A DNA stretch of 64,000 nucleotides, from contig NZ_CP025227.1 in NCBI RefSeq assembly GCF_004010955.1, forward strand, positions 2,604,001-2,668,000. The letters run 5' to 3'. This document shows positions 1 through 64,000 of this stretch, piece after piece. A program made the translations under genes and the position numbers. Numbering within the stretch: position 1 is the stretch's first letter; every line of letters begins with the position of its first letter. The notes under the pieces were generated by a model. The model was not told the origin of the DNA, did not search any database, and saw only the letters and a program-made list of their open reading frames with translations. The DNA is from Actinomyces wuliandei. GTDB lineage: Bacteria; Actinomycetota; Actinomycetes; Actinomycetales; Actinomycetaceae.

Positions 1-263
1 GAGGAGCCCACGCTCACCGAGGCGAGCGCGCACACGACGACAAGAACCAGGGCGGCAAGGACCACCGCCAGCCGGAACGGCACGGACCGCGCCTGCCGAG
101 GCCGCTGACCCTGCCGACTCAGGCGGCCCCGGCTGCAGCGGCGGCCAAGCTGGGCAGCCCGAGGGGACCGGGCCCCGAGCGGCTTGTCCTCTTCCGCGGC
201 TCCCACGGCGCCCACCCGCAAGCCGCTCCCCGCTCCGCCCTCGACCACTCCAGGTTCCACCAC
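1..263 (-). CDS. Partial FecCD-type iron-siderophore ABC permease (N-terminus only)
   Basis: Read on the minus strand, an open frame runs off the left edge. It encodes a basic, Arg-rich N-terminal extension of roughly 60 residues followed by a hydrophobic segment (FRLAVVLAALVLVVVCALAS) and then VSVGSS. This is the usual appearance of the first transmembrane helix of FecCD/FepD-type siderophore permeases. The frame is closed upstream by a TAA, so the start must be one of the following GTG codons; I chose the first of two tandem GTGs (260-263). The gene diverges from the siderophore biosynthesis operon across an iron box, which fits a Fe-siderophore import role. Only the N-terminus is visible, so a different polytopic membrane protein is possible. 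Confidence 0.55.
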   Translation of the reverse strand, partial: MVEPGVVEGGAGSGLRVGAVGAAEEDKPLGARSPRAAQLGRRCSRGRLSRQGQRPRQARSVPFRLAVVLAALVLVVVCALASVSVGS

Positions 264-278
264 CTTTACCAGGGGTAC

Positions 279-297
279 TTAGATGAGCTTAACCTAA
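279..297. promoter_or_regulatory. DtxR/IdeR-type iron box
   Basis: TTAGATGAGCTTAACCTAA matches the DtxR/IdeR consensus TTAGGTTAGGCTAACCTAA at 15 of 19 positions, with a near-intact right half-site. It lies between the divergent permease gene and the entE-fes operon, 16 bp before the proposed GTG start at 314. It would be expected to repress both directions when iron is plentiful. The match was seen directly; binding is inferred. Confidence 0.7.
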
Positions 298-313
298 GGT
301 GTAGGGTGGCGTT

Positions 314-3660
<3,347 letters not shown>

Positions 3661-3664
<4 letters not shown>

Positions 3665-4560
3665 CCAGCACCGGGCTGCCCCAGGCCATCGTGGTGACCG
3701 GCGCGTCCGGGGGTATCGGCTCCGCCGTGGTAGGTCTCCTGGCCTCCCGGGCGCAGGAGCACGGCGGAGCCACTGTCATCGGCACCGACCTGCACCCGCC
3801 GCACGACGGCTCCTGCCGCCCCGCAGGCAGCCAGGCGGACCGCCGAGCCACGCTCCCGCCCGCTACGGGCGCAGGCGGGACCGAGCCTGGTCCCGGGGTG
3901 CCAGCGCCTCAGGAAGCACCTCCGGAGGAGGGCGTGAGGTGGTGCGTCCTTGATGTCACCGACGCCGTGGGCGTCGAGGCGTTCTTCGAGCAGGTAACCC
4001 GCTCCTACAGGCTGCGCGCCGTCGTCCACGCCGCTGGCGTCCTGGTCCACGGCCCCGCGCTGGACACCCCGGCGGAGCAGGCCGCGCGGGTCATGGCCGT
4101 CAACGCCCTGGGAGCCGTCAACGTCTGCACAGCGGCGGCGCGCCACATGACCAGCCAGGACCCCGGGGACATCCCCGCCAGGACCCGCAGCCTGGTCACT
4201 GTCGCCTCCAACTCGGCGCTGCGTCCTCGCAGCGGCCTGGCCGCCTACAGCGCCTCCAAGGCGGCAGCCTCGCAGTTCACCCGCAGCCTGGGGCTCGAGC
4301 TCGGTCCTGCGGGGATCAGGTGCAACGTCGTGGCACCGGGAACCACACTGACCCCCATGGTCCGCGCCATGTGGGCGGGGCAGGACCGCCGCGCCCAGAC
4401 CGTGAGGGGTGCACCAGAAGCCTTCCAGCCCGGTATCCCTCTGGGACGTGTCGGTGAGCCTGCCGACGTCGCCCACACAGTAGCGTTCCTGGTCTCGGAG
4501 GGGGCACGTCATATCACCCTGGCCGAGCTGGCGGTTGACGGAGGGACGAGCCAACGATGA
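3661..4560 (+). CDS. entA: 2,3-dihydro-2,3-dihydroxybenzoate dehydrogenase
   Basis: This is a classical short-chain dehydrogenase of 299 residues that oxidises 2,3-dihydro-2,3-DHB to 2,3-dihydroxybenzoate using NAD+. The visible motifs are TGASGGIGSA near the N-terminus (nucleotide binding), the NALG motif, a Ser in VASNSA, and the Y196-S-A-S-K200 catalytic pair, ending in AVDGGTSQR. It is about 50 residues longer than typical EntA because of a Pro/Gly/Ala-rich insert after the second beta strand (residues ~43-90), the same kind of insert seen in the upstream ligase. The start overlaps the entE-fes stop as ATGA, and its own stop overlaps entC, so the three genes are translationally coupled. 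The EntA assignment rests mainly on context, because SDR sequences alone do not define substrate. Confidence 0.85.
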
Positions 4561-5912
4561 CGACCAGCCTGCCGCAGCCCGCGCGCACGGACGACCCCCC
4601 TGAGCCCCTGCCCGACTTCCTCCTCGCCTCGCGGCACTGGGAGATGCGCGCCCAGGGAGGGCGGCTCCTCCAGCCGGTCCTGGCCCCAGACCCCCGGTCG
4701 GTGGTCTCTGACCTGCTTGCCGTGCTGCGTCACGCAGAGGAGGAGGCCGGCCAGGCCCACGTGCTGTGCGGGCTCATCCCCTTCGACCTGTCAGAGCCTG
4801 CCCACCTGCGAGTCACCAGCTCGGTGTCCTGGCGCCCCCGCCGCTGGAGCACGCCGAGCCCCGCCCCCCAGGACCCGCCAGCCCTGCCGGGGCACGGCGG
4901 CCAGGTACCGCGCCCGCCGCAGGACAGTCCCCTGGCAGCCTTGACCGACACCCCTGCCACCGGCGCCGCTCTGACCGGTGGCACCCTCGCCGAGGCTGCC
5001 ACCGGCCTCACAGACACCGGCGTCACCGACACGGGCCTCACAGACACCGTCTTCATGGACAACGTCCGCACGGTCCTGGACCTCCTCGGGCACGAGGGCC
5101 TCCAGAAGGTCGTTCTGTCCCGGTGGGTCGATGTCGCGCTGCCCGACTCCCTCGACCCTGCCCGGCTTGCCTCGTGCCTTGTGGGCCGTCTCATGACGGA
5201 CAGGCACCGGGACGCGGACGTCTACTGCGCCACTGACGTCCAGGGCCGGACCTGGCTGGGCGCGTCCCCGGAGGTAGTGGCAGACACGCGGGACGGTCTC
5301 TTCCTCACCGCCCCCCTGGCCGGGTCGCTGCCGCGCAGTGTCGAGCGCACGCAGGCCGTGGCGCGCCTGACGGGCTCCCCCAAGGAGATGAGAGAGCACG
5401 CTCTCGTCGTTGACCAGGTCGCAGCCACCCTGGGCGATGTCGTGGACGACCTTCAGGTCCCATCCGCCCCCTCCCTGCTGGCCACGGACACAATGTGGCA
5501 CCTGGGCACCCGGGTCACCGGCCGACTGAGGCCCGGCGTCTCCTGCCTGGACGCGGCCCTGTCCCTCCACCCCACGCCAGCCGTGTGCGGGGTACCGACC
5601 GCCCGGGCCGCAGAGGTGATCCGCTCCCTGGAGGGGCGCAGCCGCGAGCTCTACTCCGGGCTGGTGGGCTGGACCGACTCCAGCGGGGACGGGCGCTGGT
5701 CTCTGGTCATCCGCGGGGCCTGCCTGTCGCGCCAGCACCTGAGGGTCCAGGCGGGAGCAGGCATCGTCGAGGGGTCCTCCCCCGAGCGGGAGCACGCAGA
5801 GACCGCAGCCAAGCTGTCAACCATGCTCAGTACGCTCAGCCACCTGGACCACCTCAACGGCGCACCGGCTCCTTCGGACGCGCTGGACAGCCCTAGACAG
5901 CCCCTCAGATAG
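4557..5912 (+). CDS. entC: Isochorismate synthase
   Basis: This 451-residue chorismate-binding enzyme converts chorismate to isochorismate, the first committed step to 2,3-DHB. Conserved family segments are visible: KVVLSRW, WLGASPEVV, APLAGSLPRS, SPKEMREHALVVD, the HPTPAVCGVPTARA segment, YSGLVGW and GAGIVEGSSPEREHAET. The siderophore operon context favours EntC/DhbC over the menaquinone enzyme MenF. A Thr/Gly/Pro-rich stretch (residues ~85-160) is a lineage-specific insert. The ATG overlaps the entA stop (ATGA). The operon ends here, before a strong hairpin. No isochorismatase (EntB) gene follows, so that step must be encoded elsewhere. Confidence 0.9.
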   Translation: MTTSLPQPARTDDPPEPLPDFLLASRHWEMRAQGGRLLQPVLAPDPRSVVSDLLAVLRHAEEEAGQAHVLCGLIPFDLSEPAHLRVTSSVSWRPRRWSTPSPAPQDPPALPGHGGQVPRPPQDSPLAALTDTPATGAALTGGTLAEAATGLTDTGVTDTGLTDTVFMDNVRTVLDLLGHEGLQKVVLSRWVDVALPDSLDPARLASCLVGRLMTDRHRDADVYCATDVQGRTWLGASPEVVADTRDGLFLTAPLAGSLPRSVERTQAVARLTGSPKEMREHALVVDQVAATLGDVVDDLQVPSAPSLLATDTMWHLGTRVTGRLRPGVSCLDAALSLHPTPAVCGVPTARAAEVIRSLEGRSRELYSGLVGWTDSSGDGRWSLVIRGACLSRQHLRVQAGAGIVEGSSPEREHAETAAKLSTMLSTLSHLDHLNGAPAPSDALDSPRQPLR

Positions 5913-5940
5913 CCTCAGCACCGCCCACCCCTGCCGCACA

Positions 5941-5958
5941 GTACTGGCGAGCCAGTAC
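5941..5958. repeat. Perfect 8-bp inverted repeat
   Basis: GTACTGGC-GA-GCCAGTAC lies just downstream of entC and before the larger hairpin at 5994. It has a two-base spacer, so it is more likely a protein-binding or cruciform site than a terminator stem. Function is unknown. Confidence 0.4.
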
Positions 5959-5993
5959 CGACGTAGCCCGGCCGCACGTACCAGGAAGACCAA

Positions 5994-6032
5994 GGGTGCT
6001 GGGACCTCTTGGCACAAGGGGTCCCAGCACCC
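5994..6032. terminator. Bidirectional terminator-like hairpin between convergent genes
   Basis: GGGTGCTGGGACC (5994-6006) pairs perfectly with GGTCCCAGCACCC (6020-6032) across a 13-nt loop that contains a further CTTG/CAAG pairing. It sits between the convergent entC (+) and adhesin (-) genes and can serve both. No clear T-run follows, which is common for actinobacterial hairpin terminators. Confidence 0.75.
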
Positions 6033-6054
6033 AGGCTCAGCTCACTGGCTCAAC

Positions 6055-9000
6055 TCACTGCCTGCGGCGGCGCAGCAGAAGGCTGCCGCCGCCAATCGCC
6101 GCCAGGGCGGCGACAGCGGGAAGCAGGAGCGCAGCACCGGTCCTGGCCAGCGACCCTGCCACAGAGCTGCCACCCGGCGACGGGCTCGCACTGGCGGGAA
6201 CCTCCGAGGACTCCGAGGGCGCTGTCGCGGAGCCGCTTGTGGCCACGGTGGAGGGCTCGGTGCTGGGTTCCCCACTGGGCTGCGGTGCCGGGCTCTCGCT
6301 GGGCAGCGGCGTCGAGTCCTGGCTCGGGTCCTCACTGGGCTGCGGTGCCGGGCTCTCGCTGGGCTCCGGTGTCGGCTCGACATCCCGGGTGTAGGTGTTG
6401 GTGACGGTCAGCTCCTCCACGGCGTCCTGGGTGGTGATCGTGACAGCCTGGTCCTCTGGGACCTCCAGGGTGTAGCCGTCGACCTGGGCGGAGTCAGCGT
6501 CCTCAGACAGCGTGCACTCCGTACCCAGCGGCAGGGCCGGACTGGTCACCGTCATGCCCGCAGGCACGGTGACCTCGTCGCTGACCACCCCCTCATCAGC
6601 ACCACCCTCGGCGTCAGCGGCGTCCTCGGGAAGGGTGCAGGTGTAGGTGACGAGGTAGTCCCTGGGCGCAGCCTGCGCGTCGGGGTCCCCAGGGCCTTCG
6701 GTGCCCTCAGCATCCTCCTCCAGACCCTCGACGACCTTGGTCACGGAGAAGGAACCTCGGTGCAGGGTGTAGGTGTTGGTGGCCACCACGGCCACCATGC
6801 CGCCGTCAGTCACGGCGAAGGAGGTCTCCTCAGCCGCGACTGGCTCCCCGCCCACGACCACCTGGGTGAGCAGGTCCGTCCCCTCCACGGAGGCGTCCTC
6901 CTCGCTGACGGTGCAGCGGCCCACCGGGACGTCACTGACGACGGCACTGCCAGCGTCGACGGTCTCCACCGTGCCGGTGGTCGCGCTCCCGTCAGTGCCG
7001 GTGCAGGTGTAGGTGAAGGAGAAGCTCTGCGGCGCCCGAGCAGCCCCGTCCCCATCCACGGCCTTGCTCACCGCGAAGGAACCGGTCTGACGGGTGTAGG
7101 CGTTGGTTAGGGTCAGCGCCGTCTCCTGGTCACGGGCCTCCACCGTCACCGTCTGGTCCTCCGGGGCGGTCAGGGTGTACCCGGCCAGGGAGGCGGAGGC
7201 GGTGTCCTCGCTGACAGTGCACTCGGCGCCCACCGGCACCTGCGGGCCGGAGACGGACTGCCCGTCCGCCCCGATCGCGAGCATGCCCGTACTGCCGTCC
7301 GTGCAGGTGTAGGTGACGCCGAACTCCTTGTCGGACAGGTCCGCCTCCTCAGCACCGGTGACCTCCTTGGCCACAGAGAAGCCTCCGCGGTGCACCGTGT
7401 AGTCGTTGGTGGCCTGGACCACTGCGGTGGCCCCGTCGGCGACGTCGAAGGTGACCTCGCCGTCAACCTCCTCCCCGTCCACGCTCCAGGTGGTGGTGAG
7501 GTCCGCTCCGTCCACGGAGGCGTCGGCCTCGCTCACGGTGCAGCTGCCCACCGGCACGTCAGTGACCGCTGTGGTGGCGCCGGAGACCAGCTCGACCGTG
7601 TCCGTGGTCGTGGTTCCGTTACCCCCGGTGCAGGTGTAGGTGAAGACGTAGGTCTGGGAGTCAGCCAGGCCGGCGCCGTCACCGGTGACCTCCTTGGAGA
7701 TCTGAAAGCCACCGGTCAGCGCCGTGTAGGCGTTGACGACGCTGACCTCGGAGGTGGTGTCCTTGGCGATCGTCAGCTGGGAGCCCTCGGTGCCGTCAAC
7801 CGTGATGAGGGTGGAGACGTTGTAGCCGTCGCGCTGAGTGGTCTCCTCCGGCTCGCTGACGCTGCAGGTGGTCCCTACCGGCAGGGTGGGGCCACCGACA
7901 GCGGAACCGCCACCGGTCACCTGGAGGGTGCCGGAGACCTCCTCGCCCTCTGGCGTGGTGCAGGTGTAGCCGATGTCAAAGGTGTCGGTCAGGAAGGGGA
8001 CATCCTCAGGGCCGACCTGCTTGGCCACTGAGAAGGTCCCGGTGTGGCGGGTGTAGGCGTTGGTGAAGGCCGCCTCGGTCACCGCCTCCTCGGAGGGGAG
8101 GACCGTCACGGTCACCGGGTCGGGAGCTGCCAGGTCATAGCCGTCCATGGCTGCGGCGTCCACATCCTCGGTGACGGTGCACTCCGTGCCTGCGGGGATG
8201 GTGGCATCCGCCTCGACGGGGGTCCCGTCCCCGGGGACGTTGCTGATGGTGCCCGTGAGGCCCCCACAGGTGTAGCTGTAGGAGTAGGTCCTGGGGGCGG
8301 CTGACTCCAGGCCGGTGACGGTCTTGGCCACCGCCAGGGTGCCCGGCTTGTAGTCTGCGGTGTTGGTCAGGCCCAGCGCCGTGGAGGTCCGGTTGCCCAC
8401 GGTGAAGGTGTCTGTCACCCGGTTGCCGATCCGGAACACCGGGTCGCCCCACTGGTAGGCGGAGGCGTCCGGGGAGGCGGTAGCCGGGTCCTCAGTGAGG
8501 GTGATCTGGGTCCCTGCGGGGAAGGAGCCCGGGTAGACCGTCACCTTCCCCATGGTCACCGTCAGGGTGGTGGTGCCGGTGAGGCCGTCATCGGCCAGGG
8601 TGCCTGGCGGGGTCCAGCCGGTGTACTCGCTGGCGGCCTGGGGCAGGGTGTAGGCCACGTCCACGTCAAAGGTGGTGCCAGCAGCGATCTCGTCGAGGGC
8701 CTGGCCGTCCAGGTACTTGGTGATCTCGAAGCCGCCGAAGCCATTGGCCAGCTCGACGGCGATCTTGAAGGAGTCGGTGTAGTAGCGCTCGGCGTTGGCT
8801 GTGACGTCAGCGCCCTCCAGGGTGACGGAGTTGCGGTAGATCACGCCCTCCACGGCCGTTCCGCTGTTGATGCTCGCTGGTGCGCTGAGGCTGTAGTTCG
8901 TGTCCGGCTGGAAGATGCCGGTGATCGTCATGGTGGCCACGGTGGCGTCGTCGTTGAACTCGACGGTGTAGGTGAAGTCCTCACCCGGCGAGTTGTAGAC

Positions 9001-9876
9001 CCGGCCCGCAGCGTTGACCAGGTTGAGGGAGGTCGCCGACTCCGCGGAGGAGGCCCGGCGGAAGACCCAGCTGTTCAGATTGGTCACGAAGGCCTGGCCC
9101 GGACCGGCCTCCTCGGTGAGGACCACGGTGGACTCAGTGGTCCCGTCAGCGACGAACCCGGGCAGGACCGACTCCAGGTGGGCGGCGCCCATCGTGATGC
9201 TCCACGGCACGGTGGTGGAGGTTGCTGCCAGGGGCGTAGCCACCTTGGAGAAGGCCGCCGGACGGTAGGTGGGCTGCGCCTGCGGCAGGATGCCTCCCGT
9301 CCCGGGCAGGTCCACGGCGGTGGTGGTGCCGTTGAGGTCCATGTCGACAGTCTCGGCCTCCACGACCTGGGCGGCAATGAGCAGGGCCTCCCCGGAGCCC
9401 CGCAGGAGGGAGCCTCCCTGCTCCTTGATGGTCTCGACCTCATCGTTGAAGGTGCAGGTGATGGTGTGCTCCTGAAGCTGGCAGGAGCCGATGGTGACCT
9501 GCTGGCCACCCACCGTCACCGTCATCGGGTTGGTCCTGGGGTACTCGCGGTTCCTGAAGGCGTTCCCCAGGTCGATGCTGAAGTAGTCCCCACTGCTGAC
9601 GTCGGTGTCGCCAGCGTCCCAGGTGAAGGCCAGCTTGGCGACGTCGCCCACCCGCAGGAAGCCCGACTGGACGTTGCCGTTGGCGTCAGACTTGTCCAGG
9701 GAGGTGACAGTGACGTCGATATCAAGGTTCTGTGCCGCGCGCGCTGGAGCCGTCAGGGCGGTGAGCATGGTGAGCAGGAGAGCCAGCGCCAGCAAGCACG
9801 CCGCCACGCCTCGGGCCACCGCACGAGGGCGGGCGACGGGCTGGGAGGGCGAGACCCTCAAGGACGAGATCCTCAT
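6055..9876 (-). CDS. LARTG-anchored surface adhesin with six CnaB-like (DUF5979-type) repeats
   Basis: This is a 1273-residue wall-anchored protein. It has a signal peptide (residues 1-47, ending APARAAQ) and N-terminal adhesin-type Ig-like domains (~48-505) resembling Sdr/Spa ligand-binding regions. Six repeats of ~100-125 residues follow (~505-1165). Each opens with a T-G-x-F-x-V-x-K segment, contains YTC and TxCxVSE, and closes with a TNxY or related motif. The first Lys, the Glu and the last Asn are placed as in isopeptide-forming CnaB/SpaA domains (inference). Next come a Pro/Ser/Glu wall-spanning segment, the sorting signal LARTGA (~1240), a hydrophobic helix and an RRRRQ tail. The ATG has GGAG 5 nt upstream. 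It is a paralogue of the gene at 15718-19743. No pilus sortase gene is adjacent. Confidence 0.88.
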   Translation of the reverse strand: MRISSLRVSPSQPVARPRAVARGVAACLLALALLLTMLTALTAPARAAQNLDIDVTVTSLDKSDANGNVQSGFLRVGDVAKLAFTWDAGDTDVSSGDYFSIDLGNAFRNREYPRTNPMTVTVGGQQVTIGSCQLQEHTITCTFNDEVETIKEQGGSLLRGSGEALLIAAQVVEAETVDMDLNGTTTAVDLPGTGGILPQAQPTYRPAAFSKVATPLAATSTTVPWSITMGAAHLESVLPGFVADGTTESTVVLTEEAGPGQAFVTNLNSWVFRRASSAESATSLNLVNAAGRVYNSPGEDFTYTVEFNDDATVATMTITGIFQPDTNYSLSAPASINSGTAVEGVIYRNSVTLEGADVTANAERYYTDSFKIAVELANGFGGFEITKYLDGQALDEIAAGTTFDVDVAYTLPQAASEYTGWTPPGTLADDGLTGTTTLTVTMGKVTVYPGSFPAGTQITLTEDPATASPDASAYQWGDPVFRIGNRVTDTFTVGNRTSTALGLTNTADYKPGTLAVAKTVTGLESAAPRTYSYSYTCGGLTGTISNVPGDGTPVEADATIPAGTECTVTEDVDAAAMDGYDLAAPDPVTVTVLPSEEAVTEAAFTNAYTRHTGTFSVAKQVGPEDVPFLTDTFDIGYTCTTPEGEEVSGTLQVTGGGSAVGGPTLPVGTTCSVSEPEETTQRDGYNVSTLITVDGTEGSQLTIAKDTTSEVSVVNAYTALTGGFQISKEVTGDGAGLADSQTYVFTYTCTGGNGTTTTDTVELVSGATTAVTDVPVGSCTVSEADASVDGADLTTTWSVDGEEVDGEVTFDVADGATAVVQATNDYTVHRGGFSVAKEVTGAEEADLSDKEFGVTYTCTDGSTGMLAIGADGQSVSGPQVPVGAECTVSEDTASASLAGYTLTAPEDQTVTVEARDQETALTLTNAYTRQTGSFAVSKAVDGDGAARAPQSFSFTYTCTGTDGSATTGTVETVDAGSAVVSDVPVGRCTVSEEDASVEGTDLLTQVVVGGEPVAAEETSFAVTDGGMVAVVATNTYTLHRGSFSVTKVVEGLEEDAEGTEGPGDPDAQAAPRDYLVTYTCTLPEDAADAEGGADEGVVSDEVTVPAGMTVTSPALPLGTECTLSEDADSAQVDGYTLEVPEDQAVTITTQDAVEELTVTNTYTRDVEPTPEPSESPAPQPSEDPSQDSTPLPSESPAPQPSGEPSTEPSTVATSGSATAPSESSEVPASASPSPGGSSVAGSLARTGAALLLPAVAALAAIGGGSLLLRRRRQ

Positions 9877-10327
9877 AGTGCTCCAATCTGGGACGGGCTG
9901 GGGCCTGGTCGAGGCCGGCAGGGAGGCCGCTCGCGCGGTCAGACTCGTGCGGACAGAACCGGGCGCCTATCTAATCACACCGTCCTAAATCCCAGAGCAG
10001 CAGCGTGGCAAACCGCTAGTGTCACCATCCTCCAACCAGGCCGCAGCCGCGTTGTCACCTGCCCATCTCCCCGGGCGCTCGCGAGCCGATGGAACGGGTG
10101 CGGGCGTCGTCAACCTCACGACCAGAAGTCAAAACTATCGCCATCATACAACCGTGATTGTCATTGTAATGCAGCTTTGGGGCGGGAGGTGAGCCGTGCT
10201 CCGATGCCGGATACCGAGCTGAGGCGAGCCGGGCACGGACCCTCCGGCGGCACCCAGGACCAGGATCGACTCCAGCCCCATGCCACCACCGGGCCGCAGA
10301 GACAGCCAGGTCAGCCGCCCCTCCCGC
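9877..10327. other. Intergenic region upstream of adhesin 1
   Basis: About 450 bp between the end of mfd and the start of adhesin 1. It must carry the adhesin promoter unless the two are co-transcribed. A locally AT-richer patch (about 10125-10185) includes TATGAT on the minus strand (complement of 10143-10148), a plausible -10 element, but no convincingly spaced -35 was found. I see no credible gene here. Confidence 0.5.
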
Positions 10328-13300
10328 TCAACGGCGCCGGTACCGGGTTGCCTCCGTCTCGTAGGAGTCGTCACCCTCAACGACGGCGTGCAGCAGCACC
10401 TCTGCCCAGGACAGCAGCTCCTCCCCACCGACCGCGCTCGATCCCATGCGGGCCGAGGCCCCCGGGGCAGGAACGACAATCGTGCGGGTGGCGGGCTTGA
10501 CGACGGTGCCCGGGTAGAGGCGGGCCACCCGTGTGCGCCCGGAGTCGTTGAGATTGACCGGGGCAAACCGCACCGACTTGCCCTGGGCGACGATCTCGGC
10601 GACCCCGAGCCGGGCTGCCAGGGCGCGCAGCCGGGCCAGGGCAGCCAGCAGGCGCGTGGGCTCGGGCACCGGGCCGTAGCGGTCGGTCAGCTCCTCGAGC
10701 ACGTCCTCGACCTCGGCGTCAGTACGGGCTGCGGCGAACCTGGTGTAGGCCTCCAGGCGCAGCCGCTCGTGGGGGATGTAGTCCTCCGGGACAGTGGCGT
10801 CCACGGGCAGCTCTACCCGAAGCTCAGCGTCCCCCAGGTCCCCCGGGTCGTCCCCGGCTGCACCGGAGACGTCACCAACCTGGCCGGGGAGGACGCCCCC
10901 CTTGCCGACCAGGGACTTCTTATAGGTGTCCACGGCCTCAGCCACCATGCGCACGTACAAGTCGAAGCCCACTCCGGCGACGTGCCCGGACTGCTCCCCT
11001 CCCAGGAGGTTGCCCGCACCACGGATCTCCAGGTCCTTCATGGCCACCTGCATCCCGGCTCCCAGGTCAGCGTTGGAGGCGATAGTGCGCAGCCGCTCCA
11101 GGGCAGTCTCGGTCAAGGGCCTGTCGGAGGGGTAGAGGAAGTAGGCGTAGGCCCGCTCCCTGCCCCGGCCCACCCGCCCGCGCAGCTGGTGGAGCTGGGA
11201 CAGGCCCATGCGGTCGGCGCGGTCCACGATCAGCGTGTTGGCGTTGGTGACGTCCAGGCCGGTCTCGACGATCGTGGTGCACACCAGCACGTCGATCTCC
11301 TTGCGCCAGAAGGAGTCGATGACGCGCTCCAGGCGCTGCTCGCCCATCTGGCCGTGGGCTGTGGCGACACGGGCCTCGGGGACGAGCTCGGCCAGCCGGG
11401 CGGCGGTGGCGTCAATGTCCTCCACCCGGTTGTGGACGAAGAACACCTGGCCGTCACGCAGGAGCTCACGCCGGATCGCGGCGCTGACCTGTTTGGTCTC
11501 GTAACGACCCACGTAGGTGAGGATCGGGTGGCGGTCCTCCGGCGGCGTGGCCAGGGTCGACATCTCCCGCAGGCCGGTGACGGCCATCTCCAGGGTGCGT
11601 GGGATGGGCGTGGCGGACATGGACAGGACGTCCACGTCGGTGCGCAGGGCCTTGAGCGTCTCCTTGTGCTCCACCCCGAAGCGCTGCTCCTCGTCAATGA
11701 TGACCAGGCCTAGGTCCTTGAAGCGCACCTGGCCGGTGATGAGACGGTGGGTGCCGATCACCACGTCAACAGCGCCCGAGGCCAGGCCCTCCAGCACCTT
11801 CCTGGACTCCTCCGCATCCTGGAAACGGGAGAGCTGGCTGACCGTGACCGGGAAGCCCGCGTAACGCTCGGTGAAGGTCTCCGCGTGCTGGCTGACCAGG
11901 AGGGTGGTCGGGACCAGGACGGCCACCTGCTTGCCGTCCTGGACGGCCTTGAAGGCAGCGCGCACAGCGATCTCGGTCTTGCCGTAACCGACGTCCCCGC
12001 ACACGAGGCGGTCCATGGGCTGGGTCCTCTCCATGTCCGCCTTGACGTCGTCAATGGTGGCCAGCTGGTCAGGGGTCTCGGTGTAGGCGAAGGCCTCCTC
12101 CAGCTCGGCCTGCCAGGGGGTGTCCGGGGAGAAGGCGTGGCCCGTGGTGGCCGAGCGGGCGGCGTAGAGGCGCACCAGCTCACCGGCGATCTCACGCACC
12201 GCCCTGCGGGCACGTGACTTGGTCCTCTGCCAGTCCGCACCCCCCATCTTGTTCAGCGCCGGGTTGTCCCCACCGACGTACTTGGTGACTTGGTCCAGGG
12301 CGTCAGTGGGCACCAGGAGGCGGTCACCGGGCTGGCCACGACGGGTGGAGGCGTACTCAATGACGAGGTACTCCCGGCTGGCTGCCGCCTTCCCTGCCCG
12401 GCCGGTGCCCACGCTGCGGCGGGTCAGCTCCACAAAACGCCCCACCCCGTGCTGGGCGTGGACCACCAGGTCGCCGGCGTGCAGGGACAGGGGGTCCACG
12501 CTGCGCCGGGTGCGCCGCGCAGGCAGGGTACGCCGCCGGCTCGGGGCGGCAGGTGCCCGCCCGGTCAGGTCGGACTCAGCCACCAGGGCCAGGCGCGGCC
12601 CCTCAGCCAGGAAGCCGTGCCCGGCCGAGACCTGGGTGACCCGGACCACGCCGTCTCCGGTGCCGCCCTCGCCCGTGTCCTGCCAGCCCAGCTCCTCAGG
12701 CTGGGTGAGGTGGGTGACGACACGGGCGGGAACGTCGCCGTCAGCCAGCAGCTGGGCCATGCGGCGCCCCGGCCCCGGGCCGTCAGTCGCCACCACGACG
12801 CTCCAGCCCTGCCGGGCCATCTCGCCGAGGTCCTTGACCGCTGTGTCCAGCTCTCCCCGATAGGTGCGGGGATCGACCAGCGCCAGCTGCTCGTCGTCGG
12901 GACCCGACGGCAAGGAGGTGAGCGCCCACCACCCCAGGTTGGAGCCCAGGGCGAGGGCACGCGCCTCACCCAGGTGGGCGAAGGCCGCAGCGGACAGGTC
13001 CACCGGCACGGTGCCTCCGGAGGCGGCCGAGGTCCAGGCGGCGGCCAGGAACTCAGTGGTGGTGGCCGCCAGGTCCTCTGCCCGCTTACGGATCCGCTCG
13101 GGCTCCAGCAGGACGGTCAGCCGGTCCCCCACCAGCTCCAGCAGGGGGACCATCCGGTCCACCAGGACCGGGGCCAGTGACTCCATGCCCTCCACCGCGA
13201 TCCCCTGAGCGATCTTGTCCAGCATGTCGGCGGCTCCGGGCACGGAGTCGGTCAGGTCGTGGGCACGTTGGCGCACCTGTGGGGTCAGGACGAGCTCGCG

Positions 13301-14308
13301 GCAGGCGGTGGCGGTCACCGAGGGCAGTACCTCAATGGTGCGCTGGTCGGCCACGGCGAAGGAGGAGACCTCCTCGACCTCGTCGCCAAAGAAGTCCACG
13401 CGCACCGGACGGGGCTCGGTAGGTGGGAACAGGTCGAGGATGCCGCCACGCACCGCGTACTGGCCACGGGCCTCCACCATGTCTACGCGCGTGTAGGCGG
13501 CTGCCTCCAGGCGCTGGGCCACGTCCTCCAGGCTGGTGGCCAGCCCGGGGGCCAGGTGCACCGGCTCCAGGTCGCCCAGCCCCGCGATGACGGGGGCCAG
13601 GAGAGCCCGGACGGGAACCACCAGGACGCGCACGGGGCCGCGCGGAGCCGTCGGCGGGTCGGCCCGGCCGTGGACGGGCTGGGCGGGCTCGCCTCCGCCT
13701 CCTTCCCCAGACCTTTGCCCGGCAGAGGTGCCGCCGGGCGTCGCGGGCTCACCGTCCTCGGGGTGGGCTAGGCGGCGCAGGACGGTCAGGCGGCGGGCCA
13801 CGGTGTCCGAGCGCGGCGAGAGCCGTTCGTGCGGAAGAGTCTCCCAGGCGGGGAAGACAGCCACGTCGGGGTCCGGCAGATAACAGCGCAGGGCAGCGGC
13901 GAGCTCATCGGCCTCCCGTCCGGTGGCAGTGACCACCAGCAGGGGTGTGCTGCCGGGTGGGTGGGTGGCACCAGTGGCGTCAGCCGGGCCGACTGCCGCG
14001 TGTGTGTGGGCAGAGCCTGTGCCAGCGGAACCTGCGGGGAGCGGCTGCCCGGCCGCTGCGGCCACGCCGTCCTCACCCAATGCCATGGCGGCCAGGAGAG
14101 CGGGCCGGGCTCCGGCGGCCACGACCAGGCTGTGCTCGCCGCGCACGGGCGCGGCTGCGGCACGCACGGTCCGGACGGTTTCCGGGTCGGTCAGCAGCGG
14201 GGGAAGGAGGGCGGTCAGGCGCACGGCGCAGAGTGTAGGCCCGTCAGGGACCAGGGGCACTCGCTCCGGGGCCGAGCGTGTGGACACCCCTCCCCACCCT
14301 GGCCGCAC
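10328..14308 (-). CDS. mfd: Transcription-repair coupling factor
   Basis: This 1326-residue Mfd is close to or somewhat longer than the usual ~1150-1200. Mfd is an SF2 DNA translocase that pushes stalled RNA polymerase off lesions and recruits UvrA. Visible features in order: a UvrB-homology N-terminal module (LPHERLSPRSDTVARRL, DLFPP, VRVDFFGDEVEE), the CarD-like RNAP-interacting domain (GDLVVHAQHGVGRFVEL), helicase motifs I (GDVGYGKTE) and II (DEEQRFGVEH), the TRG/RecG-like region (LHQLRGRVGRGRERAYAYF) and a TRCF C-terminal domain. An Ala/Gly/Thr-rich loop follows residue ~100. Conserved sequence begins at LTALLPPLLTDPETVR, so the start may lie downstream of 14308 (GTG at 14284 or 14224); no candidate has a good ribosome site. 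Confidence 0.95.
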   Translation of the reverse strand: MRPGWGGVSTRSAPERVPLVPDGPTLCAVRLTALLPPLLTDPETVRTVRAAAAPVRGEHSLVVAAGARPALLAAMALGEDGVAAAAGQPLPAGSAGTGSAHTHAAVGPADATGATHPPGSTPLLVVTATGREADELAAALRCYLPDPDVAVFPAWETLPHERLSPRSDTVARRLTVLRRLAHPEDGEPATPGGTSAGQRSGEGGGGEPAQPVHGRADPPTAPRGPVRVLVVPVRALLAPVIAGLGDLEPVHLAPGLATSLEDVAQRLEAAAYTRVDMVEARGQYAVRGGILDLFPPTEPRPVRVDFFGDEVEEVSSFAVADQRTIEVLPSVTATACRELVLTPQVRQRAHDLTDSVPGAADMLDKIAQGIAVEGMESLAPVLVDRMVPLLELVGDRLTVLLEPERIRKRAEDLAATTTEFLAAAWTSAASGGTVPVDLSAAAFAHLGEARALALGSNLGWWALTSLPSGPDDEQLALVDPRTYRGELDTAVKDLGEMARQGWSVVVATDGPGPGRRMAQLLADGDVPARVVTHLTQPEELGWQDTGEGGTGDGVVRVTQVSAGHGFLAEGPRLALVAESDLTGRAPAAPSRRRTLPARRTRRSVDPLSLHAGDLVVHAQHGVGRFVELTRRSVGTGRAGKAAASREYLVIEYASTRRGQPGDRLLVPTDALDQVTKYVGGDNPALNKMGGADWQRTKSRARRAVREIAGELVRLYAARSATTGHAFSPDTPWQAELEEAFAYTETPDQLATIDDVKADMERTQPMDRLVCGDVGYGKTEIAVRAAFKAVQDGKQVAVLVPTTLLVSQHAETFTERYAGFPVTVSQLSRFQDAEESRKVLEGLASGAVDVVIGTHRLITGQVRFKDLGLVIIDEEQRFGVEHKETLKALRTDVDVLSMSATPIPRTLEMAVTGLREMSTLATPPEDRHPILTYVGRYETKQVSAAIRRELLRDGQVFFVHNRVEDIDATAARLAELVPEARVATAHGQMGEQRLERVIDSFWRKEIDVLVCTTIVETGLDVTNANTLIVDRADRMGLSQLHQLRGRVGRGRERAYAYFLYPSDRPLTETALERLRTIASNADLGAGMQVAMKDLEIRGAGNLLGGEQSGHVAGVGFDLYVRMVAEAVDTYKKSLVGKGGVLPGQVGDVSGAAGDDPGDLGDAELRVELPVDATVPEDYIPHERLRLEAYTRFAAARTDAEVEDVLEELTDRYGPVPEPTRLLAALARLRALAARLGVAEIVAQGKSVRFAPVNLNDSGRTRVARLYPGTVVKPATRTIVVPAPGASARMGSSAVGGEELLSWAEVLLHAVVEGDDSYETEATRYRRR

Positions 14309-14427
14309 ATCTTCAGGACGTCTCCACCTACCACCTGTCAGCAGAGTGACGCCACTGCGCGGAGCAGGACCTCAGTAGCGTCCGAGACGGACCCGAAGAT
14401 GTGCAGCAATCAGGTGGGCTGTACCGC

Positions 14428-15405
14428 TCAGGCCCCGTGCGGGATGGGGCCGACGAGCTCGTGGGCCTGGTAGGGCTCCTCCAGGTAGGCCACATCCTCC
14501 TCGCTGAGCTCCAGCTCTAGGGCGCGCACGGCGTCATCGACCCGGCTCGGCTTTGAGCAGCCGACGATCGGTGCAGCCACGCCCTTGGCCCAGTGCCAGG
14601 CCAGTGCCACGTCGGACATGGCCACCTCACGACGCTGCGCCACCTCAGCCACCCGGGTGACGATCGGCATGTCCACCTCACGCCCACCGTCGTACTTGCT
14701 GCGCATCACCGTGTCCGTGGTGGAGCGCACCGAGTCGGAGTCCCAGGTCGGGCGGGTCAGGTGGCCGGAGGCCAGCGGGCTGTACGGGGTCAGCGAGACG
14801 TCATACTGGCGGCACACGGGGATGAGCTCACGCTCGTCCTCGCGGTAGAGCAGGTTGTAATGGTTCTGCATACTGGAGAACCGGGTCCACCCGCTGGCGT
14901 CGGCCACCACCTGCATGGTGTGGAGCTGGTAGCCGTACATGGCCGAGGCACCCAGTGCCCGCACGCGCCCGTCGGCAACAAGCCGATGGAGAGCCTCCAT
15001 GGTCTCCTCAATGGGGGTGTCGTAGTCGAAGCGGTGGATGATGTAAAGGTCGAGGTAGTCAGTGCCCAGGCGCTCCAGGGTGCCGGTGATCTCACGCTCG
15101 ATGGCCTCACGCGACAGGTGCCCCTCGTTGAAGTAGACCTTGGAGGCCAGCACCACGTCCTCACGGCCGACGCCGAGGTTGCGCAGCGACTGCCCGATGA
15201 AAGTCTCGCTGGTGCCCCGGGCGTAGACATTCGCGGTGTCGATAAAGTTGACACCGAGCTCCAGCGCCCGGGCGATGACCTCCTGGGTGGCAGGCTGGTC
15301 GATGACCCATTGGTGGGTGTCGGGGAAGACCTCCCCGAAGCTCATGCCACCGATGCACAGCCTGGGGATGGTGATGTCCGTGGCGCCGAGGGTCGTGTAC
15401 TCCAT
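14428..15405 (-). CDS. Aldo/keto reductase
   Basis: This 325-residue NADPH-dependent oxidoreductase is of the aldo/keto reductase superfamily. It shows the N-terminal MEYTTLGATDITIPRLCIGGMSFG typical of YajO/YakC-like members (N-terminal residues MEYTTLG), the active-site region NFIDTANVYARGTSE (Asp, Tyr), LASKVYF (Lys), YLDLYIIHRFDYDTP (His) and the cofactor end GCSKPSRVDDAVRAL. The substrate cannot be read from sequence. The ATG at 15405 is chosen because AAAGGAG lies 8 nt upstream and family homology begins there; the open frame extends 58 codons further without similarity. It sits between mfd and the second adhesin on the same strand. Confidence 0.9.
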   Translation of the reverse strand: MEYTTLGATDITIPRLCIGGMSFGEVFPDTHQWVIDQPATQEVIARALELGVNFIDTANVYARGTSETFIGQSLRNLGVGREDVVLASKVYFNEGHLSREAIEREITGTLERLGTDYLDLYIIHRFDYDTPIEETMEALHRLVADGRVRALGASAMYGYQLHTMQVVADASGWTRFSSMQNHYNLLYREDERELIPVCRQYDVSLTPYSPLASGHLTRPTWDSDSVRSTTDTVMRSKYDGGREVDMPIVTRVAEVAQRREVAMSDVALAWHWAKGVAAPIVGCSKPSRVDDAVRALELELSEEDVAYLEEPYQAHELVGPIPHGA

Positions 15406-15717
15406 GTCTGGGTCTCCTTTAACCGCTTTACCCGTACGTCCTGCCGGTACGCGCTGCCCGTGGAGGCACCTTAAGACTCCCCGTGCGGACGGCGTCGCGC
15501 AAGACCCCAGGCTGGCCCTGCGAGGACCCCTGTGCGAGGCCCCCTGTGCCGACCGCAACAGCGCGTGACGTGGCAGCACAAAGACGGGAGGGGGCCGCTC
15601 ACCGGTGGGTGGTGGGCGGCCCCCTCCTTGGTGTGGGGCTCAGTACCGTTGCCAGGGTGCCTGGGTCACGGTCCTGGGCCCGCAGGTGGTCGCGCGGTCG
15701 TCCTCACAGGGCGGGCG
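15406..15717. other. Intergenic region between adhesin 2 and the aldo/keto reductase
   Basis: About 310 bp holding the adhesin 2 terminator (15587-15627) and, by position, the promoter of the reductase gene. No credible gene was seen. The open frames across it are shadows without a ribosome site. Confidence 0.5.
15587..15627 (-). terminator. Rho-independent-type terminator for adhesin 2
   Basis: GGAGGGGGCCGC (15587-15598) pairs perfectly over 12 bp with GCGGCCCCCTCC (15616-15627) across a 17-nt loop. In the minus-strand direction the stem is followed by CGTCTTTGT, a short T-containing tail. It lies about 90 bp after the adhesin 2 stop. Confidence 0.7.
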
Positions 15718-18700
15718 TCACGACCGGCGGCGGCGCAGGAGCGCGACCCCTCCGGCAATTGCTGCCAGGGCGACGGCGACCGGGAGCAGCACCGTGGCAC
15801 CAGTCCTGGCCAGGGAGCCCGTGGGCCGGGCCGCGGAGCTCGCCTGGGTCTTCCCAGGATCTGCCGAGCCAGTGGTCACACCAGCCACACCGGACGAGGC
15901 GTTCGCAGCAGCCGAGGCACTCGACCCGTCCGTGGGCTCCCCAGTCGGCTCCTCACTCGGGTCCTCAGTCGGCTCCTGCGAGGGGTCGGTTTCCTTCGGC
16001 TCCGGTTTCTCGTAGGTGTTGACCGCCTTCAGCGCCACCACCTGGTCCTTGTTGACGATCGGAGCCGTCAGGGACTCCTTGGACGGACCCGTCAGCGTGT
16101 AGCCGTCAATCCCGGCCGCCTCGGTGTCCTCGACCAGCGTGCACGTGGTCCCCAGGGGGAGCTGCTTGTCAGGGCTGACGGTCTCGCCCGCCTTGACGCT
16201 CAGCGTGCCCTCCGACCCGTCGGTGCAGGTGTAGGAGAAGGAGAACTTTTTGTCCGCGATCTCGTCGTCCGCGCCGGTGGCAACCTTGGTCAGGCTGAAG
16301 GTGCCGGTGTGGGCCGTGTAGGTGTTGGTGAAGGTCGTGGCGACAACCTCGCCTTTGGCCGTGACAGCCACCTCCTGCTCCCCGGACGCGGCCAGGTCGT
16401 AGCCCTCCACCTGGGCGGCGCCCTCGTTCTCCGTCACGGTGCACTCGGTGCCCACCGGGAAGGTCTGCTCAGCCTCGACGACCTGACCGTCCGCCTTGGC
16501 GCTCAGCATGCCCTGGGAGCCGTCGGTGCAGGTGTAGGAGAAGGAGAACTCCGTGTCGCTGACCTCAGCGCCCTCAGCCTTCTTGGCCACCGAGAAGGTG
16601 CCCCGGTGCGCGGTGTAGGTGTTGGTCACCTCCACCGCCACGCCGGAGCCCTCGCTCACCGTGACCGTGGCCTGCTCGCCCTCGACGGCCGAGCCGTCCA
16701 CGGTGACGGTGGTGGAGCGGTCAGCCCCATCCACGTCGGCAGCGCGCTCGGTGACGACACACTCACCCACGGGGACCCCCACCTGCGCGGACTCGCCAGC
16801 CTTGACCCTCACCTCGCCGGAGGGGTTGGACCCGTCCTCGGTGGTGCAGGTGTAGTCGAAGACGAACTCCTGGGGGGCCTTGGCTGAGGCGTCGCCCTCA
16901 ACCGTCTTGGCCACCTGGAAGCCTCCGGTCAACTGAGTGTAGGTGTTGGTGAGGACCACCGCGGTGGTGGCGTCCTTGGCGATGGCGAAGGACGAGCCGG
17001 TCTGGCCCTCCACCGTCGTGCTGGTCGCCAGTGCGTACCCGGCCTGGGAGGCGTCCTCCTCGCTGACCGTGCACTGGGTGCCCACGGGCAGGCTCGGGCC
17101 GTTGACGGTGGCACCACCGGTGACGCTGAGCGTGTCGGTCTGCGTGGTGCCGTCAGGCAGCACGCACTGGTAGGTCACGGAGTAGGAGCCGCCCCCGAAG
17201 TCACCGTCGCCGACCACCTGCTTGGCCACGGAGAAGGTGCCCGTGTCCTGGGAGTAGGTGTTGGTGGCGCTCACGGGCGTGTCCTCGCCGGCGACAACGG
17301 TCACCTGGGTCGCGGAGAGCCCGGTGTCCACGGAGTAGCCCTGCCTGGCGGCGGAGCCCTCCTGCTCGCTCACCTCGCACTGGGCGCCTGCGGGCAGCTC
17401 AGGCGATGTCACCGCGGTCCCGTCGGCCGGGACCTGGAGGGTGCCGCTCTCACCCGTGGAGCAGGTGTAGTCGAAGGCGAAGGTGTCACCGGAGAAGTCA
17501 CCGTCACCAGCCACGGACTTGGCCACGGAGAAGGTGCCCGTGTCCTGGGAGTAGGTGTTGGTGGCGCTCACGGCCACCGGGGCGTCCTGGGAGATGGTCA
17601 CTGTGGACGCCGACAGCTCAGAGTCCACGGAGTACCCCTCCCGGGCCGCGGACTGGGCGTCCTCGCTGATCTCACAGGTCGTGCCCCCGGGAAGCTCGGG
17701 GCCGCTGACCGCCTCACCGGTACCGGGAGCCTCCAGGCTGCCCGTCGTGCCCTCGGAGCAGGTGTAGTCGAAGGCGAAGGTGTCACCGGAGAAGTCACCG
17801 TCACCAGCCACCGTCTTGGCGATGGTGAAGGTGCCCGTACGAGCGGTGTAGGTGTTGGTGAAGGAGGCCTGGGCCACCACCGTGGTGCCGGCGGTGACAC
17901 GCACACGCTGGGACAGGGGCGCCTCCAGGTCGTAGCCGCTGATCTCGGCCGAGTCGGTCGACTCGGCGACGGTGCAGGTGGTGCCGACTTCGAAGGAGTC
18001 GGTGGCGCGCACCGGCTGGCCGTCACCCTTGGCTGTCAGGGTCCCCTCGGTGCCGTCGGAGCAGGTGTAGGTGAAGGAGTAGTCCTTGGACTCCGCGCCC
18101 GGGGCACCGTCAACGGTCTTGACGACCTCGAAGGTGGAGGGGTCGGCCTTGACGACGTTGGTCAGCTCAGCACCCAGGACCTGCTGGTCCCGGATCGTCA
18201 GGCTGCTGGTCGGGACCCCACCCACCACGAACAGGCCCTCGCCCCAGCTGTAGCCCTCAGGCAGGGCGATGGAGGGAGCGGCCTCGGTCAGGGTCACCAC
18301 GGTCCCGGCGGGGAAGGTCACCGACGGGTCCGGGCCCACGAAGACGTTCTTGCGTCCCATGGTGACCTCGAAGGAGGCGGTGCCACCGGTCCTGGCGTCG
18401 TTGAGGGTCCCCGGAGCGGTCCAGCCGGGGTAGCTGTCCTGCGTCGCGCCGTTGGGCAGCTCGTAGGCCAGGTTGACGGTGAAGGTCGAGCCTGCGGGCA
18501 CGTGGTCGGAGGCGGGACCGGTCAGGTACTTGTCCAGGGAGAAGGTGCCGTAGCCGGCCTCCATGGTGACGGTGAGGGAGAAGGAGTCCAGGAAGGACCT
18601 GGACGCGTCCCGCTCGAAGGTCGTGCCGTCAATAGCCACGTAGTTCTCGTAGCGGAACCCGGGCACGGCCTTGCCGTCCTCGGCGGTGACAGCGGCGGTG

Positions 18701-19743
18701 TAGATCAACTGGTAGTTGCTGCTGGGGGCGAAGGGGCCGGTGAGCACGATCCGCGCGCTCTGGCCGGAGTCGGTCTCCTGGCCGTAGACCACCTTGACGC
18801 TGAACTCGCCCAGCTCGGTGGTCCTGGAGGACTCGGCGCCGTTGGCCAGGACTACCCGGGCAGTCTGCGGGTCGGGCTGGTCCGCGGAGTTGCGCCGGAT
18901 GAGCTGCCACCTGGACAGGTCCTCAGGGAAGGACTGGCCGGGGCCCAGGAGGTCAGTGAGCTCGATCTCGTGGACGGTCTTGCCGTCAAAGACCCTGTTG
19001 AGCCCGTTGGCCGCGTACTCCTCCTGGAGCCTCTCGGCCCCGAAGCCGATGGTCCAGGTCACCCCGGTGGACAGCTCGGACATGCCGGTGGCGCCCTTGG
19101 TCAGGGCGTCAGGAGTGTACCTGGCCACCTGCCCGAGGATCCCGCCCTCGGCGGGCAGGTCCACGGAGACCGTCTCGGAGCCGTTGATGGTGAAGGGGAG
19201 CTCCTCCTCGGTCGTGGCGGCGACGGCCAGCGTCTGGATCTTGCCGGCCCCGGAGACGTTCTTGTACCCCTTCGCGATCTGGTCCGGCAGGACCTCGTTG
19301 AAGGTGCAGGTCATCGTCGTCTGCGTGATCGCACAGGTACCGACCTCGGTCTCCTGCCCGTCGATCATGTGGGTGAAGGCCCGGGTCTGGGGCACCCGGA
19401 AGTTCAGCTCGGCAGGCAGGCCGACGGAGAAGGAGTCCCCGTCCTTGAGCCCGGCCTCGGACGCGTCCCAGCTGAAGGTCAGCAGGGCGATGGATGTGCC
19501 CGCGACGAGCTGCCCGGACTCCGGGTTCTCCGAAGCGTCGGTCTTGGCCAGTGCCAGGTTGGACACCTTGATGCCGGTGTTGACGTCAGCGTGTGCGGGG
19601 ACGGGTACCACTACCGGGACCACCAGGGTGAGCACCATGGCCAGCAGGGCCAGGCACGTACCTGTGCGGAAGGCACCCTTTCCGGGCACCGCCGCACCAA
19701 CGGCATTGGACTTCATAGACGAGACTTTCTCGAGACTGAGCAT
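15718..19743 (-). CDS. LARTG-anchored surface adhesin with seven CnaB-like (DUF5979-type) repeats
   Basis: This 1341-residue protein is a paralogue of the 6055-9876 adhesin, with a signal peptide ending VPAHADV. The N-terminal Ig-like adhesin domains (~55-525) have the same architecture, including the motifs TFSWDAS and TMTCTFNE. Seven repeats of ~95-105 residues (~528-1244) follow, then a Pro/Glu/Ser spacer, LARTGA (~1309), a hydrophobic helix and RRRRS. Repeats two to four are nearly identical at the DNA level, with a 297-bp period. The Lys/Glu/Asn placement suggests one isopeptide bond per repeat, and the two Cys per repeat could add a disulfide (both inference). I chose ATG 19743 because AGGAG lies 5 nt upstream; the frame stays open to 20016 without signal-peptide character. 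Confidence 0.88.
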   Translation of the reverse strand: MLSLEKVSSMKSNAVGAAVPGKGAFRTGTCLALLAMVLTLVVPVVVPVPAHADVNTGIKVSNLALAKTDASENPESGQLVAGTSIALLTFSWDASEAGLKDGDSFSVGLPAELNFRVPQTRAFTHMIDGQETEVGTCAITQTTMTCTFNEVLPDQIAKGYKNVSGAGKIQTLAVAATTEEELPFTINGSETVSVDLPAEGGILGQVARYTPDALTKGATGMSELSTGVTWTIGFGAERLQEEYAANGLNRVFDGKTVHEIELTDLLGPGQSFPEDLSRWQLIRRNSADQPDPQTARVVLANGAESSRTTELGEFSVKVVYGQETDSGQSARIVLTGPFAPSSNYQLIYTAAVTAEDGKAVPGFRYENYVAIDGTTFERDASRSFLDSFSLTVTMEAGYGTFSLDKYLTGPASDHVPAGSTFTVNLAYELPNGATQDSYPGWTAPGTLNDARTGGTASFEVTMGRKNVFVGPDPSVTFPAGTVVTLTEAAPSIALPEGYSWGEGLFVVGGVPTSSLTIRDQQVLGAELTNVVKADPSTFEVVKTVDGAPGAESKDYSFTYTCSDGTEGTLTAKGDGQPVRATDSFEVGTTCTVAESTDSAEISGYDLEAPLSQRVRVTAGTTVVAQASFTNTYTARTGTFTIAKTVAGDGDFSGDTFAFDYTCSEGTTGSLEAPGTGEAVSGPELPGGTTCEISEDAQSAAREGYSVDSELSASTVTISQDAPVAVSATNTYSQDTGTFSVAKSVAGDGDFSGDTFAFDYTCSTGESGTLQVPADGTAVTSPELPAGAQCEVSEQEGSAARQGYSVDTGLSATQVTVVAGEDTPVSATNTYSQDTGTFSVAKQVVGDGDFGGGSYSVTYQCVLPDGTTQTDTLSVTGGATVNGPSLPVGTQCTVSEEDASQAGYALATSTTVEGQTGSSFAIAKDATTAVVLTNTYTQLTGGFQVAKTVEGDASAKAPQEFVFDYTCTTEDGSNPSGEVRVKAGESAQVGVPVGECVVTERAADVDGADRSTTVTVDGSAVEGEQATVTVSEGSGVAVEVTNTYTAHRGTFSVAKKAEGAEVSDTEFSFSYTCTDGSQGMLSAKADGQVVEAEQTFPVGTECTVTENEGAAQVEGYDLAASGEQEVAVTAKGEVVATTFTNTYTAHTGTFSLTKVATGADDEIADKKFSFSYTCTDGSEGTLSVKAGETVSPDKQLPLGTTCTLVEDTEAAGIDGYTLTGPSKESLTAPIVNKDQVVALKAVNTYEKPEPKETDPSQEPTEDPSEEPTGEPTDGSSASAAANASSGVAGVTTGSADPGKTQASSAARPTGSLARTGATVLLPVAVALAAIAGGVALLRRRRS
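17190..17880 (-). repeat. Tandem 297-bp coding repeats in adhesin 2
   Basis: Blocks of ~45-55 bp recur almost unchanged one period apart. For example, the segment starting at 17231 recurs at 17528, and that at 17461 recurs at 17758. The period is 297 bp, or 99 codons, so copy-number change by slippage or recombination would keep the frame. These encode CnaB-like repeats two to four. Confidence 0.75.
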
Positions 19744-20081
19744 CACTGCTCCTGGGGAAATATGACAATCCAGAGTATGGAGGCCCACCCGCCACCCACA
19801 AACGCTAGAAGCCAGTGGACACAGTATTTTACGCAACCGATGCCCAGATAACGGGCCGTACGTCCGCCATGCGTTCCCGGCCTCACAGTACGAATCCCCC
19901 TGCCGACCACAGCCTATTAGTATCGTGATCCCAGACATCAGGAGGCGGAGAAATACGTCGCTACCTCCGTGAGACATCCCGGCCCACCACGCCCCCGCAT
20001 CCACCCGGACTGGCACCGTGCCCGTGGCACCGCGAGCGCCAGGGCGACCACCCAGCCAGTCGGCCTGCCCGGCCGGGACGG
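19744..20081. other. Intergenic region upstream of adhesin 2
   Basis: About 340 bp between prs and adhesin 2, holding the adhesin ribosome site and, by position, its promoter. It has AT-richer patches (19821-19835 and 19911-19930). TACTAAT on the minus strand (near 19917) is a possible -10, but I could not pair it with a clear -35. No gene was seen; the upstream-extended adhesin frame here lacks coding character. Confidence 0.45.
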
Positions 20082-21065
20082 CTAGGCGCCCATGGCGTCG
20101 AAGAGGGAGGTGATGCTGCCGTCATCAAACACGGCCTTGACGGCGCGGGCCAGCAGTGGGGCGATCGGCAGGACCGTCAGCTGCTCGAACTGCTTGCCCG
20201 TAGGGATCGGGAGCGTGTCGGTGACGATGACCTCACGCGCGCCGCAAGAGGAGAGACGGTCTACCGCAGGCCCGGAGAGCACGCCGTGGGTGGCTGCCAC
20301 GATGACGTCCTTGGCTCCGGAGCCCAGCAGGACCTGGACCGCCTTGGCGATCGTGCCCCCAGTGTCGATCATGTCGTCAACCAGGACGCAGGAGCGCCCC
20401 TCCACGTCACCGACCACCCGGTTGGCCACGGACTCGTTGGGGCAGGTGACGTCACGCGTCTTGTGGACAAAGGCCAGGGGGGTCCCGCCCAGGGCGCTGG
20501 CCCAGCGCTCGGCCACACGGATACGTCCCGCGTCCGGGGAGACCACCGTGGCGTTGGCGGGGACCACCCGGGTCCGCACGTAGTCCACCAGGACAGGCTG
20601 CGCCCACAGGTGGTCCCAGGGACCGTCAAAGAACCCCTGCTCCTGGGAGGTGTGCAGGTCCACGCTCATGAGGCGGTCCGCGCCCGCCGTCTGGTACAGG
20701 TCCGCCACCAGACGGGCCGAGATGGGCTCGCGCCCCAGGTGCTTCTTGTCCTGACGGGCGTAGGGGAAGAAAGGCGCCACCACGGTAATACGCTTGGCCG
20801 AGGCCCGCTTGAGGGCGTCAACCATGATGAGCTGCTCCATGAGCCAGTCATTGACACGGTCACCGTGGGACTGCAGCACGAAGGCGTCGCAGCCCCGCAC
20901 CGACTCGTTGAAGCGGACGTAGGTCTCCCCGTTGGCGAAGTCGTAGGCGGTGGAGGACAGGACCTCCGTCCCCAGCTCTGCGGCGACCCCCTGGGCCAGC
21001 CCGGGGTGAGCCCGCCCGGAGACGATGACCAGCCGCTTCTCGCCGGTGGTGATGATGCCCGTCAT
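20082..21065 (-). CDS. prs: Ribose-phosphate pyrophosphokinase
   Basis: This 327-residue enzyme makes PRPP from ribose-5-phosphate and ATP for nucleotide, histidine and tryptophan synthesis. Family landmarks are FANGETYVRFNESVRG, the PFFPYARQDKKHLGREPI flexible-loop region, the metal-binding DLHTSQEQGFFDGP, VVSPDAG, and the PRPP loop CVLVDDMIDTGGTIAKA. Length and order are those of a normal class I enzyme. ATG 21065 has AAGGGA about 9 nt upstream; the open frame continues 27 codons further without homology. It lies downstream of glmU on the same strand, the common bacterial glmU-prs order. Confidence 0.96.
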   Translation of the reverse strand: MTGIITTGEKRLVIVSGRAHPGLAQGVAAELGTEVLSSTAYDFANGETYVRFNESVRGCDAFVLQSHGDRVNDWLMEQLIMVDALKRASAKRITVVAPFFPYARQDKKHLGREPISARLVADLYQTAGADRLMSVDLHTSQEQGFFDGPWDHLWAQPVLVDYVRTRVVPANATVVSPDAGRIRVAERWASALGGTPLAFVHKTRDVTCPNESVANRVVGDVEGRSCVLVDDMIDTGGTIAKAVQVLLGSGAKDVIVAATHGVLSGPAVDRLSSCGAREVIVTDTLPIPTGKQFEQLTVLPIAPLLARAVKAVFDDGSITSLFDAMGA

Positions 21066-21203
21066 GACATAGATCCCTTCTCGCCGCCGCCGCGGCTGTG
21101 GTGCGTGGCCGTACCTGTGCTGCGGCAGCCGTGCAGTGGCGCACACTGCCGCTGGTGCCGGCGGGAGCCGCGAGCAGGTGCCCGCCAGGCTCCCGCCCCG
21201 GTC

Positions 21204-22202
21204 TCAGCGCTCACCAGCGGTGTCATCAGCACCCAGGTGGCTGAAAGGAGGCACGACGGCCCCCGGCGGTATCTCGACGTCCTCCAGGATCGCGTAGGCC
21301 CCGACACGCACGCCCTGACCCAGGCGGCTCCTCCCACGCAGCAGGACGCCAGGCTCCAGGAGGACGTCCTGGGCCAGCTCCACGGTGACGTCCACCCAGG
21401 CCGACGCGGGGTCCACCACCCCCACCCCCTGGGCCATCCAGCCGGACAGGACACGACGGTTGAGCTCGGCACCAAGCCCAGCAAGCTGGGCACGGTCGTT
21501 GCACCCCTCCACCAGCCAGTGGTCATCAACCACAAGGGCGCTGGTGGGGCGCCCGGCCCGGTAAGCGTGGGCAACGACGTCGGTGAGGTAGACCTCCCCC
21601 TGGTCGTTGTCGGTTCCCAGCGTCGCCAGAGCCTGCCTCAGGTGCCCGGCGTCAAAGACGTAGACGCCGGCGTTGACCTCCCTGACCGCCCGCTGGGCCG
21701 GGGTGGCGTCGCGCTCCTCAACGATCGCGCCGACCGCGCCGTCTGGCTCACGCAGGACACGCCCGTAGCCGGTGGGGTCCTCCAGCTCAGTGGTCAGCAC
21801 GGTGACGGCGTCGCCTCGGTCGGTGTGCTGGGCCACGAGCGCCTCCAGGGTGGCGGTGTCCAGCAGCGGGACGTCCCCACTGGTGACGACGACCCCTCCG
21901 GTGAGGTCCTCAGGCAGCGCCGCCAGCCCGCAGGCCACGGCACGTCCGGTGCCGGGGACCTCGTCCTGGTCCACCGCGACGGCCTGCGGCGCCACCTGGG
22001 CCAGGTGGGCGACGACGGCGTCGCGCTCGTGGCGCACGACGACGACCAGGTGCTGCGGAGCCAGGCCCATGGCAGCGGTCACGGCATGGCCCAGGAGGCT
22101 GCGGCCACCGATGGTGTGCAGTACCTTGGGCGTGGCCGAGCGCATGCGGGTTCCTTGACCAGCGGCCATGACGATGACGGCGGCGGGAGCGGTAGAAGCC
22201 AC
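21204..22202 (-). CDS. glmU: UDP-GlcNAc pyrophosphorylase, GlmU-type, lacking the acetyltransferase domain
   Basis: The N-terminal uridylyltransferase domain is intact: VIVMAAGQGTRMRSATPKVLH (residues ~9-28), VPGTGRAVACG, GDVPLL, GYGRVLRE, EERDATPAQRAVREVNAGVY and NDQGEVYLTDVV. It would make UDP-GlcNAc from UTP and GlcNAc-1-phosphate. A hexapeptide-repeat segment follows (~255-322), and the protein ends at residue 332 after PPFSHLGADD. Typical bifunctional GlmU has ~455-480 residues, so the C-terminal left-handed beta-helix carrying the acetyltransferase active site is absent. Only ~140 bp separate this stop from prs, too little for a remnant of the missing part. GlmU is more likely than other sugar nucleotidyltransferases because of its motifs and the prs neighbour. 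Confidence 0.82.
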   Translation of the reverse strand: MASTAPAAVIVMAAGQGTRMRSATPKVLHTIGGRSLLGHAVTAAMGLAPQHLVVVVRHERDAVVAHLAQVAPQAVAVDQDEVPGTGRAVACGLAALPEDLTGGVVVTSGDVPLLDTATLEALVAQHTDRGDAVTVLTTELEDPTGYGRVLREPDGAVGAIVEERDATPAQRAVREVNAGVYVFDAGHLRQALATLGTDNDQGEVYLTDVVAHAYRAGRPTSALVVDDHWLVEGCNDRAQLAGLGAELNRRVLSGWMAQGVGVVDPASAWVDVTVELAQDVLLEPGVLLRGRSRLGQGVRVGAYAILEDVEIPPGAVVPPFSHLGADDTAGER

Positions 22203-22378
22203 GTGTCCTCTCCTCGGTGGTGCCCGGCAGCCGGGAACCCGGTGCGCCGGACGGATGACTGGCTGGCGACGCGCCTGTGACGTGCCTCTTGACTACTTGT
22301 GCGTACCTAGGGCACCCAGGGCACACGTCGAGCACCTTCCGCGCCCGACGAGCCTGGGCAGACCATATGGTACGTCGC

Positions 22379-22449
22379 TCCGCCCCCAGGACTCGAACCC
22401 GGGCCTCAAGGCTCCAAAGGCCTGCGTGCTGCCACTACACCAGGGCGGA
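22379..22449 (-). tRNA. tRNA-Gln(UUG)
   Basis: A cloverleaf can be folded on the minus strand. The 7-bp acceptor TCCGCCC/GGGCGGA is perfect, the D-arm contains GTGTAGTGGCAGCAC, and the anticodon loop CTTTGGA gives anticodon TTG. The T-arm is CCGGG-TTCGAGT-CCTGG. The length is 71 nt and no CCA is encoded. The top anticodon-stem pair is weak, which is tolerable. Confidence 0.93.
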
Positions 22450-22632
22450 ACGCCGCCTCTGGGGAGGCGTGCGGGCACAGTGTCTCACGGAGGCAGCAGG
22501 ATGCGGGCGGAGCCGCACAGGTGTCGTCGCGGCCGGAATACCATCGCGGCGCTGTCGCGGCTCCACGACGGCAGGTGTCTGACCTCCCGGAGAAGGCGTG
22601 AAGTCACGCAAAGGGAACGGCATGATGGACCC

Positions 22633-23307
22633 ATGTCCCCCAGAAACGGCAAACGCTCCCACCGGATGAGTGCCTCCCAGCGCCGGGAGCAGCTCATCGA
22701 CGTCGCCCGGGGCCTCTTCGCAGAGAAGGGCTTCGAGGCCACCAGCATTGAGGAGGTCGCGGCACGGGCGCAGGTGTCCAAGCCCGTGGTGTACGAGCAC
22801 TTCGGGGGCAAGGAGGGCCTGTACACCGTCATCGTCGACCGGGAGCTGGCTGCGGTCTCCGCGACGATCACCGAGGCCCTCGGCTCCGCACGGTCCTCGT
22901 CCGTCCTCACCGAGCGAGCAGCCCTGGCGCTGCTGACCTACATCGAGAGCTCCTCGGACGGGTTCCGCATCCTGTCCGCCAGCTCAGACAGGGCCGCAGG
23001 CTCCTACTCCACTCTGCTGGCCGACGTCGCTGTCCAGGTCTCCGGGATCCTGGCCTCCCGGTTCCGCGCCCGTGGGCTCGACCCGCGCACCGCCCCCCTA
23101 TACGCCCAGATGCTGGTGGGAATGGTCGCGACACCGTCGCAGTGGTGGTTGAGAAACCGCACAATGAGCAAGGAGGAGGTCGCCGCCCACGTGGTCAACC
23201 TGGCCTGGAACGGCCTGAGCAGGCTGGAACCAGGCCCTACGCTCCAGGCCGACGACGCCTCTGCCCACGGAGCCGACAGCAGCGACGACGTCACGGCGGC
23301 GTCATAA
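22633..23307 (+). CDS. TetR/AcrR-family transcriptional regulator
   Basis: This 224-residue protein has a canonical TetR N-terminus: REQLIDVARGLFAEKGFEATSIEEVAARAQVSKPVVYEHFGGKEGLYTVIVDRE (residues ~18-71), where the segment TSIEEVAARAQVSKPVVYEH is the helix-turn-helix. The C-terminal half is an alpha-helical ligand and dimerisation domain of undefined specificity. ATG 22633 gives the standard length; only a weak GGA precedes it. The frame is open far upstream, across the tRNA complement, but without homology. It lies directly before the polysaccharide cluster (89 bp before the Wzz-like gene), so it could control that cluster, but nothing in the sequence shows this. Confidence 0.85.
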   Translation: MSPRNGKRSHRMSASQRREQLIDVARGLFAEKGFEATSIEEVAARAQVSKPVVYEHFGGKEGLYTVIVDRELAAVSATITEALGSARSSSVLTERAALALLTYIESSSDGFRILSASSDRAAGSYSTLLADVAVQVSGILASRFRARGLDPRTAPLYAQMLVGMVATPSQWWLRNRTMSKEEVAAHVVNLAWNGLSRLEPGPTLQADDASAHGADSSDDVTAAS

Positions 23308-23395
23308 CGTTCCGGGCAGTCCCGGGCAGACTGACCGCACACACGCTAGTCTGGTTGTTCCTGCCATCAGCGGAGCCACCACCGGAACGGAGCCC

Positions 23396-24157
23396 ATGGA
23401 CCCGGAAACTGTCGTCGCCGCCTTGCGCAAGAACGCTGTTCTTGTCGCCCTGCACGTCGTCCTGGGCGCCGTGCTGGGGCTTGCTCTCGGCCTGCTGACT
23501 CCCCCGGTGTACACCTCGACCGCGAGCGCGAACGTAGGTACCGAGCAACCCGACTCCTCCCAGACCAATGACAGCGTCCTCAACTACATGAAGAACATCA
23601 TGCCCACCCTCGTGGAGATGGGGACCTCGGAGGCCGCCCTGTCCCAGGTTGCCGAGGCCACGGGGCTCAGCGAGGACGAGGTGCGCCGGTCTGTCACCAT
23701 CTCCACCAAGACGGAGACGATCATCATTGAGATCCAGGCCTCCCACTCCGACCCCGGCCAGGCCCAGGCCATCGCCGAGGCCGAGGTCGCAGCACTGGAC
23801 TCCGCCGCCCGGGACCTGTCCGAGAGGAGCCAGAACAGCGACCTGACACTCACGCTGGCCGTCCTGGACGCAGCCTCACTGCCCTCGACCCCCTCTAGCC
23901 TGCCCAGCTCACGCACGACGATGATCGGCGCCGCCGTGGGCCTGGCAGCCGGTACTGGGATGGCGCTGCTGCTCTACGTCCTCCAGCGCAGGGACCCTGA
24001 GGCCCACACCATCGCCCCTCTAGTGCTCCTGGGACGGCCCAGGGACGGGGAGAAGGACGCCAGGAGCACCAGAGGGGCTGGAGACGCTGAGGGCTCTGCC
24101 CGCGCCGGAGAGGACTCCTACCCTGGTGGCCCCACCAGGCGGCCGCGAGCCGGATGA
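23396..24157 (+). CDS. Wzz-like polysaccharide chain-length/co-polymerase protein
   Basis: This 253-residue membrane protein has one transmembrane helix near the N-terminus (LVALHVVLGAVLGLALGLLT, ~18-37) followed by the PPVYTSTASANV segment typical of Wzz/CapA-type chain-length determinants. An extracellular alpha/beta region leads to a second helix (~175-196, MIGAAVGLAAGTGMALLLYV) preceded by a Pro-rich PSTPSSLPSSR motif. A charged cytoplasmic tail follows. No Walker kinase domain or Tyr cluster is visible, so it is not a fused BY-kinase. It overlaps the following Wzy-like gene by ATGA, which supports a role in setting polymer length. Confidence 0.78.
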   Translation: MDPETVVAALRKNAVLVALHVVLGAVLGLALGLLTPPVYTSTASANVGTEQPDSSQTNDSVLNYMKNIMPTLVEMGTSEAALSQVAEATGLSEDEVRRSVTISTKTETIIIEIQASHSDPGQAQAIAEAEVAALDSAARDLSERSQNSDLTLTLAVLDAASLPSTPSSLPSSRTTMIGAAVGLAAGTGMALLLYVLQRRDPEAHTIAPLVLLGRPRDGEKDARSTRGAGDAEGSARAGEDSYPGGPTRRPRAG

Positions 24158-25557
24158 CTCTCGTCACGAGTGCACGGCACGGCCGGGCACCCCGACAACA
24201 GGGAGCAGGCCCGGGCACTGCCGGGCACAGCCCCGTTCCTGCGCAGGGTGGGCAGGCGCGGGCACGGCGGCACCAGGACCTCGCCGAGCACGTGCGTCTG
24301 CAGAGCAGGAACGTCCTGGTCCTGGCAGCCCTCCTCATGGTGCTGGTCGGAACCCGTCGCGAGCTGGTCGGGTCCATGGCCACGGCGGACTGTGTGGCAC
24401 TGGCAGCACTGCCCGTGACGTGGTCCGCAGTACGACGCCAGCGCCTGTTCTCCCCTCTTCTGGTGACAGCGGTCCTGGCCGCCCTCACCGGGCTGGCCTT
24501 GTCATGGCTCGTGGACCCAGACTTCAGCGTCATGGCCTCCGCCCAGCGCAACATCATCCTGAGTCTCCTGGGCGTGCCCGCCTCGGTGGCCGCCTTCGTC
24601 TGGGCGGCACAGCGCCTAGGCACCCGCAGCGCCGCCCTGGCCCTGAGCAGCGGCATGGTGCTGGACTCCCTGCGTCTGCTAGGCAGCTCCCCGAACCCGT
24701 GGAAGTTCGGTGTCGGTGCGGCGGTGAGCCTGGTGGTCCTTACCGCCACGGACCGGTACGGGCGCCTGGTCCAGCTGGCCGCCCTGGCCGCCCTGGCCGC
24801 CACCTTCCTGGTCTCGGACGCGCGCTCAAGCCTAGCCTTCCTGGTCGTCACCGCAGGGATCGTGTGCTGGCAGGCACTCGCCTCCTGGCTGGGGTGGCAG
24901 CCTGACCAGCCTCGGCGCCTGGCGCTGACCCAGGTCCTGGCCCTGTCCGCCGTCGGCACTGCTGCCGTCCTGGGGGTGCTGCTCGCCTCCTCCACCGGCT
25001 CCCTGGGCGAGGACGCCCAGGAACGGACCGTGGCCCAGGCCTCGGGACCCGCAGGCTTCCTCCTGGCCGCCCGCCCCGAGCTCGGAGGCTCCTGGGCGCT
25101 CTTCCTCAGCCGCCCCTGGGGTTACGGTGCCGGGGTCATGCCCCGCTACGAGGACGTCCGCGTCGCCAAGGAGGGCATGGCGGCCCTGGGATACGACCCT
25201 GCCAACGGGTACGTGGAGAACTTCATGTTTGGCAACGGCTTCGAGCTCCACTCCGGACTGGCCGACGTCTGGGTCGCCGGCTCCCTGCCGGGGGCGGCGC
25301 TGGTGCTGACTATCCTGTGGCTCACCGTCCTCGCCATGGTGCGGAACCTGGGCAGCCTCCGCGTGACACCCTGGTTGTGCGTCGCCAGCCTTGTCGTCGT
25401 CCAGAACGTGCTTGTCGGCCCCTGGGCGGTGCTGCCCGCCTACCTGCCCCTGGTCCTGGGAAGCGCGATGGTGCAGGCCCCTCTGGGCCGGAGCAAGGCT
25501 GTCGGGACCAGCGTGCCTGCCCGGCGTCCTGTCCCTGTGCCCCCGAGCCGCCCCTAG
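24154..25557 (+). CDS. Wzy-like polysaccharide polymerase / O-antigen ligase-family membrane protein
   Basis: This 467-residue polytopic protein has about ten hydrophobic segments between residues ~50 and ~445. A large extracytoplasmic loop (~300-375) carries RPWGYGAGVMPRYED and the ELHSGLADVW segment. Such a late His-containing loop is typical of the Wzy/WaaL family, which joins undecaprenyl-linked repeat units on the outer face of the membrane. Sequence conservation in the family is low, so the call rests on topology and on coupling to the Wzz-like gene (ATGA overlap at 24154). Its stop overlaps that of the convergent glycosyltransferase in a shared CTAG. Confidence 0.72.
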   Translation: MTLVTSARHGRAPRQQGAGPGTAGHSPVPAQGGQARARRHQDLAEHVRLQSRNVLVLAALLMVLVGTRRELVGSMATADCVALAALPVTWSAVRRQRLFSPLLVTAVLAALTGLALSWLVDPDFSVMASAQRNIILSLLGVPASVAAFVWAAQRLGTRSAALALSSGMVLDSLRLLGSSPNPWKFGVGAAVSLVVLTATDRYGRLVQLAALAALAATFLVSDARSSLAFLVVTAGIVCWQALASWLGWQPDQPRRLALTQVLALSAVGTAAVLGVLLASSTGSLGEDAQERTVAQASGPAGFLLAARPELGGSWALFLSRPWGYGAGVMPRYEDVRVAKEGMAALGYDPANGYVENFMFGNGFELHSGLADVWVAGSLPGAALVLTILWLTVLAMVRNLGSLRVTPWLCVASLVVVQNVLVGPWAVLPAYLPLVLGSAMVQAPLGRSKAVGTSVPARRPVPVPPSRP

Positions 25558-26543
25558 GAGCGGCCGTACTCCTCGTGACTCCTGCGACCAAGGCCAGCAC
25601 CGACCATCCCCTGCCCCCGCGCCACCAGCCGGGCACCCTTGGCAGCGTGCCGCACCTGCCCCGGCAGGAGCCCGACGACCATCCGCAGACCACCAGCGCC
25701 GACCCGCAGGGCGCCACCGAGCAGGGCACGTCCGCGAATACCCGCGTGCAGTCCCGCCCCGGCGCGGACCAGCTCCACACGGACCGCCGTTGCGGCGTGA
25801 GAGCGCTGACGGCGCAGAATCCACCGGTGGTCCAACCGCGCCTGCGGGACGTGGTCGCGTACACGAGCCTCGTCGCACCAGCGGATGACACCACCGCTGT
25901 CGGTGAGCCGACGGGTGAAGAGCGTGTCCTCACCCCCGGTCGCACCGAAGGCCTCGTCGAAGACGAGCCCTGCCTCCCGCACGAACCTGAGGTCCAGCAG
26001 CAGGCAGTTGGAGGCCGCCACCGGCCTGACCGTCCCCGTGGGCCAGGTCCGACGGACAAAGAACCCCCCCGCGACGACCCAGGCGTCAGGCTCGACCTCG
26101 TAGTCAGGGACCACCGGCCCGGCAACCGCCTGGCAGCCTGTGGCGGCACGCAGCCTCAGCAGGGACTCCAGCCAGGACGGCTCAGGGGTCTCGTCATCGT
26201 CGATGAACACCAGCAGGTCGCTGTCCTGCGCCTCCTCCAGAGCCCGGTTACGCACCGCAGCCACCCCGGGGCTGGGCTCCATGACATAGCGGACCACCCC
26301 GGGAGGACTCCCTGAGCCGGGCACGGTCTCCACACGCTCCTCGACAGCCTCACGAGCCGAGCCCGCCGGGTCGTTGTCCACAACGAGCACCTCGGCACGC
26401 GAGACGTACCCGGGCACCACGTCACCCAGCTGGGCGCGCACCGCAGCCACGGTACGCGCAACCTCACGCGGACGGCGGAACGTCGGGACAGCCACGGTCA
26501 GTACGGCTGCCGACCGGGGTGCGTCCGCTGTTGTGCCGCTCAT
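25554..26543 (-). CDS. Glycosyltransferase family 2
   Basis: This 329-residue GT-A-fold enzyme has LTVAVPTFRRPREVARTVAAV at the start, VLVVDNDPAGSA, GVAAVRNRALEEA, and the metal-binding FIDDDETPEPSWL. A GGEDTLFTRRL motif resembles the acceptor-side ED of GT2 enzymes. It probably transfers one sugar of the surface polysaccharide repeat unit; donor and acceptor are unknown. ATG 26543 has GGAGGGG close upstream and overlaps the stop of the preceding minus-strand GT2 (ATGA). The two share ~40% or more by eye (FIDDDETPEP, GGEDxLFTRxLTxxGGVIR) and look like tandem duplicates. Confidence 0.88.
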   Translation of the reverse strand: MSGTTADAPRSAAVLTVAVPTFRRPREVARTVAAVRAQLGDVVPGYVSRAEVLVVDNDPAGSAREAVEERVETVPGSGSPPGVVRYVMEPSPGVAAVRNRALEEAQDSDLLVFIDDDETPEPSWLESLLRLRAATGCQAVAGPVVPDYEVEPDAWVVAGGFFVRRTWPTGTVRPVAASNCLLLDLRFVREAGLVFDEAFGATGGEDTLFTRRLTDSGGVIRWCDEARVRDHVPQARLDHRWILRRQRSHAATAVRVELVRAGAGLHAGIRGRALLGGALRVGAGGLRMVVGLLPGQVRHAAKGARLVARGQGMVGAGLGRRSHEEYGRS

Positions 26544-27595
26544 AGGCCCCCTCCTGCGGAGCGCCCCACCCGTCGCGCGGGTCGGCCTCCAGGCCGCCCG
26601 TACTCCCGCACCCGCACGTCACAGGCACCCACCACCATTCCCAGCCCACCGCAGGAGGAGACCTCGTAGCGGGCCTGGGCAGCCAGGTCGCCCCGCAACC
26701 GGGCACCTGCGCCACGCAGGCAGTCCACTGCCGCCTTGGCTGTCCCCTTGGCAGCATAGGCGACTCGCAGAGGGAGGCGCCCACCCTCCGCCGTGTCCAC
26801 GCGCACACGCACCCAGGAGGAGCCGGAGCGGTAGGCACGACGAAGCACCCAGGCCCGGGTGGCCCGCTGCCGGGGAACCTTCTTCCTGACTACCGCCCCG
26901 GTGGCGAACCGGATCACGCCCCCAGCCCGGGTCAGCTGCCGAGTGAACAGGGAGTCCTCACCCCCGGTCAGCCCGTACCTGGGGTCGAAGCGCAGCCCCA
27001 GACGCCTCACGACCGCCAGGTCGAGCAGGAGGTTGCCCGTGTCAGCACTACCCACCTGGCTGCCGTCCTCCGCCTGCCAGGAGTCGAAGGCCCCCGAGGC
27101 CTCCACCCACGGCGGGGGCGGCTCAGCGAAGTCAGCCGGGGTCGGCCCGGTCACCGCAGCACACCGTGTGGTCCTCCACTGTGCCACCAGGGCAGGCAAC
27201 CAGCGTGGCTCGGGGGTCTCGTCGTCGTCGATGAACACCAGGAGGTCGTCGTCGCAGGCCTCGTCCAGGGCACGGTTGCGCCCGGCGACGATACCTGGCT
27301 CAGGCTCGTGGACGTAGGTCAGCTCAACCTGCACGTCGCCGACGCCTGCCCGGCCTGTCGTGGCGGCTACGGAGCCGACGACAGTACCCACAGGATCCTG
27401 GGGCACGTACTCGTCCAGCACAGCCGCCACAACCGGCCGCGCTCCGGCTGCTGGGTCGTTGTCGACGACAAGGACCCGGGCACGCGCCCAGGGCGCCACA
27501 CTGGCCGCCTGGTCCACCAGCAGGGGCAGGACCGCCTGCAGGTAGGAGTTGCGCCTGTACGTCAGCATCGCAATGGTCAGCGTCGGCTCCACCAC
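26540..27595 (-). CDS. Glycosyltransferase family 2 (paralogue of neighbour)
   Basis: This 351-residue GT2 enzyme has TLTIAMLTYRRNSYLQAVLP, VLVVDNDPAAGA, VAGRNRALDEA, the metal-binding FIDDDETPEPRW, and GGEDSLFTRQLTRAGGVIRF. It contains the same motif set as the downstream gene, with which it overlaps by ATGA, so the pair forms a two-gene operon on the minus strand. I chose GTG 27595 because AGGAGGG lies 7 nt upstream and the GT2 fold begins at once; the open frame continues 73 codons further without similarity. The sugar specificity is unknown. Confidence 0.87.
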   Translation of the reverse strand: MVEPTLTIAMLTYRRNSYLQAVLPLLVDQAASVAPWARARVLVVDNDPAAGARPVVAAVLDEYVPQDPVGTVVGSVAATTGRAGVGDVQVELTYVHEPEPGIVAGRNRALDEACDDDLLVFIDDDETPEPRWLPALVAQWRTTRCAAVTGPTPADFAEPPPPWVEASGAFDSWQAEDGSQVGSADTGNLLLDLAVVRRLGLRFDPRYGLTGGEDSLFTRQLTRAGGVIRFATGAVVRKKVPRQRATRAWVLRRAYRSGSSWVRVRVDTAEGGRLPLRVAYAAKGTAKAAVDCLRGAGARLRGDLAAQARYEVSSCGGLGMVVGACDVRVREYGRPGGRPARRVGRSAGGGL

Positions 27596-27834
27596 GCCCT
27601 GTCCCTCCTGGTTCCCCTTAGCTTCTCCCGCCGCTGGCGGCCGTGGCACGCACCCAGCACCGGCACCAGTGCGAGACTCGCCTGCCATCCCCTGCCGGGA
27701 GCCTGGGCGGCACCCGCCAACGGTACTATCTCTGCACACACTCGTCCTGCCCCTGCCGCGTCGGCACCAGGCACCGGCAGTCCTGGCCGCATCTCGGGCC
27801 ACCCTGTGCCCCATACCCTCGGAAGGCTCGTGAC

Positions 27835-28932
27835 ATGACTACCCAGCCCGCCCCTCATGACGACCACGGCCGCCTGTCCCCGGGCACGGCCACCGGTACC
27901 AGCGCTCTGCCGTCCCGTGAGCCTCAGCCGACAGAAAAGACCTGGAGGCCCCCGCACCTGTGCCCCACCTCGGGTGCCCAGCTGCTGTCACGCACGGCGA
28001 TCATCGTCGTCAGCTACGACTCCGCCTCTCTTCTGGGCCGCAACCTCGCCCAGGTCGCCCAGGCCGCACCGGAGGCGGCCGTGGTCGTCGTCGACAGCTA
28101 CTCCAGCCCTGAGGCACGTACCGCCCTCCTTCGTCTGGCGGAGGAGCACGGCTGGTCCACGGTACTGCCGCCGACCAACCTCGGGTTCGGCGCGGGCATG
28201 AACCTGGGCGCCGCGAAGGCCCTCGACCAGGGTGCTGAGCTGCTTGTCCTGCTCAACCCGGATGCTGTCATCGACCGCCCCAGCCTGCTCAGGCTGGCCA
28301 CCAGGGCAGCGGGGAACCCGAGTGCCCTGGTGGCCCCGGTCCTCACCAACTCCAGCGGCCGCACCGTCTCCGACGGCGCGGTGGTGTGCCTGGCTGACGG
28401 CTCGATGCGCTCGCGCCGCTCCCGGAGGCCCGTACCGCCAGGGGGAACACATCCCTGGCTGTCCGGGGCCTGCCTGGCCCTGTCCAGTGAGCTGTTCGAG
28501 ACGGTGGGAGGCTTTGACGCCCGCTACTTCCTGTACTGGGAGGATGTTGACTTCTCCTCACGCGTCCTGGCATCCGGAGGAAGCCTGGTGCTGGCCCGTG
28601 ACGCGACAGCCACCCACGACGAGGGTGGCACGCACGCCCAGGAGCACAGTACACGCGCCAAGTCGGACACCTACTACTACTACAACATACGCAACCGGCT
28701 GCTCTATGCCGGGCTGCACCTGGACCGTCCTCACCAGCGGCGCTGGGCGGTGACCGCCCTGGCTGCTGCCCGCGAGACCGTGCTTCGCGGCGGTCGGCGC
28801 CAGCTGCTGGGCTCGCGCCAGCCGCTGCGCACAGCAGCAGCAGCGACTCGCGACGGGCTGACACTGCTGCGTCAGGCGCGGCAGGGACTGCTTCCGGACC
28901 CCACGGAGCCCATCCTGCGGCCTGGCACCTAG
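27835..28932 (+). CDS. Glycosyltransferase family 2, WbbL/rhamnosyltransferase-like
   Basis: This 365-residue GT2 enzyme has TAIIVVSYDSASLL, VVVVDSYSS, NLGFGAGMNLGAA, the LLNPDAVID variant of the DxD motif, and WLSGACLALSSELFETVGGFDARYFLYWEDVDFSSRV with the ED catalytic pair. These are landmarks of the WbbL/rhamnosyltransferase-like branch. A ~45-residue N-terminal extension precedes the domain. ATG 27835 has GGAAGG 8 nt upstream. It is divergent from the GT2 pair at 25554-27595 across ~240 bp that must hold both promoters. Confidence 0.88.
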   Translation: MTTQPAPHDDHGRLSPGTATGTSALPSREPQPTEKTWRPPHLCPTSGAQLLSRTAIIVVSYDSASLLGRNLAQVAQAAPEAAVVVVDSYSSPEARTALLRLAEEHGWSTVLPPTNLGFGAGMNLGAAKALDQGAELLVLLNPDAVIDRPSLLRLATRAAGNPSALVAPVLTNSSGRTVSDGAVVCLADGSMRSRRSRRPVPPGGTHPWLSGACLALSSELFETVGGFDARYFLYWEDVDFSSRVLASGGSLVLARDATATHDEGGTHAQEHSTRAKSDTYYYYNIRNRLLYAGLHLDRPHQRRWAVTALAAARETVLRGGRRQLLGSRQPLRTAAAATRDGLTLLRQARQGLLPDPTEPILRPGT

Positions 28933-29088
28933 GCGACACCGGCGGAGGAGGACACCACCCAGTCAGGGTAGCGGCCTGAGCGCGGTGGAGTGGCACCCAC
29001 AGCCTGCCCGGCGGCCTCCCGGCCCGGTAGTGCCCCAGTGCTACCTCCGTCTACCCGCAGGACGCGACCGCGACTGCTGCGGGACGCG

Positions 29089-29123
29089 CCCTGCCCCCGG
29101 GCTGTCAGGACCCAGGGGCAGGG
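29089..29123. terminator. Terminator-like hairpin between convergent genes
   Basis: CCCTGCCCC (29089-29097) pairs with GGGGCAGGG (29115-29123), with partial further pairing toward a loop of about 10 nt. It lies in the 245-bp gap between the convergent glycosyltransferase (+) and propeller protein 1 (-). No T-run is seen. Confidence 0.5.
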
Positions 29124-29177
29124 TAGCACTGTCAGAAAGTTGGCACCGTGTCAGTTAGCCCGCCTCAGCTAGCGCCG

Positions 29178-32100
29178 TCAGTGCTGGGTGACGGTGAGGT
29201 TGCTAACCGCCAGGGTGACGGTCTCCGGACCAGCTGACCCGGACATGTAGGTGGTGATCCCCACGGTCCCGGCCTCGTTGAGGGTCTTCTCGGTGTCCAC
29301 GACATCGACCCCCCAGTCCTGCGGCTCGGTGTCCCCGGCCCAGAACCTGGCCTGGAGCGTCGTGGACTCCTCACCGGAGACCACCAGGCGCAGGTGCAGG
29401 TCCTGACCCGCCGTGTAGGGCTCATCCAGGACGATGGTCCCCAGGGCGGTCTCCAGCCCACCGACCACCTTGGCTACCGTGACAACGGGAGCCCCGGCAG
29501 AGCCCACACGCATCGTGGCCTGGTAGCGGCCAGCGTCATTGGCGCGAGCAACATAGGAGACAAAGGCTCCGTTACCACCGGGCGCAGAGTCCAGGGAGAA
29601 GTCGAGCACGGTCTCGGTCGAGGTGGAGTCGATCTCCTGCGAGCTCACCGAGGAGGACGAGCGAGCACCCTCCATGGCGATACGGCCCTGGGACTCGTCG
29701 GTGGAGAACGACGGGGCGTTCCAGGTGACCTTCCAGGGGCCGCCGGTCGGGGCGCTGCCCCAGCCACGGGTAGTAGTGCGGTCGAAGTCGTCGGCCAGGA
29801 GCACGTCCCCCACGGCAGGGGCGTCGGCGTCGGCCTCATCCTGGGCCACCTCCTTGCCGGAGCCCAGCGTGTAGTGCGCAGCGACCTGGCTGGGTCCCAG
29901 TGGGACACCGTAGACCGCGACCTCGTCAACGTCCGCCTCGATGTAGTGCGTCGAGGGCGCGCCGCTGACACCTTCCAGGGTGTCCCCACCGACCCGCCAG
30001 AAACCGGTGTAGCTCTGGCCGGTGGTCATGGTGGACTCAAAGGCCTCCAGCCGTCCGTCAACGTACAGGGTGGCACCAGCGGTGGGGCTCAGCGAGGCGA
30101 CAACATGATGCCACTGCCCGTCGTTGTAGCTCTCGGAGGTTGTCACCGTGCTCGGTGCTCCCGGGTTGAGCATGAGGCTCAGCGTCCCGTCATTGCGCAT
30201 GTAGACCACTCGGTCATAGCTGGCGGAGCTGCCCGTGGCGGAGGAGCCGAAGCCCACAACCGCGCCGCCGCTGGAGGAGGTGGTACGCACCCACGCCTCC
30301 ACTGAGAAGGCTGTCGGCGCCACCGACGAGGTAGCGGTAGCGGCACTGCTCTGGGAGTTACGGTCAGAGGCGAGGGACAGGGCAGAGCCCGAGCCCAGGA
30401 CGGACTCCGCGCCCCAGCTGTAGCTCGAGCCACTGAGCCGCAGGTCCCGCTCAGCGACAAGGTCCTGGGCAGCCTCGCCGCTCTCCTCGTCCAAGGGCCA
30501 GTAGTGGGCCGCGCCGTCAGTCAGGACACGAGCCCCGTAGTCAGACAGGGCCTCTCCCTCCGCAGCAGTCACTGTTACCCAGTCCGAGTGGGTCCAGGCC
30601 CCCCAGGGGTCAGTCACCACCACCCGGTAGCGATGGGTACTGCCCGGCTCGACGACGTCGGTCGCACTGAGGTTAGGCAGCTCCCAGTAGCCAGCCGTCA
30701 CCGTCTGGGTCGAGATCGGCTCGGAGTCCCGGGTGTCCCGGTAGACGGAGTAGGTGAGGGTCTTGTCATCACGGTCCCAGTTACCCGGGAAGGAGACGGT
30801 GACCACCCCGGCGCGCGAGGAGCTGGCCGTCACCTTGTAGGCGCCGCCCTTGTTCATAGGCCCCTGCTGGTTGGGGGCGATGTCACGACGGGCGAAGCGG
30901 ACCAGGCCCTGCTGGGCGGTGCCGTTGACCGAGAGGAACTCCCCACCGTAGACCACGTACTCGTCATTGCCCTCCACCGTCCACGTCGCCTGGTTGGTGC
31001 GGGTGATGGTCCCAGGCTTGAACTCCGGGTAGAAGTTCAGGTTCGTGGCCGCAGGCTGGCCCGGGTAGCTGTGGTAGCCACGGGCGTAGCTGGTCTCGAC
31101 GGTGCCGGTGGCGTAGTTGGTGTAAGCCACGGCGTTGTGGAAGCGGCGCTGCTCGGGGAAGCCTCCAATATTACGGCAGTCGTGGGCGTGGCTGGAGACG
31201 TAGACGACCTCGGAGGTGGGGAAGAGGTCGTAGGAGTCGCCGTGGCAGTCGGCCATGACATCCAGGTCACCGGTCTCCCAGTTCGCCCGGAACATGCCCT
31301 CGAAGGACCCCGTCATGGAGTAGGCCACCCCGTAGAGCCCCTGCTCGTCGGCTTCCAGGTCCATGACCGAGGCGTTGATTCCCGCGCTACGCACGACCGA
31401 GCTAATGTTGTTCCGGCGCAGGCTCCCGTCATTCTCCAGGACCGCAACGCCGAACCCAGGCTTGTCGGAGCCCTCGACAGAGGTGAAGGCCCCGCCGATA
31501 GCCACTGCGCTGGAGTCAGGAGCTGTGACGATGGTCCGCACGTAGAGGTTGTCCACCTGGGCGGAGAAGCTGGTGAGCTTCTGGGTGGCCAGGTCCACCG
31601 CCGCCACACGCTGACGGGCCGAGGAGTTCACCTGCGTGAACGCACCCCCCACGTACAACGTCGACCCGTCCGCAGACACCTCCACCGCCTTGACCGACCC
31701 GTTCGCCGAGGCACCCACCGGCACCCGCCGCCCACTCACAGCGTCCACCGACCCCACACGCCACGTCACCTCACCATTGAGGGACGTAAAGTCACCACCC
31801 AGGTAGACCACCGACCCGTCAGCCGACGCGTCCACCGAGTTCACCACCCCGTTGACCACCGGAGCCCAGTCCAGCAGCTCACCCGTGGCAATGTCATACG
31901 CCAGCACGTTGCCACGAGCCACCTCACCCACCCCCGCAGCAGCACCCGCAGGCCGCGCCGACGAGAAGCTCCCCACCGCATACACCGTGCCACCCACAAC
32001 CACCTGGTCCCACACCACACCATCAACCTGCACCGTCGGCAACGCATCCGCCGACACCGTGGTGGGGTCCCCGCCAATGGCTGCGGGCTCAGCAGGCTCG

Positions 32101-32210
32101 GACACCTCGTCCGCGACGGCGGACGAGACCGGGGCGACAAGGGCAGTAACGCCAAGGCACAAGGCAGAGGCGGCAGCGGCAAGGCTGCGCACCGGGCGGG
32201 GGACGCTCAC
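29178..32210 (-). CDS. Secreted beta-propeller-like protein with FN3 and LamG-like domains (propeller 1)
   Basis: This ~1010-residue exported protein has a signal peptide (SLAAAASALCLGVTALVAPVSSAVA). Its repeat domain (~45-430) has blades of the form G-x-V-Y-A/L-G-G-x-F-T. A conserved MADCHGDSYD...SHAHDC segment comes next, then TWVEGNDEYVVYGGEF (read TWTVEGNDEYVV), an FN3-like module (~445-545), a LamG/concanavalin-like domain (~560-775) and a second beta-sandwich-like domain (~785-1010). There is no sorting signal or lipobox, so it is released or non-covalently held. The start is uncertain. GTG 32210 puts the signal peptide at the N-terminus and has GGAG just upstream; the frame stays open to 32354, but with codon use unlike the rest. 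It shares two near-identical DNA tracts with propeller 3. Function is not recognised. Confidence 0.8.
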   Translation of the reverse strand: MSVPRPVRSLAAAASALCLGVTALVAPVSSAVADEVSEPAEPAAIGGDPTTVSADALPTVQVDGVVWDQVVVGGTVYAVGSFSSARPAGAAAGVGEVARGNVLAYDIATGELLDWAPVVNGVVNSVDASADGSVVYLGGDFTSLNGEVTWRVGSVDAVSGRRVPVGASANGSVKAVEVSADGSTLYVGGAFTQVNSSARQRVAAVDLATQKLTSFSAQVDNLYVRTIVTAPDSSAVAIGGAFTSVEGSDKPGFGVAVLENDGSLRRNNISSVVRSAGINASVMDLEADEQGLYGVAYSMTGSFEGMFRANWETGDLDVMADCHGDSYDLFPTSEVVYVSSHAHDCRNIGGFPEQRRFHNAVAYTNYATGTVETSYARGYHSYPGQPAATNLNFYPEFKPGTITRTNQATWTVEGNDEYVVYGGEFLSVNGTAQQGLVRFARRDIAPNQQGPMNKGGAYKVTASSSRAGVVTVSFPGNWDRDDKTLTYSVYRDTRDSEPISTQTVTAGYWELPNLSATDVVEPGSTHRYRVVVTDPWGAWTHSDWVTVTAAEGEALSDYGARVLTDGAAHYWPLDEESGEAAQDLVAERDLRLSGSSYSWGAESVLGSGSALSLASDRNSQSSAATATSSVAPTAFSVEAWVRTTSSSGGAVVGFGSSATGSSASYDRVVYMRNDGTLSLMLNPGAPSTVTTSESYNDGQWHHVVASLSPTAGATLYVDGRLEAFESTMTTGQSYTGFWRVGGDTLEGVSGAPSTHYIEADVDEVAVYGVPLGPSQVAAHYTLGSGKEVAQDEADADAPAVGDVLLADDFDRTTTRGWGSAPTGGPWKVTWNAPSFSTDESQGRIAMEGARSSSSVSSQEIDSTSTETVLDFSLDSAPGGNGAFVSYVARANDAGRYQATMRVGSAGAPVVTVAKVVGGLETALGTIVLDEPYTAGQDLHLRLVVSGEESTTLQARFWAGDTEPQDWGVDVVDTEKTLNEAGTVGITTYMSGSAGPETVTLAVSNLTVTQH
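30863..30993. repeat. 131-bp tract identical to 35873-36003
   Basis: This stretch, encoding the end of the propeller domain (QQGPxNKG and VEGNDEYVVYGGEFLSVNG region), is identical by eye to 35873-36003 in propeller 3. The offset is 5010 bp, the same as for the longer tract at 31591-32062, while the sequence between the two tracts differs clearly. Confidence 0.85.
31591..32062. repeat. 472-bp tract near-identical to 36601-37072
   Basis: This encodes the first propeller blades (from DALPTVQVDGVVWDQ to RVAAVDLATQ). Compared by eye with 36601-37072, I found one difference (Glu codon GAG against GAA at about 31710/36720). Such identity between paralogues that otherwise differ points to recent gene conversion or duplication. 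Confidence 0.88.
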
Positions 32211-32731
32211 ACGTTCTCCATTCACGCTGTTCATGGGCACAGAAGGAAGGGAAACGCCACGTTGGGGAAGTGGCGCCTGGAGCGGCTTGGAGGGAGCCGC
32301 GGAAGAAGCGTACAACGACAAAGCCGCACGCGTCGTCTTGGTGGTTATCACCACTTCTCCTCAGGCCTACCCCCAACTGTCCCCAGGTCCCTGACACCTT
32401 GCTGACGTCCTGCTAGCGCCTGGCTGGCGCGCTGCTGACACCGTGGCCCAACCCTGTCGTGCCGCACACCGTCGCCTCCAGCAGGATCCCCCAGCAGGAC
32501 GGCACCTGCCAGCGCGCGAGGGCGTCGAGCCCTTGACGCGTCCAGCGCCCCACGACCACAGAGCGCGGAGCCGCCTCACCCAGAACCCGCCGTACGCATC
32601 CACACGTCACCCCGCGACCACGCCGGACAGGACCGACGGTCACGGGGTGACGTCCCCAGGTCCTGGCCCTCGCCCCGAAGGCGTCCCTGAGAGCCAGCGA
32701 GCACGGGCACGAGGGAAGCCAGCGCGGCCGC
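32211..32731. other. Intergenic region between propeller 1 and the lipoprotein gene
   Basis: About 520 bp. The first ~145 bp (32211-32354) are an in-frame open extension of propeller 1 with low GC at third positions, so more likely leader than coding. A small inverted repeat GCGCC-TGGCT-GGCGC lies near 32416-32430. I see no gene and no clear promoter motif in the rest. Confidence 0.4.
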
Positions 32732-33475
32732 TCAGCCGGAGGCGGCTCCCTCAAAGACCGCTGCGGGGTAGTCGGCCCCCAGGTCAACAACGACCTGGAG
32801 GCTGTCGAGCCCTTCGGCTGGGACGGAAAAAGCTCGCTCAATGACAAGCGTCTCGCCCGGGGCCAACGACGCCGGGACCTCGTCGGAAGCCAGTCCCACC
32901 TCTCCGGCAGGCACCCCCTCAGAGCCATAGGTGAGGGTTGTCACCAGGCCCGCCAGGGGGAGATCAGAACCTGAGGTATTCGTCACCTTGACAGGAACCA
33001 CAACTCCGGGGCCGCCAATCTCACCGGGGCCAGCCTCCAGGTCCGTGGCAGTGATCGGGTCGATCGAGACTGTTGCCGCGTCCTCAACCGTCACTGCCTC
33101 GTCGGTCGTCACCGCGTCCAGCTGGTCAGCAGACAGGTCCCCAGCGGCAACAGCCTCCTCATCCCCGGACCTCCCGGGCGTGGCGACGTCCTCCTCAGGT
33201 GCTGCCGAGTCGGGGGTCCCCAGCGGGGAGGGCGTCTCCTCAGCGGCCGACGACTCCTCCGAGGAGGCCCCCGGGCTGCTGGCCCCCTCGGAGGCCTGCG
33301 CCGCCACGGAGGAGGAGGCGGAGGCCGTTGCCGAGTCCCGGCCCTCGCCCTGGGATGAGCAGGCCGTCAGGAGGAAGGCAGGAGCGGCGGCAAGAAGTAG
33401 GAGGGCTGGCACTCGGGCTGGTGCTCGGTATGGTGACACGAGTGGCAGCGTACGGCGTCGCAGCCAGGACGTCAC
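32732..33475 (-). CDS. Predicted lipoprotein with an Ig-like C-terminal domain
   Basis: This protein of about 247 residues has a basic N-terminus (WLRRRTLPLVSPYRAPARVP), a hydrophobic segment LLLLAAAPAFLLTAC ending in an LTAC lipobox, a ~100-residue Ser/Ala/Glu-rich linker, and a C-terminal beta-rich domain. That domain (VVVPVKVTNTSGSDLPLAG..., ~150-245) resembles DUF4352/Ig-like lipoprotein domains. It should be tethered to the outer face of the membrane. Possible starts are GTG 33475 (used here) and GTG 33439; neither has a strong ribosome site. The frame stays open into the upstream gene but is a shadow there. It lies 61 bp downstream of propeller 2 on the same strand and is probably co-transcribed with it. 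Function is not recognised. Confidence 0.72.
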   Translation of the reverse strand: MTSWLRRRTLPLVSPYRAPARVPALLLLAAAPAFLLTACSSQGEGRDSATASASSSVAAQASEGASSPGASSEESSAAEETPSPLGTPDSAAPEEDVATPGRSGDEEAVAAGDLSADQLDAVTTDEAVTVEDAATVSIDPITATDLEAGPGEIGGPGVVVPVKVTNTSGSDLPLAGLVTTLTYGSEGVPAGEVGLASDEVPASLAPGETLVIERAFSVPAEGLDSLQVVVDLGADYPAAVFEGAASG

Positions 33476-33536
33476 ACCACGCGGGTCACGATCAGGACTC
33501 CCTGCCCGGCGACCGCCTGGCTCACTGCGTGCGCCG

Positions 33537-35048
33537 TCAGCGCCGACCACCGCGTCCACGCCCCGCCTCAGCACCCTCGGCGTCCTGCTCGTTGTCCTCG
33601 CCGTCATTGCCGTCGCCGCCGTCATTGTCCGCGCCGTCGTTCCCGCCGCCTCCATCATCCGCAGCAGCGTCACCCCCGTTGACATCACCCGCACCGGCAT
33701 CACCCGCACCCGCGTCGGCCTCAGCTCCCGCACCCGCGTCACCGCGCGCGGCGAAGCGGACCAGCCCCTGCTGAGCGGTGCCGTTGACCGCGAGGAACTC
33801 CCCGCCGTAGACCACGTAGTCGTCATTGCCCTCCACCGTCCACGTCGCCTGGTAGGTCCCCGTGTACGAGCCGATCTGGAACTGGGGCAGGAACCCGTCC
33901 AGAAGCGTCGTCGCCGGGTTCCCCTCGTAGCTCACGTATCCCGGTACCCGGTTCCTTTGCACGGTCCCGGAAGGGGAGGCGGCATAGGCGACAGCGTGCC
34001 GGTACTCGTTGTCCAGGTCCGCGAATCCTCCGATGTTCGAGCAGTCATGAGTGTGGCTGGCCACGTAGACGACGTCCCCAGCCGGGTAGACGTCGTAGGA
34101 GTCGCCGTGGCAGTCGGCCATGAGCGTGATCTCACCGGTGTCCCAGTCCGCGCGGAGCATCCCCTCAAACTCACCAGTCCTGGAGTAGGAGACAGCGTAG
34201 AGCCCCTGGGCGTCCGCCTCCAGGCTCATGATTCCCGACCTGTCGCCCGAGTTGCTCACCACCGAGCTGACCTGGTTAGGCCGCAGCGTCCCGTCCGTCT
34301 CCAGGACGGCCATGCCCTCGCCGGGACGGCTCGACCCGTTGACCTCGGTGAAGGAGCCCCCAATGGCCACCGACCGCCCGTCCACGGACACCGCCACAGC
34401 GCGCACGCCGTGATCACTCACCTCGGGGGCAAAGCCGGTGAGGGTCTGCGTCCCCAGGTCCACGGCAGCAACTCGCTGACGGGCTGAGGAGTTGACCTGG
34501 GTAAAGTCGCCACCGACGTACAAGGTGGTGCCGTCGGGCGAGACCTCAAGGTCCCTGACGGTGGCGTTGGCGGAGGCAGCCAGCGGCCTGCGGGCGGCAG
34601 TAGCAGCCTCCACCGCCCCGACGCGCCAGGTGGCCTCCCCGTTGAGCGAGGTGAAGGAGCCTCCCAGGTACAGGGTCGTCCCGTCGGCGGAGGCCGCGAC
34701 GGCGTTGACGGCCCCGTCGGCCGTCGGCGCCCAGTCCAGCAGCTGCCCCGTGGCGATGTCGTAGGCCAGGGCGTTGGCACGTGGGACCTCGTCCTCGCCC
34801 TCGGGGGAGCCAGCCGGGCGCGCCGCGTCAAAGCTCCCCACGGCGTAGACGGTGCTACCCACCACCTCCTGGTCCCACACCACGCCGTTGACCTGGACGG
34901 TCGGAAGAGGCTCGGGCGAGGCCACAGCCGCCGCAGCGTCGGCAGCAGGCGCAGGAGCCGCAGGGACCAGGAGCGACACCGTCAGGAAGGGGGCAGCCGC
35001 GAGCACGAGAAGACTGCGGGTACGACCACGGGCGCGGTGGTATCTCAT
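33537..35048 (-). CDS. Secreted beta-propeller-like protein with acidic low-complexity tail (propeller 2)
   Basis: This 503-residue paralogue of propellers 1 and 3 has a signal peptide (~1-35, ending APAADA). It is followed by the same repeat domain: LPTVQVNGVVWDQEVVGSTVYAVGSF, YLGGSFTSLNG, YVGGDFTQVNSSARQRVAAVDL, MADCHGDSYDVYP, SHTHDCSNIGGF and VEGNDDYVVYGGEFLAVNGTAQQGLVRF. Instead of FN3 and LamG domains it ends in ~70 residues rich in Gly, Asp, Ala and Asn, closing with RGRGGRR. At the DNA level it is clearly more diverged than the other two. ATG 35048 has GGAG 8 nt upstream. It probably forms an operon with the lipoprotein gene. No wall anchor is visible. Confidence 0.83.
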   Translation of the reverse strand: MRYHRARGRTRSLLVLAAAPFLTVSLLVPAAPAPAADAAAAVASPEPLPTVQVNGVVWDQEVVGSTVYAVGSFDAARPAGSPEGEDEVPRANALAYDIATGQLLDWAPTADGAVNAVAASADGTTLYLGGSFTSLNGEATWRVGAVEAATAARRPLAASANATVRDLEVSPDGTTLYVGGDFTQVNSSARQRVAAVDLGTQTLTGFAPEVSDHGVRAVAVSVDGRSVAIGGSFTEVNGSSRPGEGMAVLETDGTLRPNQVSSVVSNSGDRSGIMSLEADAQGLYAVSYSRTGEFEGMLRADWDTGEITLMADCHGDSYDVYPAGDVVYVASHTHDCSNIGGFADLDNEYRHAVAYAASPSGTVQRNRVPGYVSYEGNPATTLLDGFLPQFQIGSYTGTYQATWTVEGNDDYVVYGGEFLAVNGTAQQGLVRFAARGDAGAGAEADAGAGDAGAGDVNGGDAAADDGGGGNDGADNDGGDGNDGEDNEQDAEGAEAGRGRGGRR

Positions 35049-35309
35049 CAGAGCTACTCCGATCAGGCAGAGAAGAAGGAGATGGTGGCACAGCCAGAGC
35101 GGAAGGCTGCCCGTTCACGAGACACGGCCACAGGCCGCTGCCCAGCAGATTAGTACATCTGTAACTCTTAGATAACGCACATCGACAGAAACCCACCTAC
35201 CACCGCGTGAGTTATCACACAAGAGCGGCCGCCCCACACTGCCTTCGTCCCCGCTCCCGCACCGCAGCCCGGCATCGTCGCCTAGCGGGTCATTGCGTGC
35301 TCAACTGTT

Positions 35310-37352
35310 TTAGAATCTATCTCTCTTCCCGTTCTCACGCCAACCACCCCGAATCTGGTCACGGTTGTCGGGGCTCTCAGCACCGTCACCGTCAGCACCA
35401 GCGCCAGCCCCGCCCACCGGCCCGTCGACAGCGTCGTCAGCGTCGGCACCAGCGCCCGCCGGCTCCTCCCCCGCCGGCGCCCCCGCCTCGCCTCCGGCAG
35501 GAGCGTCCTCACCGGCGTCCGCCGCCGCCCCGCCTTCCGGCTCGGCAGCCGTCAGGCTCACCCACTCCGAGCGCGTCCAGGCCCCCCACTGGTCCCACAC
35601 GACGACAACGTAGCTGTGAGTACTACCAGGATCGACCTCGTCGGCCACCTCCAGGGTCGAGATCTGCCAGAAGGAGGAGCTCACCTGCTGGCTCCACACC
35701 GGCTCCTGCGCGCGGAAGTCCTCAAGGCTACGAGCTGCGTCGACATCCCGGTAGACGGCATAGGTCAGGGCCTGGTCGTCACGGTCCCAGTTAGTGGAGA
35801 AGGACAGGTCGACCCGGCCCGCCTGCTCAGAGGACGCCGTCAGCGGGTAGGCACCGCCCTTGTTCACGGGACCCTGCTGGTTGGGGGCGATGTCACGACG
35901 GGCGAAGCGGACCAGGCCCTGCTGGGCGGTGCCGTTGACCGAGAGGAACTCCCCACCGTAGACCACGTACTCGTCATTGCCCTCCACCGTCCACGTCGCC
36001 TGGCTGGTCCCCGTGTACGAGCCGATCTGGAAGGAGGGGTAGAAGTGCAGGTTGGTAGCCGCAGGCTGGCCTGAGTAGTCGTAGTAGTTCGTGTCGGTGG
36101 TAGGCAGGGTCTCCCCGGTGGCATCGCTGGTGAAGGCCGGGGCGTGCCAGTACTGGTTCGGCGCAGCGTCCGGGAAGCCCCCGATGTTGGAGCAGTCGTG
36201 GGCGTGGCTGGCCACGTAGACCACGTCCCCAGCCGGGTAGACGTCGTAGGAGTCGCCGTGGCAATCTGCCATGACGTCCAGGTCGCCCGTGTCCCAGCTG
36301 GCCCGGAACATGCCCTCGAAGGACCCGGTCCTGGAGTAGGTGACCCCGTAGAAGCCACGCTCGTCCCCGGCAAGAGCCATGACGGCACTCCTGCTCCCCC
36401 CGGCGCCGACCACCCGGCCAGCACCCGGCTGGCGAGCGGTGCCATCCGCCTCCAGCACTGCCAGTCCCGGCGACTGGAGCCCACCCACGGTGGTGAAGGA
36501 GCCTCCGACGACCACGGAGCCCCCGTCCGGGGAGACGGTCAGGGCACGCACCACATAGTCCTCGACAGTCGGGGAGAAGCTGGTGAGCCTCTGGGTGGCC
36601 AGGTCCACCGCCGCCACACGCTGACGGGCCGAGGAGTTCACCTGCGTGAACGCACCCCCCACGTACAACGTCGACCCGTCCGCAGACACCTCCACCGCCT
36701 TGACCGACCCGTTCGCCGAAGCACCCACCGGCACCCGCCGCCCACTCACAGCGTCCACCGACCCCACACGCCACGTCACCTCACCATTGAGGGACGTAAA
36801 GTCACCACCCAGGTAGACCACCGACCCGTCAGCCGACGCGTCCACCGAGTTCACCACCCCGTTGACCACCGGAGCCCAGTCCAGCAGCTCACCCGTGGCA
36901 ATGTCATACGCCAGCACGTTGCCACGAGCCACCTCACCCACCCCCGCAGCAGCACCCGCAGGCCGCGCCGACGAGAAGCTCCCCACCGCATACACCGTGC
37001 CACCCACAACCACCTGGTCCCACACCACACCATCAACCTGCACCGTCGGCAACGCATCCGCCGACACCGTGGCAGGCAGCTCGTCAGCACCCGCCCCGGG
37101 CGCCTCCTGGTTCACCCCCTCCTGGGGATCCTCCTGCGGGGCCTCCGCCGGGTCCTCCTCATCCGCCTGCGCCCCGTCCTCCTGGTCCTGCGGGACATTG
37201 GGGCCAGGCCACGCACCCGGACCCGCATGCTGCGCAGGCGCCGCGTAAGTGGGGACAGCGGGTGCGACACAGGCGAGAAGCAGTGCTATCAGCGCAGTAA
37301 CGGCTGTAACAGCAGTCGCAGACCAGGCACGGCAAGGGAGGGTACGGGACAC
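35310..37352 (-). CDS. Secreted beta-propeller-like protein with FN3-like module (propeller 3)
   Basis: This ~680-residue exported protein has a signal peptide with a long hydrophobic core (ATAVTAVTALIALLLACVA), then an acidic Gln/Glu/Pro-rich spacer (QEDGAQADEEDPAEAPQEDP). The propeller-like repeat domain (~95-480) includes MADCHGDSYDVYP and SHAHDCSNIGGFP. An FN3-like module (~490-600) and an Ala/Gly/Glu/Asp-rich tail ending NGKRDRF follow. I chose GTG 37352 because the preceding CGGAG-AAGCT matches the leader of propeller 2; ATG 37367 is an alternative. The blades encoded at 36601-37072 are near-identical in DNA to propeller 1, while the middle blades differ. Function is not recognised. Confidence 0.8.
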   Translation of the reverse strand: MSRTLPCRAWSATAVTAVTALIALLLACVAPAVPTYAAPAQHAGPGAWPGPNVPQDQEDGAQADEEDPAEAPQEDPQEGVNQEAPGAGADELPATVSADALPTVQVDGVVWDQVVVGGTVYAVGSFSSARPAGAAAGVGEVARGNVLAYDIATGELLDWAPVVNGVVNSVDASADGSVVYLGGDFTSLNGEVTWRVGSVDAVSGRRVPVGASANGSVKAVEVSADGSTLYVGGAFTQVNSSARQRVAAVDLATQRLTSFSPTVEDYVVRALTVSPDGGSVVVGGSFTTVGGLQSPGLAVLEADGTARQPGAGRVVGAGGSRSAVMALAGDERGFYGVTYSRTGSFEGMFRASWDTGDLDVMADCHGDSYDVYPAGDVVYVASHAHDCSNIGGFPDAAPNQYWHAPAFTSDATGETLPTTDTNYYDYSGQPAATNLHFYPSFQIGSYTGTSQATWTVEGNDEYVVYGGEFLSVNGTAQQGLVRFARRDIAPNQQGPVNKGGAYPLTASSEQAGRVDLSFSTNWDRDDQALTYAVYRDVDAARSLEDFRAQEPVWSQQVSSSFWQISTLEVADEVDPGSTHSYVVVVWDQWGAWTRSEWVSLTAAEPEGGAAADAGEDAPAGGEAGAPAGEEPAGAGADADDAVDGPVGGAGAGADGDGAESPDNRDQIRGGWRENGKRDRF
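35873..36003. repeat. 131-bp tract identical to 30863-30993
   Basis: Partner of the tract at 30863-30993 (offset 5010 bp), encoding the last propeller segment and the start of the FN3-like linker. Confidence 0.85.
36601..37072. repeat. 472-bp tract near-identical to 31591-32062
   Basis: Partner of the tract at 31591-32062 (offset 5010 bp). Identity breaks down sharply at both ends, within 10-15 bp. Confidence 0.88.
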
Positions 37353-37696
37353 AGCTTCTCCGATCATGCTCGAGGAGGCGGGGAGCCTGGGACAGGCTGG
37401 CACCCGACAGACCCTCCCCAACGCCTTAAGAGTGGGAGCCCAGGGCGCGCCCGGGGACATCCTGAGACGCTGCCCTGTGCCACCAGGACCCAGCGCTCAG
37501 TTCGTACAGGATGACAGGAGCACCGGGGGGTAAGCAAGCATGCCGACGACTCTCCACAGCAGGGGACCACTGAGACCGGAGACCTCGGTCCACAGGGACC
37601 GCCACGCCATCGGTAGGCTGGCCGGGTCCTCGGCGGCCCCGACCAGCCGCCCACGTCCGCCCGACGACGCTCCTTGCCCGCCCGTGAAAGGCCACC
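37353..37696. other. Divergent intergenic region (propeller 3 / glycosyltransferase)
   Basis: About 340 bp between divergent start codons, expected to hold promoters for propeller 3 (-) and the glycosyltransferase operon (+). No convincing -10/-35 pair, operator or small gene was seen. Confidence 0.4.
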
Positions 37697-38914
37697 GTGA
37701 CCACGACATCCCACACGCTCTTCCGCCCCCGCACCCACCGTGCCCGCCGGGCGGCCGACCCGGGCCGACTTCGGATCGCCATGCTGGGGACACGCGGTGT
37801 CCCGGCACGCTACGGCGGCTTCGAGACCGCCGTCGAGGAGGTCGGCGCACGCCTGGTGGCACGAGGGCACCAGGTCCTCGTCTACTGCCGCAACCCCGAG
37901 CCGTCCACACCCCTGCCGCAGTTCTACCTGGGGATGCGCCTTGTCGAGCTCCCGGCTGTCAGAAGCCGCAGCCTGGAGACGCTGAGCCACACAGCGCTGT
38001 CAGTTGTCCACCTGCTACGGCGTACCCGCCCGGACATGGCCTTCGTCTTCAACTCCGCCAACGCCCCCTTCCTGCCGGCGCTACGAGCTGCCCGCGTGCC
38101 CGTCGCCACCCACGTTGACGGCCTGGAGTGGCAGCGAGGCAAGTGGGGCACCGCAGGCAGGCACTACTACCGGGCCGCCGAGGCCGCTGCCGTCCGCTTC
38201 TCGGACGCCCTCATCGCCGACGCCCAGGGCATCGCCGACTACTACGCCCAGGAGTTCGGTGCACCCACTGACCTTATCTCCTATGGCGCCCCTGTGATCA
38301 GGACAGGTACCTCCCGCCTGGCGGAGCTGGGCCTGGCCCCAGGCTCCTTCCACCTGGTTGTCGCCCGCTTCGAGGTAGAGAACCATGTCGATCTCATTGT
38401 GGAGGGCTACGTGCGCTCTGCTGCCAGGCTGCCGCTTGTCGTCGTCGGCTCCGCCCCCTACGCCGACGCCTACACCGCCCGGATCAGGTCCCTGGCGGAC
38501 TCCCGGGTCCGCCTGCTGGGCGGCGTCTGGGACCAGGAGCTGCTCGACGCCCTCTACTGCGGCGCGCTGGTCTACCTCCACGGGCACTCCGTGGGCGGCA
38601 CCAACCCTTCGCTGCTGCGAGCTATCGGCGCCGGAGCCGCCGTCGACGCCTTCGACGTCGGGTTCAACCGGGAGGTCCTGGGAGACACCGGCCGCTACTG
38701 GCGCACTCCCGAGGACGTCAGCGCCCTGGTGGCCTCCGCCGAGTCCGACCCCGGCGCCCAGGCTGATCGCGGTCAGGCCGCCCAGCGCCGCGCCCGCCTC
38801 TACGACTGGGACCAGGTCGCCGCCCGCTACGAGTCCCTGGCCCTCCGCCTGGCGCTGGGCGGCCCCGTAGCCATGCGCCCCTCCGGCCGACGCACCGGGA
38901 GGAGGAGCCTGTGA
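37697..38914 (+). CDS. Glycosyltransferase with DUF1972-type N-terminus (rhamnosyltransferase-like, GT4 fold)
   Basis: This 405-residue GT-B enzyme has RIAMLGTRGVPARYGGFETAVEEVGARLVARGHQVLVYCR at the N-terminus, the hallmark of DUF1972-type GT4 enzymes, many of which act as rhamnosyltransferases in polysaccharide synthesis. HVDGLEWQRGKWG and the nucleotide-sugar region (HGHSVGGTNPSLLRAIGAGAAVDAFDVGFNREVLGD) follow. GTG 37697 has AAAGG 5 nt upstream. The stop overlaps the next gene's start as GTGA, so the two transferases are translationally coupled and probably add consecutive sugars. The rhamnose assignment is tentative. Confidence 0.85.
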   Translation: MTTTSHTLFRPRTHRARRAADPGRLRIAMLGTRGVPARYGGFETAVEEVGARLVARGHQVLVYCRNPEPSTPLPQFYLGMRLVELPAVRSRSLETLSHTALSVVHLLRRTRPDMAFVFNSANAPFLPALRAARVPVATHVDGLEWQRGKWGTAGRHYYRAAEAAAVRFSDALIADAQGIADYYAQEFGAPTDLISYGAPVIRTGTSRLAELGLAPGSFHLVVARFEVENHVDLIVEGYVRSAARLPLVVVGSAPYADAYTARIRSLADSRVRLLGGVWDQELLDALYCGALVYLHGHSVGGTNPSLLRAIGAGAAVDAFDVGFNREVLGDTGRYWRTPEDVSALVASAESDPGAQADRGQAAQRRARLYDWDQVAARYESLALRLALGGPVAMRPSGRRTGRRSL

Positions 38915-40116
38915 GCACGATCCTGGTCGCCCACCCCTCCCCGGACCTCTACGGCTCCGACCTTCAGCTCGTCGAGACGGTCCGAGCCCTCCTCGGTGCC
39001 GGCCACACGGTCAAGGTGGCTCTTCCTACCGACGGCCCTCTGCGCCCTGTCCTACGCGCAGCCGGGGCGCAGGTCGCCGTCACGCCCTTCACGGTGCTGC
39101 GCAAGGCCCTGCTCACGGCAGGGGGGCTGACCTCGCTGGGACTCCACGCCGCAGTCGAGACCGACCGTCTTCGCCGACTGGTCCGCACCAGCGGAGCCGA
39201 CCTGGTCCTGACCAACACGGTGACGCTCCCGTGGTGGCCGCTGGCCGGGCGCGCCGCAGGCCTACCGGTCCTGGCCCACGTCCACGAGGCGGAGAGCACC
39301 CAGCACCGGGTCATCCGCTCCGGTCTCAACGCCCCGCTCCTCGCAGCCTCCAGGATCGTGGTCAACTCCTCGGCTGCCCGGGACGCGCTCCTGTCGGTCC
39401 TGCCCCGGCTGGCCTCCCGGACCACCGTGGTGCACAACGGTGTGGCGGGGCCACCCGAGCCCCTGGTACCGCTGCGTCGTCGTGAGGCAAACTCACCGCT
39501 CCATGTCGTCATGGTGGGGCGGTTGTCTCCTCGCAAGGGCGTGGACGTGGTCCTGGAGGCTGTGGCCCTGCTGCGTCGCGGCGGCACGGACGCCTCCCTG
39601 ACCGTGTGCGGCTCCGTCTTTCCCGGGTACGAGTGGTACGAGGAGGAGCTGCGTCGGCGGGCCGCGCAGCCGGACCTGGCCGGGCAGGTCCGCTTTCTCG
39701 GCTACGTCCACCCCACGTGGCCGGTGCTGGAGACGGCCGACGTCGTGACCGTCCCCTCCCGGGCGGAGCCCTTCGGCAACACGGCGGTGGAGGCCATGCA
39801 CGCGGGGCGGCCGCTGGTGGCCTCCCGGGTGCAGGGCCTGGCAGAGGTTGTCACTGACGGCGTGACCGGCCTCCTGGTCCCGCCCGAGGAACCGGCTGCC
39901 CTGGCCCAGGCCCTGGGCGACCTGGCGGCCCACCCGGGCAAGGCCGCCCTGCTGGCACGACAGGCTGCCGAGGACGCCGCAGCACGCTTCTCTGTCGAGG
40001 GCTACCGCGCCACCATGGTCGGCATCGTCGCCGAGTCCCTGGCCGACAGGGATGCTCCCGCGTGGTTTGTCAGACGACCACGGGGCAGCCAGGAAAGCCG
40101 GGGGGCGTGTGGGTGA
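38911..40116 (+). CDS. Glycosyltransferase family 4
   Basis: This 401-residue GT-B enzyme begins TILVAHPSPDLYGSDLQLVETVRALL and contains HVHEAES, VVNSSAARDAL, TTVVHNGV, VMVGRLSPRKGVDVVLEAVALL, and the donor-binding VPSRAEPFGNTAVEAMHAGRPLVASRVQGLAEVVTDGVTGLLVPP with the EPFGNTAVEAM (E-x7-E) motif. It is a retaining transferase using a nucleotide sugar; the sugar is unknown. It is coupled to the upstream DUF1972-type enzyme by a GTGA overlap. About 650 bp downstream is an inactivated insertion element. Confidence 0.9.
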   Translation: MSTILVAHPSPDLYGSDLQLVETVRALLGAGHTVKVALPTDGPLRPVLRAAGAQVAVTPFTVLRKALLTAGGLTSLGLHAAVETDRLRRLVRTSGADLVLTNTVTLPWWPLAGRAAGLPVLAHVHEAESTQHRVIRSGLNAPLLAASRIVVNSSAARDALLSVLPRLASRTTVVHNGVAGPPEPLVPLRRREANSPLHVVMVGRLSPRKGVDVVLEAVALLRRGGTDASLTVCGSVFPGYEWYEEELRRRAAQPDLAGQVRFLGYVHPTWPVLETADVVTVPSRAEPFGNTAVEAMHAGRPLVASRVQGLAEVVTDGVTGLLVPPEEPAALAQALGDLAAHPGKAALLARQAAEDAAARFSVEGYRATMVGIVAESLADRDAPAWFVRRPRGSQESRGACG

Positions 40117-40773
40117 GACTGGCTCGTGACTGTGGTGGGGGCTAGGTGTGCTTCCTCGGGAGGTTGTGCCGGGAGCTGGTTGCTGGTGCTGGTTCGAGGT
40201 CGGTGGGCGCCTGGTGGTCTGGGAGGGCCTGGCGCCGCGTGTGCTCGTTGTCACCTCTTCAGGGAAGGTGCCCCGTCCCAGGCCCCGGTTCTCGTGGCCA
40301 CGATCTCGTTGCCACGTCTTCGGGGAAGGGGTGGGGTTGTCCGTTTGGGTAGTTCTACCTCTGCGGGACCCGCGCGAGGTGGGCTGGCGCGGGCCAGGCC
40401 TGGGTGGAAGGTGTCAGGAGGGGAAGGACTGGTGCCAGCGCACCGGGACGTACTGGGACGCTGGCAGCGCCCTGGCGTGTGAGCCTGGCTGGCGCTGCTG
40501 CGTCTCACACCGACATCCTCCACCCAGGCGAGAGCGGTGCTAGGCAGGCCCGCACCGCTGCGCCCCACCTGGAACGGCCCCGACACGTACACGCCCCACC
40601 CCAGCCAGCCTCCAGCAGACCCCGGCCAGCCCCCAGCGGTCTCAGGCTCCCGCTGGTCTCGACCTCCCGGCAGTCTCAGGCCCCGCTCGCACGGGCCGCC
40701 CACACCCCTCAGACGTCAAGACCGCGTCAGCGTCAGTCATCAGTGCCCCGGTCAGGTGACGCGAGCGTCGTAG
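40117..40773. other. Non-coding region with imperfect direct repeats
   Basis: About 650 bp between the GT4 gene and the IS remnant. No frame has convincing coding character. Two 27-bp units (40244-40270 and 40305-40331) match at 23 of 27 positions with a 61-bp period, and a 12-bp perfect palindrome TCGTGGCCACGA lies at 40292-40303. The region may be debris from past insertions. Confidence 0.45.
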
Positions 40774-42324
40774 CCTTGTTGTTTCGTGGGTGGGGTGGGT
40801 GGGGTTGTGGGGGTTCGGGCTTGTTGGGGTGGGGTTGGTTGTGGCGTGTGGGTGTGGCGGGGTGGGGCGTGTGGTCGCGGTGGGTGGGCCTTGCCTGCTG
40901 GCGGGGTCCTTCCTGGGGGTCGTGGGTGGGTGGTGGTTTGCTGGTGCTGTGGGTCGGCGTGCGCGCAGGGTGGTGATCGCTGGGGTCAGCAGGTCGGCGA
41001 AGGGGGCTGGGGGTCTTGCAGCGGGTGGTGGCGCGCCGCGCGTGGCGCGTGATGACAGCTGGCACGCTGGGCAGGCGGTGGCGCACGGGCTTGGGCGCCC
41101 ACCTGCGGGCGGGGTGGTCTGCCAGGCAGAGCACCTGCGCCCAGGCGAGGGTGTCGCGGGCCAGGGCCACGACCTGGCACCAGGTGCGGTTGGCCGCGAG
41201 GGCCTGCAGCAGCACGCGGTCGACCCCGGTGCCCTGCGCGGCGGACACGGTCCTCACACCTGGCCCGCTGGCGGTGGCCTGCCTCCAGGTCGGCGGGCTG
41301 GCCGGTCCTGGTGCTGGTCCCAAAGGCGGTCAGCCGGCAGCCGTCGACGTCGTCGAGCCTGGGCCGGGCGCCGGGGCGCGGTCTTTCGCGGCGCACGATG
41401 ACACGCGTGGCCCTGGGCCACCCGCCCACGTCGACCAGGTCCGTCAGCCCTGCCACGTCCGCCGCCTCGCGGGAGCCGCGTCGGCGCCGCAGGCAGGGGT
41501 CCAGGCCTGGGCGGGGACCAGCCTGCAGGCCCGCGACATGTCACTGGGCAGGGTGAGTCCGACGCTGCAGGACACCCCTCTGCGCTCCAGGGCGGCCAAG
41601 GTGGCCTTGGTCCCACCAGCAGCGTCGGTGCGCACGAGCACCTTGCGTCCGGGCCCGGGGCCCAGGCCCACACGGGCCAGCACCACGGCGATGACAGCCT
41701 CATGGTCGGCGGCGGTGTCCGACCCCGCGCTCGCGGGCCGCAGCATGACCGCGGCGTTCTCGCCAGCACCTTGGGGACCGTGGTCGGTCCACGCGGTCAA
41801 GGGACGGAGCCCAAAGCCCCTTCCTGCCCTTCTTGAAGGTCGGTGCCACCCCCCTCCTTCATTGTCAGGGTGGGCGGTGACCAAGGTGGCGCCGGTATCA
41901 GTGACCAGCGGCCGCTGGGCGCTGACAGCGGCCGTCAGCGCCCACGCTCCGGCCAGGGTCCAGCCCGCGCGGCGCGCCCTGGCCAGGACCACCGCGCGCT
42001 CAACCACCAGCGACAGCGCCAGGTCGAGGACGACCTTGACCGGGTCATGGCGCGCCAGCAGCCTGGACCACGGCGCCAGAACCTGTGACAGCAGCACGTC
42101 CAGCCCGCGGGCGCGCACCGTCTCGGCCAGCAGCACTCCACCACCATGAGCAAGCACGTTGACCCAGCCGGTCCCGACACCCACCAACAAGCACAACCCT
42201 GCTGCAGTCCCCACCTCGAAGGTGTCCCTCCCCTGAAACACGACAGACCCCAACAACCCACACCACTCCAGACGAAACGACACCTTCACCCCCGCCTCAG
42301 CCCCTCAACCACGAAACCCCGAGG
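40774..42324 (-). mobile_element. Degenerate IS1380-family insertion sequence
   Basis: The element is bounded by imperfect 19-bp inverted repeats: CCTTGTTGTTTCGTGGGTG at 40774-40792, and CCTCGGGGTTTCGTGGTTG read inward from 42324. They match at 15 of 19 positions. The length of ~1.55 kb is slightly below typical IS1380 elements and agrees with an internal deletion in the transposase. No target-site duplication is recognisable (GTAG left, CCAG right). It encodes only a broken transposase, so it is immobile unless helped in trans. Confidence 0.72.
40830..42289 (-). pseudogene. IS1380-family transposase, frameshifted and internally deleted
   Basis: Three minus-strand frames together give an IS1380-type DDE transposase. 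Segment one (42289 to ~41470) has GGGVLLAETVRARGLDVLLS, TLVTAHPDNEG, FGLRPLTAWTDHGPQGAGE and PGRKVLVRTDAAGGTK. Segment two (~41460 to ~41245) has GLTDLVDVGGWPRATRVIVRRERP, VDGCRLTAF and RARCEDRVR. Segment three (~41245 to ~40860) has QGTGVDRVLLQALAANRTWCQVVALA and ARRWAPKPVRHRL. Two frameshifts are therefore needed. The family's DxDATLVTAH motif reads DTGATLVTAH, losing the second Asp, and ~80-90 residues between LDLALSL and the WxLAG region are missing. The gene is clearly inactive. Exact ends of each segment are approximate. Confidence 0.82.
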
Positions 42325-42426
42325 CCAGGCCGCATCATGCCCGAACCCCTCACCCACTACCCGCCCCGTACACAACCTCACAAGGAAGTACACCTAGGCC
42401 GCTAAGACCCAACCCCACACCCGCAC

Positions 42427-43371
42427 CTAGGTCGGCGTCCACGACCCCGCCCTCAGTGCGGGCCTCAGCGGGTCCACCACCCCTCCCAGGCTCAGGTCCA
42501 CCCGTCCCTCCAGGGGTTGCCCGGGGCGCTCGAAGGGGACCAGGCCGTCGCACAGGAGCACCGCCATCTCGACAAAGCTGGAGTGCGCGGCCCCGACAAG
42601 GTGCTGTGCACCGGCAAGCAGATAGAGGTCCGCCACTGCGGAGCGCACACCCTGGGTCGTGTTGTAGCCGCCCTTGCCCTCCAGGGCCAGGCACCCGTCA
42701 AACTCCTCCATGAGCCTGTCCTGCCCCTCCCTGGTGTCGCAGGACAGGAAGAAGGCCACCTCCGGGTGCTCGGAGCGGATCTGGCGCATCCGCTGCACGA
42801 ACCACTCCAGGGGCGAGGAGCACAGGGTACGGGTGTGGGACACGCGGTGGGTACGCACCTGGACCCCGACGTAGGGACGTCCCCGAAGGCGGCTGTCGTA
42901 GAAGGAGCGCACCACCTCAGCCACAGGGCTGACCGGCGTAAGCTCGCGCAGGTAGTGCCCCCAGGGTCGTGGGGTGTGGGCACCGCCCCATCCGGCCGCG
43001 CGGGCCGTGTCATCTGCCTGACCCTGCCAGGCGGGGTCCTCCCACGTCACCGGCAGGCCGTGGGAGCGGATCTGCCACAGGTGCTCACTTCGCAGCCCGG
43101 GTCCCAGAAGGACGCCTGAAGGCGGCCGGAACGGGGCGCGGGCAGCCAGTGCTGCGGAGACCAGGCGGGGAACCCGCCGCCCTGCCCTGAACACCCACAG
43201 GTCCTCCATACGTGGTCCGAAGGACTTCCCAGTGCTCCACACGTAGTACAGGTCGCGCCCCTCTGCCTCAGCCAGGGCCTGGGCCGACAGCAGGGCGCGG
43301 ACACGGTTGCCCAGCCCGTCAAGGCGGCCCGTGCGGACCAGAAGCGCCTGACGGCCAGTCAAGAGCGGCAT
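42427..43371 (-). CDS. Putative fucosyltransferase-like (NodZ/O-FucT-type) glycosyltransferase
   Basis: This 314-residue protein has the N-terminal GLGNRVRALLSAQALAEAEGRDLYYVW, typical of GDP-fucose-dependent alpha-fucosyltransferases where G-x-G-N-R/Q opens the donor-side fold. It then has YVGVQVRTHRVSH, which resembles the conserved HxR-type motif region, FFLSCDTREGQDRLMEEF, and a late DLYLLAGAQHLVGAAHSSFVEMAVLL segment similar to the D-x3-L-x13-S-S-F motif of GT11/GT23-type enzymes. It probably decorates the surface polysaccharide with fucose or a related 6-deoxyhexose, but no GDP-fucose synthesis genes are in the window. The start at 43371 (ATG) lacks a strong ribosome site. Confidence 0.68.
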   Translation of the reverse strand: MPLLTGRQALLVRTGRLDGLGNRVRALLSAQALAEAEGRDLYYVWSTGKSFGPRMEDLWVFRAGRRVPRLVSAALAARAPFRPPSGVLLGPGLRSEHLWQIRSHGLPVTWEDPAWQGQADDTARAAGWGGAHTPRPWGHYLRELTPVSPVAEVVRSFYDSRLRGRPYVGVQVRTHRVSHTRTLCSSPLEWFVQRMRQIRSEHPEVAFFLSCDTREGQDRLMEEFDGCLALEGKGGYNTTQGVRSAVADLYLLAGAQHLVGAAHSSFVEMAVLLCDGLVPFERPGQPLEGRVDLSLGGVVDPLRPALRAGSWTPT

Positions 43372-43513
43372 AGTACCTCCTGGCTCCCTGCCTTCCGGGG
43401 CGGGAGCAACCCCTGTGCCGAGTGCGCCCAGAGCGCTCAGCGTGTGCGGCCCCGCCCGGGCGCGCAGTCCTGGCTCTTCCGCACGAGGTCACTCACCCGA
43501 TGTCACCCACCGG

Positions 43514-44230
43514 TTACAGCCGCCTCATCTCAAGATACCACTTGGGCAGGGCCAGAAGGACATAACCAGCATAGCCCAGAAGCATCAGGCCGTAGACCCA
43601 GATAAAAACCACGGGTGAGAACCGGGCCGCCAGGACCAGGCACAGGAGCCCGTAGTCGGTAGGTACCGACAGCACAGACTTGAGCATGCCAGCCCGCCCC
43701 TCGTCGCGAGCCAGGGGCGTCCCCCCGTGGTAGCGCAGCTGGTAGGTGAGGATGTAGCTGAAGAAGTGGACGTTCTGGACCGCCCCGAAGGCCAGGGGCA
43801 CGAGCAGCAGTGTGTCGGGCAGTCCGGAGAACCGGTAGAGGCCTACCGCAACCGCTCCGTGGATGGTCGCAAGCTTGACCGCGTCAGCGACGTGGTCAAG
43901 CCACTCCCCTGCTTTAGACCCCCCGTGACGCAGGCGGGCGAGCTGGCCGTCCGCAGAGTCCAGTGCATAGCCGAGCATGAGCAGCAGGGAGGTGACTGTC
44001 GCCGTTGCCACCGTAGGCCGCCACAGGGCGATCAGCAGTATCCCTGCGGCCGTGCACAGGCCGGACAGGCAGGTGACCTGGTCCGGCGTCATCCCCAGGC
44101 GGTGGGCGACAGCCGCCAGGACCCGGCCGACGGGGCGGTTGACAAGCCGGGAGTACAAGGGTGCCCCCGCCCGGGACTTCTGCGCGCCGGACAGGGCGCG
44201 GATGTTCTCAGCGACGCTCGTCGTGGTCAT
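43514..44230 (-). CDS. CDP-alcohol phosphatidyltransferase family membrane protein
   Basis: This 238-residue integral membrane enzyme has the signature DSADGQLARLRHGGSKAGEWLDHVADA, matching D-x2-D-G-x2-A-R-x8-G-x3-D-x3-D of the family. Around it are hydrophobic helices (PDQVTCLSGLCTAAGILLIAL, TATVTSLLLMLGYAL and C-terminal VFIWVYGLMLLGYAGYVLLAL). Members transfer a phosphoalcohol from a CDP-linked donor to an alcohol acceptor. Its place in a polysaccharide cluster, with a cytidylyltransferase gene 3.5 kb away, suggests modification of a glycan or glycolipid rather than bulk phospholipid synthesis (inference). ATG 44230 has GAGGAGGG 5 nt upstream. It overlaps the flippase gene by 23 bp. Confidence 0.85.
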   Translation of the reverse strand: MTTTSVAENIRALSGAQKSRAGAPLYSRLVNRPVGRVLAAVAHRLGMTPDQVTCLSGLCTAAGILLIALWRPTVATATVTSLLLMLGYALDSADGQLARLRHGGSKAGEWLDHVADAVKLATIHGAVAVGLYRFSGLPDTLLLVPLAFGAVQNVHFFSYILTYQLRYHGGTPLARDEGRAGMLKSVLSVPTDYGLLCLVLAARFSPVVFIWVYGLMLLGYAGYVLLALPKWYLEMRRL

Positions 44231-45782
44231 GGTGACCCTCCTCGGGTGGGGACAGTACAGGTTGGCCCCCTGAAGGGGCAGGAGCAGCACCGGGTTCCTG
44301 GGTGGGCTCCTGGGTGTCGTGGGCACTGTCCTGGCCACCCACGTCATCATCTGCGGCCCCCGAGGCGTCCACGGCCTCCATGCCACCGTCGGAACCGGAC
44401 CAGCCCGCCCGCCGACGGCGAAGGTCGCGACGCACCCACCAAGCGTAGGGAAGGATCTGGCACAGGACCACCGAGACGAGGGAGCCGACGATAGGACCTG
44501 CCGCACCCATCGGTGCGATGAGCAGCCAGGACAGGGCGAGGTTGGCGGGTACGAGCACCAGGACCGGCCCTACCTGGAACTGGAGGCCCCGCGGGTCGGT
44601 CATGTACATGCCCAGAGGCTGCTTGGCCGCCTCGACGGCGACATAGAGGACGTAGGCACCCACAAGCGCTACGGGCAGCGTGATCTCCCCGTCCGACAGG
44701 ACCCGGGCGGCCCAGGGGGTCGCCCCCGCCAGCAGCAGAGCGGCCAGCAGGCCCGCCCCCGCGAAGGCTGCTGCGGGCCTGAAGGGGCTCTCGGTGCGCC
44801 GGTCCGCCCGCGCCCTGGCGAACAGCGGCCACATGGCCACACCGGTAACCATGACCGTCTGGGTCAGGAGGTTGAACAAGGTCGCGGCCAGGTTGTACTG
44901 GGCCAGGGCGTCAGGAGCCCCCAGGTGGGACAGGAGGAGGCGGTCAGTCTGGAAGGCGACCGGGATCACCAGAGACTGCACCAGCTGAGGCCCCGCTGTC
45001 CCACGGACGCTGACCCCACGGACGCTGCGCACACGGGGCACGTCGCGCACCGCCTCACGCAGCAGCGGGCTGGTAGCACGCCAGGCCACGACGACGCAGA
45101 TGACCGAGACCAGGACATTGGCGAGGTAGGAGTAGACCGACACCGCGTTGCCGGCACCGGTGCGGGTCACCACGGCCGCCAGCAGCATGCAGGTCATGGC
45201 GGGCGAGACCACACCCTGGCTGATGACCTGGGTCGCCGAGCGGCCCAGGCCGATGACGACACGCTGCCCCACGGACAGGGGAAGAGCCGCCGCGTAGACC
45301 AGGAGGCAGAGGGTAGCCGTCCTGCCGCCGCCCTCCATGAGGCGCGCACCCAGGAGGGCAGGCCACAGCCCCAGGAGGCCGATGACCACGCCCGCCGTGG
45401 CGATCACCAGGGCCGAGCACAGCAGCACCCGGATCGCCGTGGTGATGGTACGTCGTACCAGCGAGTCCCGGGCAGGGTCCGCCGAGCTCGCCACGGCGTT
45501 GAGGATCACCGCCCCGATCCCCAGGTCGGTGAAGGGCATGAGGTTGGGGAACGTGGCCAGCAGGCCGTACTGGGCGTAGGCATCAGTGCCGAAGTGCCCG
45601 ATGATGAGACGGGTGTTGACCAGGCCGAACAGTCCCGAGACCCCCATCACCACCACCTTGGCCGCCGCAGTGCGACCGACGGACGACCAGGCGCTGCGTC
45701 CCGCAGGACGCTCGCCCCGGCCGCCGGCCGTCTCCCGCCCACCCGCAGCGGCGACGCCGCCAGGGAACCTCATCCTCCTCAT
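44208..45782 (-). CDS. Wzx-type oligosaccharide flippase (MOP superfamily)
   Basis: This 524-residue polytopic protein has about 12-14 hydrophobic segments between residues ~35 and ~465. It shows an early KVVVMGVSGLFGLVNTRLIIGHFGTDAYAQYGLL segment characteristic of Wzx/polysaccharide-transport proteins and a Gly/Ala/Asp-rich hydrophilic C-terminal tail. It would flip undecaprenyl-linked repeat units across the membrane for the Wzy-like polymerase. ATG 45782 and the in-frame ATG three codons later (45773) are both possible; AGGAG spacing favours the second. It overlaps the CDP-alcohol transferase gene start and is probably the first gene of a three-gene minus-strand operon. Confidence 0.85.
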   Translation of the reverse strand: MRRMRFPGGVAAAGGRETAGGRGERPAGRSAWSSVGRTAAAKVVVMGVSGLFGLVNTRLIIGHFGTDAYAQYGLLATFPNLMPFTDLGIGAVILNAVASSADPARDSLVRRTITTAIRVLLCSALVIATAGVVIGLLGLWPALLGARLMEGGGRTATLCLLVYAAALPLSVGQRVVIGLGRSATQVISQGVVSPAMTCMLLAAVVTRTGAGNAVSVYSYLANVLVSVICVVVAWRATSPLLREAVRDVPRVRSVRGVSVRGTAGPQLVQSLVIPVAFQTDRLLLSHLGAPDALAQYNLAATLFNLLTQTVMVTGVAMWPLFARARADRRTESPFRPAAAFAGAGLLAALLLAGATPWAARVLSDGEITLPVALVGAYVLYVAVEAAKQPLGMYMTDPRGLQFQVGPVLVLVPANLALSWLLIAPMGAAGPIVGSLVSVVLCQILPYAWWVRRDLRRRRAGWSGSDGGMEAVDASGAADDDVGGQDSAHDTQEPTQEPGAAPAPSGGQPVLSPPEEGHHDHDERR

Positions 45783-46289
45783 GCTCCTCTGCTCACGCTC
45801 CTCGGCTCGTAGTCACCGGCGCCGCACACCCCGCCCCGGGCGGCGGGCACCAGGTAGATGATTGCCCAGCCGAGGCCCCGACGCGAGCCGAGGCTCCGCA
45901 CGGACCGTCCACCCACAGGCCGAGGAAGACCCGCGAGGTCCGGGACAAAGATCAGCCTAACGTCAGTTTCTTTATCAACCCGTGATTTTTTCAACGTGGC
46001 GCCACAACATTTGGAGGGCAGCCACAAAACGGCTCAACTGCAAGCGCTCCCAGGGATCCTGAACACTTCCTGGACGCTCCCTCTCCACATGGTGCAGACA
46101 GGCTGCCGTTGCAAGGCTGAGACGTCGTGTAGCATTTTAATATCCAGCAATCCAGGGAGCGCCACTGCGATCTTTGCCACTTACCACATAATCCGTCGCA
46201 GATATCAGTAGCATTCATGAAATCGCGGGGGCGACAGGCTCCCCAGCCGACTCGCCTCTGCCCCTACACAGACCCTCACGGAGCCCGCC
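45783..46289. other. Divergent, relatively AT-rich regulatory region
   Basis: About 500 bp between the flippase gene (-) and the initiating transferase gene (+). The stretch 45955-46220 is markedly richer in A+T than the surrounding DNA (for example around 45967-46015 and 46130-46160, with ATTTTAATAT near 46134). It is the obvious place for divergent polysaccharide promoters. TTGCAA near 46112 could be a -35, but I could not settle on a -10. No gene was seen. Confidence 0.45.
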
Positions 46290-47774
46290 TTGACCACCTC
46301 CCCCTTGACGCTGCCGGTGCCAGAGCAGCGCCAGCCACCCTCGTCGGGGCCTGGCACCACCATCCCCGCCCCTCGCAGCCCTTGGGCCCGCGTGCGCGCA
46401 GACCTGATGACCTGGCTGGTCCTCAACGACCTGTGCGCCGTCGCCCTGCCCGCCTGGGTCGTCGCAGGTGTCCGACGCCCCGAGGCAGCACTGCCCGTCC
46501 TCCTGACCGGGCTGCTCATGATCGTCACCGCCTGGCTCCTAGGGGCCCTGGGGATGGACACGATCGAGCAGGGCAGCCCGTCAGCGGGCCACCTCCTCAC
46601 GGCAGGACTGGCAACTGTCCCCGCAGCCGCACTCCTGGCAGGGATGCCGGTCGCAGAGCTGCTGGCAGGCACCGCCTCAACCGCCACCCCCACCGAGACA
46701 GCCGTGTTCATGGGGCTCGCGGCTCAGGTCATCCTGGCCATGGCTGGGCGCCAGGTCGAGTCCGCGTGGCTGCGCCGACGCCGCTTGGAGGGCTACGGCC
46801 TGCGCCGGACCCTTATCATCATGGGCCCCGGGGCGCAGCCTATGCTCACCCACCTGCGCAGGCACCCGATGGACGGGTTCCTCATCGTAGGCTACCTGTC
46901 CTCCGGCCAGGAGGCCTCGGTGCACCCGGCGGCACCGGTCCGCAGCCCCCAGCACATCGCCTCGGTGGTCCGGGCGGAGCAGATTGACGTGGTCATGACG
47001 GTCGGGTCGGTGCTGCCTGAGGACCTGGTCACAGTCATGCGTGGCCTGGAGTCCACCCAGACCCGCCTCATCGTAGCCCCCGGCCTGCAGGACGTCGTCC
47101 CGGGACGCATGCGCGGCCTGTCCATCACCAACGGCTGGACCGGGCTCATCGCTGTGAGGACACGTCGCACACGCGACCTGGGCAAGTCGCTGTTCGACCG
47201 GCTGGTGGGCTCCCTGCTGCTCCTGGCAGCCTCGCCCCTGCTGCTGGTGACCGCCCTCGCCGTGCGCCTGGACTCCGCCGGCCCTGCGTTCTACGCCCAG
47301 GAGCGTGTGGGCCGGGAGGGCGTCCCCTTTACCATGTGGAAGTTCCGCTCCATGTACTCCGACGCTGACCAGCGTCGGGACTCCGTGGTCAGCGCGGGCG
47401 GGGACGCAGGCAACGAGGTCATGTTCAAGGACAGGGAGGACCCTCGTATCACCCGTGTGGGACGAACCATCCGCCGCCTGTCCATCGACGAGCTGCCCCA
47501 GCTGCTTAACGTGGTGCGCGGCGAGATGAGCCTGGTGGGCCCCCGTCCCGCGCTCCCCCACGAGGTCGAGCAGTACGATGCCGAGGCGCGCCGACGGCTT
47601 CTGGTCAAACCTGGCATGACGGGCCTGTGGCAGGTCTCCGGGCGCTCCGACCTGTCCTGGGCCTCCACCGTGGCACTGGACAGGCACTACGTGGACAACC
47701 GTGGCGGGGCGCTGGACGCGAGGATCTTCGCCGACACGCTGCGCGCCGTCATCGGCGGGAAGGGAGCCTACTAA
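46290..47774 (+). CDS. Polyprenyl-phosphate sugar-1-phosphate transferase (polysaccharide-initiating)
   Basis: This 494-residue membrane protein of the WbaP/WcaJ type has an N-terminal half with about four to five hydrophobic helices and a nucleotide-binding-like CoA-binding region (RTLIIMGPGAQPMLTHLRRHP). The C-terminal Bac_transf domain (~295-490) has DRLVGSLLLLAASPLLLVTALAVRLDSAGPAFYAQERVGREG, FTMWKFRSM, RITRVGRTIRRLSIDELPQLLNVVRGEMSLVGPRPALP and KPGMTGLWQVSGRSDLS. It loads the first sugar phosphate onto undecaprenyl phosphate. TTG 46290 has GGAG about 6 nt upstream. Its stop overlaps the next gene's ATG (TAATG). Confidence 0.93.
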   Translation: MTTSPLTLPVPEQRQPPSSGPGTTIPAPRSPWARVRADLMTWLVLNDLCAVALPAWVVAGVRRPEAALPVLLTGLLMIVTAWLLGALGMDTIEQGSPSAGHLLTAGLATVPAAALLAGMPVAELLAGTASTATPTETAVFMGLAAQVILAMAGRQVESAWLRRRRLEGYGLRRTLIIMGPGAQPMLTHLRRHPMDGFLIVGYLSSGQEASVHPAAPVRSPQHIASVVRAEQIDVVMTVGSVLPEDLVTVMRGLESTQTRLIVAPGLQDVVPGRMRGLSITNGWTGLIAVRTRRTRDLGKSLFDRLVGSLLLLAASPLLLVTALAVRLDSAGPAFYAQERVGREGVPFTMWKFRSMYSDADQRRDSVVSAGGDAGNEVMFKDREDPRITRVGRTIRRLSIDELPQLLNVVRGEMSLVGPRPALPHEVEQYDAEARRRLLVKPGMTGLWQVSGRSDLSWASTVALDRHYVDNRGGALDARIFADTLRAVIGGKGAY

Positions 47775-48214
47775 TGCACGTGGGATACGTACCCGGCGGG
47801 TTCGACATGCTGCACGTGGGGCACCTCAACATCCTGAAGGAGGCTGCCCAGCGCTGCGACCACCTCATCGCGGGTGTAGCCACAGACGAGTCGTTGGAAC
47901 GGATGAAGGGACGACCCCCCATCGTGCCCCTGACGGAACGGATGGCCATGGTCGCCGCCATGCGCATGGTCGACGCCGTGGTCCCCGACTACGACCAGGA
48001 CAAGCGCCTGGCGTGGCACCGCGCCCCCTTCACCATCCTGTTCAAGGGCACGGACTGGCAGGGCACAGACAAGGGTCTACGCCTTGAGGAGGAGATGGCA
48101 GAGGTCGGCGCCCGCGTCGTCTACCTGCCCTACACCCCCACCACCTCCTCCACGATGCTGCGGCGCACGCTGCTCCAGGAGGTCGCCTCGCACAGCCACC
48201 AAGGGGTTCAGTGA
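47774..48214 (+). CDS. Glycerol-3-phosphate cytidylyltransferase-like nucleotidyltransferase
   Basis: This 146-residue member of the cytidylyltransferase family has the nucleotide-binding GGFDMLHVGHLNILKEAAQRCDHLIAGVATDE (residues ~8-40; HVGH core), ERMAMVAAMRMVD, FKGTDWQGT and TTSSTMLRRTLL, equivalent to the ISSTxLR motif. Such enzymes make CDP-glycerol or another CDP- or ADP-activated phospho-compound; TagD-like use of glycerol-3-phosphate is likely but not provable. The product could feed the CDP-alcohol transferase at 43514-44230. ATG 47774 overlaps the upstream stop, and its own stop overlaps the giant surface protein's GTG (GTGA), so the polysaccharide and PFNA-like genes are contiguous on the plus strand. 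Confidence 0.85.
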   Translation: MHVGYVPGGFDMLHVGHLNILKEAAQRCDHLIAGVATDESLERMKGRPPIVPLTERMAMVAAMRMVDAVVPDYDQDKRLAWHRAPFTILFKGTDWQGTDKGLRLEEEMAEVGARVVYLPYTPTTSSTMLRRTLLQEVASHSHQGVQ

Positions 48215-51200
48215 GCTCAGCAGATCCGGCTCCCGTCCCCGTTCCCCCTGCCCCCGAGAGCCCCAGCCCCACCAGCAGCCTCGCGACCCGTGGCAGCCGC
48301 AGGGCAGCAGCCGGTCACCGGAGCCTGGGCGCACGCCTGGGTCAGCATCTGCCTGTCCTCCGCCGCCTGCCCGCTCCCCGTGGTCTCCACGGTCTCCCCG
48401 GCACGACCCGACGGCTGACCCGCAGGCTCCTGGTACGCCAGCGGCTGTCCGCGCTCACAGCCCTGCTGTGCGTCACCGTCCTGGTCCTTGCTGCCTGGCT
48501 GCACGACGGTACAGCCCAGGCGGACCTGCGTCTGCACGACGGCGGCGTCTGGGTGACCTCTGCCTCCGACCACCTGGTGGCCCGCCTTAACTACCCGTCG
48601 CGGGAGGTAGACGGGGCGATCCGCACCACCTCGGCCTCCTTCGACGTCACCCAGGACGCCGCAGACGTCCTGGTACCCGATACCACCGACGGCTCAGTCG
48701 CCACCGTGGACGTGGCCCAGGTCAGCTTCTCTGAGCACACCCAGCTCTCCCAGGCGGACACTGTCCTCCAGGGAGGTGACCGGGTGGTCGCTGTCAACAG
48801 TGCCGAGGGCACCGTCCGGGCCACCACGGTTGACGCGGTCGGGTCCCTGGCGGCGGTCTCCCCGCTGATCAGCAGCATGCCCGACGTCACCGCGGTCGCG
48901 GGCCAGGACGGGTCGATCCACGCGGTCTCAGCCACGACCGGGTCCCTGGTCTCCCTGCCAGCCACCGCAGACGGCTGGGAGACAGCTGCTGCCACCTCCC
49001 TCTCCCCCACCCCCGGGACCGATCTGGCGGTCACGGCAGTCGGGGACCAGCCCGTGGTCCTGGAGCGGGGCACCGGAGTCCTCCACCTGCCCGAGGGAGG
49101 CACCACGGACCTGGGCCAGCCCGGACTGACCCTGCAGCAGGCCGGTCCGTCAGCAGACTCGGTCCTGGTCGCCTCCCGGACCGCCCTGGTCTCCGTGCCC
49201 CTGGACGGGGGCGAAGTGACCGAGATACCCGCCGGCTCCGGATCCTCCGGCCAGGACAGCGGGGACGCCCAGGCGGGCACGGCGCCTGAGGGCGTCGCGG
49301 CCCAGCCGGTGCGCCTGGGCCGCTGTGTCTACGCAGCCTGGTCCGGGTCGGGCCAGTTCGTCCGGGAGTGCTCCGGGATCACCGGCGGCAACGAGACCCT
49401 CCATGACGAGTCCCTGGCCACGTCCTCTGCCCCGGTGTTCCGGGTCAACCGCGATGCCATCGTGCTCAACGACCTGGAGACTGGCAGCGTCTGGCTCCCA
49501 GACGAGGAGCTTGTCCTGCTTGACGACTGGACCGACGTCACAGCCCAGACCGACGACTCCTCCGACGTCCAGGACGACTCCGCCGACACCTCCGAGGCCC
49601 AGTCCCCTCCAGAGCGCACCGAGGAGAACCACGCCCCCGAGGCCAGTGACGACACCTTCGGGGCCAGACCCGGGCGCTCCACGCTCCTGCCCGTCCTCGC
49701 CAACGACTCCGACCCTGACGGAGACGTCCTCACCGCCACGCCGTTGGACACCGGGGGGACTGTCACGGCCGCACCCGCCCAGGGGGGGCTCGCCCTGACT
49801 CTTGAGGTGCCCTCTGAGGCCACCGGCACCTACTCCGTCCCCTACACGGCTGACGACGGGCGAGGAATGAGCGACTCCGCCGTGGCCACGGTGGAGGTCC
49901 ACGGCTGGGAGGTCAACGAGGCCCCCGAGCAGACCACCGTCCCCAGCCTGACCGTCACGGAAGGAGCCGCTGGCTCCCTGAGCGTCCTGGGCAGCTGGCT
50001 CGACCCTGACGGGGACGACCTCTACCTTGTCTCCGCCCACGGAGAGGGCCTGGACGTCAAGGCCTCCAGCGAGGGCACCGTCACCGTGAGGGAGATGGGC
50101 GCCGGCGCGGGGACCAGGGAGATGACCGTCGTGGTCTCCGACGGCCAGGAGACCAGCACCGGGACCGTGTCCGTGGAGGTCAGGACAGCGGAGACAGCCC
50201 CTCCTGTGGCCAATGCCGACCACGTCCGCGTCGTGGCCGGCTCGCGGGTGGTGGTCTCCCCGCTGGACAACGACACCTCCCCCTCCGGCACGCCGCTGCA
50301 CCTGGCCGACGTCCAGGACGCACCGACCGGCACCGAGGTCTCGGTGGACCAGCAGGCGGGCGTCTTCACCTTCTCCACCGACTCCTCCGAGGCCTCCGGC
50401 CAGGACCAGACCCTCTACCTGACCTACGACGTCATGGACGGAGCAGGCACCTCCCAGGGGATCGTACGCATCGACGTCGTGGCCCGGGCCGAGGCGACCG
50501 TGCCCCCGGAGGTGGAGGACGACACCGCGCTCCTGGCGGACTCGGGCGCGACGACCGTCGACCCGCTGTCCAACGACTTCGACCCCTCCGGGGGCATCCT
50601 GGTGCTGCAGTCCGTCACCGCTCCCGCTGACTCCGGGGTCACGGTCACGGTCGTGGAGCACTCCCTGCTGCAGGTCTCGGCTGCGGGGCCTGTCCCTCCC
50701 GGCACGTCCGTGGAGTACACCGTCACCAACGGGACGGCCACCACCACCGGGACCGTCTCGATCGTCCCTGTCGCCTCAACCGACCCCCAGCCTCCCGTGG
50801 TCGGGGACGACACCGCGGTGGTGCGCGCCGGAGACGTGGTCAGCGTCCCTGTCCTGGACAACGACTCCTCACCCTCAGGCCTGGCCCTGTCCGTCTCCCC
50901 CGAGCTCGGCCTGGCAGGGCAGGACCTCGGGACAGCCTGGGTCAGCCAGGACACGGTGCGCTTCCGCGCCGACGACCAGGCGGGACGGACCACCCTGTCC
51001 TACACGGCGACCGACGCCCACGGCCAGGCGACCTCAGGGGCAGTCACTATTGAGGTGCGCCCCCGTGACGACGACGCGAACTCAGCCCCCTCACCACGGG
51101 GGCTGGAGGCCCGCACGGTCTCCACGTCCCCGGCAGCCGTCACCGTCCCCCTGGACGGCATCGACCCCGACGGCGACTCCGTGAGCCTGGTCGGCCTGGA

Positions 51201-54147
51201 CCAGGCGCCGTCCCTGGGAACGGTGGACGTGTCCTCCACGTGGCTGACCTACACCCCCCTGGAGGACGCCACCGGGACAGACACGTTCACCTATGTCGTC
51301 GAGGACCGTCTCGGTGCCCAGGCCACGGCCACGGTCCGTGTCGGGGTCGCCGCCGCCACCGAGACCAACATCGCCCCTGTCGCTACTGACGACCTGGTCG
51401 TCGCCCAGCCCGGGAGGACTGTGGCCGTCGACGTCCTGTCCAACGACCTGGACGCTGACGGTGACACCCTCTCCCTGGAGGGCGCCCCCACCCCCTCCGA
51501 CCCTGCTCTCGGGGTGTCCACCCGTGGCGGTCGGCTCGTCGCCGACCTGCCCCAGGAGGAGGGGGTCTACTCCGTCACCTACACCGTGTCCGACGGCCGA
51601 GGTGGCCTGGACACGGGCACCGTCACGGTCCAGGTCTCCCGGGAGGCGCCTCTGGCCAGCCCGGTGGGGGTTGACGACTACGTCACCGTCGACCAGGTGG
51701 ACGCCCAGGGAGTGGTCACTGTCCCGGTGCTCGACAACGACCTCGACGCCGACGGCTCTCCGTGGGACCTGACCCTGAGCACCGACGAGCCTGACGTCCA
51801 GGTCAGTGAGGACTCAATCACCTTGACCGTGGGCGAGGAACCTCGCCTGGTGCTCTACACCGTCACCGACGCCGACGGGCTCACCGGCAACGCGGTCGTC
51901 GTGGTGCCGTCACGCTCCGCCCTGCGTCCCCGCCTGGACGCCGCCTCCGTACCGGTGCGCGTCCCAGCCGACACACCCACCGATATACCCCTGTCCTCCC
52001 ACGTCCTGACGCGCGCAGGCACCTCCGCAGTGGTCACCGACCCCTCCACGGTCCACACCGGTGCCGGGACCCAGGAGGCGACCCTGGCAGACGGCGGTGG
52101 CGTACTGCGCCTCACCCCGGACGACGGCTTCACCGGCCGGACCTCCGTCACCCTGACTGTCGCCGACGGAACCGGTCCCGAGGCACTGAGCGCGACCCTC
52201 ACCCTGCCGGTCACCGTGGACGCCACGAGCAACACCCCTCCCGTCCTCACCCCCACGGAGATCACTGCGGCCCCCGGTGAGGAACCGGTGGCCGTGGACC
52301 TCACGAGCATGACGACGGACCCCGACGAGACGGACACGCTCAGCTTCTCCGTGGGCAGCGCGCCTGAGGGATTCGAGGTGGCGCTGAGCGGCTCCACCCT
52401 GTCTGTCACTGCCCTGGCCGGGGCGGACGAGGGCACGGCGGGGAGTGTGGAGGTCACCGTCTCCGACGGCGTCAACGACCCCGTGACCAGCACGCTGCCC
52501 CTGCGGGTCGGGGGCTCGGCACGCCCGCTAATGACGACCGTGCCCGCCTCCCTCGACTCTGACGGCTCCCCCGTGAGCGTGGACATCGCCACCCTGGTGA
52601 CGAACCCGTTCCCGGACGAGCCGGTCACGCTCAACGGCACCCCACAGGTGGACTCGGGGCAGGGCGACGTCTCCGTCTCCGGGACCACCGTGACCATCTC
52701 CCCGGCCACAGGCTTCCACGGCCGCATGAGCGTCTCCTACCGTGTCATGGACGCCACCGGCTCCCCGGACCGCGAGGTGAGCGGGACCGTCCTCGTCACG
52801 GTCGCCGCCGCGCCCGAGGCACCGACCGCGGTGCGCGCCGAGGCCACCGGTGCCACCGCCATGACGGTGCGCTGGTCCCCGGGCGCGGACAACGGCTCCC
52901 CGGTCACCGGCTACACGCTCACCGAGGTGGGCGGGGCCGGGCGGTGGAGCTGCTCGGGGTCCCCCTGCCAGGCCACCGGGCTGACGCCGGGCAGGAGCTA
53001 CTCCTTCCAGGTGGTAGCCACCAGCGCCGCCGGCGACTCCGTGCCGTCGGCGCCCTCGCCCCCGGAGGTCTTCAGCGTCGCCGCCGACGTCCCGGCTGCC
53101 CCCGTGCTGTCGGCAGGCCAGGGGGAGTTGACGGTGTCCTGGAGCGCCGTGCCACCGATCGAGGGTGCCACCATGAGGTACGAGGTGCGCCTGAGCGACG
53201 GTACTACCCACACCACACAGGGGACGTCCCTGACCCTGCGGGCGCCGTCAGTCTCGGCGGGCACCGCCTACACGGCCACGGTACGCGCCGTCCCCTCCAC
53301 GGGCGAGCCCTCGGCCTACTCCAGCCCCTCCGCGTCAGCCACACCCTACGACGCCCCGGGCCCCCCGGGTACGCCCCAGGTCAGGGCCAGCGGCAGCTCG
53401 CTGACGGTCTCGTGGAGCCCCGCGGCCGCCAACGGCAGCCCCGTGCGCTACACCGTCCGGTACTCCGGCCCTGAGGGCAGCGGCAGCAAGGACGTCGGCT
53501 CCTCGACCTCCTACACCGTGAACGCCACCTCGGGCACCTGGTCCTTCACCGTCGTGGCCAGCAACGACGCAGGATCCACCTCCTCCTCGTCCGCCGAGTA
53601 CACCCACAGGACCGAGCCCCTGGCTCCCTCCGCCCCCTCCGCGCAGGCCACCGGCTCCAACGGCCGGATCCAGGTCAGCGCCTCGGCACGCGCCGGCAAC
53701 GGCTGGGCGTCCTCCGACCTGACCGTCCAGTACTCGGTCGACCAAGTCACCTGGACCTCCAGCACCACCATCTCGGGGCTGACCGACGGGAAGAGCTACA
53801 CCGTCTACGCCAGGGTCGTCAGCAGCGACCAGCGAGCCTCCTCGGTGGTCTCCGGAGCCTCCGTGACCCCTCACGGCCCGCCCAGCGCGCCCGCCATCAG
53901 CTGCTCCGCAGGCCGCGGCGACCATGTGGTGTGCTCCTGGAGCCCAGGCGCCTCCGGCGGCCTGCCCAACACCTACGAGCGCAGGTGGCGGGCCGATGAC
54001 GACGACAAGTGGGAGGGTCCGGCCTCCCTCGACTCGGGCAAGTCCTTCGGCTTCCGCGCCGACGACGACGACGCGCAGGCCTGCGTACGCGCCCGCAACA
54101 GCGCGGGCCAGTACTCGGACTGGGCCTGCGACGAGGTGGACATGTAG
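48211..54147 (+). CDS. Giant surface protein with cadherin-like Ig repeats and C-terminal FN3 domains (PFNA fn3-type)
   Basis: This 1978-residue protein has a Pro/Arg-rich cytoplasmic start and a transmembrane helix (~79-97, LTALLCVTVLVLAAWLHD). An extracellular beta-propeller-like region (~100-430) and an acidic linker follow. About eleven Ig/cadherin-like modules (~473-1530) carry NDSDPDGD, NDLDADGD and similar Asp-rich turns that could bind calcium. Five FN3 domains (~1535-1978) complete it. The last FN3 contains four Cys and a run DDDDK. No LPxTG is present, so it is anchored by the N-terminal helix. GTG 48211 overlaps the upstream stop. It heads a plus-strand set of MoxR, DUF58, transglutaminase-like and RDD-FHA genes, the arrangement of the bifidobacterial PFNA cluster, whose FN3 protein is thought to contact host or cell ligands. 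Confidence 0.9.
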   Translation: MSSADPAPVPVPPAPESPSPTSSLATRGSRRAAAGHRSLGARLGQHLPVLRRLPAPRGLHGLPGTTRRLTRRLLVRQRLSALTALLCVTVLVLAAWLHDGTAQADLRLHDGGVWVTSASDHLVARLNYPSREVDGAIRTTSASFDVTQDAADVLVPDTTDGSVATVDVAQVSFSEHTQLSQADTVLQGGDRVVAVNSAEGTVRATTVDAVGSLAAVSPLISSMPDVTAVAGQDGSIHAVSATTGSLVSLPATADGWETAAATSLSPTPGTDLAVTAVGDQPVVLERGTGVLHLPEGGTTDLGQPGLTLQQAGPSADSVLVASRTALVSVPLDGGEVTEIPAGSGSSGQDSGDAQAGTAPEGVAAQPVRLGRCVYAAWSGSGQFVRECSGITGGNETLHDESLATSSAPVFRVNRDAIVLNDLETGSVWLPDEELVLLDDWTDVTAQTDDSSDVQDDSADTSEAQSPPERTEENHAPEASDDTFGARPGRSTLLPVLANDSDPDGDVLTATPLDTGGTVTAAPAQGGLALTLEVPSEATGTYSVPYTADDGRGMSDSAVATVEVHGWEVNEAPEQTTVPSLTVTEGAAGSLSVLGSWLDPDGDDLYLVSAHGEGLDVKASSEGTVTVREMGAGAGTREMTVVVSDGQETSTGTVSVEVRTAETAPPVANADHVRVVAGSRVVVSPLDNDTSPSGTPLHLADVQDAPTGTEVSVDQQAGVFTFSTDSSEASGQDQTLYLTYDVMDGAGTSQGIVRIDVVARAEATVPPEVEDDTALLADSGATTVDPLSNDFDPSGGILVLQSVTAPADSGVTVTVVEHSLLQVSAAGPVPPGTSVEYTVTNGTATTTGTVSIVPVASTDPQPPVVGDDTAVVRAGDVVSVPVLDNDSSPSGLALSVSPELGLAGQDLGTAWVSQDTVRFRADDQAGRTTLSYTATDAHGQATSGAVTIEVRPRDDDANSAPSPRGLEARTVSTSPAAVTVPLDGIDPDGDSVSLVGLDQAPSLGTVDVSSTWLTYTPLEDATGTDTFTYVVEDRLGAQATATVRVGVAAATETNIAPVATDDLVVAQPGRTVAVDVLSNDLDADGDTLSLEGAPTPSDPALGVSTRGGRLVADLPQEEGVYSVTYTVSDGRGGLDTGTVTVQVSREAPLASPVGVDDYVTVDQVDAQGVVTVPVLDNDLDADGSPWDLTLSTDEPDVQVSEDSITLTVGEEPRLVLYTVTDADGLTGNAVVVVPSRSALRPRLDAASVPVRVPADTPTDIPLSSHVLTRAGTSAVVTDPSTVHTGAGTQEATLADGGGVLRLTPDDGFTGRTSVTLTVADGTGPEALSATLTLPVTVDATSNTPPVLTPTEITAAPGEEPVAVDLTSMTTDPDETDTLSFSVGSAPEGFEVALSGSTLSVTALAGADEGTAGSVEVTVSDGVNDPVTSTLPLRVGGSARPLMTTVPASLDSDGSPVSVDIATLVTNPFPDEPVTLNGTPQVDSGQGDVSVSGTTVTISPATGFHGRMSVSYRVMDATGSPDREVSGTVLVTVAAAPEAPTAVRAEATGATAMTVRWSPGADNGSPVTGYTLTEVGGAGRWSCSGSPCQATGLTPGRSYSFQVVATSAAGDSVPSAPSPPEVFSVAADVPAAPVLSAGQGELTVSWSAVPPIEGATMRYEVRLSDGTTHTTQGTSLTLRAPSVSAGTAYTATVRAVPSTGEPSAYSSPSASATPYDAPGPPGTPQVRASGSSLTVSWSPAAANGSPVRYTVRYSGPEGSGSKDVGSSTSYTVNATSGTWSFTVVASNDAGSTSSSSAEYTHRTEPLAPSAPSAQATGSNGRIQVSASARAGNGWASSDLTVQYSVDQVTWTSSTTISGLTDGKSYTVYARVVSSDQRASSVVSGASVTPHGPPSAPAISCSAGRGDHVVCSWSPGASGGLPNTYERRWRADDDDKWEGPASLDSGKSFGFRADDDDAQACVRARNSAGQYSDWACDEVDM

Positions 54148-54254
54148 GACGCCTGCCGCACTGTGGCCCGGCACCAGCGACATGGTCCGGGCCCGTTCAC
54201 CGCGCCCCGCCCCCGCCCGAGGAAAGCCCACCGGAAGTCAGAGGAGGACTGTCT

Positions 54255-55220
54255 ATGCCCCTGAGTCAGGAGAACGCGACCTGGTTCGCCGAGGCCTTCT
54301 CCACGATCGTCACCAACGTCGGACAGGCCCTTCTCGGCAAGGAGGAGGTCATCCGCCTGGCACTGACGGCCATGCTCGCTGAGGGACACCTCCTGCTGGA
54401 GGACGCCCCCGGAACCGGCAAGACAGCGCTGGCACGCGCCCTGGCGGCCTCCGTACAGGGCACGAGCTCGCGCATCCAGTTCACCCCGGACCTCCTGCCC
54501 AGCGACATCACCGGCGTGACGGTCTTCGACCAGGCCAACGGCTCCTGGCAGTTCCACCCCGGCCCCGTCTTCTCCTCGATCGTCCTGGCTGACGAGATCA
54601 ACCGGGCCAGCCCCAAGACCCAGTCCGCGCTGCTGGAGGTCATGGAGGAGTCCACGGTGACCGTGGACGGCACCCGCCACGAGGTCGGACGACCCTTCAT
54701 GGTGATCGCCACCCAGAACCCCGTGGAGCAGGCCGGCACCTACCGGCTGCCCGAGGCCCAGCTGGACCGCTTCCTCCTCAAGACCTCCATCGGCTACCCG
54801 GCGCAGGAGGCGCTGACCCAGATCCTGGCAGGCTCAGCCAGGCCTGACCGCTCCCGGGACCTGGCACCCGTCGTGGCCTCCTCCGTCGTGGCCTCCATGG
54901 CGGACCTCGCGGCAGCCAACCACGTGGAGGGATCAGTCCTGGACTACATCAGCACCCTGGTCGAGGCCACGCGCCAGGCTGACGAGACCCGTATGGGCGT
55001 GTCCACCCGCGGCGCCATCAGCATGACGCGGGCAGCACGGGTGTGGGCAGCCGCCCAAGGCCGTACCTTCGTGCTGCCCGACGACGTCAAGGACCTGGCC
55101 CACGTCGTGTGGGACCACCGCCTGGTCATGGACCCTGACGCCGAGTTCACCGGAGCCACCGCCGCAGGAGTCGTCACCTCGGCGCTGTCGTCGGTGCCCG
55201 CACCCACGCGACGCTCGTGA
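54255..55220 (+). CDS. MoxR-family AAA+ ATPase
   Basis: This 321-residue MoxR chaperone-like ATPase has Walker A in LLLEDAPGTGKTALARAL (K56), Walker B in SIVLADEINRASPKTQSALLEVMEE, sensor 1 in FMVIATQNPVEQAGTYRLPEAQLDRF, and a C-terminal lid ending near DDVKDLAHVVWDHRL. MoxR proteins act with DUF58/VWA partners in maturation of enzyme or envelope complexes; the DUF58 gene follows with a GTGA overlap. ATG 54255 has GAGGAGG 7 nt upstream. The open frame continues into the fn3 gene without homology. A ~107-bp gap separates it from the FN3 gene. Confidence 0.95.
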   Translation: MPLSQENATWFAEAFSTIVTNVGQALLGKEEVIRLALTAMLAEGHLLLEDAPGTGKTALARALAASVQGTSSRIQFTPDLLPSDITGVTVFDQANGSWQFHPGPVFSSIVLADEINRASPKTQSALLEVMEESTVTVDGTRHEVGRPFMVIATQNPVEQAGTYRLPEAQLDRFLLKTSIGYPAQEALTQILAGSARPDRSRDLAPVVASSVVASMADLAAANHVEGSVLDYISTLVEATRQADETRMGVSTRGAISMTRAARVWAAAQGRTFVLPDDVKDLAHVVWDHRLVMDPDAEFTGATAAGVVTSALSSVPAPTRRS

Positions 55221-56503
55221 CAGCGACCCCCTCCCCCGGCCCCGGCAGTCCTCCTGGCGCCACGCCCTCCTCCGCCCCGGTCGGCAGGCAGCCCCAGGGC
55301 CTCAGCCTGCGCCTGCCTGCCATGTCCCTCCTACGGATCCGCGCCCGTCGCCTCTCCCGGCTCGTGCGCGCCCTCAGTCCGGTCGGCTGGACCTGCCTGG
55401 CAGTACTGGCCTGCTGCCTCCTCCTGGGAAGCCGTCTCGGGTGGCAGGAGGCGTGGGGGGCCGCCGCCGTCCTGGGCGTAGTCGTCCTGAGCGCCGGGCT
55501 GTGGCTGCTCCCCCGCGAGGGCCACAGCGTCACGCACTCCCTGTTGGACCCTTATGTCACGGTCGGCGACTACGCCCTCTTCCGCGTGACCGTGACCAGC
55601 ACGCGCTCCCGTCCGCTCCTGCCCGCCCGCATGGAGATGCCTGTAGGTGCGGGAAGGGCCGTGTTCGTGGTCCCGGCCCTGCCTCCAGGAGGCAGCCACG
55701 ACAGAGGGTTCGTCCTGCCGACCCGGCGCCGTGGCGTCGTCGTCGTGGGACCAGTGGTGTCGGTAGCCCGCGACCCTGTGGGCCTGCTCCACCTGGAGCG
55801 CGCCCGCACCACCGCCCAGACGGTCCACATCCACCCCCGCACGCTGCGTCTGGGAGCGGTCCTGCACGGGACGCTGCGGGACATTGAGGGCGCAGTCACC
55901 CAGGACCTGTCCAGCTCCGACGTCTCCTTCCACGCCCTGCGCGACTACGTCGCCGGAGACGACCGGCGCCACGTCCACTGGCGCACCACGGCGCGGACCG
56001 GCCGCCTCATGGTGCGACAGTTCGAGGAGACCCGCAGGTCCAGCCTCCTGGTCCTGCTGTCAGTCCGGGCGAAGGACTACGCGGGCGAGGAGGACTTCGA
56101 GACAGCGGTGTCGGTGGCCTGCTCCCTGGCGGTCGACGGTCTCAGGGACGGCAGGCAGGTCCGTTTGCTCACCCAGGAGACCTCCCTGCCCACGGCCTCG
56201 CCGCTGCGGCTGCTGGACACCTCCTGCCTCCTGGAGGTGCGCGAGGAGACAGGAACCTGTGACGACCTGGCCAGGCACGGCTGCGCCACCTCCCCCGAGG
56301 CCTCTGTCGTGGTCCTGGTCACCGGCCAGGAGACCTCACGGGCCGTCCTGGCCGCAGCCCGTTCCCTGGTCCCTCCCTCTGTGTCCATGCTGGCGCTGCG
56401 CACCGGTCAGCGCCCGCTGTCCCGGCTGCACGCAGGAGACCTCCCAGTGGTGGACCTGGACCGGCTCGAACAGCTCCCTACAGCACTGAGGAAGGCGGCA
56501 TGA
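55217..56503 (+). CDS. DUF58 domain protein
   Basis: This 428-residue membrane protein has two adjacent hydrophobic helices (~50-95: LSPVGWTCLAVLACCLLLGSR and AWGAAAVLGVVVLSAGLWLL), then a beta-rich region. The DUF58 core (~225-330) has SSDVSFHALRDYVAGDDRRHVHWRTTARTGRLMVRQFEETRRSSLLVLLSVRA. DUF58 proteins have a VWA-like fold and pair with MoxR ATPases; the partner gene is immediately upstream (GTGA overlap). The stop overlaps the transglutaminase-like gene by ATGA, so all three are translationally coupled. The exact role is unknown in the family. Confidence 0.92.
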   Translation: MTATPSPGPGSPPGATPSSAPVGRQPQGLSLRLPAMSLLRIRARRLSRLVRALSPVGWTCLAVLACCLLLGSRLGWQEAWGAAAVLGVVVLSAGLWLLPREGHSVTHSLLDPYVTVGDYALFRVTVTSTRSRPLLPARMEMPVGAGRAVFVVPALPPGGSHDRGFVLPTRRRGVVVVGPVVSVARDPVGLLHLERARTTAQTVHIHPRTLRLGAVLHGTLRDIEGAVTQDLSSSDVSFHALRDYVAGDDRRHVHWRTTARTGRLMVRQFEETRRSSLLVLLSVRAKDYAGEEDFETAVSVACSLAVDGLRDGRQVRLLTQETSLPTASPLRLLDTSCLLEVREETGTCDDLARHGCATSPEASVVVLVTGQETSRAVLAAARSLVPPSVSMLALRTGQRPLSRLHAGDLPVVDLDRLEQLPTALRKAA

Positions 56504-59061
56504 GCCCGCTGCCCGCCCTCCTCCGCCGCCTCGGCCCGGCCCACGCCCCAGGTCTGCGCGCCCAGGAACCCGCCTCCCACGAGACCCACGTTCCCGGGCA
56601 CCTGACCGGGCAGCCCGCCCCGCGCAGCACCACGCGCAAGGGGGAGGCGACCCGTCCCGCGCGCCGGCTCACCCCACCGGCTCCTCCGCCTCCCTCCTCG
56701 CGGCGGCCTCTGCTCGACCACCGCTTCCAGGTCCTCCAGAAGAGGCCCGAGCCCCCGGGGCGTGCGACAGCGGTGCTGGAGGTGGTGCTGACCACCGCGC
56801 TCCTGGCAGCGGGCGCCCTTCCCTTCCTGCCCGTCTTCGGCGGGACCTCGGGCTACCTGGCTGCCCTGTACGGCATCGGGGCAGGAGCTGCTACTGCCCT
56901 GGGATGCTCCGCCCTGCGGCTCACGGCGCTGCCGACCACAGCGGCCCTGGCGGTCGTCCACGTCGTCATGGCCCCGTGGCTGCTCCCCGACGTCGGTACC
57001 GGGCGCGAGGCGGTCCTGGCCGTCCTGGCGGCAAGCGTGACCGTGTGGCGAGACTCTCTGAGCGTGCCACTGCCCCTGGGCTCCTTCACGGCGATGACCG
57101 TCCTGCCCTGGCTGACCTGCCTGAGCGTCTCCGGACTGGCCACCCGCCTGGTCCTCTCCGGCCGTGACGTCCTCGCGGGACCTGTGGCCATGGTGACTCC
57201 GCTGGTCGCGATCGCCTGGGGCGGACAGTCACAGGTCGCCCCCAGGCTGCTGGGTCCCGCCCTGGCAGCCGGGCTCCTCCTGCTGTGGTCGACGGCCTCC
57301 CTGAGACGCCGACGCCTGCGCGTGGAGGAAGCCCTCAGCGACGACACCGGCTCCGGCCGACCCGGCAGCCTCACCTCCGCCCCGGCCCCCGTGGCCATGT
57401 CCAGGGCCACCCGCCGTGGCGCGGCCCTGGCGGTGACGACAACCGTGAGCGCCCTCAGCCTGGTCCTTGTCGTCAACCCCTTGACCCCTGCGGCACGAAC
57501 GGTCCTGCGCGACGTCCTCGAGCCTCCCCTGAGCCTCAGCGAGTACGCCACGCCCCTGTCCCTGGTGCGCAGCATCGAGACGGACCTGGCAGACACCGAG
57601 CTCCTGGCCCTGTCAGGAGCCCCGGAGGGCACCCGGGTGCGTGTCGCCGCCCTCGACTCCTACGACGGCCTGGCAGCCCGTGTCGGGGAAAGCCCTGTGG
57701 GAGGGTCACGATTCGAGCGCGTGGGCGCTCAGACCTCCCTCAGTGGCTCGGCAGCGACGTCCTACCCGGCACCGACCGCCCCGGGACGTGCCCAGGCCGT
57801 CACCCTGTCAGTCAGGGGATACTCCTTCCCCTGGGTTCCCACGGTCTCAGCCACGGAGCGGATCGAGGTCTCCGGCCCCCGCCGGGCCGAGCTCAGCGAG
57901 AGCCTGTACTACGACGCCTTCTCTGCCACCGGGATCCTCACAGCCGGACTGGTCGAGGGTGACGTCCTGGCCGAGACGGTCCGCCCCTACGCCCCACCGT
58001 CCGAGAGCCAGATGAGTACGGACTCCCTGGCGCAGGTCTCCCTGGGACCGGTTGAGCAGGTCCCCTCCTCGGTCGTGGCGCTCGCGGCGGAGATCGTCGG
58101 CAGCGAGTCCGACCCGCTGTCCCAGGTGCGCGCCCTCCAGCAGCGACTGCGCACCAGCTACTACTCCGACGGCTCCCAGAGCCCCTCCTCCCCCGGGCAC
58201 GGCGCGGCACGGATCGCCTCCATGGTGGAGGCGGAGTCCCTGGTGGGTGACGACGAGCAGTACTCCGTCCTCATGATGCTCCTGTGCCGCTCCCTGGGGA
58301 TCCCCGCCCGGGTGGTCATGGGGTTCAACCCGTCCACGGACGGGGACGCCACGACGGTCACCGGGGCTGACATCAGCGCCTGGGTCGAGGTCCCCTTCGA
58401 GTCCCTGGGGTGGGTCGCCGTCGACGTCACCCCCGACCGCGACCAGGTCCCCCAGCAGCAGACGACGCAGAAGGTCTCCAACCCCGAGCCCCAGGTCCTC
58501 CAGCCCCCGCTGCCGGAGGAGGACCCCGCCGACCTTCCTCCGTCCTACGAGGACCCTGACAACGACGGCACGGAGGAGGACCAGGGCTCAGGGCCGCTGC
58601 GGGCGGTCCTCCTGGCGGCAGGCTCGATCCTGGGCCTGGCAGCGGTACTGGGCGCCATCGTGGGGTGGAAGGTCCTGCGACGCCTGAGACGCCGACGCAG
58701 GACCGGCGTGGACTCGGCCCTGGGGTCCTGGGAGGAGCTGGTGGACCGGGCACGCGACCTGGGCCGTGCACCCTCCTGGGGCGCGACCCGCCGGGAGGCG
58801 GCCCACGAGCTCGACCCCCACTTTCCCCAAGCTGACCTACCGACATTTGCCAACGCCGTCGACACCCAGGTGTTCGGCCCAGACGATCCGACGTCGTACG
58901 CTCTAGGGGAGCTGTGGAGCTCCTGCGACGCGATCATTCGTGCTATGAGCGCGGACCGCCCGCGGCTGCGCAGGCTCCAGGCTCGGCTGTCCCTGCGGTC
59001 GCTCGTGCACCCGGCCGGACGGACTCCTCGTCGACGTCCCCCCAGGAGGTACCGATCATGA
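56500..59061 (+). CDS. Transglutaminase-like membrane protein lacking catalytic Cys and His
   Basis: This 853-residue protein has TgpA-like architecture: a Pro-rich N-terminus, about five to seven helices (~85-325), an extracellular region with a transglutaminase-core fold (~520-660), one more helix (~703-725) and a basic cytoplasmic tail. In the core, GDDEQYSVLMMLLCRSLGIPARVVMGF aligns with the family's G-x-C-E-x-[YF]-A segment, but the Cys position is D585. The HAWVEV motif reads S626-A-W-V-E-V. Only the final Asp (D642 in VAVDVTP) is kept. Classical Cys/His/Asp transglutaminase or protease chemistry is therefore unlikely, and a structural or binding role is suggested. It is coupled to DUF58 (ATGA) and to the RDD-FHA gene (ATGA). 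Confidence 0.88.
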   Translation: MSPLPALLRRLGPAHAPGLRAQEPASHETHVPGHLTGQPAPRSTTRKGEATRPARRLTPPAPPPPSSRRPLLDHRFQVLQKRPEPPGRATAVLEVVLTTALLAAGALPFLPVFGGTSGYLAALYGIGAGAATALGCSALRLTALPTTAALAVVHVVMAPWLLPDVGTGREAVLAVLAASVTVWRDSLSVPLPLGSFTAMTVLPWLTCLSVSGLATRLVLSGRDVLAGPVAMVTPLVAIAWGGQSQVAPRLLGPALAAGLLLLWSTASLRRRRLRVEEALSDDTGSGRPGSLTSAPAPVAMSRATRRGAALAVTTTVSALSLVLVVNPLTPAARTVLRDVLEPPLSLSEYATPLSLVRSIETDLADTELLALSGAPEGTRVRVAALDSYDGLAARVGESPVGGSRFERVGAQTSLSGSAATSYPAPTAPGRAQAVTLSVRGYSFPWVPTVSATERIEVSGPRRAELSESLYYDAFSATGILTAGLVEGDVLAETVRPYAPPSESQMSTDSLAQVSLGPVEQVPSSVVALAAEIVGSESDPLSQVRALQQRLRTSYYSDGSQSPSSPGHGAARIASMVEAESLVGDDEQYSVLMMLLCRSLGIPARVVMGFNPSTDGDATTVTGADISAWVEVPFESLGWVAVDVTPDRDQVPQQQTTQKVSNPEPQVLQPPLPEEDPADLPPSYEDPDNDGTEEDQGSGPLRAVLLAAGSILGLAAVLGAIVGWKVLRRLRRRRRTGVDSALGSWEELVDRARDLGRAPSWGATRREAAHELDPHFPQADLPTFANAVDTQVFGPDDPTSYALGELWSSCDAIIRAMSADRPRLRRLQARLSLRSLVHPAGRTPRRRPPRRYRS

Positions 59062-60992
59062 CGACGAGCTCTCTTCCTTCCCGCAGAGGCCCGGGCGACC
59101 CGGCCCTGCTGGCAGGCCCGGCCCCTGCGCGCGCACGCCTGGTGGCTGGAGCCATTGACGTGGCCGCCGACCTCAGTGCTGTGGTCCTGCTCACCGCCCT
59201 GCTCCACCTGGCCGCAGGACGCTCGCTCCCTCTCAGCGTTATAGTGGCACTTGTCATAGTTGTGGCAGCGCGGGGCCTTCTGCTGGCCCGTACCGGCTGG
59301 TCACTGGGAGGCCGGGTCATGGGGGTACGTCTGGTCGACGCCAGGACCCTGGCCCCCTCGCCCCTGGGCGTGTTCGTCTACACCGACCTGACAGTCGTCG
59401 TCACCGCCGCGACCCTGGGCCTCGGAGTGATTTTTCTCATTCGCTCAGTGAACGAGGACCCGCAGCACCGTGGCTGGCACGACCGCATCTCAGGCCTGAC
59501 GGCCCTGTCCATGCCCCGTGCCCAGCCTCAACCGACGCACAATGCTACCGACCACCACGCTGACCATGGCGTGACACCCCAGACGGATACAGGGCCGGGA
59601 GCACCGGCGGAAGCGTCCTCGGACACCTCCCCTCGCCAGGCGCCTCAGCCCACGCGCCCAGAAGCCTCGGCCACCGCCGGGGCTGCCGCGTCCTCTCCCA
59701 CGCTCGCGACCGGTCCCTGGCCCACGGCCCACCCCAGCCCCCCGCGCGCCCGCCGGAGGCTGCGGCGGCTGGCACCGTCTGAGCCCACCCCCTCCACGAC
59801 TCCGTCGGACGCGCTCGCCAGCACAGGCGCGCCCGCTGCGAACGACGTAGCATCTTCGCCGATGGAAGAACCACTGCACAGGGCGCAGTCTCGGTTGAAC
59901 CAGTCACCGACCGCCTCAGCCAACAGCTCTCAGACTCCTTCTACCCGCCCCCGCGTGGAGCCGGCCAGCGGGGTACACACCGCCTACCAGCCACAGAGGG
60001 AACCCACGTTCCCCACGGCACGCCCCAGAGGTTATGCCACCCGCGCCGCGCAGGTCTCCAGCACCTCGGACACGACCAGAGCCGTGCCCACCGACGGGCA
60101 CTCGCCCCAGGCGCTTATCGACTCAGTCCCCTGGTCCTCGGTCCCGACAGTGCTCGACTCCACCACGATGGACAACCTTCCCGACACGGTACGTACGGCT
60201 ATCGAGGACAGTCCCAGGGGCGGGTCGTCAGGGCCGGTGCCAGGCAGTGCTCCTGCTTCTCCTCAGCAGGGGCCGGCTCCCGACTCCGCCCACGCGGACG
60301 GCCTCCGAGCGGGAACCGACCCCGCCGCCACAGAGAGCCCAGCCAGCCCGGAGCACCCTTCCTCCGGGGGCTCAGTGATCAACCTTCTCGACCCCCAGGG
60401 GGTCCCGTCCCCAGATGACGTCGCGTCAGCCGCCTCAGCCTCCGGCAAGAGCTCCCCGTCCCAGACTTCCCAGACGACGGGACAGCCTCTGGTGCCTCCC
60501 ACCATTGAGGTGCCGCAGATGCGGGGCACGCACCGGGCCGCGCCTCCGCCTGCCCCCGTCTCGGGCAGCGCCTCGACGCCGCCCCAGGCCGCCGTACCCC
60601 AGGAGGCGACGGCGACGTCGCACGGCACGCGTCACCACGGCTCGCTCAGTCCCTCACTGTCAGTACGCCTTGTCCCACAGCTGGGTGGTAAACCCCTCAT
60701 TGTCGAGGAGCCAACCGTCGTCGGCCGCGACCCCGACAACATCTCCTCCTACCCCGGCGCAGAGCGCATCGCCCTGACGGACCCTACGCGGTCGGTCTCC
60801 AAGACGCACGCCGCGATCTTCCCCTTGCTGGACGGCGTGTGGGTGACTGACCTGCACTCCACCAACGGCACCAGGGTGGAGCGTCAGGACGGGTCCACCG
60901 TCCCGGCGGTTCCCGACGTAGCCCTGGCTGCGCGCGAGGGAGAGACGGTGTTCTTCGGCCGCATCGGCTTCCGTGTCGAGGTCGTCAGCTAG
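59058..60992 (+). CDS. RDD-family membrane protein with C-terminal FHA domain
   Basis: This 644-residue protein has an RDD domain (~18-150) with hydrophobic helices DLSAVVLLTALLHLA, SVIVALVIVVAARGLLL and TDLTVVVTAATLGLGVIFLI, plus the motif GWSLGGRVMGVRLVD and a closing HDRISG. A ~350-residue Ser/Pro/Thr/Ala-rich linker follows, then an FHA domain (~545-640) with TVVGRDPDN, SVSKTHAAI and the loop DLHSTNGT that contacts phosphothreonine. It should read phosphorylation by the kinase encoded opposite it. ATG 59058 has a perfect AGGAGGT 7 nt upstream and overlaps the previous stop. It is the last gene of the plus-strand operon, followed by a strong terminator. Confidence 0.92.
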   Translation: MTTSSLPSRRGPGDPALLAGPAPARARLVAGAIDVAADLSAVVLLTALLHLAAGRSLPLSVIVALVIVVAARGLLLARTGWSLGGRVMGVRLVDARTLAPSPLGVFVYTDLTVVVTAATLGLGVIFLIRSVNEDPQHRGWHDRISGLTALSMPRAQPQPTHNATDHHADHGVTPQTDTGPGAPAEASSDTSPRQAPQPTRPEASATAGAAASSPTLATGPWPTAHPSPPRARRRLRRLAPSEPTPSTTPSDALASTGAPAANDVASSPMEEPLHRAQSRLNQSPTASANSSQTPSTRPRVEPASGVHTAYQPQREPTFPTARPRGYATRAAQVSSTSDTTRAVPTDGHSPQALIDSVPWSSVPTVLDSTTMDNLPDTVRTAIEDSPRGGSSGPVPGSAPASPQQGPAPDSAHADGLRAGTDPAATESPASPEHPSSGGSVINLLDPQGVPSPDDVASAASASGKSSPSQTSQTTGQPLVPPTIEVPQMRGTHRAAPPPAPVSGSASTPPQAAVPQEATATSHGTRHHGSLSPSLSVRLVPQLGGKPLIVEEPTVVGRDPDNISSYPGAERIALTDPTRSVSKTHAAIFPLLDGVWVTDLHSTNGTRVERQDGSTVPAVPDVALAAREGETVFFGRIGFRVEVVS

Positions 60993-61030
60993 ACCGGCGC
61001 AGAACAGCTCGGAGTAGCAGAAGAACAACA

Positions 61031-61074
61031 GAAACGTCATAGGACAACATAAAGTTCCGCTGTCCTATGACGTT
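61031..61074. terminator. Strong bidirectional terminator
   Basis: AAACGTCATAGGACA (61031-61045) pairs perfectly over 15 bp with TGTCCTATGACGTTT (61060-61074), with a 14-nt loop. TTTTTGTTG follows on the plus strand, and an A-rich tract precedes it, which reads as a T-rich tail on the minus strand. It separates the convergent RDD-FHA and kinase genes. Confidence 0.93.
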
Positions 61075-61136
61075 TTTGTTGCCTGGATACTGCACAGACC
61101 TGCCGGTCCGCAGGGCCGCACCCTGGTAGCAGTGCC

Positions 61137-62642
61137 TTAGGAGGCGACACAGGCAGTAACGGCCGGGGAGGCCTTGCCGTCCTGCCGCAGGCTTGAGACC
61201 TCCAGGCATGTCTGCCCGGGACGCGCCTCCACCACCACCGAGGTGCGCCTGGTGGACTCCACAGCGGTGTCCTCGTCCGGGACGACCTCCCGGACGAGGT
61301 AGCCACCAGCCCACTCCTCGTACGGCGGGTCCCAGGAGAAGGTGACCGTCCCGTCCTCGTTGGCAGTTCCGTTCACGTCGCTCGGCAGGGGGACGCCACT
61401 GCCCAGCGGGTCGGCGGCCCCGGCAGGCGGCACCATCGTCTCGAAGGAGGATGACTGCCCATGATCCTCCCGAGCGCGGGCGACCAGGACCACACCGACA
61501 ACGACGGCGACAAGAACCACGGCCAGGACCACCCCCACGACTGCGCGCAACCTGCCCTCGCGGGAGTGGGTGACAGGGCTGCCGACGGCCTCCCAGCGCC
61601 GTCCCGCGTGAGCGTCCCCGTCGACAGCCTCAGGGACGGTGGCGGGCTGTGCGGGGTCGTCGGGGTCCACCCGTACCGTCAGCCCGTCACTCGTCCTGTG
61701 GACCTGACTGAAGACTCCCATGTTGGTGGCAGCGTCGTCCTCCTCGGGATGGGGAGGACGTGCGGTCGCAGCGTCAGCCTCCTGGAACAGGTCGACAGTC
61801 GTCACCGGCAGGTCGAGCTCGGCCTGGACCTGCTGGAGCGCACGCGCAAGGGCCAGGGCCGTGGGGTAGCGGGCCTGCGGGCTCTTGTCCATCGCCACGG
61901 ACAGGACCCGGTGCAGAGAGGGCGGGGCGTCCTGACGCCCCAGGGGAGGCAGCGGGTCCTTGACGATACGCCGGGACAGCTCGTAGACGTCGGGCGCACC
62001 ACCGACCTCGAAGGGGCTGTGCCCGGTCAGCATGGCATAGGTCGTCGCACCGAGGGAGTAGACGTCGGAGGCAGGACTTGCCGAGCGGATCCCGACCAGC
62101 TGCTCCGGCGGCGCCCAAGGCACGCTCATGCCCCTGAGCTCCTCAGTCCCCTCCGGGCCGCTCATCACGGAGATCCCGAAGTCCGACAGCACCGGACGCC
62201 GGTAGGTGGTGAACAGGATGTTGGCGGGCTTGATGTCACGGTGGACGATCCCGGCGCGGTGCGCGGTCTCCACCGCGCCCGCGACCTGGATAGCGGTTGA
62301 CAGAGCCTCTGCGACATTCAGGGCACCCTGACGCAGGATCGCCCCGAGGGTCGGGGGAGGGCAGTACTCCATCACCAGGAAGGGGTGGCCGTCGGCTGAC
62401 ACGCCAGCACCGTAGATCGACAGGATAGCCGGATGGGAGGAGACCCGGGCCATGAGGTTGGCCTCGGACTCGAAACGGCTGGCGCTCCTGTCTGCCACGT
62501 CCGCGTTCATGACCTTGACGGCCACCTCACGACGCGGCATCTGCTGCTCAAAGAGATAGACCGTCGAGTAGCCCCCGGAGCCGAGGACACCGAGATGGGT
62601 GAACCCGGCAATAACAGGAGGCGTTGTCTCCTGGCCCAGCAT
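61137..62642 (-). CDS. Transmembrane Ser/Thr protein kinase with FN3-like extracellular domain (Pkb2-like)
   Basis: This 501-residue Hanks-type kinase has a Gly loop GVLGSGGYSTVY (~18-29), invariant VAVK43, the catalytic loop H134-R-D136-I-K-P-A-N, DFG (154-156), and WAPPEQL in place of the usual APE region. A cytoplasmic linker follows, then one transmembrane helix (VVGVVLAVVLVAVVVGVVLVA, ~368-388). The extracellular ~110 residues (~390-501) are FN3-like, with TVTFSWDPPYEEWAGGYLVREVVPD and two Cys near the end. There are no PASTA repeats. The kinase would sense an extracellular cue and phosphorylate the MoxR, RDD-FHA or FHA proteins of the cluster (inference). Its ATG overlaps the upstream FHA gene's stop (ATGA). 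Confidence 0.92.
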   Translation of the reverse strand: MLGQETTPPVIAGFTHLGVLGSGGYSTVYLFEQQMPRREVAVKVMNADVADRSASRFESEANLMARVSSHPAILSIYGAGVSADGHPFLVMEYCPPPTLGAILRQGALNVAEALSTAIQVAGAVETAHRAGIVHRDIKPANILFTTYRRPVLSDFGISVMSGPEGTEELRGMSVPWAPPEQLVGIRSASPASDVYSLGATTYAMLTGHSPFEVGGAPDVYELSRRIVKDPLPPLGRQDAPPSLHRVLSVAMDKSPQARYPTALALARALQQVQAELDLPVTTVDLFQEADAATARPPHPEEDDAATNMGVFSQVHRTSDGLTVRVDPDDPAQPATVPEAVDGDAHAGRRWEAVGSPVTHSREGRLRAVVGVVLAVVLVAVVVGVVLVARAREDHGQSSSFETMVPPAGAADPLGSGVPLPSDVNGTANEDGTVTFSWDPPYEEWAGGYLVREVVPDEDTAVESTRRTSVVVEARPGQTCLEVSSLRQDGKASPAVTACVAS

Positions 62643-64000
62643 CAGGGCAGGTTCTCAAAGGTGAGGACCTGCCCGTCACCGACATCAAGCACGTCGCCGC
62701 TGCGCAGCAGCACCGGGGCGGAGGAGGACAGGCGCACCGGGGCCTCGCCCTCCCTGGTGAGGACAGTGCCGTTGCAGTTGCCCAGGTCCTGGGCGAGCAC
62801 GCTCCAGGCGTCCAGGTCGATGAGGACGTGGTTTCGCGAGACCAGCTGGTTGGGGCTGGGGACCGTCAGCACGCGTACCGGGACGTCGCTGCTGGTGGGG
62901 ACGTCTGTCGGCGCCGGGCTACGTCCCACCAGGACAGGACGGTCCAGGTCGATGGACTCGCCGGATGAGGTAGTGAGGCGGCCCAGAGAGGGGCAGGCTA
63001 CCGACTTGGCCGGACGGTTGAGGTCCGCCCCGCACTGCCTGCAGGTCGTGTAGTTCGTCGGGTTGGGGTGCCCGTTGCCGCACACGGCCGACAGCACCAC
63101 GCGCACCGAGGTGGGCTCCGGTGCCGGTGCTGGCACCACGGAGGCTGTCGCACCCGGTCCGGGCACGTCACCACCTACCAGGGAGATCAGCTCGCCGACC
63201 AGGTCCTCAGGAAGGCCCGAGACGGTGTGACCGTCGTGATCACCGTAGGGTCTCGCCCTAGCGACCCGGGGAGCCGCCTCCCTCTGTGACACAGAGCCTC
63301 CTGAGAGGCCCTCCTCGCTCCTCGGCCCGGCCCAGGTGCTGGAAGGAGGTTGCGCCATCGTCTCCTCCTCGGGCTCGTCCGGACCGACCATCTCGTCGCG
63401 CAGCCGGTACGAGAGGTCCTCAGGAAGATCGGAGAGCGTGCTCCCGTCGTGGTCCCCGGCACGCTCCCCGGCAGCGGTGTCGTCGACCAGGGCACCAGCG
63501 CCGCCCGGCTCGTCGGAGTCGCCCCCGGAGCCACTCTCGGAACCACCGTCTGAGCCAGCAGGAGCGGCGTCAGCAGAGGTGTCAAGACCAGTACCAAGAC
63601 CGCTGCCAAGGCCGCCGTCAGCACCGCCACCAGCACTGTTGCCAGCACTGATGTCAAGAAGGCCATTGTCAGTGCCGACGTTCGTACCGTCATTAGTACC
63701 GCCGTCGGCGGGACTGCCAGTGCCACCGAGGCGCCCCTCTCCCTGACCGCCGCCAGAGCCAGGCAAGTTAGTGACGACAGGAGCCGCAGACAGTGCAGCC
63801 GCGTCCGAGGGAGTCGCCGCCGTCGCTGGAACCTCCTCAGACGGGGCAGGCGGGGCGTCTGGCCGCGCCCAGTCCTGCCTGCCGCCCTCACCCCTTGCGG
63901 ACACCTCATCCAGGGCACCAGAGGCCTGCGACCGGGCCAGACGGTGCATCGCACCGGTCCACTCGCCGGTCCAGGCCTCGGCCCACGTCCGCCGTCCGCT
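62642..64000 (-). CDS. FHA-domain protein with zinc-ribbon motif (5' end outside window)
   Basis: The minus-strand frame is open to the right edge, so at least 452 codons are visible and the N-terminus is missing. The first 17 visible codons (RTWAEAWTGEWTGA) before the ATG at 63949 look coding, so that ATG is probably internal. A long Gly/Asp/Ser-rich low-complexity stretch with repeated DHDG-x-TxSxLPEDL motifs (two copies) follows. A zinc-ribbon-like CGNGHPNPTNYTTCRQCG comes next, then a C-terminal FHA domain with PVLVGRSPAP, LVSRNHVLI and LGNCNGTVL. It should bind phosphothreonine made by the adjacent kinase, to which it is coupled by an ATGA overlap. The missing N-terminus prevents a full call. 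Confidence 0.85.
   Translation of the reverse strand, partial: SGRRTWAEAWTGEWTGAMHRLARSQASGALDEVSARGEGGRQDWARPDAPPAPSEEVPATAATPSDAAALSAAPVVTNLPGSGGGQGEGRLGGTGSPADGGTNDGTNVGTDNGLLDISAGNSAGGGADGGLGSGLGTGLDTSADAAPAGSDGGSESGSGGDSDEPGGAGALVDDTAAGERAGDHDGSTLSDLPEDLSYRLRDEMVGPDEPEEETMAQPPSSTWAGPRSEEGLSGGSVSQREAAPRVARARPYGDHDGHTVSGLPEDLVGELISLVGGDVPGPGATASVVPAPAPEPTSVRVVLSAVCGNGHPNPTNYTTCRQCGADLNRPAKSVACPSLGRLTTSSGESIDLDRPVLVGRSPAPTDVPTSSDVPVRVLTVPSPNQLVSRNHVLIDLDAWSVLAQDLGNCNGTVLTREGEAPVRLSSSAPVLLRSGDVLDVGDGQVLTFENLP

Follow-up and report, generated by a model that had tools for sequence, protein, structure and literature searches.

The window, that is, the whole stretch of 64,000 nucleotides analysed here, belongs to an Actinomyces-type chromosome and contains three genes for secreted propeller proteins (P1, P2, and P3) together with a gene for a lipoprotein (Table 1). 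In a preliminary description of this DNA these were placed among glycosyltransferases, and indeed they are inside a Wzx/Wzy-like cluster, where the PF02397, PF01943, PF02706, GT2, and GT4 models all score over their cut-offs (the PF02397 match is at G000:C1:2651184-2651753 in the genome). No Wzy was found by Pfam in the window, where the ORF at 24154-25557, without a Pfam match, is a candidate; the relative locus L015 encodes a Wzy_C protein. There are also other large secreted Ig-type proteins encoded in the window.

Table 1. Features of the polysaccharide cluster and of the propeller and lipoprotein genes within it (positions in the window; scores in bits against the model cut-off)
Feature	Position	Strand	Remarks
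Wzz-like chain-length protein (PF02706)	23396..24157	+	29.3 vs 25.5
GT2-type glycosyltransferase	25554-26543	-	Pfam
GT2-type glycosyltransferase	26540-27814	-	Pfam
GT2-type glycosyltransferase	27643-28932	+	Pfam
P1, long-type secreted propeller	29178..32210	-	~1010 aa; ORF open up to 32354; signal peptide, propeller, FN3-like segment, LamG, conserved last domain
LamG domain of P1 (PF13385)	29880..30353	-	72.2 vs 27.6
C...HxHxC counterpart in P1	31176-31247	-	
P1-P3 common tract, in P1	31580..32062	-	483 bp, one mismatch
Partner lipoprotein	32732..33475	-	235 or 247 aa (GTG 33439 or 33475); lipobox LLTAC, Ser/Glu-rich linker, Ig-like domain
Ig-like domain of partner	32741-33118	-	
P2, short-type secreted propeller	33537..35048	-	503 aa; acidic C-terminal tail
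C...HxHxC site of P2	34041..34112	-	Cys313 to Cys336
P3, secreted propeller	35310..37367	-	~685 aa; FN3-like segment, acidic tail
C...HxHxC counterpart in P3	36192-36263	-	
P1-P3 common tract, in P3	36590-37072	-	
GT4-like glycosyltransferase	37697-38914	+	Pfam
GT4-like glycosyltransferase	38911-40116	+	Grouped by similarity with other neighbours
CDP-alcohol phosphatidyltransferase (PF01066)	43514..44506	-	37.8 vs 22
Wzx-like flippase (PF01943)	44208..45782	-	30.4 vs 28.2
Initiating sugar transferase (PF02397)	46290..47774	+	209.1 vs 27

The likely starts are GTG 32210 for P1, preceded by a GGAG-like site, and ATG 37367 for P3, the ORF of which is open up to 37460. The structure prediction for P2 is a confident seven-bladed propeller. 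The Rax2 model of Pfam is above its cut-off of 28.8 in P1, P2, and P3 (29.5, 35.1, and 39.8 bits), and DUF5122 is above its cut-off of 27 in full-length P3 only (31, with 26 for P2). There were no NCBIfam matches for P1-P3 at E <= 0.001, the Pfam matches were to the propeller and LamG only, and the propeller profile, run against PDB sequences, picked up a designed protein (SAKe) as well as a sybody. Fold searches led to generic WD40-type propellers, without a functional pointer.

Pairwise protein identity of 63-72% in the aligned parts of P1-P3 leads to rejection of chance similarity, and the four motifs described previously (LPTVQV[DN]GVVWDQ, DCHGDSYD, SH[AT]HDC, and VEGND[ED]YVVYGGEF) are each present in all three proteins. 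The signal peptide was said to be common to them as well, but, while each N-terminus is signal-peptide-like by eye, the sequence is distinct in each protein. As for the differing C-terminal modules, the LamG of P1 was confirmed by Pfam, in this protein alone of the three, whereas fn3 was not called by Pfam at E <= 0.001 in P1-P3, the likeness being by eye only, nor was it called in any of 30 full-length relatives. The C-terminus of P1 is a conserved domain of ~200 aa (DDFDRT..GWG) that was absent from the preliminary description. Of the 30 full-length proteins of alignment A3, which were picked by hand under a residue limit, 25 have LamG and 22 have PKD; the Trp-tail counts come from a first-look regular expression and inspection by eye and carry no statistical weight.

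The lipoprotein is likely to be of 235-247 aa, in place of the 364-aa ORF, and has both the LLTAC lipobox after a hydrophobic stretch and an Ig-like sandwich, the 130-residue domain being modelled with a pLDDT of 95.1. It has weak fold matches to the B. subtilis proteins YxkC, YcdA, and YjhA, the first two being its best in the PDB (E 7e-4 to 8e-4); all three are presumably DUF4352 proteins. DUF4352-like Ig-fold lipoproteins such as these three have an anchored Ig-like sandwich in common with the window protein, which differs in being paired with propellers and in falling short of a DUF4352 match; it reaches DUF4232 at E 0.004, below the cut-off, and 12 of 19 members of its family match DUF4352, at E <= 1 only (best 9.9e-5). 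The anchor is a lipobox in 49 of the 52 matches from the genus, which count at least four genomes twice (L003-L006, Actinomyces, recur among L120-L169), and a transmembrane segment in 23 of the 31 others. Of all 83 matches, 7 have no anchor class, and two classed as transmembrane by script (L009, L161) have lipoboxes by eye.

Both partner and propeller are present in 43 of the 49 genomes of the genus and neither in the remaining 6, and all 49 partner matches in these genomes are within 3 kb of a propeller and on the same strand. In loci L003-L041, a biased sample found via similarity to P2 (the best 80 of 95 confirmed relatives), the partner is present in 31/39 (4 of these Actinomyces). A sample of 148 genomes from the class, the window's own among them, is nearer to unbiased; here, among the best candidates scored in each genome (up to 29 for the partner and up to 12 for the propeller), the partner was found in 6, all within the 7 with high-scoring propellers, and in none of the 9 with low-scoring propellers. 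The one with a high-scoring propeller and no partner match among its up to 29 best candidates (G154) may be a miss; at the level of loci, partner misses include L030, L033, L041, and L019, the last of which starts where its contig does. This co-inheritance and adjacency lead to rejection of the lipoprotein as an unrelated bystander; it is a dedicated, co-inherited partner of the propellers.

In the co-occurrence check that had been suggested, a PF02397 gene lies no further than 25 kb from a propeller for 40 of the 43 propeller-bearing genomes of the genus and for 22 of 31 other actinobacterial genomes, where chance would give ~3% and ~2.5%, respectively. This rules out that the family is mostly away from polysaccharide loci. 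By individual propeller in the genus (n=87, including fragments), the distance is up to 25 kb for 68, 25.7-30.3 kb for 8, and 176 and 241 kb for 2, the 176 kb case being the sole propeller of G100; for the other 9, PF02397 is missing from the contig. In the 31 wider genomes, PF02397 is missing from the propeller's contig in 8 and is 40 kb away in one; a 32nd (G137) has no propeller at E <= 1e-20. The Cellulomonas genome of L011 has a single propeller. PF02397 transferases do not require the propeller, since G067, G096, and G105, all of the genus, have PF02397 alone. At least one polysaccharide marker is present in 36/39 family loci against 2/40 controls, a contrast that is inflated because these same family loci were the source of the neighbour HMMs, PF02397 being the sole independent model among the markers. 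Most of the controls come from other phyla, and their lengths are uneven.

It could be argued that the propellers are adhesins or matrix proteins that make no contact with the polysaccharide and are encoded in its locus purely for the sake of regulation. The LamG and PKD modules and the tandem copies with variable tails are adhesin-like, and the other large Ig-type proteins of the window would be in keeping with this, yet genes that were no more than neighbours should have moved apart over time, while the link to PF02397 is kept across many genera and the propellers have a partner of their own, which makes such a role improbable.

In an alignment of 63 propellers (A1, numbered by its first row), C283, G285, Y298, H302, H304, and C306 are invariant and D286 and Y288 nearly so. 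A1 used 63 of 67 domain references, leaving out one with masked letters in the full-length ORF, two second copies, and the distant L041; L036 was excluded before the 67. The site is assigned to blades 5/6 (C..GD.Y, HxHxC), blade 6 carrying a long insertion. The distant member L041 does not have it, and the motif was found in 0/40 generic DUF5122 relatives, for each of which the frame with the best match was inspected. Four other distant members, L036 and L038-L040, have kept the site and have no partner nearby, which means that site and partner are separable.

The main rival to a tethering and binding role is that this site has a catalytic function, in which the HxH perhaps carries a metal, and that the propeller trims, modifies, or transfers the polymer, with the partner positioning the enzyme. 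Such conservation over 63 sequences, the lack of the motif in the generic relatives, and its retention where the partner is lacking all speak for an enzyme. However, both Cys may merely be paired in a disulphide, the family searches matched no enzyme, the fold matches are to generic WD40-type propellers, and up to 4 tandem copies with differing tails per locus are a better fit to binding or structural proteins, so that catalysis is considered unlikely, though less so than the adhesin role. A further alternative is that the propellers or their low-complexity tails are carriers to which the glycan of the locus is attached. Secreted proteins with low-complexity tails and linkers, encoded among transferases, would suit that purpose, but conservation is strongest at a site in the folded propeller and not in the tails, and the Pfam scans of window proteins revealed no enzyme for protein glycosylation; this is the least likely of the alternatives.

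The propellers and their anchor are probably an undescribed extracellular part of the surface-polysaccharide machinery of actinobacteria. Our preferred reading, with a probability of about one half, is of a two-part module outside the membrane in a Wzx/Wzy-like locus. The Ig-like partner, anchored as a lipoprotein here and as a single-span protein in most other actinobacteria, would serve as the docking point for one or several secreted seven-bladed propellers on the outer side of the membrane, at the place of polymer exit. There they may bind the polymer, both through the blade 5/6 site and through tails that vary between proteins (LamG, PKD, low-complexity), and may organise it or keep it at the cell surface. 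Against this reading, LamG and PKD domains are also found in proteins that do not bind glycans, and P2 is without LamG. The members that have the site and lack a nearby partner, the loci with partner misses, G154, the three genomes with PF02397 and no propeller, and the distant propeller of G100 also speak against it.

To our knowledge, little is understood of how surface polysaccharides are assembled after export and retained in single-membrane actinobacteria, among which Actinomyces species are prominent builders of dental plaque. A co-inherited secreted pair with one conserved site makes this question directly testable, and the pair allows such loci to be recognised by sequence where the proteins are now named only "LamG domain-containing" or "hypothetical". 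More tentatively, and with the odds somewhat against it, the tethered pair may be an undescribed extracytoplasmic machine for assembly or anchoring of surface polysaccharides in these bacteria. If so, it would do outside the membrane the job of the dedicated periplasmic and outer-membrane proteins of Gram-negatives, capturing the chain after flippase and polymerase, acting on it at the C...HxHxC site, and fixing it to the surface by interchangeable tails.

The view that no characterised system has this composition agrees with searches of open-access papers, a scope outside which most subscription journals fall; they brought up no paper on such a module. The propeller repeat is common to P1-P3 and the Rax2/DUF5122 beta-propellers (PF12768, PF17164), the fungal Rax2 being a cell-polarity protein, but the blade 6 insertion, the C...HxHxC site, the dedicated membrane-anchored partner, and the polysaccharide-locus setting set the P1-P3 family apart. 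Gram-positive Wzx/Wzy-type loci have PF02397, Wzx-like, Wzz-like, GT2, and GT4 proteins in common with the window, which adds the propellers with their anchored partner and the CDP-alcohol phosphatidyltransferase; we know of neither addition in described streptococcal-type loci.

GlxA of Streptomyces has a propeller core. The CslA-GlxA system resembles the proposed module in that an actinobacterial polysaccharide synthase reportedly depends on a partner with a large extracellular part (PMC11022532). GlxA is, however, a copper radical oxidase, and its synthase is a single cellulose-synthase-like enzyme; P1-P3 and the neighbours scanned have no Pfam match to either family, and P1-P3 have none to the galactose oxidase (Kelch) family at E <= 0.001. 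Kelch_6 matched weakly in 3/63 relatives. Conserved Cys, Tyr, and His do occur in the propellers; GlxA-type oxidases are marked by a Tyr-Cys cofactor with two Tyr and two His as copper ligands.

In addition to the common tract in Table 1, P1 and P3 share a second, identical tract of 132 bp. Outside the first tract, 20-codon windows fall as low as 44-57%, with one intermediate at 80%. Given a near-identical tract against such low-identity windows elsewhere in the two genes, the patchy similarity looks like gene conversion.

In the 3.1 Mb, single-contig genome in which the window spans positions 2604001-2668000, the three related secreted propeller proteins, P1, P2, and P3, all exceed the cut-off of the Rax2 propeller profile, and every propeller motif named in the preliminary description is present. 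The neighbouring genes encode GT2 and GT4 transferases, a Wzz-like protein, a Wzx-like flippase, a CDP-alcohol phosphatidyltransferase, and the PF02397 initiating sugar transferase.

Propeller genes and the adjacent lipoprotein gene in the window
Feature	Position	Strand
P3 propeller	35310-37367	minus
P2 propeller	33537-35048	minus
Partner lipoprotein	32732 to 33439 or 33475	minus
P1 propeller	29178-32210	minus

The association of these propellers with polysaccharide genes, which was proposed from the window, extends to the genus. The P2 propeller is detected in 43 of 49 genus genomes and PF02397, using an independent model, in 46, three of which have no propeller. In 40 of the 43 propeller-bearing genomes PF02397 is within 25 kb of a propeller; in the remaining three it is absent from the contig (two genomes) or 176 kb distant (one). 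Among 31 propeller-bearing genomes reached via loci of other actinobacteria, PF02397 is within 25 kb in 22, at 40 kb in one, and absent from the contig in eight. The fraction of the genome lying within 25 kb of a PF02397 gene is about 3% in the genus and about 2.5% in these 31. Beyond the genus the propeller family is patchy, being present, at the thresholds used, in 6 of 61 genomes of a family-wide sample and 16 of 148 of a class sample.

The partner, a small Ig-like lipoprotein whose C-terminal 130 residues are the basis of family A2, is present in exactly the same 43 of 49 genus genomes as the propeller and in none of the six propeller-free ones, and all 49 partner matches in the genus are on the same strand as a propeller and no more than 3 kb from it. 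It was not found in five of 50 fetched genus regions, these being regions of distal extra copies from genomes that carry the partner at their main locus. Among the 39 loci found by similarity to P2 (L003 to L041), the partner is found in 31, four of them Actinomyces, and not in L019, which starts at a contig end, L030, L033, L036, or L038 to L041. Within these loci, 33 of 35 partner matches share the strand of the propeller and lie no more than 2.5 kb from it; 32 of these 33 are upstream of the propeller. In the class sample (148 genomes, including that of the window), the partner is in six genomes, all from the seven with propellers scoring at least 499 bits, and in none of the nine with lower-scoring propellers. 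It is within 1 kb of the propeller domain in five of the six, on the same strand in four; in genome G242 it is 5.4 kb away on the opposite strand. A lipobox is present on 49 of 52 partner matches in Actinomyces, while beyond the genus 23 of 31 have a transmembrane segment, three a lipobox, and five are unclassified. The partner stays attached to the membrane though the means of attachment vary; this suggests that what matters in this protein is tethering.

In the propeller-domain tree, P2 and P1 cluster with proteins of other species: P2 with those of the short type (open frames of approximately 525–615 aa), P1 with those of the long LamG type (approximately 1010–1060 aa). By eye, the lipoprotein gene sits between the adjoining short and long types in the window and in all 15 fetched genus regions where both types adjoin. 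P3 branches with P1 of its own genome, probably because the two genes have in common a tract of 483 bp with one mismatch (31580-32062 and 36590-37072) and an identical tract of 132 bp (30862-30993 and 35872-36003). The position of P3 in the tree is therefore an unsafe guide to its origin. Exact blocks of at least 60 bp between paralogues are rare (two of 64 pairs, the P1/P3 pair included), and the P1/P3 tracts are gene-conversion-like. Seventeen of 21 short-type propellers of the genus (L120 to L165) have, by eye, a low-complexity Asp/Asn/Lys/Gly tail with a cluster of tryptophans at its end, for example GGGWWWW or WGWGWGW; P2 of the window has no such cluster and ends in GRGRGGRR. In G074, the nearest genome, where the P2 relative is 91% identical, all three propellers are broken into two pieces, through either sequencing errors or decay.

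The propeller domain carries a conserved C...HxHxC site, in which C283, Y298, H302, H304, and C306 are invariant across an alignment of 63 propellers and D286 and Y288 almost so (numbered by the first row; adding 30 gives P2 numbering). From the predicted order of strands, C283 would sit in the loop that joins blades 5 and 6, with C306 in a blade-6 loop on the same face. The motif was found in none of the best-matching frames of 40 generic DUF5122 relatives. The distant, partner-less members L036 and L038 to L040 retain the site, which is therefore independent of the partner; L041 lacks it. The strongest rival to a model of tethering plus polymer handling is a putative enzyme at this site, although the tandem copies with differing tails, with four propeller genes in tandem in some genomes, argue somewhat against this.

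The simplest model to account for the joint inheritance of the two proteins, the membrane anchors, the secretion signals, the LamG and PKD tails, and the locus would be that the membrane-anchored partner contacts and tethers the secreted propellers, which would in turn bind and handle the polymer. The CslA-GlxA system, in which an actinobacterial polysaccharide synthase requires an extracellular partner (PMC11022532), is a precedent, although GlxA is a copper radical oxidase, a type to which the window propellers may or may not belong. Searching an open-access library turned up no paper recognisable as an account of such a propeller and partner module, and where these proteins are named they are called 'LamG domain-containing', 'hypothetical', or similar. 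The polysaccharide locus is of a known type; the recurrent extracellular pair within such loci appears to have gone unrecognised.

Using models trained on the same loci, relatives of the CDP-alcohol phosphatidyltransferase (43514-44506, within the cluster) are present in 19 of the 39 loci L003 to L041, and a right-handed beta-helix protein (PF13229; for example L010:16850-18823) recurs in 12, the latter model finding none in the window. The cluster is bordered by prs and a glmU-like gene (20082-22202); a prs relative is present in eight of the 39 loci, several also having genes for glmU, ribosomal protein L25, and peptidyl-tRNA hydrolase, and the chromosomal position may be ancient. A match to part of the DDE transposase profile PF13701 (positions 134-267 out of 435) lies within the cluster at 41444-42289. 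Elsewhere in the window, two large adhesin-like proteins (6055-9876 and 15718-20016) each have seven to eight DUF5979 repeats and a DUF7926 domain, one with a clearly signal-peptide-like start, and 48211-60992 encodes a 1978-aa Ig/cadherin/fn3-repeat protein followed by a MoxR-type ATPase, DUF58, and RDD/FHA proteins.
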